From assembly GCF_004193775.1 (NCBI RefSeq), contig NC_041006.1, positions 20,431,365-20,495,364 on the forward strand: a DNA stretch of 64,000 bases. Reading direction: 5' to 3'. Below are positions 1-64,000 of the stretch, one piece after another. Every line of letters begins with the position of its first letter. Positions within the stretch are counted from its first letter, which is position 1. This DNA comes from Glycine soja. Lineage: Eukaryota; Streptophyta; Magnoliopsida; Fabales; Fabaceae. Both the position numbers and the translations under genes were made by a program. The notes under the pieces are model-generated. The model was not told the DNA's origin. It did not search any database and saw only the letters and a program-made list of their open reading frames with translations.

Positions 1-1401
1 TTGCCTTGAATTAATTCCTTTGATAGCCCCTTTGAGCCTATGTTCCCCTTTCTTTGTTTTGAAGCTCATTACAAGCCTTAAGTGAAAAATCATGATATCA
101 CCTTACCCTTACAGCGTGTTTGGATGGAGGAATTTAAAATTATGAGAAATTTTAAATTCTAAGAATTTCAAATACTTCAATTGAAATTCTTTTATTTTCA
201 AAATTTTGTGTTTGGATAAAAAAAGTTAAAATTATGAGGTTGAAAAAAAATGAATGAAAAAAAAGAAAATATATGATTGGTGTGTTAGTTATAGGTGTTC
301 CTCTACGTTCTCAGGCCCGAACGATGTTCCACAATCTCAGAAGGTGTTTCTTGAAGAAGACGGTATGAAGAGAATTTCAATTTCTCACCTTTTAAAAGAA
401 AATTGAAATTCCAGATTTTTAGTTGTTTAAAATTTTGTTTTAAAATTCTAAAATTTTAAATTCTTCACAAAAAAACATCCAAACAATGAATTCTAGATTA
501 TAGAAATTCAAATTCTCTGATAAATTACTTTCCTCGGTTAAAATTCTCTATCCAAACATACTCTTAAGGAATTTTGGAGCTTTGGAATTGTTTTGGGAAT
601 AAGTTGGGAATAAGTGTGGGGGGTATATTTCATTGGAAGATATAATTTTTGGCCATGCTTAATGTTTTATTTTGGCCATGCTTGATGTATCTGTATATTT
701 CCTAGTTCTTGCTTTAATCTTCAAATTCATACTGTTAAAAAAAATGAAAAAAAAATATTTCAATTGCTGCAAATTCGTTCTTCAAAAAAAAAAAAGAGAA
801 GAAGAAAAAAAGTGAAGTTGAATAAATGAGGTCTTGTTATGAGGACTTGATTTGGGAGCCTTGGTTGATTTTGTTGATATTAGAGGGTTTGGGTTTACTA
901 CTTGTGCTTAATTTCCACTTATTCCCCATTGCTCCTCTATTCCTTTGGGATTTAGCTACTTATTCCATATTTTTCTTCCCTACCTTGTCCTTGGCCCCAT
1001 TACAACCTTTAAAGACCTTTTGATCCTCATGTGCATGTGTTTGTCAAGTTGTTGTCAATTTTAGAATTTTGTCAAGTCTATGTGGTGTTTGTTTTGATGG
1101 GTGCTTCTAGAGTAAACAGTAGCCTAGACACTTGAGAGATAGAGTGTATATCTTGTGAGGCTGTATCACTTTTCATTCTTGAGCTAATTAACTATTTTGC
1201 CATGATTGGGTTGCTTGGATGATTTTCACGAATGTCTTGACTCTTTGGACCTCTTCATGTTAGATGTTACCCATTCCTTTCATTCCTTGATGTTCATTTA
1301 GAAATATGTAAATGTTTTTGTTTGTCTCTCTTTGATATCCTTGGATTTTGTTCTTTATTTCATTTTGCCCAGGAGTGCAAAAGGCTAAGTATGGGGGGTT
1401 T
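1..1401 (+). mobile_element. 3' non-coding part of a Ty3/gypsy element (fragment)
   Basis: No convincing coding region is present; the only open frame (826-1023) is a short hydrophobic stretch with no recognisable domain. The text resembles the long AT-rich non-coding tract that legume gypsy elements carry between pol and the 3' LTR. It ends in a purine-rich polypurine-tract-like run (about 1380-1399, ending in ATGGGGGG) just before an LTR-like start at 1402. A MITE interrupts it at 112-564. The family is uncertain (Athila- or Tat-like). The element's coding part lies outside the window. Confidence 0.4.
112..564. mobile_element. Tourist-like MITE (PIF/Harbinger type) with TTA duplication
   Basis: This is a 453-bp AT-rich non-coding element. 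The left end reads CAGCGTGTTTGGATGGAGGA and the right end, reverse complemented, reads GAGTATGTTTGGATAGAGAA, so the termini are imperfect inverted repeats sharing TGTTTGGAT. The trinucleotide TTA lies immediately outside both ends (109-111 and 565-567), the duplication typical of PIF/Harbinger transposons. Subterminal copies of AATTTTAAA-type sequence appear on both sides. It has no transposase and would depend on one encoded elsewhere. Confidence 0.7.
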
Positions 1402-2526
1402 TGATGTGCCATTATTTTCTCCTATTTCTTAACCCTTTTTGCACCATTTTAAGTACTGATTAGTCTTAATTATCAAATTAATTAGGCAGTTTTATTATTT
1501 GGGCCCATTTAGCTAATTTGATGTTTTTAATCTAATTTTAGGAATTAATGAAGCATTGGGCTTGAATCCAGAATTGGGCTTGGGCTTGAATCCAAAATTG
1601 GGCTTGGACTTGAAGAGGGCAGACTATTTTATTCTACAAAATTAGATCTTGTCTTATCTAGATATTATTTAGATTTGATCTCATCTAGATATTACTTCAT
1701 CTAGATCTTATCTTATCTTATCTAGATTTGATTTTATTTTATTTATGGGCATGGATTTAAAATAGATTTGTAAGCTTTGGGGCTGGGAAAAAAAACCATA
1801 TAACAGCACCAAGGTTCTAGTTTAGGCTCTGTCTCTTCTATTTTTCGTTTTTAGTTTTGGTCTCTCTTCTCTTTCGCTTTTATTTTCGTTTTTTACAATT
1901 TCAGTTCACACTTTTAGTTTTATCAATAAAATTTCGTTCTCTATTTGATTAATGGAAGGCTAAGTCCGCAGCGTTGTTTTCTCTTGAGGATCAAGCACAG
2001 TTCTCTTTGAGGTTCTATTATTACTGTTAAATTTTGTTCAGTTTTTCCTCTTCACTAATTACTCTGAATTTGTTGCTATTAATTCATGCATGCTTAGTGC
2101 TTGATTAATTGTCTCTGCGCTTAATTTACGTTCATGCTTAATGATCGTTTATGAGTAATTGGTGTGTGTGATGCTTAATCACATAATGAATGCTTTATGT
2201 TAAATTTCGCTTAGTAATTTAATTTAGGGTTGGATTAAGTGGTTAAACTGATAAAGGATAAATTCTCGCAACCTAGGATAAGAGACTTGCTTGTGAATCA
2301 AGGGGAAACAACATATTTTAATTCTGATAATTTCTAATTCAATTTTACTCGCTGTTTAATTTACAAAAGCAAACAACCCCCCCCCCCCCAATTTGTTCCT
2401 ATTTCCTACTATCTGTTATGAACATTTGGTGTATCATTGCTCGTTGGGAAATGACCTAGGATCAGTTCCTAATTACTACATTTTAATATTTATTTGATTC
2501 GGGTACGGCCTCGATCAGGCACCACA
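1402..2526 (+). mobile_element. Gypsy LTR (probable 3' LTR), about 1.1 kb
   Basis: It begins TGATGTGCC directly after a polypurine-like tract and ends near GGCACCACA, giving short imperfect inverted ends with TG...CA borders. A TATA-like ATATAAC lies near 1797 and an AATAAA-like signal near 1925. A run of C occurs near 2379. Because a polypurine tract precedes it, I read it as the 3' LTR of the element at 1-1401 rather than a solo LTR. The exact right edge is uncertain by several bases, and no partner LTR is in the window to confirm it. Confidence 0.5.
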
Positions 2527-2754
2527 TTTTTATTTTAAAGGTTGTGTATTGCCAACCATTTGTTTAACTTGTTTCATTAGTTGCTAACAATGTTGTATGT
2601 TGTAACATCCCAAAACTATCTAGTAATTCTTTAGAAAGATTATCTAAATATATCTTTTAATAAAAGAAAAGGGTAGGTTGTTATAATCTTTTTAGTAAAA
2701 GAAAATATTAGAGATGTTATTATAATAATTTATTAGATAATTGATTTAAAGATG

Positions 2755-2808
<54 letters not shown>
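2755..2808. repeat. (ATA)n microsatellite
   Basis: An uninterrupted run of about 18 ATA units lies inside the LTR-like fragment. Confidence 0.95.
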
Positions 2809-3461
2809 GGAAAAAAGGGATTTGGCTTTAGTCAATTTGATAGCCCTATATACGTAAACTATTAGAAGAAGAAAAAAGAGAGAGAAAGTTGTGGTTGGTT
2901 ATATTTTTTAATTAGTAAGTAAAGATAATAAAGATAAAAGATAAAGAAAGATTGATTAAAAAAAATTTCAAATTATGTACAACACTCATATAAGGATAGA
3001 TAGTTCATTTTCTTAGAATCATACACATAAACAATCTCTCTTGGCATTAGTGGGTTGCTCAAGGACTGAAAAGAAGGGAGAAAGTGGGGGAAATTCTGTT
3101 GACACAATTGGTAGAAGAGAAGAAGGATAACGAAGAACACCAATTACTTACTTCAAGAGGTGAGTAAAACAAATTTTTCTTCTAAACCCTCCATGGTACA
3201 GTTTGTTAAAAAAACAAGAAAATATAAAAAATTTGATTTAACATGATTATGTTTCCATGTTGGTGAATGATGATTTATACTTTGTTGTAGTAATATATTT
3301 TGTTTGAATATTTTTGGAATAGATCTCTCCTATCTCCTGCATGTGAAATAGCTAATTTGAATGTGATTTGGTGTTACTGATTTCATATTTAAGCATATAA
3401 TTAACAGAAAAAGAATTATAGATTTGGTATTAGTGATTCTTTGATTTCAAACATAGAATGC

Positions 3462-3483
3462 CACACACACACACACACACACA
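3462..3483. repeat. (CA)n microsatellite
   Basis: About 11 CA units. A shorter TG run also occurs near 3953-3968. Confidence 0.9.
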
Positions 3484-4343
3484 TATAATATTGACATGTA
3501 TGTGGTGTAGATTTTATATATTATATGTTATAATGTACTTATGTAATGCATGAAATTGGGAGGATTTATTTGGTAGGTATTTGGAAGTAAAAGAGATGTG
3601 TGATTGGTCATCACTTTCTTGGAAGGGATGATAATGTGCACTCTGTTTTAAAAATAGGATGAGAGATACCTCTATCTGGGATGGGGAAGAGATTTTGGAT
3701 ACCTTTATATGATGGGGAAGATAGTGAGATGTCATTGCATGGATGAGTTCATAGACACCTTGAAGAATCTGAGATCCGCATTGGTTTCTGGAACCAAAGA
3801 GTTGAGTCTAGTGATTCTGGGAATCACTGAATTGTGTCTGTGATGTTTATTTGAATGCATTGAAATGTTGATGTCTATTTACATATTTTTATTTATTAAG
3901 AATGTTATGGGAATAAATTATGATTGTTTTCAATTTGACTTTTATTGGAGTATGTATGTGTGTGTGTATAATATCTTCTTTTTAGTGCGGATACCATGGT
4001 TGATTTCTGGATTATCGCATCGATTGAGAACAATACTATTCGAGAACTCCTTTTAAAACTTGTTTTATTCACTGGGATTATCATCTCATTATAAGTTTTG
4101 TTTTTAGAGTACGAGGAAGAAGCTGCCAAAATTGAGGAGACTTGAAGGCATAGTTTTTGTTAGTTATATTTATTTAGCTTGGTTAGTACTTCAGAATAAG
4201 ATGTATGATGTTGCTACTTATGTTATATTTTTAGCGTTCATTTAGTTTAGATGTCATATGTCATACCCTAATTTCGTTCGGGAACCATTATTTGTTGGCA
4301 TGCGACCTTCTCTTGACTGCCTCAAAATGTTTAACACCCATCG

Positions 4344-4640
4344 TTGTGTAATCCGTAAAGTTTTACAACATTCTGGAAGTAAAAAACAAGTATTGTTGCA
4401 CAATCCGTAAAGTTCCGCAACATTTCGAAAGTAAAAAAAAAAAAGCATTGTTGCGCAATCCGTAAAGTTCCGCAACATTTCGAAAGTAAAAAAAAAAGCA
4501 TTGTTGCGCAATCCGTAAAGTTCCGCAACATTCCGGAAGTCAAAAAGAGCATTCTTGCCTAATCCGTAAAGTTTCACGACATTCCGGAAGGAAAAACAAG
4601 CATCGTTACATAATCCGTAAAGTTTCGTAACATTTCAGAA
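4344..4640 (+). repeat. U3 tandem repeats in LTR A (about 55-60 bp units)
   Basis: About five units, each containing AATCCGTAAAGTT, then a CAACATT-like segment, a GGAAGT/GAAAGT segment, an A-rich run and ATTGTTGC. The A-run differs in length between units. The equivalent array in LTR B is at 14938-15175. Such U3 subrepeats often carry transcription-factor sites; that role is inferred. Confidence 0.85.
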
Positions 4641-4832
4641 AGGAATCAATAAAAAAACACAAAAGGGGGTGTATTTAGTGAAAAGGGGGGTGCAGATAGC
4701 AACCAGGCCCACTTGGGCCTTCTTGAGGGTTCCAACAGAAGGCGGTGCCTTCTGGTGGAAGCAACCCTGCTCGCCTGGACGAGCTGAGCTTGCCTGGGCG
4801 AGCTGGGCGACAAGCACCTCCTTCTTTTCTCC

Positions 4833-4840
4833 TATAAATA
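4833..4840 (+). promoter_or_regulatory. TATA box of LTR A
   Basis: TATAAATA followed by GGGGAGAGAAGG, in the expected position downstream of the U3 repeats and upstream of the R/U5 part. The matching stretch of LTR B lacks it. Confidence 0.6.
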
Positions 4841-5690
4841 GGGGAGAGAAGGCAGAGCAAAAAGGTTCGGCCCTTTTGGTATTGAGGATTCTCTCAAAAT
4901 TAATGAAAAAAATTGTTTCGGTGAAGAAAATCCAAGTCGAGGTGCTTCCGTAACGCTTCTGAGACGTTTTTGTGGGCGATTTCGTGGAGATTCTTCACCG
5001 TTTTTCGGCCTTCAACTGGTAAGTTCCCGAGATCGGATTTTTCAATTCATTCTATGCACCCTTAGTGGTCCCTACTTGTTTCGCATACTTTTATTTTCAT
5101 TTCGTTTGTTTTCCGTACCCCTTTTTAACGTGCTTTAACCATTTATTTAAGCCGTTATTTCGCCTAATAAATGATAAAATGAATTTCAACCAATGATAAA
5201 ATGAATTTCAACATGTAACTTTACCGCTTTTGTAAGAACTACGTAAGTCTAATTTCCTCATCGCAATTGAGGATATGTAGGAGCAAAAACCCCGCTTTTG
5301 TCGACCACCCCAAGAGATCATTAATGGTCCAACGCCTTAACGTTTCTCTCCTTTCAAAAACAAAGAGATCGTTAATGGTCCAACACCTTAACGTTTCTCT
5401 CCTTTCAAAAGAATCAAAAGATCGTTTAAATGGTCCAACGCCTTAAATGACTTTTGTGCGGTTAAAATTGATCTTGCGGAAAAAGATCAAAACAACTTAA
5501 CCAATGTTTAGTTCTCAAAAAACTACGTAGGTCTGATTTCTTCATCGCAATTAAGGATACGTAGGAGCGAGGGAAAACACCCTTGTCGACCACAAAAAGA
5601 TAAAAAAAATACAAAAGGCATAAAAAGACATAAAAACGTAAAAAAGGAAAATAAAACATTTTGAAGTCATATTTGCACACTTGATTAAAG

Positions 5691-5695
5691 ACTGT
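5691..5695. repeat. Left target-site duplication of element N (ACTGT)
   Basis: ACTGT on the left and GCTGT (11225-11229) on the right. The uninterrupted homologous LTR at 16411 reads GCTGT, so the left copy has one substitution. Confidence 0.8.
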
Positions 5696-6669
5696 TGATG
5701 CAATCCTACCCCGCAAAGGCATTGGATAGAAGACTCCAAGAAGATTGGGCTAGAGATGCAAGAGAAGGCCCTAGGGTTCTCATGAGCCTTAGGGTAGATT
5801 TCGAGCCCATGGGCTAAGTATGAGCCCGCTTATCTTTGTACATATTAGATTAAGGTTTCATTATTTTTGGGTCTTGTATTTAGGGCTCCATAATATAGGT
5901 AAGGTACCCTAGAAATGTAGAATTTTTTAGCCCTTGTATTTTAGGGCACCTAGACTAGTTTTTTGTATTAGGGGTAATTTTGTAATTTCACATGCATTAA
6001 GTGAATATTTGATGTATGTGGTTGGAAATAAATTTAATTGAATTGGGAGAAGCCCAATCCAATTAAATTTTAGAGGGGGAGGTGAGCATTTACTTGCTAC
6101 ACCCCATTGCCATATCATATAGTCACACTTTTTGCATGTCCTTCATGATTTACATGCCTCATGACACCTAAGCACACTTAGTGGAGAATCTTGGACTTGT
6201 TCTTGGATTTGTGGGTTGAACCATAGCTAAAATTCACTAATCATAATTAGTGAAAATTTGACTCCAAAATTTGGCTCCACAAATTCAATTTCAAATTCAA
6301 GTGAAATTTGAATAGAATTTCAAATTTCCCTCCAATTTTGTGTGACACTTAGGTTATAAATAGAGGCCATGTGTGTGCATTTTTTAAACTTTGATCATTT
6401 GAATATTAAACTTCAGATTTCGGAGCTCTTTTAGAGCACAAAATTTCGTGCTCTTCTCTTCCCCTCCCTTCATTCATTTCCTTCTTATTCCAAGCTCTTA
6501 TCCATGGCCTCCTACGGTGGTGAACTTCTTCTAGACTCATCTTCTCCTTGAAGTGGCGTCTCCTCTCTCTCTGCCTTCTCCATTCCGCTGCCATTCATCT
6601 TCCAAGAAGCAAAGGAATCCATTGATGAAGAAGATCCTAGGCCTACAAGCTCCAATGGAGCTTACATCA
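5696..6669 (+). mobile_element. Element N 5' LTR (974 bp)
   Basis: It runs from TGATGCAATCCTACC to GAGCTTACATCA, with TGATG/CATCA inverted ends. It is the same length as the 3' LTR at 10251-11224 and differs from it at roughly 28 positions by eye (about 3%), mostly transitions. A TATA box (TATAAATA) is at 6355-6362, followed by a CT-rich leader. The minus-strand open frames here are shadows. Confidence 0.95.
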
Positions 6670-6671
6670 TG

Positions 6672-6684
6672 TGGTATCAAGAGC
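6672..6684 (+). promoter_or_regulatory. Primer-binding site of element N (initiator tRNA-Met)
   Basis: TGGTATCAAGAGC lies two bases after the 5' LTR. It is the usual plant TGGTATCAGAGC site for initiator methionine tRNA with one extra A. Confidence 0.85.
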
Positions 6685-8577
6685 ATCTTCATCTAGGTGA
6701 TGTTCTTTTGCTTCCTCTATCTTTTTGTTCGGTGAATTCTCTTTAATTCCTTATTCTTCATCTTATTCTCCGTGTATATCCTCCATTGTATTGTGGTTTG
6801 GTGCTTTTTAGAGTAGATTCAAAAAAAATAAACTGATTAAATCTTAGATCTACACTTGTTCTTGCATTTCTATGGTTCAAATTTTGTAGATCTACTCTTG
6901 AATCATGTTTTTGTGTTGATTTTAGGTTCTATCATTTTTCATTCATAATATTCTTGTGCTGAACCTTAGATCTAAATTTTCTTCCAAAATATTGATTAGA
7001 AAAAAAAACACAAAAATCTAAGTGTAAATCACTTAATCCATGTTGTCTTAGAGTCATGTTTAGTCATAGTAATTGTCACATTATGTTCTAAGTTTGTGTT
7101 GAATTTTTATTTTGTTTATTGAATTCTAGATACATTTGTTCATGTATTCTTGTCATTCTTAGCCTATCTTTTGAATTTTGAGTATAATTCATGCATGTTA
7201 TTTAGTTCATAACATGTTCTAAATCAATTCCTAGAAGTAGTCTTGTTGTTGAACTCTTTTTTTTTTTTGTTTTCTAATTTTCCTACATGATGCCTATGAT
7301 GAAGTTGAGTTGTGGTGCTGAGTTGTGGCTGGATTTGTGAATCAAAATAAGTCTTAAGCTCTCTTGAATTTTGTTATTCAAGATAATTGAGCATAAGCAA
7401 ACACAAATTGTAACTATCCAAGCCTTAAGCAACATAAACACTACTCTTGATTTCTAGGTTGAAATTGCTGGTGTTGGCAGCTTGAACATACGAACTTGTA
7501 TAAATTACTGGGAATTGTTAACTACGTTTGTTGAGCTGAAATGTTTACTGAATTTTCTAAACATATGGATCAAAATTATAAAAAAAGAACCAAGCGATTT
7601 GGATTAAAGGAAAAAATAAGAAAAATCGCACAAGTTGGCAGAAAAATCAGTGTCCGGGAAAAAAAGTGAAAGGGAAGTGTGCTTGTTGTTTTGGCTCAAA
7701 ATTTGTTCTATAATTGGTGCCTATTTTATACCAATCCTAATTCTGAAATTTCAATTGAAAATTATTGTGAAAACAAGTGCCAAAACTAGAGGTTTCTTGA
7801 GTCTTTTTTGTTTTTTTAGTTTTTCTACTCTACTCTAGAGCCATTCTAGGTTTCTCTTTGAGTCCTAGCTTGCTTTTGTGTGCTTTTCATTGCTTTAATT
7901 GTTGAATAATCCTTGAAAATTTGTCTTGTTTAAACTCTATTGGTTTATCTTTCATTTCATTTTTTATTTTAGTCTTTGGTTATTGCTTGTCTCTTTGTTT
8001 CCTTGCTTGTGAGTTGCCATATAGGGAATTGGGAAGGAGGATTGGTGCCATATCTTGAAGAATTTGAGTCAAGAAGCAAGGGGCCAACCACCTTAAGAGC
8101 TATTGGAATAAGAAGCAATCCAAATTGAGTGAAACACTAAAGAGAGAATAGCCACCACAATTGAGGACTTTTTATTCTTTGTAATTTTGTAATTGGCAAT
8201 TTGCTTTGCTTTCAAATTTTATAACAAAAAGACCTTTCATTGGAAGTAAGTTGGGAGCCTCCGCTAGGTCACCCTACTTCCATTTGTGTGTAATAATTTT
8301 TGGCAATTTTCCCTTAGGATAGTGAGTGTTTTGTTGGGAACCTTAAATGAGGTCATCCAAACACTCTTAGGATCCGCCTAGTTTGCATTTCTTTCACTTT
8401 AGTTTCTTGCTTACTTTCATAGTTTATTTTCTTTACTAGCCACACCTAGTTTATCTTGTTATTGCATAGTACTTTCTTCTTTCTTATCACACTTATCTTG
8501 AGTTATTTTGGAACCTTAGCTATTACCTTTTTTTTTACAAACCCCTAACAAGAAAGAACCACAACTTAGGAACCAAC
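6685..8577 (+). other. Non-coding leader of element N
   Basis: About 1.9 kb of AT-rich sequence between primer site and gag. It has repeated TTGTTT/CTTGTG-like runs and no open frame with recognisable content; the 67-residue frame at 7635-7838 is basic then hydrophobic and probably chance. Confidence 0.5.
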
Positions 8578-9357
8578 ATGAGTCATCATTCATCTAGTAT
8601 TAATGGCAAGGGTACTAGTCATCAGGACCCTATATCTAGAATCTTAGATGAGTTGAGTTCTCTCAAGTTATGGAAAGGAAAACTAGAAAGAAAAGAAAAA
8701 GAAAAAGAGAGGGTAAAAATAAATCAAGATGAGAGGGAACAAATAAGGGAAGAAGAAAGAGAAGGAAAATACTAAAAGAATTAAGAAAAGAAAAACATGT
8801 CTCCTATAGTTGTCATAACTCTTGCAAGAGCCTAAGTGAGGAACTTCGTGACTATTATGAAGGAAGGCATAGGTCACATCTTAGACCTCACTCCCATACG
8901 AGAAAAGCAAAGAAAGCCTCAAGAGGATAACATTAACCTCCCATACTTCCATGGGAAGGACAATCTAGAGGCTACCTTAGATTGGGAAATAAGGGTAGAG
9001 CAACAACTTAAAAGGAAATCCACTTCAAAATTTTATGGCTCTCACTCTTATCCAAAGAAAGACCAAGGTCAAGGCATCTTAGAGGTGACACCTTCTAAGC
9101 CCAAAGATTATAAGGGGAAGACAATAGAAAAGCAACCCCTTAAGGCTAGTGTGCAAGAGAAGACTAGCTCCATGAAGTGCTTTAAATGTCTTGGAAGAGG
9201 ACACATTACTTCTCAATGCCCCACCAAGAAAACCATGATTATGAGGGGCCAAGACATTTATAGTAGCCAAGATAAGACTACTACTTCACCTTCCTCTAGT
9301 GAAAGTGAAAAAGCAAAAGGGGAAGAATCTAGTGAAGAAATCTACCCCCAAGAATAA
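8578..9357 (+). pseudogene. Element N gag, shortened, with CCHC zinc knuckle
   Basis: Gag would package element RNA into cytoplasmic virus-like particles. The frame opens at ATG 8578 with a Ser-rich N-terminus and a strongly charged Lys/Glu segment, then has stops at 8773 and again before 8836. The same frame then reads LPYFHGKDNLEATLDWE, a typical start of a chromovirus gag core, but jumps almost at once to a Lys/Ser-rich tail, so most of the capsid core is deleted. A CX2CX4HX4C zinc knuckle (CFKCLGRGHITSQC) is intact at about 9178-9219, followed by an acidic Ser/Glu-rich tail ending in a stop at 9355. It cannot encode a functional gag. Confidence 0.75.
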
Positions 9358-9369
9358 GGACAACCATTA

Positions 9370-10284
9370 GTGGTTAAAGAGAAGTGTAAGAAGGTAAGTG
9401 TCTCCTCCAAGAGGTTAGCTAAGAAGGAAACTCATTTTACAATAAAGACAAACATTAAAGAAACTTTCCCTCTTAGACAACCTCCACATTTTCTCTTTTG
9501 TAAAAAGACACTTGCTAGCATTGCCAAACCTCTTGGGCTTGAGTTTATTCCTCAAGTAAAGAAGTTGTTGGATGAGGGTTTGGTTCGCAAGAGCTTAAAT
9601 CCTTGTGCTTTGTTGGTGTCCAAAATAGGTATTATTAGGCACCAAGTCCCTAAAATAGGTGGTATGATTAATGTTTTGAGTGGTGCAACCCTCTTTTGTA
9701 AAATCACTCGTGCACCTAACATCTTCATGGTGTGTGTACATAGGGACCCATTAGGTAGGTTTGTTCTTATTTTTAGTTTCAATACAAACTTAGGTACTCA
9801 TATGGGACACCTTAGGTTTGTCATACTTTTTGGTAGGAATAATCAACATGAAAATACAGAAAAAAGTATGTTTTATTGCATTACTTTTCTTAATATTTTA
9901 AATAGTGATCAAGGGGTTCCCATGAACCCTAAGAGAATAAAGGTCATTCCTGAGTGGCCCACTCCACCAAGTGTAAGAAAAATTTAGGACTTCCATAACT
10001 TAACAAACTTTTACAAAAGGTTTGTCCCATATTTTTCTATACTTGTAGCACCACTCATTGAGTTGGTGAGAAACCATGTTCCTTCATGGGAAGATGCCCA
10101 GAAAATGGGTTTTCAGACCTTACCTTACTTCAATATACCAAACACCACTAATATATATGCTTTTATTCTTTTTACAAGTGTTAAGGAAAAAAGCCCAGAG
10201 TTTCAAGAACCTCGGGATTTGAGGTCAAATCCTTTTCAAGGGGGAGGGAATGATGCAATCCTACCCTGCAAAGGCATTGGATAG
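9370..10284 (+). pseudogene. Element N pol remnant: partial reverse transcriptase plus polyprotein C-terminus
   Basis: This continues in the same frame as gag. Residues 65-80 of the first part (IPQVKKLLDEGLVRKS) and SGATLFCKI further on are recognisable chromovirus reverse-transcriptase segments. The catalytic YXDD region is absent because of internal deletions, and the connecting segment resumes near 9905 (PMNPKRIKVIPEWPTP). A stop occurs at 9985. The frame then continues through connection-domain remnants and jumps to DLRSNPFQGGGND at about 10219-10257, the very end of a chromovirus polyprotein, finishing inside the 3' LTR at 10284. RNase H and integrase are missing. The element must rely on proteins from other copies, if it is mobile at all. 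Confidence 0.75.
10233..10250 (+). promoter_or_regulatory. Polypurine tract of element N
   Basis: A purine-rich run ending AAGGGGGAGGGAA lies immediately before the 3' LTR start (TGATGCAATC). This is the expected position for plus-strand priming. Confidence 0.85.
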
Positions 10285-11224
10285 AAGACTCCAAGAAGAT
10301 TGGGCCAGAGATGCAAGAGAAGGCCCTAGGGTTCTCATGAGCTTTAGGGTAGATTTCGGGCCCATGGGCTAAGTATGAGCCCGCTTATCTTTGTACATAT
10401 TAGATTAAGGTTTCATTATTTTTGGGCCTTGTATTTATGGCTCCATAATATAGGTAAGGTACCCTAGAAATGTAGAATTTTTTAGCCCTTGTATTTTAGG
10501 GCACCTAGACTAGTTTTTTGTATTAGGGGTAGTTTTGTAATTTCACATGCATTAAGTGAATATTTGATGTGTGTGGTTGGAAATAAATTTAATTGAATTG
10601 GGAGAAGCCCAATCCAATTAAATTTTAGAGGGGGAGGTGAGCATTTACTTGCTACACCCCATTGCCACATCATATAGTCACACTTTTTGCATGTCCTTCA
10701 TGCTTTACATGCCTCATGACACCTAAGCACACTTAGTGGACAATCTTGGACTTGTTCTTGGATTAGTGGGCTGAACCATAGCTAAAATTCACTAATCATA
10801 ATTAGTGAAATTTTGGCTCCAAAATTTGGCTCCACAAATTCAATTTCAAATTCAAGTGAAATTTGAATAGAATTTCAAATTTCTCTCCAATTTTGTGTGA
10901 CACTTAGGTTATAAATAGAGGCCATGTGCGTGCATTTTTTAAACTTTGATCATTTGAATATTAAACTTCAGATTTCAGAGCTCTTTTAGAGCACAAAATT
11001 TCGTGCTCTTCTCTCCCCCTCCCTTCATTCATCTCCTTCTTCCTCCAAGCTCTTATCTATGGCCTCCTATGGTGGTGAGCTTCTTCTAGACTCATCTTCT
11101 CCTTGAAGTGGTGTCTCCTCTCTCTCTTCCTTCTCCATTCCGCTGCCATTCATCTTCCAAGAAGCAAAGGAATCCACTGATGAAGAAGATCCTAGGCCTA
11201 CAAGCTCCAATGGAGCTTACATCA
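10251..11224 (+). mobile_element. Element N 3' LTR (974 bp)
   Basis: Same length and ends as the 5' LTR, with the TATA box at 10910-10917. It is followed by GCTGT, the right-hand target duplication, and then by the continuation of LTR A. Confidence 0.95.
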
Positions 11225-11444
11225 GCTGTCGTCCCTTGTGACGGACGCGTGGGGTGCTAATACCTTCCCCGTGCATTAAAACAACTCTCGAACCTTTCAC
11301 ACTTAAAGTTCATAGACCACACCTTTCCAGTTTTTCCGACGTTTTCCTCGAATAAACATTGGTGGCGACTCCGTGCATTTCCTCCCATGGAAGATGCACC
11401 CGTGAGCCCCGTGTCGCCCTCTCGCCGAAGGGTAGGTTACGACA
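11225..11444 (+). mobile_element. Element A 5' LTR, part 2
   Basis: It resumes at GCTGTCGTCCCTTGTGACGG and matches 16410-16629 of LTR B closely, ending GTAGGTTACGACA directly before the primer site. The first five bases are the right-hand duplication made by element N. Confidence 0.9.
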
Positions 11445-11446
11445 GT

Positions 11447-11465
11447 TGGCGACTCCACTGGGGAC
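11447..11465 (+). promoter_or_regulatory. Primer-binding site of element A (tRNA-Arg-like)
   Basis: TGGCGACTCCACTGGGGAC lies two bases after the LTR. Its complement resembles the 3' end of a plant arginine tRNA as I remember it, the primer reported for Ogre-type elements. Confidence 0.75.
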
Positions 11466-12079
11466 TGTTTTTAGAGAGTTAGGCCTTTTAATCTCATACA
11501 ATATCATGGCTTCCTCTTTTGTCGGTTTCCTTTTATTTCTCTTACGTTCTTGTATATAACTCTTTGATGCTTTTAGTGTATTTTTGGAAATGTATGCATG
11601 AGATAGATATTTATTCATTTGATGCAACACCAACACTATTTGTACACACGGTGAGTTGAAAAGAGGCGCTATACCTGGATCCATGGGAACATAAGGAGTG
11701 GAGGTGAATGAGTATAGGATCACATCACTGGGTCTCCGACTTGCTTGATAATAGTGAACCCTCATCTAGAGTTTTTCTCTTTGATAACATATTGTTGCTG
11801 GTAGTCCCTACTGCCGCAATATGTTTTTTTCGAAGGGGATGATACCTCTAGAAACCATTAAGAGAGATATGACCACCTTGGGAATTATCACTAAAATCCT
11901 TTTAGTTCCTCCCATTTAGGTCCCTAAAATAGGGGCACGAAGCGAACACGTTGCGTGCCTTTTAAACACTGCCATGCATATAACCTAAATGTCATGTACG
12001 CCTTTGCTGTATGATTATTTGAGGATATTGCCATGTTGTGTACATCCCCTTGTTGCGCTTTTGCGCATCTGCATCATGT
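11466..12079 (+). other. Element A untranslated leader
   Basis: Its start (TTTTTAGAGAGTTAGGCCTT) and its end (GGTCCCTAAAATAGGGGCACG onward, about 11920-12079) match the leader of element B at 16651-16865. The roughly 350 bp between is absent from B. No coding potential is supported. Confidence 0.7.
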
Positions 12080-13215
12080 CATCATGATGAGGACATGACC
12101 AAGAGCAAGGGCAAGGATCCACTTGAAGGACTTGGAGGACCTATGACAAGGGCTAGAGCAAGGAAAGCCAAGGAAGCTCTTCAACAAGTGTTGTCCATAC
12201 TATTTGAATACAAGCCCAAGTTTCAAGGAGAAAAGTCCAAGGTTGTGAGTTGTATCATGGCCCAAATGGAGGAGGACTAAATGACACCACTTTGTCTCAA
12301 TTTTAGAGTGTTTAGTTTGTCTAAATAATGGCCCAATCCTTGTAAAGTTGGCTGACCAAAAATATGTTTTGGGTTAATCAACTAAAAGGGCTTTAGTTAG
12401 GTTTAGTTCAAGTTGTAATAAGGGCCCAATTGGCAACCTAGGCATCAGCCTTTTGGGAGACCAAATGGTGGCTGACTTGTTGGCTGTTGGGGGTGACTTT
12501 TGGTTGCCACAATTTCAGTTACACTCAACCATTAAGTTTTTTTTAATTCCCTAGGTTAATGGCATTAAGTTATTTTAATTCTAGGTTAGTGGGTCATTAC
12601 TAAAATCTGCTGTAAAGCTTCTATATAAGCTGAACCATTTTATCAATAAACACAAGTTGAGTTTTATTCAGAAAATTAGAGTTTATCTCTTTTATCTTAG
12701 TGAGAGTGATTCTCCTAAATTCTTGAGTGATTCAAGAACACCCTGGCTGTATCAAAGGACTTTCACAACCTTTGTGTGTTGTCCTCGCTGGAAAGAGTGA
12801 TTCTTTCCTTCCTTTCATCTTCACCCTTGTTCTTTCAAATCACAATTCCAGAAAATTCACCCCTGCCCAGAATTATCTCGTGGCCATAACTCCCATTTTA
12901 CGCACTCAAATTAAGTGATTCTTGAGCCTAAATTGAATTTCAAAACGATACCTTTCACCTCGTTTTGGAATCACCTCATTTGGAGCCCTGTAGCTTCAGT
13001 TATTGCCATTTCTATATTTCTGTCCAGCCACCACTTAACCTACGTTTTACCATCCCATTCATCCATTTTATGCCAAGAACCACCTTATTAAGACCCACGA
13101 AATTAACCACCTTATTCTCCATCCTTTCCTTAATCAATTTCCGCATTTTCCATCAAGGTTTAATCCTAGACGATCCTAAGTCAGCCCTTGTGCCATGAGG
13201 ATTCATATCACATCA
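12080..13215 (+). mobile_element. Chromovirus 3'-end and LTR-like fragment inserted in leader A
   Basis: Leader A loses similarity to leader B after GCATCATG near 12079 and regains it near 13216. Between them are the C-terminus of a chromovirus polyprotein (see the CDS entry) and 900 bp of non-coding sequence with a TATA-like CTATATAAGC (near 12620) and AATAAA (near 12645), as in an LTR. No clear LTR ends or target duplication were found, so it may be a truncated insertion or a recombination product. Edges are approximate. Confidence 0.5.
12086..12280 (+). pseudogene. C-terminal fragment of a chromovirus polyprotein
   Basis: About 65 residues are readable, containing GGPMTRARARKAKEALQQVL and ending in MAQMEED before a stop at 12278. 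I recognise this as the basic tail that follows integrase in many legume chromovirus polyproteins. Nothing upstream belongs to the same gene, as the preceding sequence is leader A. It is a fragment without function of its own. Confidence 0.6.
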
Positions 13216-14252
13216 CGCATGCATTGTATGTTGGTCTCTTCTTTTGTCACGGGAGGCCGAAAGGTCCATATCACCTTTTTAACTGCACACATGGGGCACT
13301 ACGGCCCCGAATATGCAAGTAAGAAGAGATGATTTTCCGGGCTCTCGTGTCCGTAAATGCATTCATATCATGCATTGCATAAGCATCTCTTCATGGCATC
13401 GTAATGGACGTATCGTTCCTACATTTGTCACTTATCATTTCATGCATTGCATTTTGCATTAGTCATTTCATCACCATGCATCTGCATTTAACATGTTTTT
13501 TGCATACTTTTTATTTTCATGTTTACTCATGCATGATCCTTGCATTTTCCTCTGCAAAACAAAAACAAAAAAAGGGAGCATGAAAATTCACACTATATTC
13601 TTAGTTGCATGTGTTAGGTACCATGAGCCAACCATGTTGGGATCATAAACCCATTTCTAAAAAAAAAAAAACAAAACAAAATGATTGAGCATGGTACCTA
13701 ATGTGTGGTTAACTAGGAAATGATGTTTCTTCAGGCATCTCAATCTCATAATTACATTTGTCGTGCATAGCCTAAGTATGCCCGAGTCATTCATCTCTAT
13801 GAAATGTTGTCAAAGTATTGGCGATCAAAATTTCTTTTCCTTGGATTACCGGGTTGAACCAAGCTCATGCTTTTAGGAAAAGGTTCATCAAGTCAAGTTG
13901 AAGTATGGAAGTAACCATCTTGCAAAAATTGGAGCAAAAGATGGATCGGGTTACATCACTACTTCGTCTACTGCCAAACACATTTAGGACTATTGATGTC
14001 CTTGTTACTTCCAGTTTCACCTTGACAAAGAAGCATGGACCATGTTGAAAATCTAAATTGATTCAACCCCATGTCTTGTGTAAAAATTTGCAATACTTCA
14101 ACTGTGCATCATTCGCATACATCCATGCTTTTCATTGGTTGCATTGCTCATTGCATTCTTTCCTTGAAAAAAAATGAACTTAATCATTGTTATCAAAAAG
14201 AAAAGAACACGCTTTACGGTGCCCTTACCGAACCCGTGCTAGAGCTAGAGTA
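13216..14252 (+). other. Element A leader, distal part (ORF1 missing)
   Basis: This has short similarities to B's leader (CATGCATTG, GGAGGCC..GGTCC, CATTCATATCATGCAT) but no counterpart of B's ORF1; only a scrap near 13850-13900 (GGTTCATCAAGTCAAG) recalls the ORF1 start in B (GGTTTTACCAAGTCAAG). ORF1 appears to have been lost from this copy. Confidence 0.5.
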
Positions 14253-14849
14253 ATGGGTGAAGTAGAAGAGGTGCAAGAGCAGATGAAGGCCGACACAGAG
14301 GCCTTGAAAGAGCAAATGGCCACAATGATTGAGGCCATGATGAGCATAAAGGAGATAATAGAGGTCAATGCGGCTACATTAGCCGCTACCAGCACCATTG
14401 CTGAGGTGGACCTGCCCCTCATATGGCCTCAACCAAATAAATCATCCAACCCCAGATATGGTAGGTCTGGAAGGCAAAGAGTTGGGAGGTACGGGCGACC
14501 CTCATTTAGTGCGAAAAACAAGCATGCCTTCCCACCATATGTTTTGCCTCCTAACTATACGCCACCCAATGTGGCGTACACTCCCAATATGAATGTCAAT
14601 AACTCCACTCGTACACTCATTCAGAGCCAACAACCTCAATCTGATCATGCACATGTCTCTTGACCCATGGGGGAGACACATGAAATGCCCCACCACAATC
14701 TAGCCGACTTCGAGCCTTGCCTCGGATATGCCACTGAAGGGCAAGCAGTTGGTGATATACCCCTACAAAACACTTTGGACGGCCCTCAATTTTGCCCCCA
14801 ACCACAACCCTTGCATTCCACAGCAGGTAAAATCCCTCCTATTATGGCA
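14253..14849 (+). pseudogene. Element A gag N-terminus, truncated by element B
   Basis: ATG 14253 opens a frame starting MGEVEEVQEQMKADTEALKE, a coiled-coil-like Gln/Glu/Met-rich segment that parallels B's gag start at 19151 (MMGDQEETQEQMKADMLALK). The surrounding RTRARAR sequence just upstream is also shared. A TGA at 14661 interrupts the frame, which then continues for about 60 codons of Pro/His-rich linker. It is cut at 14849 by the LTR of element B, before any capsid core. It is non-functional. The homologous order in B shows that the rest of gag should follow. Confidence 0.75.
14845..14849. repeat. Likely left target duplication of element B (TGGCA)
   Basis: These are the five bases directly before the LTR start TGTCATACCC. 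The right-hand copy is not in the window, so this is predicted by position only. Confidence 0.45.
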
Positions 14850-14937
14850 TGTCATACCCTAATTTCGTCTAGGGACCATCCGTTTGTTGGGATGCGACCC
14901 TCGTTTGACCACTTCGAGGTACTTGGCACCCATCGTT

Positions 14938-15175
14938 AGGCAATCCGTGAAGTTCCGTAACATGCCGGAAGTCAAAAGGAAGCATTGTTGCACAATCCGT
15001 GAAGTTTCGTAACATGCCAGAAGTCAAAAGGAAGCATTGTTGCACAATTCGTGAAGTTCCATAACATTCCGGAAGCCAAAAAAAGAGATGATTACATAAT
15101 CTGTAACGTTCCGTAACATTACGGAAAGAAAACAAGTATCGTTACGAAATTCATAAAGTTCCGTAACGTTACGGA
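14938..15175 (+). repeat. U3 tandem repeats in LTR B
   Basis: About four units of roughly 55 bp containing AATCCGTGAAGTTCCGTAAC, a CCGGAAGTCAAAAGGAAGC-like segment and ATTGTTGCAC. They are homologous to the array in LTR A, with different unit spacing. Confidence 0.85.
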
Positions 15176-15301
15176 AAAAGAATCAGCAAAAAAAGGCAAG
15201 GGGTGTATTTAGTAAACAGGGGGGTACAAATAGAGATCAGGCCCACTTGGGCCTTCCAGGAAGTTCCACCAGAAGGCGGTGCCTTCTGGAGGAAGCAACC
15301 T

Positions 15302-15319
15302 AGCTCGCCTGGGCGAGCT
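15302..15319. repeat. Inverted repeat AGCTCGCC-TG-GGCGAGCT
   Basis: Perfect 8-bp arms with a 2-bp spacer. The same 18-mer occurs at 27102-27119, and diverged tandem versions occur in LTR A at about 4770-4808. Confidence 0.9.
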
Positions 15320-16631
15320 GGGTGGCAAGCTCCTCCCTCTTAGGGGGAGGAGGGCAGAACAAAAATGTTTAACTCTCTTGGTATCTGAGAATCACTTAAA
15401 ATTAGTGAGAAAAATTGTTTCCGTGAAGAAAATCCAAGCCTAGGTACTTCCGTAACGCTTCCGAGACGTTTCTGTGGGTGATTTCGCGAAGATTTTCCGC
15501 CGTTCTTCGTCGTTCTTCGGTCTTCAACCGGTAAGTTCCCGATATCGAACTTTTCAATTCATTATATGTACCCTTAGTGGTCCCCACTTGTTTCGCGTGC
15601 TTTTATTTTCATTTCATTTACTTTCCGTACCCCCTTTTGACTTGTTTTAGTCATTTATTTAAGTCATTTTCTCGCCTAATCAAAAAATAAAATAAATTTC
15701 CACCGATCATTTGAATTGTCATGTCTTTTAATTTCTGTTAAAATGAAATCCGACCGTTCGGTCATGTCGTAACCACATTTAAAACCAAAAAAGAGGCAAA
15801 ATAATAATATAATAATCAAAAAATATCTTTTAGTAAAATAATAAAAAAAATCAATCGGACGTTCTTCTTTGGGATTTTCCTTTCTTAATCGAACTGACTA
15901 ATAACTAATGTGAAACTAAGGCTAAAATTAATTCATAAATCAAACTTTTGTCATCACCTAAAACGCCATTTTTAAGGTCCAACGCCTTGAAATGGTCTTT
16001 TCCACTTTTATCTGTTAAATGTGGATTTCTAAAAAGCCTAAAATCAACACGTAACTTTTTTACCTCTTTCAAAAAATAAAAAGAGATCATTAATGGTCCA
16101 ATGCTTTAATGTTTTCTCTCCTTTCAAAAGAATCGAAAGATGGTTTAATGGTCCGACGCCTTAAATGACCTTTCATTCAATAAAAATATATCTTACAAAA
16201 AAAGGATAAAAAAAATTTAACCAACGTTTAGTTCTCAAAGAATTACGTAGGTCTGATTTCCTTATCACAATTGAGGAATACGTAGGAGCAAGGAAAACAC
16301 CCTTGTCGACCACAAAAAGATAAAAAATATAAAAGGCATAAAAAGACATAAGAACGTAAAAAAGGGAAGATAACACAAATTGAAGTCATGTTTACACATT
16401 TGATTAAAGGCTGTCGTCCCTTGTGACGGACGTGTGGGGTGCTAATACCTTCCCCGTGCGTAAATACAACTCCCAAACCTTTCACTTAAAGTTCGTAGAC
16501 CACGTCTTTTCCGGTTTTTCTGACGTTTTCGTCAAATAAACGTTGGTGGCGACTCCGCGCGTATTCCTTTCTTGGAACACGCATCCGTGAGTCTCGCATC
16601 GCCCTCCCGCGGAAGGGTAGGTTGCGACAGT

Positions 16632-16650
16632 TGGCGACTCCACTGGGGAC
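16632..16650 (+). promoter_or_regulatory. Primer-binding site of element B (tRNA-Arg-like)
   Basis: TGGCGACTCCACTGGGGAC, identical to the site in element A and at the same two-base distance from the LTR. Confidence 0.8.
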
Positions 16651-17110
16651 TATTTTTAGAGAGTTAGGCCTTCTAAAAGCCCTTTTAGCTCTCTCCCCTG
16701 TAGGTCCCTAAAATAGGGGCACGGAGTAAACACGCTGTGTGCCACTTTTTCACACTGCCATGCATGTAGTCCTAAGTGTCATGTACCCCTTTGCCTATAT
16801 TTGTTTGTGAATATTGTCGTACTATGTATATCCCCGTGTTGTGCCTTTCGCATATGCATCATGCACGGGTTTCGTCTTGATCCCCTCTCTTTGGCAAACC
16901 AACGGAGGGTCCGTGTCACCTTCTTAAATACATACGTCGGGCATCGTGCTACCCCAAGACGTTGTATCTAAGAAGGAGACAATTTCCCGAGTTCCCATAT
17001 TCATAAATTGCATCTGTGTCATATGCATTTCTTCATGCATTCATCCATTCCACCCATGATAGATGTTGGAGTTTTGATTCGCACTCGGTTTTTGTTTCAC
17101 TTTTGTAAAC
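16651..17110 (+). other. Element B untranslated leader
   Basis: A 460-bp leader between the primer site and the ORF1 start, homologous to parts of leader A. No open frame of note. Confidence 0.7.
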
Positions 17111-18922
17111 ATGGGAACAAATCAAACTGGTAAAAGGTTTTACCAAGTCAAGATTAAGGGCCTAGATATCACCAGCATTAAGGGGTTGGGACGGTTGATG
17201 GGACCTCTCCAAATGCAAGCCTTCCGCAAGGCATACGGAAAGATCTTAGATTTGACCATAGCAGAGATATCCACATAAGCCATTGTATCACTCACCCAAT
17301 ACTATGACCAGCCCTTGAGATGCTTCACGTTTGGAGACTTCCAATTAGTACCGACTGTTGAAGAATTTGAGGAGATTCTAGGATGTCCTCTTGGGGGAAG
17401 GAAACCGTATCTTTTCTCCAAGTTTCTTCCCTCCTTGAGCAAGATTGCAGTTGCGGTCAGGGATTCGGCGAGAGGATTGGATCACGTAAAGCAAACTCGA
17501 AACGGCATAGTGGGCCTACCACGGAAGTACTTAGAAGGCAAGGCAAGGGATATGGCGAATTAAGAGGAGTGGGTCCTGTTTATGGATGGTTTGGTGGACC
17601 TAGCCGCAATTGATGCTTTCCTTGCATATCACCACAGCAAAGAGAGCCCAGTGGTACCTATCTTGGCGGACTTATTTGACACATTTGACCGAAGGTGCGA
17701 GAAGAGTAGTGCACGGATCATCTACTATTTACCCGCTCTTTGTGTATGGTTTGGTTTCACACCTATTCCAACAAGACATAAGCCATCCATGTCCGCTCCG
17801 AAGCCATCGCTCGTGTGTCGAAAAGAAAAGAGTAGATTGGGACCAACACTTGGCTGGGATAGGAGGTAGAACAATCAACTGGTTTCCTCGGTGGAAGGAA
17901 GGAAAGGAGGGAGTTCTCTTCTCATGTGGGGACTACCCAAACATCCCGTTGATAGGAACGAGGGGTTGCATTAACTACAATCCCGCACTTGCTATAAGAC
18001 AGTTAGGGTACCCCATGAGGGGAGCACCGATGGAAGAAAGTCTCTTTCCTTTCCTTGTGAGAGATTTCGGCGCACAAAGTTTCAAGATTATACAAAGAGT
18101 CCATAAGGCGTGGGAAAGCCCGTTAAGGAAAGATAAAGAACTTAGGGGCATTCATAATGGCATCATCGGTGGTTATCATGAATGGCTTAAAGTTCGTACA
18201 CGAGGGTTAGATTGGCTCTCCAAGTTAAAGATTATCAACGAAGAGAACTTCAAAGCTCCGGAAGAGGATGAAGAAGTCCGAGCTCTAAAATCCGAACTAG
18301 GGAAAGTGAGACTTGCCAAAGAAAAATTCAAGTTGGTCGCTACAGACGTCCAGAAAGAGTGTGCCGAGTTACGAGAAGAAAATGCAGCTATCGCAAGAGC
18401 CCTTGAACAAGAAACCAAGAGGGCTCGCAAGGAAGAGCATGGCCGTGACAAATTTTGTGGAGCTTTATGGGGCAGCAACAGTGAGCTCAAGCTTCGAAGG
18501 GAAGAGAGAGACCAACACATAGCATGGTCTTGAAAGAGGAGTTAGCTGTTTGCTCAAGGTCCAAAAGAAACTTGTCTCAGCGTTTATGCGAGACAGAGAC
18601 CAACATGCTAGCCATCATCAGCAAGTACCAAGAAGAACTAAATCTAGCCACGGCCCACGAGCATAGAGTGGCGGATGAGTATGTCCAAGTATACACGGAA
18701 AAGGAGGCTAGAGGAAGGGTGATCGACTCGTTACATCAAGAGGCAACAATGTGGATGGACCGATTTGCTCTTACCTTGAGCGGGAGTCAAGAGCTTCCCC
18801 GATTACAAGCCAAGGCCAATGCAATGGCGGACACCTACTCCGCCCCCGAGGAGATCCACGGACTTCTCGGCTATTGTCAGCATATGATAGATTTAATGGC
18901 CCATATAATTAGAAACCGCTAG
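17111..18922 (+). pseudogene. Element B ORF1 (Ogre-type accessory protein), broken
   Basis: Ogre-type gypsy elements carry an extra ORF upstream of gag, of unknown role. Here ATG 17111 opens a frame that has stops near 17276 and at 17561. It holds a globular domain (LRCFTFGDFQLVPTVEEFEE at about 17310-17370, FPRWKEGKEGVLFSCGDYPN at about 17883-17942) that I associate with the DUF7745-type plant-mobile-like domain. A +/-1 frameshift near 17750 moves it into the next frame, which continues to 18533 through a long Glu/Lys/Arg coiled coil (about 18250-18530). A second frameshift near 18525 returns it to the first frame for another helical segment ending at 18922. The two overlapping frames at 17383-17869 are shadows or short bridges. 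Confidence 0.75.
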
Positions 18923-19150
18923 GAAGTTTGTATTGTCACTCAGATCTTGACTAGTTATAACTTTCTGAATAAAATGAGTTTATCCCATGTTTTTATTCCA
19001 AAGATCAGTGCGAATCAAATTACTCCCGCATTTTATCTCTAGCAAGCATTCATTTTTCTTTACCTACTCCTCACGTTTGGTTTATTAGGGGAAAACATCA
19101 TAACTAAACGCGCCCCAAGGCATCCCTATCGCACCAGATCCAAATCTAGA
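18923..19150 (+). other. ORF1-gag intergenic spacer of element B
   Basis: 228 bp with AATAAA-like sequence near 18967 and no coding content. It ends in the Arg-rich lead-in just before the gag start codon. Confidence 0.6.
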
Positions 19151-21181
19151 ATGATGGGTGATCAAGAGGAGACGCAGGAACAGATGAAAGCTGACATGTT
19201 GGCTTTGAAAGAGAAAATGGCTTCCATGATGGAGGCCATGTTAGGAATGACACAACTCATGGAGAAAAATGTGGCCACCACTGCCGCTGTTAGTTCGGCT
19301 GCCGAAGCAGACCCAACTCTCCCGGCTACCGCGCACCATCCTCTCCCAAACGCGGTAGGACGAGAAAGGAGCACATTGGGGCACACCAACAACCCCAATT
19401 TGGGATACAACTGGGTGGCTTACCCTTATGGATTAGCACCTAATTACACGTCGTCAGTCATGCATGATGACGCAGGTCATGTCCCTTCCCCCATCCTTGA
19501 AGGGGAGCCTCCTCGACAGCCCGACGAGGTCCACGAAGATCATCGAGAGTATGCCTAAGGGGATGTCGATTTCTACCCCCCGATCCCCGTCGAGGGGCCG
19601 GCGCCCAACATATTGCCTCAGCACAACCTCACAGCACAACCAATATTCTTGTCCACAGAAGGACCACCCCTGGCGGCGGAAGAAAGAAGGAAACTCGATC
19701 TCATCGAGGAGAGATTGAGAGCTGTTGAAGGCTTTGGTGACTATCCGTTCACGAACATGACAGATCTTTGCTTGGTACCGGACGTCATCATCCCCCCAAA
19801 ATTCAAGGTACCTGATTTCGACAAATATAAAGGGATGATTTGTCCTAAGAACCATCTCAAGATGTATTGTCGCAAGATGGGGGCGCATTCTAGGGATGAA
19901 AAGTTGTTAATGCATTTTTTCCAAGATAGCTTGGCTAGAGCCGTGGTTATTTGGTACACTAATCTGGAAGCTTCCCGCGCCTGTACTTGGAAGGATCTGA
20001 TTACTGCCTTCCTTAGGCAATATCAGTACAATTCCGATATGGCTCCCGATCGCACTCAGTTGCAGAACATGGTTAAGAAGGAAAGTGAGACCTTTAAAGA
20101 GTACGCTCAGCGGTGGAGAGACCTGGCAGCACAAGTGGCCCCTCCCATGGTCGAAAGGGAGATGATTACCATGATGGTAGACACCTTGCCAGTGTTTTAC
20201 TATGAGAAGTAGGTAGGCTACATGCCTTCCAGCTTCGCGGACTTGGTATTCGCCGGGGAAAGAATCGAAGTAGAGTTGAAGAGAGGGAAGTTCGATTACG
20301 TCTCCTCAACAAGTACCAATGCTAGGAGAATCGGAGCAACTGGGGCAAAAAGGAAGGAAGGAGATACCCATGTCGTCACTTCGGCGCCCGCATGGGTCAA
20401 GCCACCACAAACCTCTCATGGTACCTATCAGTACGCGCAACATCACCCAAGCTTCTCAACTCACACCGGGAACTCCTCCAATTCAGCACCCGCACAGCCT
20501 AGAGCTCCCACCTTCATCCAGAGGGAGGCCCCCCAAGCTCCGGCTCCAACCACGACTCGCACAGCCGGCAATGCCCACTTTGGTGCCGGTTCCAACGTGA
20601 TGAGGAACTTTCCCCCGAGGCCAATTCCAGAATTCACCCCGATCCCAATGACGTACGAAGACCTCTTGTCGTCCCTCATCACCAACCAGATGGTTGTGAT
20701 ATCTCCTGGGAAGATCTACCAACCTCCTTTCCCAAAGTGGTATGACCCTAACACAACTTGCGCATACCATGGGAAAACTACGGGCCACTCTACCGAAAAA
20801 TGCCTGGCCCTTAAATACAAGGTCCAACATTTGATAGATGCCGGATGGCTAACGTTTCAAGAGGATCAGCCCAATGTGAAAACAAACCCGCTCGCCAATC
20901 ATGGAGGGGGAGCAGTTAATGCCGTCAAGTCGGGTAGGCCGCGCAGGTCTAAGCCTTTAAAGGACATGACGACCACCAGGAGGTTTATCTACGAGGCCCT
21001 ACAAAAGGGGGGCGTAATTCCCCACGTTGGGCACGGGGAAGATTCCTGTTTGATGCATCCCGGCGAGCTACATAACATGGAAACATGTTTAGCAGTGGAG
21101 GACCTGTTGCAACAGATGATAGATCAAGGCCGACTGGAAGTCGGCGATGAGGGGAGGGAAGAGCAGCATATATGTATGTAG
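19151..21181 (+). pseudogene. Element B gag, interrupted by stops
   Basis: The structural protein of the virus-like particle. All of it reads in one frame with stops at 19556, 20210 and 21179. In order: an N-terminal Met/Glu/Lys coiled-coil-like segment (19151-19290), a Pro/Tyr-rich linker, then the retrotransposon gag core (about 19790-20210) with typical LMHFFQDSLARAVVIWYTNL and FKEYAQRWRDLAAQV. Next come a Pro/Ala/Thr/His-rich linker and a zinc-knuckle-like CAYHGKTTGHSTEKC at about 20758-20802, with His in the second Cys position as is usual in the Tat group. A similar partial motif, C(L/M)HPGELHNMETC, is near 21050-21090. Intact in layout but dead through nonsense codons. Confidence 0.85.
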
Positions 21182-22785
21182 TCCGCAGATGAGAGAAGTT
21201 TTGGAAGGCCTAAGCCTTTGGTGGTATATTTCACCAAAGACGCAGCTCCCCAGAAGCCCCGATACCCTTTGGTAGTTAAACCTGTTTCGTTTCCATACCG
21301 AAACAGCCACGCAGTCCCGTGGAGGTATGCACCTCCAAGTGAAAGGAAGGAAGAGACCACCGACATCAGCTCGTTGTCAGCCAAGGTAACCAATATCACG
21401 GGGCTGAGCGGCGTGACCCGCAACGGTCACGTGTTTGCGCCCCCCGACCTGCCAACACAACCCGCAAATGTTAAAGGGAAGGCAAAGATGGTGGAAGAAC
21501 AAAATGACAAAATGACCCTCACTCCGAACGAGGATATTCCAGTGAAAGGTCTTTCGGAGAAAAGGGATGGCTGCGGCAAGAGGGAAGTATCGCTAGAAGA
21601 GGCAGGCGAGTTCCTCCGCATTATTCAGCAAAGCGAGTTCAAGGTCATTGAGCAGCTCAACAAAACCCCGCCCAGGGTCTCTCTTTTGGAATTACTCATG
21701 AGCTCTGAACCTCATCGGGCTTTGCTAGTGAAGGTCTTGAATGAAGCTCATGTGGCCCAAGATATCTCTGTAGAAGGCTTTGGAGGACTCATCAATAATA
21801 TCACCGCCAACAACTATCTCGCCTTCGCCGAAGAAGAAATCCCTGCCGAGGGGAGAGGGCATAACAGGGCTTTGCATGTATCAGTCAAATGCATGGACCA
21901 CGTCGTGTCCAAGGTGCTCATCGATAACAATTCCAGTTTAAACGTAATGCCCAAAAGAACGTTGGAGAAATTTCCGTTTAATGCTTCCCATCTAAAGCCA
22001 AGTTCCATGGTGGTCCGTGCCTTCGACGGCACCCCCTGAGAGGTTAGGGGAGAGATCGACCTCCCTGTACAGATAGGCCCTCATACCTGTCAGGTTACCT
22101 TTCAAATAATGGATATTAACTCGGCTTACAATTGCCTTTTGGGACGCCCGTGGATTCACTCGGTGGGAGTCGTTCCCTCTACACTCCACCAAAAACTGAA
22201 GTTCGTAGTAGAGGGGCATTTGGTTATTGTGTCGGGCGAGGAAGACATCTTGGTAAGTTGCCCATCCTCTATGCCATATGTGGAAGCCGCAGAGGAATCA
22301 TTAGAAATAGCCTTCCAATCTTTTGAGGTAGTAAGCATTGCCTCCGTAGATTTCTTCTCTGGGCAACCTTGTCTATCCGATACGGCAGTAATGGTGGCCC
22401 GGGTGATGTTGGGGAATGGTTATGAGCCCAGAATGGGTTTAGGCAAGAACAACGGCGGCAGAACCAGCCTGATAAGCACCAAAGGAAACCGTGGGAAGTT
22501 TGGGTTAGGCTATAAACCCACACTGGCGGACATAAGGAAAAGTGTTGCAGGAAGAAAGAGCGGAAGTCAAGGCTCGCAATTGGGACGAAAAGTCGAAGGC
22601 GGCCCGCCCTACCACATCAGTAGGAGCTTTATAAGCGCGGGTCAAGGACACAAAGGCCAAGTCATTGCGATATACGAAGATGACGCTCCGAGTAAGTCGG
22701 ATTTGGTACGGCCATGCCCTCCTGGTTTTCGACTAGGAAATTAGCGAGTGGAGGAGCGCCCGGACATTTACGCGACAAGCATAAT
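21182..22785 (+). pseudogene. Element B protease and G-patch region, interrupted
   Basis: The same frame as gag continues through a linker into an aspartic protease (about 21880-22200). The active-site segment at 21923-21937 reads D-N-N-S-S, where the family normally has D-N-G-S-S, so the flap-side Gly is changed. A TGA at 22037 splits the protease, and LLGRPWIHSVG (22132-22164) marks its C-terminal part. A G-patch follows (about 22396-22520: MLGNGYEPRMGLGKNNGG and RGKFGLGYKPT), a domain that binds RNA or helicases in other proteins and is known in Tat/Ogre elements. A TAG at 22742 interrupts the last exon segment before the putative intron donor at 22786. Protease would process gag-pol inside particles. 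Confidence 0.8.
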
Positions 22786-22964
22786 GTAACCCTTTGTGGC
22801 TTTTAAACTCTACAGTTGGGCCTAGGCTTTAGAGTTTCCTTTTGTTAAGGCTTTATGTCTTTTGTTCCTGAATTTATAATATAAAGATCTTTCTTCATCT
22901 ATTCCTACGTCTCTACCCATTTTCATTCATCTGCATGTTTATTTCTTTACGTTTAAAACGCTAG
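22786..22964 (+). other. Putative pol intron of element B (179 bp)
   Basis: The frame closes at 22787 and reopens in another frame after 22964. Donor AT|GTAACC at 22786 and acceptor CGCTAG at 22964, with a T-rich tract upstream, would join the reading frames exactly in phase. Introns between protease and reverse transcriptase are known in Ogre-type elements, where partial splicing controls the amount of pol. The coding and splice-site logic is seen here; actual splicing is inferred. Confidence 0.6.
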
Positions 22965-24174
22965 ATCCGACGACGAGTCCCTCGAAGGTACTAATACCTG
23001 GGACCCGACCATCAATTTCAAGCAAGAAACAGATCAGACGGAGGGTGAAGAGGACGAAGATGTGGGACTTCCCCCGGAGTTGGAGAAGATAGTCGCGCAT
23101 GAGGACCAAGAGATGGGGCCTCATCAAGAAGAGACAGAACTAGTGGACTTAGGAACCGGCGGTGGGAAAAAGGAAGTAAAGATAGGCATGGGTATGACCG
23201 CACCCATCCGTGAAGAATTGATAGCCTTGCTAAAAGACTACCAAGACATCTTTGTTTGGTCATACCAAGATATGCCCGATTTGAGTTCTAACATCATACA
23301 ACACAGATTACCTCTAAATCCTGAGTGTTCCCCGGTAAAACAAAAGCTGAGGAGGATGAAGCCCGAGACGTCCTTGAAAATAAAAGAAGAGGTAAAGAAA
23401 CAATTTGACGCTGGTTTTTTGGCTGTCGCTCGGTACCCAGAATGGGTTGCCAACATTGTACCAGTTTCTAAGAAGGATGGGAAGGTGTGAATGTGTGTGA
23501 ATTATCGGGACCTGAATCGAGCCAGTCCCAAAGACAATTTTCCTCTGCCGCACATCGATATCCTCGTGGATAATACAACCAATTTTGCTTTGTTTTCCTT
23601 CATGGATGGGTTCTCCGGTTACAATCAGATAAAAATGGCGCTGGAGGATATGGAAAAGACTACCTTCGTCACCCTGTGGGGGACGTTCTGTTATAAGGTG
23701 ATGTCCTTTGGACTCAAGAACGCCGGGGCAACTTATCAACGGGCTATGGTAGCTTTGTTCCACAATATGATGCACCGAGAAATCGAGGTCTATGTGGACG
23801 ACATAATTGCCAAGTTTAAAACCGAGGAGGAACACCTTGTCAACCTGCGGAAGTTGTTCGAAAGGCTTAGGAAATATCAATTGAGGTTAAACCCCACTAA
23901 GTGCACCTTCGGGGTCAAATCAGGGAAATTGCTAGGTTTCATCGTGAGCCAGAAAGGGATAGAGGTGGACCCCGAAAAGGTGAAGGCCATCCTTGAGATG
24001 CCGGAACCCCATACCGAGAGGCAAGTCCGAGGTTTCCTAGGACGTTTGAATTATATTGCCAGATTCATATCACAGCTCACCACTATTTGTGAGCCGTTGT
24101 TCAAACTCTTACGCAATAACCAATCCGTCCGTTGGAATGAGGATTGTCAAGAGGTGTTTGGAAGGATCAAATAG
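22965..24174 (+). pseudogene. Element B reverse transcriptase, interrupted
   Basis: Copies element RNA into DNA in the particle. It opens after the intron with an acidic linker (22966-23190), then the RT domain. IREELIALLKDYQDIFVWSY at about 23209-23268 is the typical lead-in, and VPVSKKDGKV sits just before a TGA at 23488. MCVNYRDLNRASPKDNFPLP and FSFMDGFSGYNQIKMA follow. The catalytic YVDD is at 23791-23802, then KCTFGVKSGKLLGFIVSQ and the connection domain (RQVRGFLGRLNYIARFI). A TAG at 24172 ends it. Both stops fit C-to-T changes. The catalytic box is intact, but the protein is split. Of all gypsy lineages, the wording fits Tat best. Confidence 0.9.
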
Positions 24175-26412
24175 TGTCTCATAAACCCTCCTGTGCTTAT
24201 GTCGCCGGTACCTGGAAGGCCTCTCATCTTGTATATGACGATTTTGGACGAGTCAATGGGATGTATGCTGGGGCAACATGACGAGTCCGGGAAGAGAGAG
24301 CGCGCTGTCTACTACTTGAGTAAGAAGTTCACGGCCTGTGAGATGAACTACTCCCTACTCGAAAGAACGTGTTATGCTTTAGTCTGGGTGTCCCACCGGC
24401 TAAGACAATACATGATGAGCCATACCACCTGGTTGATATCCAAGATGGACCCGGTTAAGTACATCTTTGAGAAGCCTGCTCTCACAGGGCGGATCGCCCG
24501 GTGGCAAGTTTTGCTATCCGAGTTTGATATAGTCTATGTCACCCAAAAGGCGATAAAAGGAAGCGCCTTGGCAGATTATTTGGCTCAGCAGCCTCTCAAC
24601 GACTATCAGCCCATGCATCCCAAATTCCCGGATGAGGACATCATGGCCTTGTTTGAGGAAAAACTAGACGAGGATTGGGACAAGTGGACCGTGTGGTTTG
24701 ATGGAGCATCAAACGTTCTAGGCCATGGCATTGGAGCAGTATTGGTCTCTCCAGACAATCAATGTATACCTTTCACAACCAGGCTGGGGTTTGACTGCAC
24801 CAACAATATGGCTGAGTATGAAGCGTGTGCCCTGGCCGTCCAGGCGGCAATTGACTCTAATGTCAAGCTGCTCAAGGTGTACGGGGACTCAGCACTGGTG
24901 ATCCACCAGCTGAGAGGGGAATGGGAAACTAGAGACCCCAAGTTGATACCCTACCAAGCCTATATCAAGGAGTTGGCTGATTCCTTTGATGAGATCTCCT
25001 TCCATCACGTTCCCCGGGAGAAAAATCAAATGGCGGATGCGCTTGCTACTTTGGCGTCCATGTTCCAGCTAACACCGCACGGGGACCTTTCGTACATTGA
25101 GTTCTGGTGTCGTGGCAGACCCGCGCATTGTTGTCAGGTGGAAGAGGAACTGGACGGTAAGCCTTGGTATTTCAATATCAAGCGATTCGTTGAAAGCAAA
25201 GAGTACCCACCGGAGGCTTCCGACAACGACAAAAGGACATTGAGGAGATTGGCGGCCGGTTTCTTCATGAGCGGAAGCATCCTATACAAGAGAAACCATG
25301 ACATGACCCTCATGCGATGCGTGGATGCCAAAGAGGCGAACCACATGATCGAGGAAGTCCACAAGGGTTCATTTGGAACGGACGCCAATGGGCATGCTAT
25401 GGCCCGGAAGATCCTTAGAGCAGGTTATTACTGGCTCACCATGGAAAGCGATTGCTGCACCCATGTAAGGAAATGCCATAAATGTCAAGCGTTCGCGGAC
25501 AATGTCAATGCTCCACCACATCCTCTGAATGTCATGTCCGCCCCTTGGCCTTTTTCCATGTGGGGGATAGATGTCATAGGGGCCATCGAACTCAAGGTTT
25601 TGAATGGTCATCGCTTCATTCTTGTGGCGATAGATTATTTCACCAAATGGGTCGAAGCGGCTTCCTACACTAATGTCACGAGGAGTGTGGTGGTCAGATT
25701 CATAAAGAGGGAGCTGATTTGTCGGTACGGACTCCCTAAGAAGATCATTACTGACAATGGCACCAATCTGAATAACAAAATGATGCAGGAAATGTGCGTG
25801 GATTTCAAAATCCAGCATCACAATTCCACGCCCTACCAACCAAAGATGAACAGAGCCGTGGAAGCAGCCAATAAGAATATTAAGAAAATTATTCAGAAGA
25901 TGACAGTGTCTTACAAAGATTGGCATGAGATGTTGTCTTTTGCCCTGCATGGATACCGAACTTCGGTACGAACTTCTACTGGGGCAACACCGTACTCCTT
26001 GGTTTATGGAATGGAAGCGGTACTCCCGTTTGAGGTAGAGGTCCCTTCCCAGAGGGTACTAGCAGAATCAGGCCTAGAAGAATCAGAGAGGGCTCAAACA
26101 CGCTACGACCAACTCAACCTTATTGAAGGTAAGCGCTTGACAGACATGAGCCATGGGCGCCTGTATCAACAAAGAATGAAGAACGCGTTCGACAAGAAGG
26201 TACGCTCGCGCAAGCTCCATGAGGGGGACCTTGTGCTGAAAAAGATATCCCACGCTGTTAAAGATAATCGAGGGAAGTGGGTCCCGAACTACGAAAGGCC
26301 CTTCGTTGTAAAAAGGGCTTTTTCCGGAGGGGCCCTGGTGCTTACCAACATGGATGGCGAGGAGCTACCTTCACCCGTGAACTCCAATGTTGTCAAGTGA
26401 TACTATGCTTAG
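24175..26412 (+). pseudogene. Element B dual RNase H and integrase, interrupted
   Basis: The frame continues from RT after the TAG at 24172 (735 residues readable from ATG 24193). First the usual gypsy RNase H (residues about 1-130: LDESMGCMLGQHD, YALVWVSHRLRQY). Then a second, archaeal-type RNase H (about 166-295, with WFDGASN, NNMAEYEA, YGDSALVI and NQMADALA), the mark of the Tat/Ogre group. Integrase follows: in the N-terminal zinc site His390 is present but the second ligand is Asp397, while Cys428 and Cys431 are kept. The DDE core is intact (Asp460, Asp521, Glu557, with 35 residues between the last two). A TGA at 26398 precedes the likely natural stop at 26410 by four codons. Integrase would insert the cDNA into the genome. 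Confidence 0.9.
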
Positions 26413-27101
26413 GATCTAGGGCAATTGAGGAAGTCGCTGCATGTTCTTTTATTTTTGTGTGTTCTTCTTGGTTTCCCCTAAGGATTCCTGTCCACTGTAA
26501 TTCTCTTGTCATAGTCTTTTAAAAGAGGAGAACATGAGCTTGAGGCTTCAGTCCTCACTTTATGCTTTGAACCATGTGCAGTTTGTGATAACACTGAGCC
26601 TTTTCACTCAATCCATGGGATGCCCCAAGCGCTTAATTAAAACTAAACCTGATCAGCTTTCACTAAAAGAATTGTTTCATTTGAAAATGCTCATGCATAC
26701 GCATACGCATGCATATTTTGTTATCTTATGACAGGAGCACAATCGTCTTAGGCAGTGGTCAAATGCTGGGATGGGGCTAAAGGCAGAAACCAATCAAGGT
26801 AAAATGGTAACGCGACCACGGTTTGTGGCGCAATGTCGTTTCCTACTTTCAGGTACTTAGGGACGAACGCAAGTAGAGGCTAGGATCACGATCGATAGAT
26901 CGTCACCACATGCCCAACACTGGACAAGCGAGAAGCGCAGCTGAGGGACAACCTAGTATCCTTTAAACTCCCAGTAATTATTGTTAAGGTGTCTTTAAGG
27001 TAAGTATCAGATGTCTCATCTACTCTTAAGGGGGTTCGAGTAAGCGAACGCCGACCCGTAGAGAGCATACTTGTGTCTTCCCAAAAAAAAAAATGCAGGT
27101 T
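26413..27101 (+). other. Non-coding region after element B pol
   Basis: About 700 bp with no recognised domain. It contains ATGCATACGCATACGCATGCAT near 26693-26713 and an A-run at 27083-27093. No LTR start of the A/B type (TGTCATACCC) occurs here, so either element B has a long 3' region or another element begins within it. Confidence 0.5.
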
Positions 27102-27119
27102 AGCTCGCCTGGGCGAGCT
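27102..27119. repeat. Inverted repeat AGCTCGCC-TG-GGCGAGCT (second copy)
   Basis: Identical over 18 bases to the copy in LTR B, about 180 bp upstream of a predicted intron donor. The surrounding sequence is otherwise unlike the LTRs. Confidence 0.9.
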
Positions 27120-27295
27120 CCCCTTGCACGAAAATGGTTAAAAAGGGGGGAGGGGGAAGTTTTCTTCACCCAAACACCTTCCCCCTCATTTTCAAAAACA
27201 CAAAGCTCATGGGAACTACGAAAACAGCAGCCCCCAAGCTTCCATTGTTGAGTTTTTTTTTGCTTCCCTTTTCACGCTTTGTTTCACTCCAACAA

Positions 27296-28442
27296 GTAAG
27301 TATCTCATTCTTGAGCTTTCTAGCTTTCCATTGGTGTATCTTGGTCTTCTTTTAGTGCTTTCAATTGTGTGAATTTGGCCAATTCCGTGAGACAATTTGG
27401 GGCAAGTTTGTGCTTTGTTTCTTTGAATTGAGGGGTTGTAGGGGATGGCCTTAGGCCTAGGTTATGCTGTGAAATAATGGAGCAAGCCACATTGCCCCTA
27501 TTCCCTTATTATTGGCACCCAAAAGTGCGCCCACCAAGTGCTCAGTGAAATGCCTCAATGACATTTGGGCATGGTTTTGTGAACTTTGGATTGTGGGGCT
27601 GATTTGTGTGTATAGGGACAACATGTAGAGGTTAAAATAAGTGCCCAAATTAAGCACTTAGACCTAGGAATCCAAGCCTTTGGTTTTGAGTGCAAGAAAG
27701 CATAAAAATGAAGGCATTGTGATAGGGATTTCCCTTTAGGCCAACGGCTGATTTTAGGGGCTGCACCATGATGTTTGCCTAGTTTGTTTGAGAATGTTAT
27801 TCACCATGTACATATAGAATAGGTAGCAAGAGACAAATACCCTTCAAATAAGACGTGTATATTTTGAATAGGTGGTCAAGCGCTTTATAAATGTACACAT
27901 GTTTGAATGTGGCACGAGAATGCTTCCCAAAATGAACATATGATGTGGAATTGCCTTTCAAAGTGTAGATAGATGGCATGAAAATTCCTTTTCAAATAAA
28001 TGCAAGTGTGTGCATGACATGAAATTGGTTCTCAAATGTGCATATATGTATAAATAAATGTGAATGAAACAACAACAAAAAAAAAACTTGTATTAATTTG
28101 TATGTTAATAAAATACTTCAAATGTGCGTATGTAATTTTTGGTAGCAAAATACTTTGAATACGGACATATGTAATTTTGGCACAATACCTTGAGCATGCA
28201 TATATGAATTCTTTTCAAAAGAATATGTGTGGGATATAAGTAGTTAGGATGTTTTGAATATCCTTGTATATTGATATAGATAGCAGGATATTTTGCACGA
28301 ATTCACGTTCATAAATGTTCTTCTTTAGGGAAATGTGTGCACAAGTTTGTTCTAAGTAAAAAAAAAAAAAGATTAGTATGTCGTTTTTGCTTTAAAATAG
28401 CATTTCTTTGTAAATTAACTTTCCAAATGTTTGTCCTCGCAG
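27296..28442 (+). other. Putative 5'-leader intron of the downstream ORF (1147 bp)
   Basis: The donor ACAA|GTAAGTAT is a near-perfect plant splice donor, and the acceptor TTTGTCCTCGCAG is four bases before an ATG. The interval is AT-rich and non-coding, with repeated CATATG/GTATGTAATTTT-like words at 28050-28260. The short frames within it (27457-27979, minus strand) look like chance. Splicing is inferred from the sites only. Confidence 0.5.
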
Positions 28443-28445
28443 GAA

Positions 28446-29226
28446 ATGGCTCCGAAAAAGCTTTCCGCAAAGAGGTCTAGGAGAGACGCCGCGGCTAAAG
28501 GAACCAGTGCCACCCCCGAGTTTGATAGCCACCGTTTCGGGAGCACCGAGCACCAGCAGCGCTTGGAGGCCATCAAAGGATGGTCGTTCCACAGAGAGAG
28601 GGGCTTCCAGCTCAGAGAGGATGAGTACACAAATTTTCAGGAGGAGATAGCTCGCTGACATTGGACGTCGCTGGTGACTCCCATGGCTAAGTTTGACCCT
28701 GAGGTAGTCCTGGAGTTTTATGCTAATGCTTGGCCCACAGAGGAGGGAGTGCGAGACATGCGTTCATGGGTGAGGGGTCAGTGGATTCCTTTTGACGTAG
28801 ATGCCCTCAGCCAGTTCCTAGGTGACCCGCTAGTGTTGGAGGAAGGCCAGGAGTGCGAGTTCAGCCAGAGGAGGAACATGGCCAATGGGTTCGACGAGGA
28901 GGCCATTGCTCAGCTGTTATGCACACCGGGGCAGGATTTCGCCCGGAACGCTGCAGGGAGGCAAGTGTGGATCATGCGCACCAGCATCACCACCTTGACC
29001 CAGACGTGGATGACATTGATGCCTAGCAATGTCTTGCCTAGCGATCATAACTCCGATCTCCCTCTGCCAAAGTGTCAGTTGATGTATGCCATCTTGACAC
29101 GGATGAGCGTCCATGTGGCCCAGGTGATTGCTGACAACATCTACTTGTTTGCAGGTATGCCACCCACAAGGCACCCCTTAGACCCGGATAAGTCTAACAG
29201 GGCCCTAGGGTTTCCGGCATTGATCA
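28446..29226 (+). pseudogene. Retroelement-associated ORF after pol (plant transposon protein-like), truncated
   Basis: ATG 28446 opens a basic N-terminus (MAPKKLSAKRSRRDAAAKG), then EAIKGWSFHRERGFQL. A TGA at 28656 interrupts it (probably CGA to TGA). The frame goes on with MAKFDPEVVLEFYANAWP, SWVRGQWIPFDVDALSQFLG, IMRTSITTLTQTWMTLMPSN and LPKCQLMYAILTRMSVHVAQ. I recognise this as the common 'putative plant transposon protein' domain found next to gypsy elements in legumes; its function is not known. About 260 codons in, after a PALI segment (about 29215-29225), the reading runs directly into centromeric satellite, so the C-terminal part is missing. It could be the post-pol ORF of element B or part of a separate truncated element. 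Confidence 0.65.
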
Positions 29227-32200
29227 TGACCATTTCAATTTCTCGAGAGCTTCTGTTGTTCAATTTCGAGAGTCTCAATATGTAATGCGCCTGAATCAGA
29301 CATCCGAGTGAAAAGTTATAACAATTTGAATTTCTCGAGAGCTTTTGTTGTTCAATTTCGAGCGTCTCTATATGTGATGCGCCTGAATCAGACATCCGAG
29401 TTAAAAGTTATGACCATTTGAATTGCTCGAGAGCTTTCGTTGTTCAATTTCGAGCGTCTCAATATGTGATACGCCTGAATCTGACATCCGAGTTAAGAGT
29501 TGTGACCTTTCAAATTTCTCGAGAGCTTCCGTTGTTCATTTTCGAGCGTCTCGATATATTATGCGCCTGAATCAAACCTCCCTGTGAAAAGTTATGACCA
29601 TTTGAAATTCTTGAGACCTTCCGTTGTTCAACTTCGAGCGTTTCGATATATTATCTTCCTGAATCGGACTTCCGTGTGAAGTTATAACCATTTGAATTGC
29701 TTGAGAACTTTCGTTGTTCAATTTCGAGCGTCTCTATATGTGATACGCCTGAATCGGACATCCGAGTTAAAAGTTAAGACCATCTGAATTTCTCGAGAGC
29801 TTCCGTTGTCCAATTTTGAGCGTCTCGATATATTATGCGTCTGAATCTGACCTCCGTGTGAAAAGTTATGACCTTTTCAATTTCTCGAGAACTTTCATTG
29901 TTCAATTTCGAGTGTCTCGATATGTGATGCGCCTGAATCGGACATCTGAGTGAAATGTGATGACCATTTCAATTTCTCGAGAGCTTCTATTGTTCAATTT
30001 CGAGCGCCTCGATATGTAATGGGCTTCAATCGGACATCTAAGTGAAAAGTTATGACCATTTGAATTTCTCGAGAGCTTCTATTGTTCAATTTCGAGTGTC
30101 TCTATATGTGATGCGCCTCAATGAGACATCTGAGTTAAAAGTTATGACCATTTTTGAATTTTTCGAGAGCTTCCGGTTTCCAATTTTGAGCGTCTCGATA
30201 ATTATACGCCTAAATGTGACCACCGTGTGAAAAGTTATGACCATTTGAATTTGTCGAGAGCTTCTGTTGTTTAATTTCAAGCGCTCGATATGTGATGCGC
30301 CTAAATCGAACATCCGAGTTAAAAGTTATGGCGATTTGAATTTCTCGAGAGCTTCCCGTATTCAATTTTGAGCGTCTCGACAAATGATGCACCCGAATCG
30401 GACATTCGTGTGAAAAGTTAGGACCACTTGAATTTCTCGAGAGCTTCGTTGTTCAATTTCGAGCGTCTCGATATGTAATATGCCTAAATCGGACATCCGA
30501 GTGAAAAGTTTTGACCATTCGAAATTCTCGAGAGCTTCCGTTGTTCAATTTCAAGCGTCTCGATATGTGATGTGCCTGAATCAGACATCCTAGGGAAAAT
30601 TGATGACCATTTGAATTTCTTGAGAGCTTTCATTGTTCAATTTCGAGCATCTCGATATGTAATGTGCCAGAATCCGACATCCGAGTTAAAAGTTATGACC
30701 TTTCGAATTTCTAGAGAGCTTCCGTTGTTCATTTTCGAGCGTCTCGATATATTATGCGCCCGAATCGGACATCCGAGTTAAAAGTTATGACCATTTGAAT
30801 TGCTCAAGAGCTTTCGTTGTTCAATTTCGAGCGTCTCAATATGTGATACGTTTGAATCTGACATCTGAGTTAAAAGTTATGACCTTTCGAATTTCTCGAG
30901 AGCTTCCGTTGTTCATTTTCGAGCGTCTCGATATATTATGCGCCTGAATAGAACCTCCCTGTGAAAAGTTATGACCATTTGAAATTCCCGATACCTTCCG
31001 CTGTTCAATTTCGAGCGTGTGGATATATTATCCGCCTGAATTGGACTTCCGTGTGAAAGGTTATGACCATTTGAATTGCTCGAGAACTTTCGTTGTTCAA
31101 TTTCGAGCGTCTCTATATGTGATACGCCTGAATCGGACATCCGAGTTAAAAGTTATGACCATTTGAATTTCTCGAGAGCTTCCGTTGTCCAATTTCGAAC
31201 GTCTCGATATATTATGCGCCTGAATCTGACCTCCGTGTGAAAAGTTATGACCATTTGAATTTCTCGAGACCTTTCATTGTTCAATTTCAAGCGTCTCAAT
31301 ATGTGATGCGCCAGAATCGGACATACGTGTGAATTGTGATGACCATTTCAATTCCTCGAGAGCTTCTGTTGTTCAATTTCAAGCGTCTCGATATGTAATG
31401 CGCCTGAATCAGACGTCTAAGGGAAAAGTTGTGACCATTTGAATTGCTCGAGAACTTTCGTTGTTCAATTTTGAGCGTCTCTATATGTGATGTGCCTAAA
31501 TTAGACATCCGAGTTAAATGTTATGACCATTTTGAATTTTTCGAGAGCTTCCGATTTCCAATTTCGAGCGTCTCGATATATTATGCGCCTGAATCTGACC
31601 TCCGTGTGAAAAGTTATCACCATTTGAATTTGTCGAGAGCTTCTGTTCTTTAATTTCAGGCTTCTCGATATGTGATGTGCATGAATCGAACATCCGAGTT
31701 AAAAGTTATGGCGATTTGAATTTCTCGAAAGCTTCCGGTATTTAATTTTGAGCATCTCGACACATGATGCGCCCGAATTGGACATCCGTGTGAAAAGTTA
31801 GGACCACTTGAATCTCTCGAGAGCTTCGTTATTCAATTTGGAGCGTCTCGATATGTAATGCGCCTGAATCAGACATCCGAGTGAAAAGTTATGACCATTT
31901 GAATTTCTCAAGAGCTTCCGTTGTTCAATTTCGAGCATCTCGATATGTAATGCGCCTGAATCTGACATCCGAGTTAAAAGTTATGACCTTCTGAATTTCT
32001 CGAGAGCTTCCTTTGTTCATTTTCGAGCGTCTCGATATATTATGCGCCTGAATCGAACCTCCCTGTGAAAACTTATGACCATTTGAAATTCCTAAGACCT
32101 TCCGTTCAATTTCGAGCGTGTCAATATATTATCCGCCTGAATCGGACTTCCGTGTGAAAAGTTATGACCATTTGAATTCCTCGAGAACTTTTATTGTTCA

Positions 32201-33749
32201 ATTTCGAGCGTCTCTATATGTGATACGCCTGAATCAGACATCCGAGTTAAAAGTTATGACCAGTTGAATTTATCGAGAGCTTCCGTTGTCCAATTTCGAG
32301 CGTCTCAATATATTATGCGCCTGAATTTGACCTCCGTGTGAAAATTTAAGATCATTTGAATTTCTCGAGAACTTTCATTGTTTAATTTCAAGCGTCTCGA
32401 TATGTGATGCGCCAGAATCGGACATACGTGTGAAATGTGATGACCATTTCAATTCCTCGAGAGCTTTTGTTATTCAATTTCGAGCGTCTCGATATGTAAT
32501 GCGCCTGAATCAGACGTCTAAGTGAAAAGTTATGACCATTTGAATTGCTCGAGAACTTTCGTTGTTCAATTTAGAGCGTCTCTATATGTGATGCACCTAA
32601 ATTAGACATCCGAGTTAAAAGTTATGACCATTTTGAATTTTACGAGAGCTTCCGGTTTCCAATTTCGAGCGTCTCGATATATTATGCGCCTGAATCTGAC
32701 CTCCATGTGAAAAGTTATGACCATTTGAATTTGTCGAGAGCTTCTGGTCTTTAATTTCAAGCTTCTCGATATGTGATGTGCCTGAATCGAACATCCGAGT
32801 TAAAAGTTATGGCGATTTGAATTTCCCGAGAGCTTCCGGTATTTAATTTTGAGCATCTCGACACATGATGCGCATGAATAGGACATCCGTGTGAAAAGTT
32901 AGGACCACTAGAATTTCTCGAGAGCTTCGTTGTTCAATTTCGAGCGACTCGATATGTAATGCGCCTGAATCGGACATCCGAGTGAAAAGTTATGACCATT
33001 TGCATTTCTCGAGAGCTTCCGTCGTTCAATTTCAAGCGTCTCGATATATTATGCGCCTGAATCTGACCAGCGTGTGAAAAGTTATGACAATTTGAATTTC
33101 TCGAGAACTTCGTTTTCAATTTCGAGCGTCTCGATATGTGATGCGCCTGAATCGGACATCTGAGTGAAAAGTGATGACCATTTCAATTTCTCGAGAGCTT
33201 CCTTTGTTCAATTTCGAGCATCTCGATATCTAATTCGCCAGAATCCGACATCCTTGTTAAAAGTTATGACCTTTCGAATTTCTCGAGAGCTTCCGTTGTT
33301 CATTTTTTAGCGTCTCGATATATTATGCGCCTGAATCGGATATCCGAGTTAAAAGTTATGACAATTTGAATTGCTCGAGAGCTTCCGTTGTTCAATTTCG
33401 AGCGTCTCAATATGCATACGCCTGAATCTGACATCCGAATTAAAAGTTATGACCTTTCAAATTTCTCGAGAGCTTCCGTTGTACATTTTCGAGCGTCTCG
33501 ATATATTATGTGCCTGAATCTGACCAGCGTGTGAAAAGTTATGACAATTTGAATTTCTCGAGAGCTTCATTGTTCAATTTTGAGCGTCTCGATATGTGAT
33601 GCGCCTAAATCGGACATCCGAGTGAAAAGTCATGACCATTTGAATTTCTCGAGAGCTTCCGTTGTTCAATTTCGAGCATCTCGATATGTAATGTGCCTGA
33701 ATCCGACATCCGAGTTAAAAGTTATGACCTTCTGAATTTCTCGAGAGCT

Positions 33750-33830
33750 TCCGTTGAAATTGAACCTCCCTGTGAAAAGTTATGACCTTCTGAATCGAAC
33801 CTCCCTGTGAAAAGTTATGACCAATTGAAA
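33750..33830. repeat. Disrupted satellite monomers (short internal duplication/deletion)
   Basis: A monomer breaks after GAGAGCTTCCGTTG into a 36-bp-spaced repeat of GAACCTCCCTGTGAAAAGTT (33762 and 33798). The 92-bp phase is lost here. Confidence 0.75.
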
Positions 33831-36478
33831 TTCCCGAGACCTTCCGTTGTTTAATGTCGAGCGTGTCGATATATTATCCGCCTGAATTTGACCTCAGTGT
33901 GAAAAGTTATGACCATTTGAATTTCTCGAAAACTTTCATTGTTCAATTTCGAGCGTCTCGATATGTGATGCGCCTGAATCGGACATACGAGTGAAATCTG
34001 ATGACCATTTCAATTTCTCGAGAGCTTCTATTGTTCAATTTCGAGCGTCTCGATATGTAATGCGCCTGAATCAGACGTCTAAGTGAAAAGTTATGACCAT
34101 TTGAATTGCTCGAGAACTTTCGTTGTTCAATTTCGAGCGTCTCTATATGTGATGCGCCTAAATTAGACATCCGAGTTAAAAGTTATGACCATTTTAAATT
34201 TTTCGAGAGCTTCCGGTTGCCAATTTTGAGCGTCTCGATATATTATGCGCCTGAATCTGACCTCCGTGTGAAAAGTTATGACCATTTGAATTTGTCGAGA
34301 GCTTCTGTTGTTTAATTTCAAGCGTCTCGATATGTGATACATCTGAATCGAACATCCGAGTTAAAAGTTATGGCGATTTGAATATCTCGAGAGCTTCCGG
34401 TATTCAATTTTGAGCGTCTCGACACATAATGCGCTCGAATCGGACATCCGTGTGAAAAGTTAGGACTATTTGAATTTCTCGAGAGCTTCATTGTTCAATT
34501 TCGAGCGTCTCAATATGTAATGCACTTGAATCGGACATCCGAGAGAAAAGTTATGACCATTTGAATTTCTCGAGACCTTCCGTTGTTCAATTTCGAGCGA
34601 CTTAATATATTATGCTCTTGAACCGGACCTCCATGTGAAAAGTTATGACCATTTGAATTTCTCAAGAGCCTTCGTTGTTCAATTTGGAGCGTCTCGATAT
34701 GTGATGCACCTGAATCGGACATCCGAGTGAAAAGTGATGACCATTTGAATTTCCCGAGAGCTTCCGTTGTTCAATTTCGAGCATCTCAATATGTAATGCG
34801 CCTGAATCTGACATTCGAGTTAAAAGTTATGACCTTTCGAATTTCTCGAGAACTTCCGTTGTTCATTTTCGAGCGTCTCATTATATTATGCGCCTGAATC
34901 GGACATCCGAGTTAAAAGTTATGACCATTTGAATTGCTCATGATCTTCCGTTGTTCACTTTCGAGTGTCTCAATATGTGATACGCCTGAATCTGACATCC
35001 GAATTAAAAGTTATGACCTTTCGAATTTCTCGAGAGCTTTCGTGGTTCATTTTCTAGCGTCTCAATATATTATGCGCCTGAATCTGACCTGCGTGTGAAA
35101 AGTTATGAACATTTGAATTTCTCGACAGCTTCATTGTTCAATTTGGAGCGTCTCGATATGTGATGCGCCTGAATCAGACATCTGAGTGAAAAGTTATGAC
35201 CATTTGAATTTCTCAAGAGCTTCCGTTGTCCAATTTCGAGCATCTCGATATGTAATGCGCCTGAATCTGACATCCGAGTTAAAAGTTATGACCTTCTGAA
35301 TTTCTCGAGAGCTTCCGTTGTTCATTTTCGAGCGTCTCGATATATTATGTGCCTGAATCGAACCTCCCTGTGAAAACTTATGACCATTTGAAATTCCTGA
35401 GACCCTCCGTTGTTCAATTTCGAGCGTGTCAATATATTATCCGCCTGAATCGGACTTCCGTGTGAAAAGTTATGACCATTTGAATTCCTCGAGAACTTTT
35501 ATTCTTCAATTTCGAGCATCTTTATATGTCATACGCCTTAATCGGACATCCGAGTTAAAAGTTATGACCATTTGAATTTCTTGAGAGCTTCCGTTGTCCA
35601 ATTTCGAGCGTCTCGATATATTATGCGCCTGAATCTGACCTCCGTGTGAAACGTTATGACCATTTGAATTTCTCGAAAACTTTCATTGTTCAATTTCGAG
35701 CGTCTCGATATGTAATGCGCCTGAATCGGACATTCGAGTGAAAAGTTATGACCATTTGAATTTCTTGAGAGCTTACGTTGTTCAATTTCGAACGTCTCGA
35801 TATGTGATGCGCCTAAATCTTGCATCCGACTGAAAAGTTATGACAATTTGAATTTCTCGAGAGCTTCTGTTGTTCAATTTCGAGCGTCTCGACATATTAT
35901 GCGCCCGAATCGGAGGTCCATTTGAATAGTTAAACCATATGAATTTCTCGAGAGCTTCTGTTGTTCTATTTCGAGCGTCTCGATATGTAATGTGCCTTAA
36001 TCGGACATCCGAGTGAATAGTTATGACCATTTGAATTTCTCGATAGCTTCCGTTGTTCAATTTTGAGCGTCTCGATATGTGATGCGCGTGAATCGTACAT
36101 CTGAGAGAAAAGTTATGGCCATTTGAATTTCTCGAGATCTTTCGTTGGTCAATTACGAGAGTCTCGATATGTGATGCGCCTGAATCAGACATCCGAGTTA
36201 AAAGTTATGACCATTTGAATTTTTCGAGAGCTTCCGTTGCCCAATTGGGACTGTCTCGATATATTATGCGCCTGAATCTGACTTCCGTGTGAAAAGTAAT
36301 GACCATTTGAATTTGTCGAGAGCTTCTGTTGTTTAATTTCAAGCGTCTCGATATGTGATGCGCCCGAATGGGACATCCGAGTCAAAAGTTATGACCATTT
36401 GAATTGCTCGAGAACTTCCGTTGTTGAATTTCAAGCGTCTCTATATGTGATGCACCTGAATCGGAGATCCGACTGAAA

Positions 36479-36483
36479 AGTTA
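36479..36483. repeat. Left target duplication AGTTA of the inverted retroelement
   Basis: AGTTA comes from the satellite word AAAAGTTATGAC. The right copy is at 41106-41110, after which the monomer continues TGACGATTTGAATTTC. Confidence 0.85.
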
Positions 36484-37031
36484 TGATGAGAATCATGAAA
36501 CTGGCCAAATACAGGCTAAAGGCCCAAGTGGAGAAGGACAAAGCCCCCGAGTGGAGAAGGATGAAGGCCCAAGTGGAGAAGGATGAAGGCCTAAGTGGAG
36601 AAGGATGAAAGCCCAGAGGCAGAGACACTATCAAGACAATTAATTGTTGCTGAAGGCCCAAACTAATTTCAAGGCCCAAGTTAAATATGTTTTTAGTTAT
36701 AATTTTTATTTATTGTAATTTTGGCCCAACCTGTTTAGAAGGCCCATGTCTATTTTTATCTTTTTGTTCAGATACACTATAAGTATTGGTTTTTGTTTTG
36801 AATAAAGAAAAATTTTTGGCATTTTCATAAAATTGGGTGAGAGTTTCTCTTCGGGTTCCTTGTTGAACCAATATCAGACTTATCAAGGTAATCCTTGTGG
36901 CGTCTACCTTAACTTATCTTCCTTCACCGGAAGTGGCGTCTACCCTGACTTATCTTCCTTCACCGGAAGTGGCGTCATCTAAACCTTCGTAGCCTGTATC
37001 AAACGATCCGCTCCTACTCAGGTTCACATCA
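36484..37031 (+). mobile_element. LTR F of the composite (548 bp)
   Basis: It starts TGATGAGAATCATGAAACTGG and ends GGTTCACATCA, with TGATG/CATCA ends. The U3 holds four copies of a GTGGAGAAGGAYRAAGGCC unit (R has five), and the U5 holds two copies of a 36-bp GCGTCTACC..CCGGAAGTG unit (R has three). Start and end style and the primer site match CRM-type centromeric chromoviruses as I remember them. Confidence 0.85.
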
Positions 37032-37033
37032 TC

Positions 37034-37045
37034 TGGTATCAGAGC
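37034..37045 (+). promoter_or_regulatory. Primer-binding site F (initiator tRNA-Met)
   Basis: TGGTATCAGAGC, the standard plant initiator tRNA-Met site, two bases after LTR F. Confidence 0.9.
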
Positions 37046-37452
37046 TTCGGCTCTTGATACAGGTTCTATCCTATCCTGTTATTTTTCTTTGTAATTTGTC
37101 CAGGTTCGTGTTTTGTCCTTGTTCTGTTATTTGTTTTCTTGTTTGCGTCTTGTTGTGTTCTTGTTTGTGTCTTTGTTTCGTTCTTGTTCTTGTTCTTGTC
37201 ACGTTCTTGTTCTTGTTCTTGTTTCTTGTGTCTTTCACACTTTGTGTAAAAAAAATTGCAAAAAAATTTGAAAAAAAAAGTGGGTGTTTGATCTTTGAAC
37301 ACGAAATTGAGGCATTTAGAGGTATTTTTTTGGAAAGAAAATCGTGGATCAAATCCCCTATTCTAGATTCTCCTCTGAATTCTGAGCGTTTTGATATATA
37401 GTGGGCCTCAAACGGACAACCGTAGCAAAAGTTATGAGCATTTGAAGCTTAC

Positions 37453-37745
37453 TTGTCATATCTGTTATCTTATCTGCTATCCTATCTATTATCTTATTTG
37501 TTATCATATCTGTTATCCAAATTAAATCTAATTTGTTATCCAAATTTGATCTGTTATCCAAATCAAATCAAATCAAAATTTGTTATCCAAATCAAATCAA
37601 GTCTAATCTGTTATCCAAATCAAATCCAATCTGCTATCGAAATCAAGTCTAATCTGTTATCCAAATCAAATCTAAATCCAAATCAAGTCTAATCTGTTAA
37701 CCAAAATCAAATCAGATTTGTTATCCAAATTAAATCTGCTATAAT
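37453..37745 (+). repeat. AT-rich tandem repeat in leader F (CTGTTATC and ATCCAAATCAAAT words)
   Basis: A run of TCTGTTATCTTATCTGC-like units followed by about ten ATCCAAATCAAATC-like units. The mirror copy is at 39860-40110. The open frames on both strands here arise from the repeat. Confidence 0.85.
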
Positions 37746-37968
37746 TAAACTGTCTTTCCTGTTATATACCTTGTGTGTCTAATTTGATTCATCCAGGAAC
37801 TTAAGAGGGAGTGAGTGGTAAAAGGCAAGAGTAAAAACATCACACAAAAGCCTATATTGAGAGCATCCAACACGAGTGAACTACCATCAAAGAGACAAAC
37901 ACGTGAGTAGAGTGTGGTGAGGTCCTGCATTTTTTTTAATTTACTGCAAAATTCTTTGTTCCTTAATC

Positions 37969-38739
37969 ATGGCAAGAGCTGGTGACAATGGTGGTGTATA
38001 TCATCAACTGGACGAATCTCAGCGCTTATTTCTGGACGCGTGGACTACACAAATGCAACGTTTGTTGAACCGTAACAAAGAAGAGCCCTACAAACGAATA
38101 GCCAAATCTTCCTCGTTTACTCTTAAACCTCTATCCCCTAGAGAAGTGTGTGATGACCAAATCGGAATGAGAGAAAAGAGAGAACAAGAGAAAGAAAATA
38201 GTGAGGCACCACAAAGGAATATGAAAAAGAAGAGTGATACACCCGAGGAAAAGAGTGATACACATAAGAGAGAGAGTGATACACATGAGAGAAAATTTAA
38301 TTATTTTGCAGAGGCGAGTGAAGTGAGGAAAGTGTTACCTGCTCATGAACCACTCAATCTACAGTATTGCAAAGACAGTAAAATTTCTACTGATAATTCT
38401 AATGAGTTTACTATTTCTATTTCTCCTAGTGTTCAACCCTTATTGCAGGAATTTAAAAATGTCTTTCCTAAGGAGATTCCTCATGGACTGCCACCTTCAA
38501 GAGGCATAGAACATCAAGTTGATCTCCTCCCTGGAGCTTCATTGCCTAATAGGCCAACTTACAAAAGCAATCCCCAAGAGATTCAACGTAAGGATGTGCA
38601 TGCCAAAGTTGAGTATGTGAAAAGATTGTATGACCAAGTGAAGGTGCAAATTGCAAAGAAGAATGAAAGCTATGCCAAGCAAGCCAACAAGAAAAGGAAG
38701 GAAGTGGTACTTGAACCCGGTGATGATCCTTCAAATTAG
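37969..38739 (+). pseudogene. CDS fragment F: chromovirus gag/pol deletion product
   Basis: 256 codons from ATG 37969. The N-terminus (MARAGDNGGVYHQLDESQRL) resembles a chromovirus gag start. A Lys/Glu-rich spacer with repeated KSDTxEx words follows, then a lead-in to reverse transcriptase (FKNVFPKEIPHGLPPSRGIE, residues about 162-182). There it jumps, after RPTYKSNPQE, straight to KVEYVKRLYDQVKVQIAKKN, which belongs near the C-terminal end of integrase. Gag core, RT core, RNase H and integrase core are gone. The final codons and stop (38737) come from the joined U3 of the opposite copy. It is open but cannot make enzymes; mobility would need an intact relative. Confidence 0.75.
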
Positions 38740-38940
38740 TTTGGGCCTTCAGCAACAATTAATTGTCTTGATAGTGTCTCTGCCTCTGGGCCTTCATCTT
38801 TCTCCACTTAGGCCTTCATCCTTCTCCACTTGGGCCTTCATCCTTCTCCACTCGGGGGCTTTGTCCTTCTCCACTTGGGCCTTCGTCCTTCTCCACTTGG
38901 GCCTTTAGACTGTATTTGGCCAGTTTCATGATTCTCATCA
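38733..38940 (-). mobile_element. Partial 3' LTR (U3 only) of copy R
   Basis: Reading on the minus strand from 38940 it starts TGATGAGAATCATGAAACTG, directly after a polypurine tract, with five GTGGAGAAGG units as in LTR R. It stops near CCCAAACTAATTT, where the sequence passes into the inverted copy F. R and U5 are missing. Confidence 0.85.
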
Positions 38941-39625
38941 TTCCCTCCTTCTTGGAAAACATTTGTCCTCAAATGTCCAAGATTATCACCGGGTTCAAGT
39001 ACCACTTCCTTCCTTTTCTTGCGGGCTTGCTTGGCATAGCTTTCATTCTTCTTTGCAATTTGCACCTTCACTTGGTCATACAATCTTTTCACATACTCAA
39101 CTTTGACCTGTGCATCCTTATGCTGAGTCTCTTGGGGCTTGCTGTTGTAAGTTGGCTTGTTAGGCAATGAAGCTTCTAGAAGGAGATCAACTTGATGTTC
39201 TATGCTTCTTGAAGGTGGCAGTCCATGAGGAATCTCCTTGGAAAAGACATCTTTAAATTCCTGCAATAAGGGTTGAACACTAGGAGAAACATAAATAGTT
39301 AACTGATTAGAATTATCACTCTCTCTCTTTTGTGTATCACTCTTTTCCTCGGGTGTATCACTCTTCTTTTTCATATTCCTTTGTGGAGCCTCACTATTTT
39401 CTTTCGCTTGTTCTCTCTTTTCTCTCATTCTGATTTGGTCATCACACACTTCTCTAGGGGATAGAGGTTTAAGATAAACGAGGAAGATTTGACTATTCGT
39501 CTGTAGGGCTCTTCTTTGTTACGATTCAACAAACGTTGCATTTGTGTAGTCCACGCGTCCAGAAATAAGCGCTGAGATTCGTCCAGTTGATGATATACAC
39601 CACCATTGTCACCAGCTCTTGCCAT
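38838..39625 (-). pseudogene. CDS fragment R: chromovirus gag/pol deletion product
   Basis: Homologous to fragment F, on the opposite strand. It starts at ATG 39625 with the same MARAGDNGGVYHQLDESQRL but is frameshifted near 39470 and continues in another frame to 38838. It lacks about 37 residues present in F (between a KRESD word and NSN, around 39310). It jumps from the RT lead-in to the integrase tail at the same place as F, so that deletion is older than the composite. Unlike F it keeps the polyprotein end (LRTNVFQEGGNDENHE) and runs on into the U3 of the 3' LTR, as CRM-type polyproteins are known to do. Confidence 0.75.
38941..38955 (-). promoter_or_regulatory. Polypurine tract of copy R
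   Basis: On the minus strand CCAAGAAGGAGGGAA directly precedes the partial 3' LTR. Copy F has lost the corresponding segment at the central junction. Confidence 0.75.
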
Positions 39626-39859
39626 GATTAAGGAACAAAGAATTTTGCAGTAAATTAAAAAAAAATTAAGGACCTCACCACACTCTACTCACTTGTTTCT
39701 CTCTTTGATGGTAGTTCACTCGTGTTTGATGCTCTCAATATTGGCTTTTGTGTGATGTTTTCACTCTTGCCTTTTACCACTCACTCCTTCTTAAGTTCCT
39801 GGATGAATCAAATTAGACACACAAGGTATATAACAGGAAAGACAGTTTAGTTATCGCAG

Positions 39860-40110
39860 ACTGTGTAGCAGATTTAATTTGGATAACAAATCAGATTTGA
39901 TTTTGGTTAACAGATTAGACTTGATTTGGATTTAGATTTGATTTGGATAACAGATTAGACTTGATTTGATTTGGATAAAAAATTTTGATTTGATTTGATT
40001 TGGATAACAGATAAGATTTGGATAACAAATTAGATTTAATTTGGATAACAAATATGATAACAAATAAGATAATAGATATGATAGTAGATAAGATAACAGA
40101 TATGACAAGT
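39860..40110 (-). repeat. AT-rich tandem repeat in leader R
   Basis: GATTTGATTTGGATAAC-like units followed by GATAACAGATATGA-like units, the inverted counterpart of 37453-37745. Confidence 0.85.
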
Positions 40111-40500
40111 AAACTTCAAATGCTCATAACTTTTGTTACGGTTGTCCGTTTGAGGCCCACTATATATCAAAACGCTCAGAATTCATAAGAGAATCCAGAT
40201 AAGGGGATTTGCTCCACGATTTTCTTTCCAAAAAAAACACCTCTAAATGCCTCAATTTCGTGTTCAAAGATCAAACGCCCACTTTTTTTTCAAAATTTCT
40301 GCAACCTTTTTTTTTTTACACAAAGTGTGAAAGACACAAGAAACAAGAACAAGAACGCAAATAACAGAACAAAAGACGCAAACAAGAACGAAACAAGATG
40401 TAAACAAAAACTCAAATAACAAAACAAGGACAAAACACGAACCTAGACAAATTACAAAGAAAAATAATAGGATAGGATAGAACCTGTATCAAGAGCCGAA

Positions 40501-40512
40501 GCTATGATACCA
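40501..40512 (-). promoter_or_regulatory. Primer-binding site R (one mismatch)
   Basis: The minus strand reads TGGTATCATAGC, against TGGTATCAGAGC in copy F; one base change in the initiator tRNA-Met site. Confidence 0.85.
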
Positions 40513-40514
40513 GA

Positions 40515-41105
40515 TGATGCGAACCTGAGTAGGAGCGGATTGTTTGATACAGGCTACGAAGGTTTGGATGACGCCACTTCCGGTGAAGGAAGATAAGTCA
40601 GGGTAGACGCAACTTCCGATGAAGGAAGATAAGTCTGGGTAGACGCCACTTCCGGTGAAGGAAGATAAGTCAAGGTAGACGCCACAAGGATTACCTTGAT
40701 AAGTCTGATGATATTGGTTCAACAAGGAACCCGAAGAGAAACTCTCACCCAATTTTATGAAAATGCCAAAAGTTTTTCTTTATTCAAAACAAAAACCAAT
40801 ACTTATAGTGTATCTGAACAAAAAGATAAAAATAGACATGGGCCTTCTAAACAGGTTGGGCCAAAATTACAATAAATAAAAATTATAACTAAAAACATAT
40901 TTAACTTGGGCCTTCAGCAACAATTAATTGTCTTGATAGTGTCTCTACCTCTGGGCCATCATCCTTCTCCACTTAGGCCTTCATCCTTCTCCACTTGGGC
41001 CTTCATCCTTCTCCACTCGGGGGTTTTGTCCTTCTCCACTTAGGCCTTCGTCCTTCTCCACTTGGGCCTTTAGCCTGTATTTGGCCAGTTTCATGATTCT
41101 CATCA
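40515..41105 (-). mobile_element. LTR R of the composite (591 bp)
   Basis: On the minus strand it starts TGATGAGAATCATGAAACTG at 41105 and ends GGTTCGCATCA at 40515. It is longer than LTR F mainly because of extra U3 and U5 repeat units. The outer end abuts AGTTA at 41106-41110. Confidence 0.85.
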
Positions 41106-43426
41106 AGTTATGACGATTTGAATTTCTCGAGAGCTTCCGTTGTTTAATTTTGAGCGTCTCAATATGTGATGCGCCTGAATCGGACATCCGAGTCAAAAGT
41201 TCTGACCATTTGAATTTCTCGAGAGCTTCTGTTTTTCAATTTGTAGCGTCACGATATGTGATGCGTCTGAATCGGACATCCGAGTTAAAAGTTATGACCA
41301 TTTGAATTTCTCGAGAGCTTCCGTTGTTCAATTTCGAGCGTCTTGATATATTATGCTCTTGAACTGGACCTCCGTGTGAAAAGTTATGACCATTTGAATT
41401 TCTCGAGAGCTTTCGTTGTTCAATTTCTAGCGTCTCGATATGTGATGCGCCTGAATCGGACATCCGAGTTAAAAGTTATGGCCATTTGAATTTCTCGAGA
41501 GCTTCCGTTGTTCAATTTCGAGCGTCTGGATATGTCATGCTCCTGAATCGGACATCTGAGTTAAAAGTTATGACCATTTGAATTTTAAGACAACTTCTGT
41601 TGTTCAATTTCGTCCGTCTCGATATATTACGTGCCTGAATCTAACCTCCGTGTGAAAAGTGATGGCCATTTGAATTTCTCGAGAGCTTCAGTTATTCAAT
41701 TTCGTGCGTCTCGACATATTATATGCCCGAATCGGACAACCGAGCGAAAAGTTATGACAATTTGAATTTCTCGAGAGCTTTTCTTGTTCAATTTCGAGCG
41801 TGTCGATATGTGATGCGCCTGAATTGGACCTCCGAGTCAAAAGTTCTAACCATCTTAATTTCTTGAGAGCTACCGTTGTTCAATTTTGGGTGTCTTGATA
41901 TGTGTTGCGCCTGAATCGGGCATTCGAGTGAAAAGATATGACCATTTGAATTGCTCGAGAGCTTCCGTTGTTCAATTTCTAGCGTCTTGATTCGTGATGC
42001 GCCTGAATAGGACATCTGAGTGAAAAGTTATGACCATTCGAATTTCAAGACAGCTTTCGTTGTTCAATTTCTTCTGTGTCGATATATTACACGACTGAAT
42101 CTGACCTCCATGTGAAAAGTGATGGCCACTTGAATTTCTCGAGAGCTTTCCAATTTCGAGCGTCTCGACATATTATACGCCCGAATCAGACAACCGAGTG
42201 AAAAGTTATGACAATTTGAATTTCTCGAGAGCTTCCATTGTTCAATTTCGAGCGTGTCAATATGTGATGCGCCTGAATCGGACCTCTGAGTCAAAAGTTC
42301 TGACCATTTGAATTTCTCGAGAGCTACCGTTGTTCCATTTTGGGCGTCTTGATATGTGATGCGCCTGAATCGGACATTAGAGTGAAAAGTTATGACCATT
42401 TAAATTTCTCGAGAGCTTCCGTTGTTCAATTTCGAGCGTCTCGACATATTATGCGCCCGAATTGGACGTCCATTTGAATAGTTAAGACAATATGAATTTC
42501 TCGAGAGCTTCCGTTGTTGAATTTTGAGCGTCTAGATATGAGATGCGCCTGAATCGGACATCCGAGTAATAAGTTATGACCATTTGAATTTCTTGAGAGC
42601 TTCAGTTGTTCAATTTCGTGCGTCTCGATATGTGATACGCCCGAATCGGACAACCGAGTGAAAAGTTATGACAATTTAAATTTCTCGAGAGCTTCGTTTG
42701 TTCAATTTCTAACCACTCGATTTGTGATGCGCCTGAATCGGAAATCCGAGTAAAACGTTATGACCATTTGAATTTCTCGAGAGCTACCATTGTTTAATTT
42801 TGGGCGTCTTGATATGTGATGCGCCTGAATCGGACATTCGAGTGAAAAGTTATGACAATTTGAATTTCTCGAAAGCTTCCGTTGTTCAATTTCTAGCGTC
42901 TCTATCTGTGATACGCCCGAATCGGACAACCGAGTGAAAAGTTATGACAATTTGAATTTCTAGAGAGCTTCGTTTGTTCAATTTCTAGCCTCTCGATTTA
43001 TGATGCGCCTGAATCGGAAATCCGAGTCAAACTTTACGACCATTTGAATTTCTCGAGAGCTACCATTGTTCAATTTTGGGCGTCTTGATATGTGATGCGC
43101 CCGAATCGGACATTCGAAAGAAAAGTTATGATAATTTGAATTTCTCGAGAGCTTCCGTTGTTCAATTTCTAGCGTCTCGATTTGTGATGCGCCTGAATCG
43201 GAAATCTGAGTCAAACTTTACGACCATTTGAATTTCTCGAGAGCTACCATTGTTCAATTTTGGGCGTCTTGATATGTGATACGCCCGAATCGGACATTCG
43301 AAAGAAAATTTATGACAATTTGAATTTCTCGAGAGCTTCCGTTGTTCAATTTCTAGCGTCTCGATTTGTGATGCGCCTGAATCTGAAATCCGAGTTAAAA
43401 GTTATGACCATTTGAATTTCTTGAGA

Positions 43427-44910
43427 GCTTCTGGTTTTCAATTTCTAGTGTCACGATATGTGATGCGTCTGAATCGGACATCCGAGTTAAAAGTTATGAC
43501 CATTTGAATTTCTCGAGAGCTTCCGTTGTTCAATTTCGAGCGTCTTGACATATTATGCTCTTGAGTTGGACCTCCGTGTGAAAAGTTATGACCATTTGAA
43601 TTTCTCGAGAGCTTCCGTTGTTCAATTTCTAGCGTCTCGATATGTGATGCGCCTGAATCGGACATCCGAGTTAAAAGTTATGGCCATTTGAATTTGTCGA
43701 GAGCTTCCGTTGTTCAATTTCGAGCGTGTCGATATGTGATGCGCCTGAATCGGACCTCCGAGTCCAAAGTTCTGACCATTTGAATTTCTCGAGAGCTAGC
43801 GTTGTTCCATTTTGGGCGTCTTGATATGTGATGCGCCTGAATCGGACATTAGAGTGAAAAGTTATGACCATTTAAATTTCTCGAGAGCTTCCGTTGTTCA
43901 ATTTCGAGCGTCTCGACATATTATGCGCCCGAATCGGACATCCATTTGAATAGTTAAGACCCAATGAATTTCTCGAGAGCTTCCGTTGTTGAATTTTGAG
44001 CGTCTAGATATGTGATGCGCCTGAATCGGACATCCGAGTAATAAGTTATGACCATTTGAATTTCTCGAGAGCTTCCGTTGTTCAATTTCTAGCGTCTCGA
44101 TTTGTGATGCGCCTGAATCGGAAATCCGAGTTAAAAGTTATTACCATTTGAATTTCTCGAGAGCTTCTGGTTTTCAATTTCTAGCGTCACGATATGTGAT
44201 GCGTCTTAATCGGACATCCGAGTTAAAAGTTATGACCATTTGAATTTCTCGAGAGCTTCCGTTGTTCAATTTCGAGCGTCTTGATATATTATGCTCCTGA
44301 GCTGGACCTCCGTGTGAAAAGTTATGACCATTTGAATTTCTCGAGAGCTTCTGTTGTTCAATTTCTAGCGTCTCGATATGTGATGCGCCTGAATCGGACA
44401 TCCGAGTTAAAAGTTATGGCCATTTGAATTTTTCGAGAGCTTCCGTTTTTCAATTTTGAGCGTGTCGATATGTGATGCGCCTGAATCGGACCTCCGAGTC
44501 AAAAGTTCTGACCATTTGAATTTCTCGAGAGCTAGCGTTGTTCCATTTTGGGCGTCTTGATATGTGATGCGCCTGAATCGGACATTAGAGTGAAAAGTTA
44601 TGACCATTTAAATTTCTCGAGAGCTTCCGTTGTTCAATTTCGAGCGTCTCGACATATTATGCGCCCGAATCGGACGTCCATTTGAATAGTTAAGACCAAA
44701 TAAATTTCTCGAGAGCTTCCGTTGTTGAATTTTGAGCGTCTAGATATGTGATGCGCCTGAATCGGAAATCCGAGTTAAAAGTTATGACCATTTGAATTTC
44801 TCGAGAGCTTCTGTTTTTCAATTTCTAGCGTCACGATATGTGATGCGTCTGAATCGGACATCCGAGTTAAAAGTTATGACCATTTGAATAGATAAGACCA
44901 AATGAATTTC
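43427..44910. repeat. 736-bp (8-monomer) tandem duplication in the satellite
   Basis: The block from GTCACGATATGTGATGCGTC at 43447 recurs at 44183 and, at 645-bp spacing, at 44828. The monomer order between them is the same, including CGTCCATTTGAATAGTTAAG and GCTAGCGTTGTTCCATT variants. Confidence 0.75.
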
Positions 44911-45439
44911 TCGAGAGATTCCGTTGTTCAATTTCGAGCGTCTGAATATGTGATCCGCCTGAATCGGACATCTGAGTTAAAAGTTATGACCATTTGAATT
45001 TCAAGACAACTTCCATTGTTCAATTTCGTCCGTGTCGATATATTACGCGCCTGAATCTAACCTCCGTGTGAAAAGTGATGGCCATTTGAATTTCTCGAGA
45101 GGTTCAGTTATTCAATTTCGTGCGTCTCGACATATTATACGCCCGAATCGGACAACCGAGCGAAAAGTTATGACAATTTGAATTTCTCGAGAGCTTTTCT
45201 TGTTCAATTTCGAGCGTGTCGATATGTGATGCGCCTGAATCGGACCTCCGAGTCAAAAGTTCTGACCATTTGAATTTCTCGAGAGCTACCGTTGTTCAAT
45301 TTTGGGCGTCTTTATATGTGATGCGCCTAAATCGGACATTCGAGTGAAAAGTTATGACCATTTAAATTTCTTGAGAGCTTCCGTTGCTCAATTTCGAGCA
45401 TCTCGACATATTATGCGCCCGAATTGGACATCCATTTGA

Positions 45440-48310
45440 ATAGATAAGACCAAATGAATTTCTCGAGAGATTCCGTTGTTCAATTTCGAGTGTCTGAATA
45501 TGTGATGCGCCTGAATCGGACATCTGAGTTAAATGTTATGACCATTTGAATTTCAAGACAGCTTCCGTTGTTCAATTTCGTCCGTGTCGATATATTACGT
45601 GCCTGAATCTAACCTCCGTGTGAAAAGTGATGGCCATTTGAATTTCTCGAGAGCTTCAGTTATTCAATTTCGTACGTCTCGACATTTTATACGCCCGAAT
45701 CGGACAACCGAGCGAAATGTTATGACAATTTGAATTTCTCGAGAGCTTTTCTTGTTCAATTTCGAGCGTGTCGATATGTGATGCGCCTGAATTGGACCTC
45801 CGAGTCAAAAGTTCTAACCATCTTAATTTCTTGAGAGCTACCGTTGTTCAATTTTGGGTGTCTTGATATGTGTTGCGCCTGAATCGGGCATTCGAGTGAA
45901 AAGATATGACCATTTGAATTGCTCGAGAGCTTCCGTTGTTCAATTTCAAGCGTCTCTATCTGTGATACGCCCGAATCGGACAACCCAGTGAAAAGTTATG
46001 ACAATTTGAATTGCTCGAGAGCTTCCGTTGTTCAATTTCTAGCGTCTCGATTCGTGATGCGCCTGAATAGGACATCTGAGTGAAAAGTTATGACCATTCG
46101 AATTTCAAGACAGCTTCCGTTGTTCAATTTCTTCCGTGTCGATATATTACACGCCTGAATCTGACCACCGTGTGAAAAGTGATGGCCACTTGAATTTCTC
46201 GAGAGCTTCAATTCTTCAATTTCTAGCGTCTCGACATATTATACGCCCGAATCAGACAACCGAGTGAAAAGTTATGACAATTTGAATTTCTCGAGAGCTT
46301 CCATTGTTCAATTTCGAGCGTGTCGATATGTGATGCGCCTGAATCGGACATTAGAGTGAAAAGTTATGACCATTTACATTTCTTGAGAGCTTCCATTGTT
46401 CAATTTCGAGGGACTCGACATATTATGCGCCCGAATCGGACGTCCATTTGAATAGTTAAGACCATATGAATTTCTCGAGAGCTTCCGTTGTTGAATTTTG
46501 AGCGTCTAGATATGTGATGCGCCTGAATCGGACATCCGAGTAATAAGTTATGACCATTTGAATTTCTTGAGAGCATCCGTTGTTCAATTTCGTGCGTCTT
46601 GATATGTGATACGCCCGAATCGGACAACCGAGTGAAAAGTTATGACAATTTGAATTTCTCGAGAGCTTCGTTTGTTCAATTTCTAGCCTCTCGATTTGTG
46701 ATGCGCCTAAATCGGAAATCCGAGTCAAACATTATGACCATTTGAATTTCTCGAGAGCTACCATTGTTCAATTTTGGGCGTCTTGATATGTGATGCGCCT
46801 GAATCGGACATTCGAGTGAAAAGTTATGACAATTTGAATTTCTCGAGAGCTTCTGTTGTTCAATTTCTAGCGTCTCTATCTGTGATATGCCCGAATCGGA
46901 CAACCGAGTGAAAAGTTATGACAATTTGAATTTCTCGAGAGCTTCATTTGTTCAATTTCTAGCCTCTCGATTTGTGATGCGCCAGAATCGGAAATCTGAG
47001 TCAAACGTTATGACCATTTGAATTTCTCGAGAGCTACCATTGTTCAATTTTGGGCGTCTTGATATGTGATGCGCCCGAATCGGACATTCGAGTGAAAAGT
47101 TATGACAATTTGAATTTCTCGAGAGCTTCCGTTGTTCAATTTCTAGCGTTTCGATTTGTGATGCGCCTGAATCGGAAATCCGAGTTAAAAGTTATGACCA
47201 TTTGAATTTCTGGAGAGCTTCTGTTTTTCAATTTGTAGCGTCACTATATGTGATGCGTCTGAATCGGACATCCGAGTTAAAAGTTATGACCATTTGAATT
47301 TCTCGAGAGCTTCCGTTGTTCAATTTCGAGCGTCTTGATATATTATGCTCTTGAGCTGGACCTCCGTGTGAAAAGTTATGACCTTTTGAATTTCTCGAGA
47401 GCCTCCGTTGTTCAATTTCTAGCGTCTAGATATGAGATGCGCCTGAATCGGACATCCGAGTTAAAAGTTATGGCCATTTGAATTTCTCGAGAACTTCCGT
47501 TGTTCAATTTCGAGCGTGTCGATATGTGATGCGCCTGAATCGGACCTCCGAGTCAAAAGTTCTGACCATTTGAATTTCTCGAGAGCTACTGTTGTTCAAT
47601 TTTGGGCGTCTTTATATGTGATGCGCCTAAATTGGACATTCGAGTGAAAAGTTATGACCATTTAAATTTCTCGAGAGATTTCGTTGTTCAATTTCGAGCA
47701 TCTCGACATATTATGCGCCCAAATTGGACATCCATTTGAATGGATAAGACCAAATGAATTTCTCGAGAGATTCCGTTGTTCAATTTCGAGCGTCTGGATA
47801 TGTGATGCGCCTGAATCAGACATCTGAGTTAAAAGTTATGACCATTTGAATTTCAAGACAGCTTCCGTTGTTCAATTTTGTCCGTGTCGATATATTACGC
47901 GCCTGAATCTAACCTCCGTGTGAAAAGTGATGGCCATTTGAATTTCTCGAGAGCTTTTCTTGTTCAATTTCGAGCGTGTCGATATGTGATGCGCCTGAAT
48001 TGGACCTCCGAGTCAAAAGTTCTGACCATTTTAATTTCTTGAGAGCTACCGCTGTTCAATTTTGGGCGTCTTGATATTGGATGCGCCTGAATCGGGCATT
48101 CGAGTGAAAAGATATAACCATTTGAATTGCTCGAGAGCTTCCGTTGTTCAATTTCAAGCGTCTCTATCTGTGATACGCCCGAATCGGACAACCCAGTGAA
48201 AAGTTATGACAATTTGAATTGCTCGAGAGCTTCCGCTGTTCAATTTCTAGCGTCTCGATTCGTGATGCGCCTGAATAGGACATCTGAGTGAAAAGTTATG
48301 ACCATTTGAA
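45440..48310. repeat. About 2208-bp (24-monomer) periodicity in the satellite
   Basis: The variant run around 45735-46030 (TTTTCTTGTTCAATTTCGAGC, GGGCATTCGAGTGAAAAGATAT) recurs at 47943-48235, a spacing of 2208 = 24 x 92. A related run is at 41770-42010. Order is only partly kept, so this is a decayed higher-order repeat. Confidence 0.55.
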
Positions 48311-51300
48311 TTTCAAGACAGCTTCCGTTGTTCAATTTCGTTCGTGTCGATATATTACGCGCCTGAATCTGACCTCCGTGTGAAAAGTTATGACTATTTG
48401 AATTTCTCGAGAGCTTCCGTTGTTCAATTTCGAGCGTGTCGATATGTGATGCGCCAGAATCCGACATCCGAGTCATAATTTATGACCATTTGAATTTTTC
48501 GAGAGCTTCCGTTGTCCAATTTCGAACGTCTCGATATATTATGCGCCTGAATCTGACTTCCGTGTGAAAAGTTATGACCATTTGAATTTGTCGAGAGCTT
48601 CTGTTGTTTAATTTCAAGCGTCTCGATATGTGATGCGCATGAAACGGACATCCGAGTCAAAATTTATGACCATTTGAATTTCTCGAGAGTTTCCGTTGTT
48701 CTATTTCGAGCGTCTCGACATATTACGCGCCAGAATCAGACATGCATTTGAATAGTTTGGACCATATGAATTTCAAGACAGCTTCCGTTCTTCAATTTCG
48801 AGCGTCTCGACATATTGTACGCCCGAATCGGACAACCGAGTGAAGAATTATGACAATTTCAATTTCTCGAGAGCTTCCGTTGTTCAATTTCGGGCTTATC
48901 GATATGTGATGCGCCTGAATCGGACCTCCGAGTCAAAAGTTCTGACCATTTGAATTTCTCGAGAGCTACTGTTGTTCAATTTTGGGCGTCTAGATATGTG
49001 ATGCGCCTGAATCGGACATCCGAGTCATAATTTATGACCATTTGAAATTTTCGAGAGCTTCCGTTGTTCAATTTCGAGCGTCTCGACATATTATGCACCC
49101 GAATCACACATGCATTTGAATAGTTTACACCATACGAATTTCAAAACAACTTCCGTTGTTCAATTTCGTTTGTGTCGATATATTACGCGTCTGAATCTGA
49201 CCTCCGTTTGAATACTTATGACAATTTGAATTTCTCGAGAGCTTCCGTTGTTCAATTTCTAGCGTGTCGATATGTGATGCGCCTGAATCGGACATCCGAG
49301 TTAAAAGTTATGACCATTTAATTTGCTCGAGAGCTTCTGTTGTTTAATTTCAAGCGTCTCGTTATGTGTTGCGCCTGAATAGAAAATCCGAGTCAAAATT
49401 TATGACCATTTGAATTTCTCGACAGTTTCCGTTGTTCAATTTTGAGCGTCTCGACATATTATGCGCCCGAATCGGACGTCCATTTGAATAGTTAAGACCA
49501 TATGAATTTCTCGAGAGCTTCCGTTGTTGATTTTTGAGCGTTTAGATATGTGATGCACCTGAATCAGACATCCGAGTAATAAGTTATGACCATTTGAATT
49601 TCTCGAGAGCTTCCGTTGTTCAATTTCAAGCGACTCGATATGTGATGCGCCTGAATCGGACTTTCGAGTGAAAAGTTATGACCATTTAAATTTCTCGAGA
49701 GCTTCCGTTGTTCAATTTCGTGCGTCCCGATATGTGATACGCCCGAATCGGACAACCGAGTGAAAAGTTATGACAATTTGAATTTCTCGAGAGCTTCGTT
49801 TGTTCAATTTCTAGCCTCTCGATCTGTGATGCGCCTGAATCGGAAATCCGAGTCAAACGTTATGACCATTTGAATTTCTCGAGAGCTACCATTGTTCCAT
49901 TTTGGGCGTCTTGATATGTGATGCGCCTGAATCGGACATTCGAGTGAAAAGTTATGACAATTTGAATTTCTCGAGAGCTTCCGTTGTTCAATTTCTAGCG
50001 TCTCTATTTGTGATACGCCCGAATCGGACAACCGAGTGAAAAGTTATGACAATTTGAATTTCTCGAGAGTTTCGTTTGTTCAATTTCTAGCCTCTCGATT
50101 TGTGATGCGCCTGAATCGGAAATCCGAGTCAAATGTTATGACCATTTGAATTTCTCGAGAGCTACCATTGTTCAATTTTAGGCGTCTTGATCTGTGATTC
50201 GACTGAATCGGACATTCGAGTGAAAAGTTATGACAATTTGAATTTCTCGAGAGCTTCCGTTGTTCAATTTCTAGCGTCTCGATTTGTGATGCGCCTGAAT
50301 CGGAAATCCGAGTTAAAAGTTATGACCATTTGAAATTCTTCAGAGCTTCTGTTTTTCAATTTCTAGCGTCACGATATGTGATGCGTCTGAATCGGACATT
50401 CGAGTTAAAAGTTATGACCATTTGAATTTCTCGAGAGCTTCTGTTGTTCAATTTCGAGCGTCTTGATATATTATGCTCTTGAGCTGGACATCCGTGTGAA
50501 AAGTTATGACCATTTGAATTTCTCGTGAGCTTCCGTAGTTCAATTTCTAGCGTCTCGATATGTGATGCGCCTGAATCGGACATCCGAGTTAAAAGTTATG
50601 GCCATTTAAATTTCTCGAGAGCTTCCGTTGTTCAATTTCGAGCGTGTCGATATGTGATGTGCCTGAATCGGACCTCTGAGTCAAAAGTTCTGACCATTTG
50701 AATTTCTCAAGAGCTACTGTTTTTCAATTTTGCACGTCTTTATATGTGATGCACCTGAATCGGACACTCGAGTGCAAAGTTATGACCATTCAAATTTCTC
50801 GAGAGCTTCCGTTGTTCAATTTCGAGCATCTCGACATATTATGCGCCCGAATTGGACATCCATTTGAATAGATAAGACCAAATGAATTTCTCGAGAGCTT
50901 CCATTGCTCAATGTTGAGCATCTAGATATGTGATGCGCCTGAATCGGACATCCGAGTAAAAAGTCATGACCATTTGAATTTCTCGAGAGCTTCCGTTATT
51001 CTATTTCGAGCATCTCGATATGTGATGCGCCTGAATGGGACATCCGAGCAAAAAGTTCTGACAATTTGAATTTCTCGAGAGCTTTCGTTGTTGAATTTCT
51101 AAAGTCTCAATGATGCGCCTGAATCAGACATCCGAGTTAAAAGTTATGACCATTTGAATTTTTCGAGAGCTTCCGTTGTCCAATTTCGAGCGTCTCGATA
51201 TATTATGCGCCTGGATCTGACTTCCGTGTGAAAAGTTATTACCATTTGAATTTGTCGAGAGCTTCTATTGTTTAATTTCAAGCGTCTCGATATGTGATGC

Positions 51301-52660
51301 GCCTGAATCGGACATCCGAGTCAAAATTTATGACCATTTGAATTTCTCGAGAGCTTTCGTTGTTCAATTTCGAGCGTCTCGACATATTATGCGACCGAAT
51401 CAGACATGCATTTGAATAGTTTAGACCATATGAATTTCAAGACAGCTTCCGTTCTTCAATTTCGAGCGTCTCGACATATTGTGCGCCCGAATCGGACAAC
51501 CGACTGAAGAATTATGACAATTTGAATTTCTCGAGAGCATCCGTTGTTCAATTTCGAGCTTGTCGATATGTGATGTGCCTGAATCGGACCTCCGAGTCAA
51601 AAGTTCTGACCATTTGAATTTCTCGAGAGCTACCGTTGTTCAATTTTGGGCGTCTTGATATGTGATGCGCCTGAATCGGACATCCGAGTCATAATTTATG
51701 ACCATTTGAATTTTTCGAGAGCTTCCGTTGTCCAATTTCGAGCGTCTCGATACATTATGCGCCTGAATCTGACTTCCGTGTGAAAAGTTATGACCATTTG
51801 AATTTGTCGAGAGTTCTGTTGTTTAATTTCAAGCGTCTCGATATGCGATTCGCCTGAATCGGACATCCGAGTAAAAAGTTGTGACCATTTGAATTTCCCG
51901 AGAGCTTCCGTTGTTCAATTTCGAGCGTCTCGATATGTGATGCGCCTGAATCGGACATCCGAGTTAAAAGTTATGACCATTTGAATTTCTTGAGAGCTAA
52001 CGTTGTTCATTTCGAGCGTCTCGATATGTGATGCGCTTGAATTGGACAGCCGAGTCAAAAAATATGACCATTTGAATTTCTCGAGAGCTTCCGTTGTTCT
52101 TTTCGAGCGTCTCGATATGTGATGCGCCTGAATCGGACATCCGAGTTAAAAGTTATGACCATTTAATTTGCTCGAGAGCTTCTGTTGTTTAATTTCAAAC
52201 GTCTCATTATGTGATGCGCCTGAATCGGACATCCGAGTCAAAATTTATGACCATTTGAATTTTTCGAGAGTTTCCGTTGTTCAATTTCGACCGTGTCGAC
52301 ATATTATGCGCCCGAATCGGACATCCATTTATATAGTTAAGACCATAAAAATTTCTCGAGAGCATTCGTTGATCAATTTTGAGCATCTAGATATGTGATG
52401 CCCTTGAATCGGACATTAGAGTAAAAAGTTATGACCATTTGAATTTCTCGAGAGCTTCCGTTGTTCAATTTCAAGCGACTCGATATGTGATGCGCCTGAA
52501 TCGGACTTTCGAGTGAAAAGTTATGACCATTTAAATTTCTCGAGAGCTTCCGTTGTTCAATTTCGAGCGTCTGAATATGTGATGCGCATGAATCGGACAT
52601 CTGAGTGAAAAGTTATGACCTTTTAAATTTCTCGAGAGCTTCCATTGTTCAATTTCTAGC

Positions 52661-53350
52661 GTCTTGATATATTATGCTCTTGAACTAGACCTCCGTGTGA
52701 AAAGTTATGACCATTTGAATTTCTCGAGAGCTTCAGTTCTTCAATTCCAAGCGTCTCGACATATTATATGCCCGAATCGGACAACCGAGTGAGAAGTTAT
52801 GACAATTTGAATTTTTCGAGAGCTTCCGTTGTCCAATTTCGAGCGTCTCGATATATTATGCGCCTGGATCTGACTTCCGTGTGAAAAGTTATGACCATTT
52901 GAATTTCTCGAGAGCTTCTATTGTTTAATTTCAAGCATCTCGATATGCGATTCGCCTGAATCGGACATTCGAGTAAAAAGTTGTGACCATTTGAATTTCT
53001 CGAGAGCTTCCGTTGTTCAATTTCTAGCGTCTCGATTTGTGATGCGCCTGAATCGGGAATCCGAGATAAAAGTTATGACCATTTGAATTTCTCGAGAGCT
53101 TCTGTTTTTCAATTTCGAGCGTCTTGATATATTATGCTCTTGAACTAGACCTCCGTGTGAAAAGTTATGACCATTTGAATTTCTCGAGAGCTTCAGTTCT
53201 TCAATTCCAAGCGTCTCGACATATTATATGCCCGAATCGGACAACCGAGTGAGAAGTTATGACAATTTGAATTTTTCGAGAGCTTTCGTTGTCCAATTTC
53301 GAGCGTCTCGATATATTATGCGCCTGGATCTGACTTCCGTGTGAAAAGTT
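52661..53350. repeat. 460-bp (5-monomer) duplication in the satellite
   Basis: The run from GTCTTGATATATTATGCTCT at 52661 recurs at 53121 and stays nearly identical for over 200 bp, including the uncommon CTAGACCTCCG, AATTCCAAGC and GCGCCTGGATC variants. Confidence 0.8.
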
Positions 53351-53439
53351 ATGACCATTTGAATTTGTCGAGAGTTCTGTTGTTTAATTTCAAGCGTCTC
53401 GATATGTGATGCGCCTGAATCGGACATCCGAATTAAAAG

Positions 53440-56400
53440 TTATGACCATTTGAATTTCTCGAGAGTTTCCGTTGTTCAATTTTGAGCGTCTCGACATATT
53501 ATGCGCCCGAATTAGACATGCATTTGAATAGTTTAGACCATATGAATTTCATGACAACTTTCGTTGTTCAATTTCGTTCATGTCGATATATTACGCGCCT
53601 GAATCTGACCTCCGTGTGAAAAGTTATGACAATTTTAATTTCTCGAGAGCTTCCGTTGTTCAATTTCGAGCGAGTCGATATGTGATGCGCCTGAATCGGA
53701 CCTCCGAGTCAAAAGTTCTGACCATTTGAATTTCTCGAGAGTTACCGTTGTTCAATTTTGGGCGTCTTGATATGTGGTTGGCCTGAATCGGACATCCGAG
53801 TCAAAAGTTATGACCATTTGAATTTTTTGAGAGCTTCCTTTGTCCAATTTCGAGCGTCTCGATATATTATGCGCTTGAATCTGACTTCCGTGTGAAAAGT
53901 TTTGACCATTGGAATTTGTCGAGAGCTTCTGTTGTTTAATTTCAAGCGTCTCGATATGCGATTCGCCTGAATCGGACATCCGAGTAAAAAGTTGCGACCA
54001 TTTGAATTTCACGAGAGCTTCCGTTGTTCAATTTCGAGCGTCTCGATATGTGATGCGCCTGAATCGGACATCCGAGTTAAAAGTTATGACCATTTGAATT
54101 TCTTGAGAGCTTACGTTGCTCATTTCGAGCGTCTCAATATGTGATGCGCTTGAATTGGACACCCGAGTCAAAAATTATGACCATTTGAATTTCTCGAGAG
54201 CTTTCGTTGTTCATTTCGAGCGTCTCGATATGTGATGCGCCTGAATCGGACAATCGAGTTAAAAGTTATGACCATTTAATTTGCTCGAGAGCTTCTGTTG
54301 TTTAATTTCAAGCGTCTCGATATGTGATATACCTGAATCGGACATCTGAGTCAAAATTTATGACCATTTGAATTTCTCGAGAGCTTCCGTTGTTCAATTT
54401 TGAGCGTCTCGGCATATTATGCGCCCGAATCAGACATGCATTTGAATTGTTTCGACCATATGAATTTCAAGACAGCTTCCGTTGTTCAATTTCGTTCGTG
54501 TCGATATATTACGCGCCTGAATCTGACCTCCGTGTGAAAAGTGATGGCCATTTGAATTTCTCAAGAGCTTCAGTTCTTCAATTTCGTTTGTGTCGATATA
54601 TTACGCGCCTGAATCTGACCTCCGTGTGAACAGTTATGACAATTTGAATTTCTCGAGAGCTTCCGTTGTTCAATTTCGAGCGAGTCGATATGTGATGCGC
54701 CTGAATCGGACCTCCGAGTCAAAAGTTCTGACAATTTGAATTTCTCGAGAGTTACCGTTGTTCAATTTTGGGGGTCTTGATATGTGGTTCGCCTGAATCG
54801 GACATCCGAGTCAAAAGTTATGACCATTTGAATTTTTTGAGAGCTTCCTTTGTCCAATTTTGAGCGTCTCGATATATTATGCGCCTGAATCTGACTTCCG
54901 TGTGAAAAGTTATGACAATTGGAATTTGTCGAGAGCTTCTGTTGTTTAATTTCAAGCATCTCGATATGCGATTCGCCTGAATCGGACATCCGAGTAAAAA
55001 GTTGTGACCATTTGAATTTCCCGAGAGCTTCCGTTGTTCAATTTCGAGCGTCTCGATATGTGATGCGCCTGAATCGGACATCCGAGTTAAAAGTTATGAC
55101 CATTTGAATTTCTTGAGAGCTTACGTTGTTCATTTTGAGCGTCTCGATATGTGATGCGCTTGAATTGGACAGCCGAGTCAAAAATTATGACCATTTGAAT
55201 TTCTCGAGAGCTTCCGTTGTTCATTTCGAGCGTCTCAATATGTGATGCGCCTGAATCGGGCATCCGAGTTAAAAGTTATGACCATTTAATTTGCTCGAGA
55301 GCTTCTGTTGTTTAATTTCAAGCGTCTCTTTATGTGATGCGCCTGAATCGGACATCCGAGTCAAAATTTATGACCATTTGAATTTCTCGAGAGTTTCCGT
55401 TGTTCAATTTTGAGCGTCTCGACATATTATGCGCCCGAATTAGACATGCATTTGAATAGTTTAGACCATATGAATTTCATGACAACTTTCGTTGTTCAAT
55501 TTCGTTCATGTCGATATATTACGCGCCTGAATCTGACCTCCGTGTGAAAAGTTATGACAATTTTAATTTCTCGAGAGCTTCCGTTGTTCAATTTCGAGCG
55601 AGTCGATATGTGATGCGCCTGAATCGGACCTCCGAGTCAAAAGTTCTGACCATTTGAATTTCTCGAGAGTTACCGTTGTTCAATTTTGGGCGTCTTGATA
55701 TGTGGTTGGCCTGAATCGGACATCCGAGTCAAAAGTTATGACCATTTGAATTTTTTGAGAGCTTCCTTTGTCCAATTTCGAGCGTCTCGATATATTATGC
55801 GCTTGAATCTGACTTCCGTGTGAAAAGTTTTGACCATTGGAATTTGTCGAGAGCTTCTGTTGTTTAATTTCAAGCGTCTCGATATGCGATTCGCCTGAAT
55901 CGGACATCCGAGTAAAAAGTTGTGACCATTTGAATTTCCCGAGAGCTTCCGTTGTTCAATTTCGAGCGTCTCGATATGTGATGCGCCTGAATCGGACATC
56001 CGAGTTAAAAGTTATGACCATTTGAATTTCTTGAGAGCTTACGTTGCTCATTTCGAGCGTCTCAATATGTGATGCGCTTGAATTGGACACCCGAGTCAAA
56101 AATTATGACCATTTGAATTTCTCGAGAGCTTTCGTTGTTCATTTCGAGCGTCTCGATATGTGATGCGCCTGAATCGGACAATCGAGTTAAAAGTTATGAC
56201 CATTTAATTTGCTCGAGAGCTTCTGTTGTTTAATTTCAAGCGTCTCGATATGTGATATACCTGAATCGGACATCTGAGTCAAAATTTATGACCATTTGAA
56301 TTTCTCGAGAGCTTCCGTTGTTCAATTTTGAGCGTCTCGGCATATTATGCGCCCGAATCAGACATGCATTTGAATTGTTTCGACCATATGAATTTCAAGA

Positions 56401-59400
56401 CAGCTTCCGTTGTTCAATTTCGTTCGTGTCGATATATTACGCGCCTGAATCTGACCTCCGTGTGAAAAGTGATGGCCATTTGAATTTCTCAAGAGCTTCA
56501 GTTCTTCAATTTCGTTTGTGTCGATATATTACGCGCCTGAATCTGACCTCCGTGTGAACAGTTATGACAATTTGAATTTCTCGAGAGCTTCCGTTGTTCA
56601 ATTTCGAGCGAGTCGATATGTGATGCGCCTGAATCGGACCTCCGAGTCAAAAGTTCTGACAATTTGAATTTCTCGAGAGTTACCGTTGTTCAATTTTGGG
56701 GGTCTTGATATGTGGTTCGCCTGAATCGGACATCCGAGTCAAAAGTTATGACCATTTGAATTTTTTGAGAGCTTCCTTTGTCCAATTTTGAGCGTCTCGA
56801 TATATTATGCGCCTGAATCTGACTTCCGTGTGAAAAGTTATGACAATTGGAATTTGTCGAGAGCTTCTGTTGTTTAATTTCAAGCATCTCGATATGCGAT
56901 TCGCCTGAATCGGACATCCGAGTAAAAAGTTGTGACCATTTGAATTTCCCGAGAGCTTCCGTTGTTCAATTTCGAGCGTCTCGATATGTGATGCGCCTGA
57001 ATCGGACATCCGAGTTAAAAGTTATGACCATTTGAATTTCTTGAGAGCTTACGTTGTTCATTTTGAGCGTCTCGATATGTGATGCGCTTGAATTGGACAG
57101 CCGAGTCAAAAATTATGACCATTTGAATTTCTCGAGAGCTTCCGTTGTTCATTTCGAGCGTCTCAATATGTGATGCGCCTGAATCGGGCATCCGAGTTAA
57201 AAGTTATGACCATTTAATTTGCTCGAGAGCTTCTGTTGTTTAATTTCAAGCGTCTCTTTATGTGATGCGCCTGAATCGGACATCCGAGTCAAAATTTATG
57301 ACCATTTGAATTTCTCGAGAGTTTCCGTTGTTCAATTTTGAGCGTCTCGACATATTATGCGCCCGAATTAGACATGCATTTGAATAGTTTAGACCATATG
57401 AATTTCATGACAACTTTCGTTGTTCAATTTCGTTCATGTCGATATATTACGCGCCTGAATCTGACCTCCGTGTGAAAAGTTATGACAATTTTAATTTCTC
57501 GAGAGCTTCCGTTGTTCAATTTCGAGCGAGTCGATATGTGATGCGCCTGAATCGGACCTCCGAGTCAAAAGTTCTGACCATTTGAATTTCTCGAGAGTTA
57601 CCGTTGTTCAATTTTGGGCGTCTTGATATGTGGTTGGCCTGAATCGGACATCCGAGTCAAAAGTTATGACCATTTGAATTTTTGGAGAGCTTCCTTTGTC
57701 CAATTTCGAGCGTCTCGATATATTATGCGCTTGAATCTGACTTCCGTGTGAAAAGTTTTGACCATTGGAATTTGTCGAGAGCTTCTGTTGTTTAATTTCA
57801 AGCGTCTCGATATGCGATTCGCCTGAATCGGACATCCGAGTAAAAAGTTGCGACCATTTGAATTTCACGAGAGCTTCCGTTGTTCAATTTCGAGCGTCTC
57901 GATATGTGATGCGCCTGAATCGGACATCCGAGTTAAAAGTTATGACCATTTGAATTTCTTGAGAGCTTACGTTGCTCATTTCGAGCGTCTCAATATGTGA
58001 TGCGCTTGAATTGGACACCCGAGTCAAAAATTATGACCATTTGAATTTCTCGAGAGCTTTCGTTGTTCATTTCGAGCGTCTCGATATGTGATGCGCCTGA
58101 ATCGGACAATCGAGTTAAAAGTTATGACCATTTAATTTGCTCGAGAGCTTCTGTTGTTTAATTTCAAGCGTCTCGATATGTGATATACCTGAATCGGACA
58201 TCTGAGTCAAAATTTATGACCATTTGAATTTCTCGAGAGCTTCCGTTGTTCAATTTTGAGCGTCTCGGCATATTATGCGCCCGAATCAGACATGCATTTG
58301 AATTGTTTCGACCATATGAATTTCAAGACAGCTTCCGTTGTTCAATTTCGTTCGTGTCGATATATTACGCGCCTGAATCTGACCTCCGTGTGAAAAGTGA
58401 TGGCCATTTGAATTTCTCAAGAGCTTCAGTTCTTCAATTTCGTTTGTGTCGATATATTACGCGCCTGAATCTGACCTCCGTGTGAACAGTTATGACAATT
58501 TGAATTTCTCGAGAGCTTCCGTTGTTCAATTTCGAGCGAGTCGATATGTGATGCGCCTGAATCGGACCTCCGAGTCAAAAGTTCTGACAATTTGAATTTC
58601 TCGAGAGTTACCGTTGTTCAATTTTGGGGGTCTTGATATGTGGTTCGCCTGAATCGGACATCCGAGTCAAAAGTTATGACCATTTGAATTTTTTGAGAGC
58701 TTCCTTTGTCCAATTTTGAGCGTCTCGATATATTATGCGCCTGAATCTGACTTCCGTGTGAAAAGTTATGACAATTGGAATTTGTCGAGAGCTTCTGTTG
58801 TTTAATTTCAAGCATCTCGATATGCGATTCGCCTGAATCGGACATCCGAGTAAAAAGTTGTGACCATTTGAATTTCCCGAGAGCTTCCGTTGTTCAATTT
58901 CGAGCGTCTCGATATGTGATGCGCCTGAATCGGACATCCGAGTTAAAAGTTATGACCATTTGAATTTCTTGAGAGCTTACGTTGTTCATTTTGAGCGTCT
59001 CGATATGTGATGCGCTTGAATTGGACAGCCGAGTCAAAAATTATGACCATTTGAATTTCTCGAGAGCTTCCGTTGTTCATTTCGAGCGTCTCAATATGTG
59101 ATGCGCCTGAATCGGGCATCCGAGTTAAAAGTTATGACCATTTAATTTGCTCGAGAGCTTCTGTTGTTTAATTTCAAGCGTCTCTTTATGTGATGCGCCT
59201 GAATCGGACATCCGAGTCAAAATTTATGACCATTTGAATTTCTCGAGAGTTTCCGTTGTTCAATTTTGAGCGTCTCGACATATTATGCGCCCGAATTAGA
59301 CATGCATTTGAATAGTTTAGACCATATGAATTTCATGACAACTTTCGTTGTTCAATTTCGTTCATGTCGATATATTACGCGCCTGAATCTGACCTCCGTG

Positions 59401-59557
59401 TGAAAAGTTATGACAATTTTAATTTCTCGAGAGCTTCCGTTGTTCAATTTCGAGCGAGTCGATATGTGATGCGCCTGAATCGGACCTCCGAGTCAAAAGT
59501 TCTGACCATTTGAATTTCTCGAGAGTTACCGTTGTTCAATTTTGGGCGTCTTGATAT
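53440..59557. repeat. Higher-order repeat: 1928-bp unit, about 3.2 copies, built of 1010 + 918 bp halves
   Basis: Landmarks recur at exact 1928-bp steps (for example 53752, 55680, 57608 and 54762, 56690, 58618). Identity between 1928-bp copies is nearly complete, with only a few differences seen by eye. Inside each unit, two related half-units of 1010 bp (11 monomers minus 2 bp) and 918 bp (10 monomers minus 2 bp) differ at a few percent of sites. Identity begins near 53440, after TCCGAATTAAAAG, and ends near 59557, where GTCTTGATATGTG continues into a different monomer. Confidence 0.9.
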
Positions 59558-62500
59558 GTGATGCGCTTGAATTGGACAGCCGAGTCAAAAATTATGACCA
59601 TTTGAATTTCTCGAGAGCTTCCGTTGTTCATTTCGAGCGTCTCAATATGTGATGCGCCTGAATTGGGCATCCGAGTTAAAAGTTATGACCATTTAATTTG
59701 CTCGAGAGCTTCTGTTGTTTAATTTCAAGCGTCTCATTATGTGATGCGCCTGAATCGGACATCCGAGTCAAAATTTATGACCATTTGAATTTCTCGAGAG
59801 TTTCCGTTTTTCAATTTCGATCGTCTCGACATATTATTCGCCCGAATCAGACATGCATTTGAATAGTGTAGACCATATGAATTTCAAGACAGCTTCCGTT
59901 GTTCAATTTCGTTCGTGTCGATATATTACGCGCTTGAATCTGACCTCCGTGTGAAAAGTTATGACAATTTGAATTTCTCAAGAGCTTTCGTTGTTCAATT
60001 TCGAGCGTGTCGATATGTGATGCGCCTGAATCGGCACTCCGAGTCAAAAGTTCTGACGATTTGAATTTCTCGAGAGTTACCGTTGTTCAATTTTGGGGGT
60101 CTTGATATGTGGTTCGCCTGAATCGGAGATCCGAGTCAAAAGTTATGACCATTTGAATTTCTCGAGAGTTTCCGTTTTTCAATTTCGATCGTCTCGACAT
60201 ATTATTCACCCGAATCAGACATGCATTTGAATAGTTTAGACCATATGAATTTCAAGACAGCTTCCGTTGTTCAATTTCGTTCGTGTCGATATATTACGCG
60301 CTTGAATCTGACCTCCGTGTGAAAAGTTATGACAATTTGAATTTCTCGAGAGCTTCCGTTGTTCAATTTCGAGCGTGTCGATATGTGATGCGCCTGAATC
60401 GGACAATCGAGTTAAAAGTTATGACCTTTTAATTTGCTCGAGAGCTTCTGTTGTTTAATTTCAAGCGTCTCGTTATGTGATGCGGCTGAATCGGACATCC
60501 GAGTCAAAATTTATGACCATTTGAATTTCTCGAGAGTTTCCGTTGTTCAATTTCGAGCGTCTCGACATTTTATGTGCCCGAATCAGCCATGCATTTGAAT
60601 AGTTTAGACCATATGAATTTCAAGACAGCTTCTGTTGTTCAATTTCGTTCGTGTTGATATATTACGCGCTTGAATCTGACCTCCGTGTGAAAAGTTATGA
60701 CAATTTGAATTTCTCGAGAGCTTCCGTTGTTCAATTTCGAGCGTGTCGATATGTGATGCGCCTGAATCGGACCTCCGATTCTAAAGTTCTGACCATTTGA
60801 ATTTCTCGAGAGCTACCGTTGTTCAATTTTAGGCGTCTTGATATGTGATGCGCCTGAATCGGACATCCGAGTCAAAATTTATGACCATTTGAATTTTTCG
60901 AGAGCTTCCGTTGTCCAATTTCGAACGTCTCGATAAATTATGAGCCTGAATCTGACTTCCGTGTGAAACGTTATGACCATTTGAATTTGTCGAGAGCTTC
61001 TGTTGTTTAATTTCAAGCGTCTCAATATGCGATTCGCCTGAATCGGACATCCGAGTAAAAAGTTATGACCATTTGAATTTCCCATGAGCTTCCGTTGTTC
61101 AATTTTGAGCGTCTCGATATGTGATGCGCCTGAATTGGACATCCGAGTTAAAAGTTATGACCATTTGAATTTCTTGAGAGCTTACGCTGTTCATTTCGAG
61201 CGTCTCGATATGTGATGCGCTTGAATTGGACACCCGAGTCAAAAATTATGACCATTTGAATTTCTCGAGAGCTTCCGTTGTTCATTTCGAGCGTCTCGAT
61301 ATGTGATGCGCTTGAATCGGACGATCGAGTTAAAAGTTATGACCATTTAATTTGCTCGAGAGCTTCTGTTGTTTAATTTCAAGCGTCTCGTTATGCGATT
61401 CGCCTGAATCGGACATTCGAGTAAAAAGTTATGACCATTTGAATTTCCCGAGAGCTTCCTTTGTTCAATTTCGAGCGTCTCGATATGTGATGCGCTTGAA
61501 TTGGACACCCGAGTCAAAAATTATGACCATTTGAATTTCTCGAGAGCTTCCGTTGTTCATTTCGAGCGTCTCGATATATGATGCGCCTGAATCGGACATC
61601 CGATTAAAAAGTTATGACCATTTGAATTTCTCGAGAGCTTCCGTTGTTCAATTTCGAGTGTCTCAATATGTCATGCGCCTGAATGGGACATCCGAGTGAA
61701 AAGTTATGACCATTTTATTTGCTCGAGAGCTTACGTTGTTCAATTTCGAGCGTCTCTATATGTGATACGCCTGAATCGGATATCCGAGCGAAAAGTTATG
61801 ACCTTCCGAATTTCTCGAGAGCTTCCGTTTTTCATTTTCAAGCGTCTCGATATATTATGCGCCTGAATCGAACCTCCCTGTGAAAATTTATGACCATTTG
61901 AAATTCTTGAGACCTTCTGTTGTTCAATTTCGAGCGTGTCAATATATTATCCGCCTAAATCGGACTTCCATGTGAAAAGTTTTGACCACCTGAATTGCTC
62001 GAGAAATTTTGTTGTTCAATTTCGAGCGTCCCTCTATGTGATGCGCCTGAATCGGACATTTGAGTTAAAAAATATGACCATTTGAATTGCTCGAGAGCTT
62101 CCATTGTTCAATTTCGAGTGTCTCTATATGTGATACGCCTGATCAGACATTTGAGTTAAAAGTTATGACCTTTCAAATTTCTCGAGAGCTTTCGTTGCTC
62201 ATTTTCGAGCGTCTCGATATATTATGCGCCTGAATCTGACCTGCGTGTGAAAAGTTATGACCATTTGAATTTCTCGAGATCTTCGTTGTTCAATTTCGAG
62301 CATCTAGATATGTGATGCGCCTGAATCACACATCTGAGTCAAAAGTTATGACCATTTGAATTGCTCGAGAGCTTCCATTGTTCAATTTCGAGTGTCTCTA
62401 TATGTGATACGCCTGAATCGGACATCCGAGTGAAAAGTTATCACCATTTGAATTTGTCGGGAGCTTCTGTTGTTTAATTTCAAGCGTCTTGATATGTGAT

Positions 62501-64000
62501 GCGCCTGAATCGGACATCCGAGTGAAAAGTTATGGCCATTTTAATTTCTCGAGAGTTTCCGTTGTTCAATTTCTAGCGTCTCGATATGTGATGCGCCTGA
62601 ATCGGACATCCGAGTCAAAATTTATGACCATTTGAATTTCTCGAGAGTTTCCGTTGTTCAATTTCGAGCGTCTCGACATATTATGCGCCCGAATCAGCCA
62701 TGCATTTGAATAGTTTAGACCATATGAATTTCAAGACAGCTTCCGTTGTTCAATTTCGTTCGTGTTGATATATTACGCGCTTGAATCTGACCTCCGTGTG
62801 AAAAGTTATGACAATTTGAATTTCTCGAGAGCTTCCGTTGTTCAATTTCGAGCGTGTCGATATGTGATGCGCCTGTATCGGACCTCCGAGTCTAAAGTTC
62901 TGACCATTTGAATTTCTCGAGAGCTATCGTTGTTCAATTTTAGGCGTCTTGATATGTGATGCGTCTGAATCGGAAATCCGAGTCAAAATTTATGACCATT
63001 TGAATTTTTCGAGAACTTCCGTTGTCCAATTTCGAACGTCTCGATATATTATGCGTCTGAATCTGACTTCCGTGTGAAACGTTATGACCATTTGAATTTG
63101 TCGAGAGCTTCTGTTGTTTAATTTCTAGCGTCACGATATGTGATGCGCCTGAATCGGACATCTGAGTTAAAAGTTATGACCATTTGAATTTCTCGAGAGT
63201 TTCCGTTGTTCAATTTTGAGCGTCTAGATATGTGATGCGCCTGAATCGGACATCTGAGTGAAAAGTTTTGACCATTTGAATTTCAAGACAGCTTCCGTTG
63301 TTCAATTTTGTCCGGGTCGATATATTACATGCCTGAATCTGACCTCCGTGTGAAAAGTGATGGCGATTTGAATTTCTCGAGAGCTTCAGTTCTTCAATTT
63401 CGAGCGTCTCGACATATTATACGCCCGAATCGGACAACCGAGTGAAAAGTTATGACAATTTGAATTTCTCGAGAGCTTCCGTTGTTCAATTTCGAGCATG
63501 TCGATATGTGATGCGCCTGAATCAGACCTCCGAGTCAAAAGTTTTGACCATTAGAATTTCTCGAGAGCTACTGTTGTTCAATTTTGGGCGTCTTGATATG
63601 TGATGCGCTTGTATCGGACATTCGAGTGAAAAGTTATGACCATTTAAATTTCTCGAGAGCTTTCGTTGTTCAATTTCGACCGTCTCGACATATTATGCGC
63701 CCGAATCGGACATCCATTTAAATAGTTAAGACCATAAAAATTTCTCGAGAGCATTCGTTGATCAATTTTGAGCATCTAGATATGTGATGCGCTTGAATCG
63801 GACATCAGAGTAAAAAGTTAAGACCGTTTGAATTTCTCGAGAGCTTCCGTTGTTCAATTTCGAGCGACGCGATATGTGATGCGCCTGAATCGGACATTCG
63901 AGTGAAAAGTTATGACTATTTAAATTTCTCGAGAGCTTCCGTTGTTCAATTTCGAGCGTCTGGATATGTGATGCGCATGAATCGGACATTTGAGTGAAAA

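Follow-up and report, generated by a model that had tools for sequence, protein, structure and literature searches.

A tail-to-tail pair of CRM-like retrotransposons with U3 tips at both ends in a Glycine soja satellite array: a candidate single integration of a mixed cDNA dimer

Results

A composite of two subfamilies inside satellite DNA

Within a 64,000-bp stretch of Glycine soja DNA (hereafter the window), positions 36484–41105 lie in a soybean-type centromere and consist of two truncated Ty3 elements that together make an imperfect inverted repeat and show features of CRM (centromeric chromovirus) elements. The two arms are arranged tail-to-tail, so that the composite has a U3 tip on both sides. 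A new finding of this analysis is that they match two different subfamilies (long and short) of one Glycine family. Of the possible origins, we prefer, with a probability of about 0.55, that a tail-to-tail cDNA dimer of mixed subfamily was integrated once; the main rival is a pair of convergent insertions that a deletion later fused.

Architecture of the composite block

The features of the block and its surroundings are given in Table 1. At the left edge, ...GACTGAAAAGTTA is followed by TGATGAGAATCATG, and at the right edge, CATGATTCTCATCA is followed by AGTTATGACGATTTG; this direct reading confirms the first-pass annotation, which had assigned two U3 outer ends in opposite orientation to the 4.6-kb unit. 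The limits of the outer LTRs were set by the primer binding site (PBS) and TG..CA. We take the PBS motif to be of the initiator tRNA-Met type.

Table 1. Features of the composite block and its flanks (positions in the window)
Feature	Position	Strand	Remark
Left flanking 92-bp satellite array	29226..36483	+	CentGm-1 type, judging by monomer length
Left AGTTA copy of 5-bp target duplication	36479..36483		direct reading
5' LTR, plus arm	36484..37031	+	548 bp; outer U3 tip TGATGAGAATCATG, inner tip ...ACATCA
PBS, plus arm	37034..37045	+	TGGTATCAGAGC
A-rich stretch, plus arm 5' untranslated region	37248..37279	+	
CentGm-like stretch, plus arm	37378..37446	+	local score 61
Open frame, plus arm	37969..38739	+	256 codons; internally deleted gag-pol remnant, long subfamily
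Central tail-to-tail junction	38728..38730		probable 3-base overlap, CCT
3' LTR fragment, minus arm	38728..38940	-	first 213 bp (U3 part)
Open frame, minus arm	38838..39449	-	203 codons, short subfamily
Polypurine tract, minus arm	38941..38953	-	AAGAAGGAGGGAA; adjoins its 3' LTR
CentGm-like stretch, minus arm	40115..40183	-	position as in plus arm; inverted repeat and blastn
PBS, minus arm	40501..40512	-	TGGTATCATAGC; one change relative to plus arm
5' LTR, minus arm	40515..41105	-	591 bp; outer U3 tip at 41105
Right AGTTA copy	41106..41110		direct reading
Right flanking 92-bp satellite array	41106..64000	+	orientation as left array

The inner side of the composite is asymmetric. The minus arm, together with its open frame, continues through the polypurine tract (PPT) into the 3' LTR, of which ~380–400 bp are lost; the plus arm stops ~40 bp short of the 3' LTR start expected from the minus arm and has lost that LTR entirely, and its frame ends ~10 bases beyond the central junction. 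The junction falls inside the interval proposed for it in the first pass (38727–38733). Judging from the DDP codons of relatives, CCT probably belongs to both of its sides, as a 3-base overlap.

Group A of the CRM clade is characterized, in the accessible text of PMC3059260, by TGATG/CATCA LTR tips, a 5-bp duplication, and a tRNA-Met PBS, and a number of its elements have an A-rich 5' leader. In the composite, (i) the LTRs carry the tips TGATG and CATCA; (ii) a 5-bp duplication flanks the whole block, each arm alone having one edge; (iii) by position, a PBS follows the 5' LTR and a PPT precedes the 3' LTR; and (iv) a polyprotein frame runs into the 3' LTR in the minus arm, as it also does in the relatives P0001 and P0010. 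In tips, duplication, PBS, A-rich leader, and frame into the 3' LTR, the block is like CRM group A and soybean GmCR as described in the available parts of PMC3059260 and PMC11447526, the likeness to GmCR being drawn from described features. It is unlike both in that its arms are internally deleted, non-autonomous, and paired in inverted orientation.

Arms from two subfamilies

The plus arm frame has 98% amino acid identity to P0001 and 96% to P0002 (long form), and the minus arm frame has 96–97% to P0010 and 94–95% to P0013 (short form). A Pfam search with both frames found no domain above the cut-off; reverse transcriptase and integrase domains are absent from both arms, and the relatives P0025 and P0015 carry RVT_1 and SH3_Tf2-1, the latter presumably integrase-linked. 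Another relative, P0004, is a mosaic with a long-form front and a short-form back. Such mosaics suggest recombination between the long and short lineages, as expected of co-packaged RNAs, with ancestral mixture as a possible alternative source. The LTR-tip 21-mer had one match each in viral_contigs and genome_contigs, with just 21–30 bases in common with the element, and a protein-guided scan of viral_contigs gave 8 pattern matches and 0 relatives.

Alignment of the two arms contains 97 mismatches in 2043 columns and several large indels, one of them of 114 bp. Differences are denser at 38391–38620 (23/230) than in the adjoining stretches (9/411). The low-complexity 5' leader (~37123–37245) aligns poorly, and its arm-to-arm figure of 10.8% is therefore an upper one. 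Divergence is lower in the outer LTRs (9 of 530 sites) than in the arm bodies (88 of 1513); the outer LTRs are further distinguished by indels of 22, 18, 3, and 36 bp. The minus arm's own two U3 copies (outer and inner) differ at 6/200 sites and share a 22-bp unit that the plus arm lacks.

These comparisons bear on the proposal of the first-pass annotation that two copies were joined in inverted orientation to give the cDNA from which the block came. Such joining is consistent with the data. Self-copying of one cDNA into a hairpin by self-priming, followed by integration, would yield two U3 ends and an inverted repeat as well, but the arms match two subfamilies and differ by the 114-bp indel and by the uneven distribution of mismatches; barring later gene conversion of most of an arm, this origin is as good as refuted. 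The match to two subfamilies also makes a foldback artefact very unlikely. Assemblies easily go wrong at long inverted repeats in satellite, through a foldback read or a collapsed repeat. Yet a foldback would produce identical arms, the window is without any N, and an exact LTR tip next to a matching AGTTA stands at each edge; we thus regard an assembly or sequencing error as improbable.

The target site

When the flanks are joined with a single AGTTA, the 92-bp monomer phase is unbroken, which agrees with the initial description of AGTTA on both sides of the whole unit in satellite that is otherwise continuous. The monomers next to the site start at 36391 and 36483. The insertion lies between AAAAGTTA and TGAC of the monomer. 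The accompanying statement that AAAAGTTATGAC is in every monomer was too strong, the exact 12-mer occurring 152 times in the window. The duplication is weaker evidence than it would be in unique DNA, because AGTTA is short (5 bp) and the motif is found repeatedly in the satellite (at the insertion phase in 191 of the window's 327 monomer borders). In a simulation of 400,000 trials in the window's array, random independent pairs of cuts shared their 5-mer in 0.59% of trials; in 0.39% they shared both the 5-mer and the phase.

In a register test, a common offset was sought by matching the monomers on either side of the site to the remainder of the array in the window. With 8 and 10 monomers per side, the offset +37 ranked high on the left and the right alike (rank sums 5 and 3, respectively); it was equaled by 4 and 3 of 120 shifted registers, and 57% and 39% of 154 ordinary control sites were equal or better. 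The right-hand similarity at +37, however, does not begin until four monomers away from the site. When 6 monomers per side were used, the rank sum of the best shared offset was 41, 114 of the 120 shifted registers were as good, and all 154 control sites were equal or better; tests with 3 and 4 monomers per side were also poor. A block common to four other places starts one monomer to the right of the site, not at the site.

Discussion

One integration or two

The first-pass annotation had offered, as an alternative, two separate insertions at the same satellite motif that were later joined by inversion or deletion. In this model, a long-form element on the plus strand and a short-form element on the minus strand would have entered convergently at the same phase of different monomers, and a later deletion with ~3 bp of shared sequence would have removed the two 3' ends facing each other along with the intervening satellite. 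The alternative survives every test that was run. It needs no inversion, since both flanking arrays run in the same direction and a deletion suffices. Short overlaps are seen in illegitimate joining, the breakpoints are close to the 3' ends that face each other, where a simple deletion would put them, and separate insertions could account for arms of two subfamilies. The array near the site is rearranged, as seen in the block shared with four other places, and the short register tests (3, 4, and 6 monomers per side) show no continuity. Moreover, post-insertion recombinant complexes outnumbered template-switch complexes by 20 to 2 in ~7 Mb of Triticeae sequence (PMC1950507). On the other hand, the same 5 bases of the 92-bp unit would have to be hit twice (0.4–0.6% if positions are random), the arms diverge less in their outer LTRs than in their bodies, and the clade-wide survey describes CRM elements without a sequence target (accessible text of PMC3059260). 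Two insertions are a serious possibility, to which we give somewhat less than even odds.

Several observations favor one integration of a mixed dimer: the single AGTTA pair in continuous phase, with its low rate of chance matches; outer LTRs more similar than the bodies and no more different than the minus arm's two U3 copies; and the mosaic relatives, which suggest recombination between the lineages. In both LTRs, the U3 tip matches the U5 tip at 9 of the first 11 positions (9 of all 14 compared). The TGATG/CATCA termini of the clade lead one to expect this likeness, which makes two U3 tips a plausible integrase substrate. CRM target duplications "varied substantially", and no apparent sequence target was found, in the available text of the survey (Neumann et al. 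2011, PMC3059260), which also favors one integration.

Other observations argue against it. An insertion hot spot would mimic everything, because the motif recurs at the same phase in most monomer borders. In a survey of 12 genomes, Glycine max among them, LTR-element insertions were associated with nucleosome-occupied sites and a weak palindrome preference (accessible text of PMC6911290), which could produce a phase preference in satellite. The 3' end losses of both arms exceed the needs of plain end joining, the 22-bp unit of the minus arm's two U3 copies speaks against one common U3 source, and the contrast between LTRs and bodies could instead reflect LTRs shared within the family. The 6-monomer register test does not support continuity across the site.

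Under the single-integration reading, RNAs of long-form and short-form members of one Glycine CRM-like family, presumably co-packaged, would have undergone reverse transcription together. Plus-strand synthesis of the short form would have proceeded ~213 bases into its 3' LTR before the strand was joined, inverted, to the long-form body, by template switch or end joining at the ~3 shared bases (CCT). The linear product would have a U3 tip at both ends and no U5 tip, and integrase may have joined both U3 tips to one target, producing the single AGTTA duplication. This order of events is inferred. Integration via two U3 ends, as first proposed, thus stands as the best single reading, though not as a demonstrated one. 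For the more specific claim, that a plant chromovirus integrase carried out germ-line full-site integration of an inverted heterodimer through two U3 tips, without U5, after co-reverse transcription of two-subfamily RNAs in one particle, we consider the odds to be even.

Relation to known retrotransposon complexes

The composite resembles the template-switch complexes of Angela, Squiq, and Opie (Sabot and Schulman 2007, PMC1950507), which are explained by the joining of two templates during reverse transcription, in having two bodies in one block, one 5-bp duplication, and similar outer LTRs. High similarity of the outermost LTRs is a criterion for such complexes, and here 9/530 sites differ; the flanking duplication is present as AGTTA on both sides, yet its motif recurs in the satellite. 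By contrast, those complexes have two complete cores with an internal third LTR shared between bodies described as of one orientation, whereas the bodies here are truncated and tail-to-tail, with U3 at both tips and an inner LTR reduced to the 213-bp U3 fragment. An inverted U3–U3 product should be rarer still than template-switch complexes, a point against one integration. Recombinant complexes from two adjacent insertions (PMC1950507) are similar to the composite in that two bodies are fused and intervening DNA is lost; they have two different target duplications and so no flanking pair, whereas the 5 bp match here. A literature search, covering mostly titles and abstract openings outside subscription papers, found no inverted U3–U3 integrated LTR element among the papers listed, which does not imply absence from print; the phrase "two U3 ends" had 0 occurrences among the 15 papers listed in one such search. 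Rice RIRE7 reportedly prefers the tandem repeat TrsD, going by a paper title.

Entry through two U3 tips would be an unusual way into a chromosome for such elements. If one integration took place, it shows that the integrase of a natural LTR element can work with two equal ends and that a plant centromere can take up inverted cDNA dimers. Long inverted repeats, which are able to seed hairpin RNA and rearrangement, could arise in this way.

Both arms also contain a CentGm-like stretch (Table 1), and the one in the plus arm scores above the maximum of 37 that was reached when this arm was resampled 200 times under a Markov model.

Architecture of the inverted block

The 4,622-bp block at 36484–41105 is an imperfect inverted repeat of two Ty3-type elements, placed tail to tail between 92-bp satellite stretches of equal direction. 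Given the order of parts in each arm (table below), both 3' ends abut in mid-block and both outer tips are therefore U3. The first-pass annotation had described opposite-facing U3 outer tips and AGTTA flanking the whole unit in continuous satellite, and both descriptions were borne out: the U3 tip TGATGAGAATCATG is found at both outer ends, AGTTA lies at the left and right edges, and the satellite phase is continuous across the block once one AGTTA is taken out.

Features of the plus (left) and minus (right) arms, in window coordinates
Feature	Position	Strand	Description
Plus arm LTR	36484-37031	+	548 bp, followed by PBS, A-rich leader and 256-codon frame
Plus arm inner end	38727-38730	+	arm stops
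Minus arm outer LTR	41105-40515	-	591 bp, followed by PBS, leader and a body shorter than that of the plus arm
Minus arm polypurine tract	38953-38941	-	
Minus arm 3' LTR piece	38940-38728	-	213 bp

The plus arm reads GATGATCCT at the central junction, matching its protein relatives P0001 and P0002, which encode DDP there, and the reversed LTR reads CCTT. CCT is thus probably common to both sides, its third codon base being supplied by the protein relatives. A single base adjoining the junction is unlike the LTR of the plus arm.

The block has TGATG/CATCA tips, a 5-bp duplication, a PBS motif that we take to be of the tRNA-Met type, an A-rich leader, and a frame entering the 3' LTR. RT and integrase domains are absent from both arms, and the putative CRM assignment is based on structural features. 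In these five traits the block resembles elements of the CRM clade and of group A within it, for which Neumann et al. (2011, PMC3059260) list the same traits. The soybean element GmCR is named in PMC11447526.

The two arms match different subfamilies

The two arm frames had 105 and 112 protein matches, most of them unnamed; those named were from Glycine max or G. soja, except for one Vigna entry and one Enterobacter entry, the latter probably plant contamination. The plus arm frame matched the long form of the family (P0001, 98% amino acid identity; P0002, 96%) and the minus arm frame the short form (P0010, 96–97%; P0013, 94–95%), whereas identity of each arm to the opposite form fell to 71–75%. 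With 54, 79, 20, and 18 member sequences in the P0001, P0002, P0010, and P0013 clusters, respectively (database entries, not genome copies), both forms clearly occur independently of the block, as judged from these sequences. The plus arm carries 114 bp more than the minus arm (38277–38390), equal to the 38-residue length gap between P0001 and P0010; because the long form exists apart from this locus, this segment is regular long-form sequence, not a post-insertion change. Searches of two DNA collections for second copies returned chance matches only.

Three further relatives (P0003, P0004, and P0012) are mosaics of the two subfamilies; in P0004, for example, the front is of the long form and the back of the short form. 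Such mosaics suggest that co-packaged RNAs recombined, or an older mixture.

One integration or two

Two insertions may have converged at one satellite phase and later been fused by deletion, a reading to which we give somewhat less than even odds. In its favor, the target motif is repeated through the array (152 exact 12-mers), and AGTTA occupies the insertion phase in 191 of 327 borders, so that an insertion hot spot of any kind would mimic a single event. Insertion linked to nucleosomes, which PMC6911290 describes for LTR elements in a set of 12 plant genomes with Glycine max among them, could create such a hot spot in satellite. Also on the side of two insertions, recombinant complexes outnumbered template-switch complexes tenfold (20 versus 2) in the only count found (PMC1950507), and the arms lack the DNA that would be lost in a deletion between two convergent elements. 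In favor of a single event, the same 5 bp in the same phase arose in only 0.39% of random independent pairs (0.59% when phase was ignored; 400,000 trials), and the CRM clade is described without a sequence target in the survey PMC3059260. The register of the satellite monomers across the site favored neither reading.

Comparison of the arms gave further points in favor of a single event: (i) the outer LTRs differed at 9/530 sites and the remainder of the arms at 88/1513 (Fisher p = 4e-5; p = 0.006 without the leader, 37032–37450); (ii) the minus arm outer and inner U3 differed at 6/200 sites, and the plus arm U3 differed from these copies at 4/178 and 3/178 sites, respectively, so the outer LTRs are as close as a pair from one insertion; and (iii) the first bases of the U3 and U5 tips were identical at 9 of 11 positions, which makes two U3 tips a plausible integrase substrate. 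A 22-bp unit common to both U3 copies of the minus arm is absent from the plus arm, a point in favor of two insertions.

Weighing these readings is a matter of judgement, not measurement. We set the prior for two insertions at roughly 10–50 to 1, which the 0.4–0.6% coincidence by itself would reverse several-fold. We also allow that insertions may favor a phase by a few per cent or more, which pulls the odds back and leaves a single integration slightly better than even.

Beyond the directly observed orientation, two sources, junction, duplication, and tip similarity, a single integration would have begun with long- and short-form RNAs reverse transcribed together. The plus strand extending in the short form's 3' LTR would have moved at about 3 bases (CCT) to the plus strand of the long form and copied back to its U3 tip, and integrase would then have acted on both U3 tips. 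Two broken cDNA ends could have been joined instead, and further routes to such a dimer would look alike.

Satellite and neighboring elements

An 18-bp unit kept in the inner U3 of the minus arm and in the plus arm is absent from the minus arm outer LTR; the loss, between direct repeats AAGGCCCAA, looks like slippage. The 5' leaders of both arms contain a 69-nt satellite-like stretch (37378–37446 and 40115–40183) that includes CAAAAGTTATGA. Its local score against the flanking satellite unit was 61 in the plus arm, compared with a maximum of 37 in 200 Markov resamples of that arm. The satellite may have originated in an element of this kind, or satellite sequence may have been captured by the element.

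A large Ty3-type element, recognized by eye at 19000–29225 with a pol-like frame of 735 codons (24193–26400), ends abruptly in satellite at 29224/29225, and no LTR tip was seen at that join. A 21-monomer higher-order repeat, about 1,928 bp in length, lies amid otherwise scrambled satellite at about 52000–60000, with lag-21 mean identities of 0.935–0.962 in two blocks.
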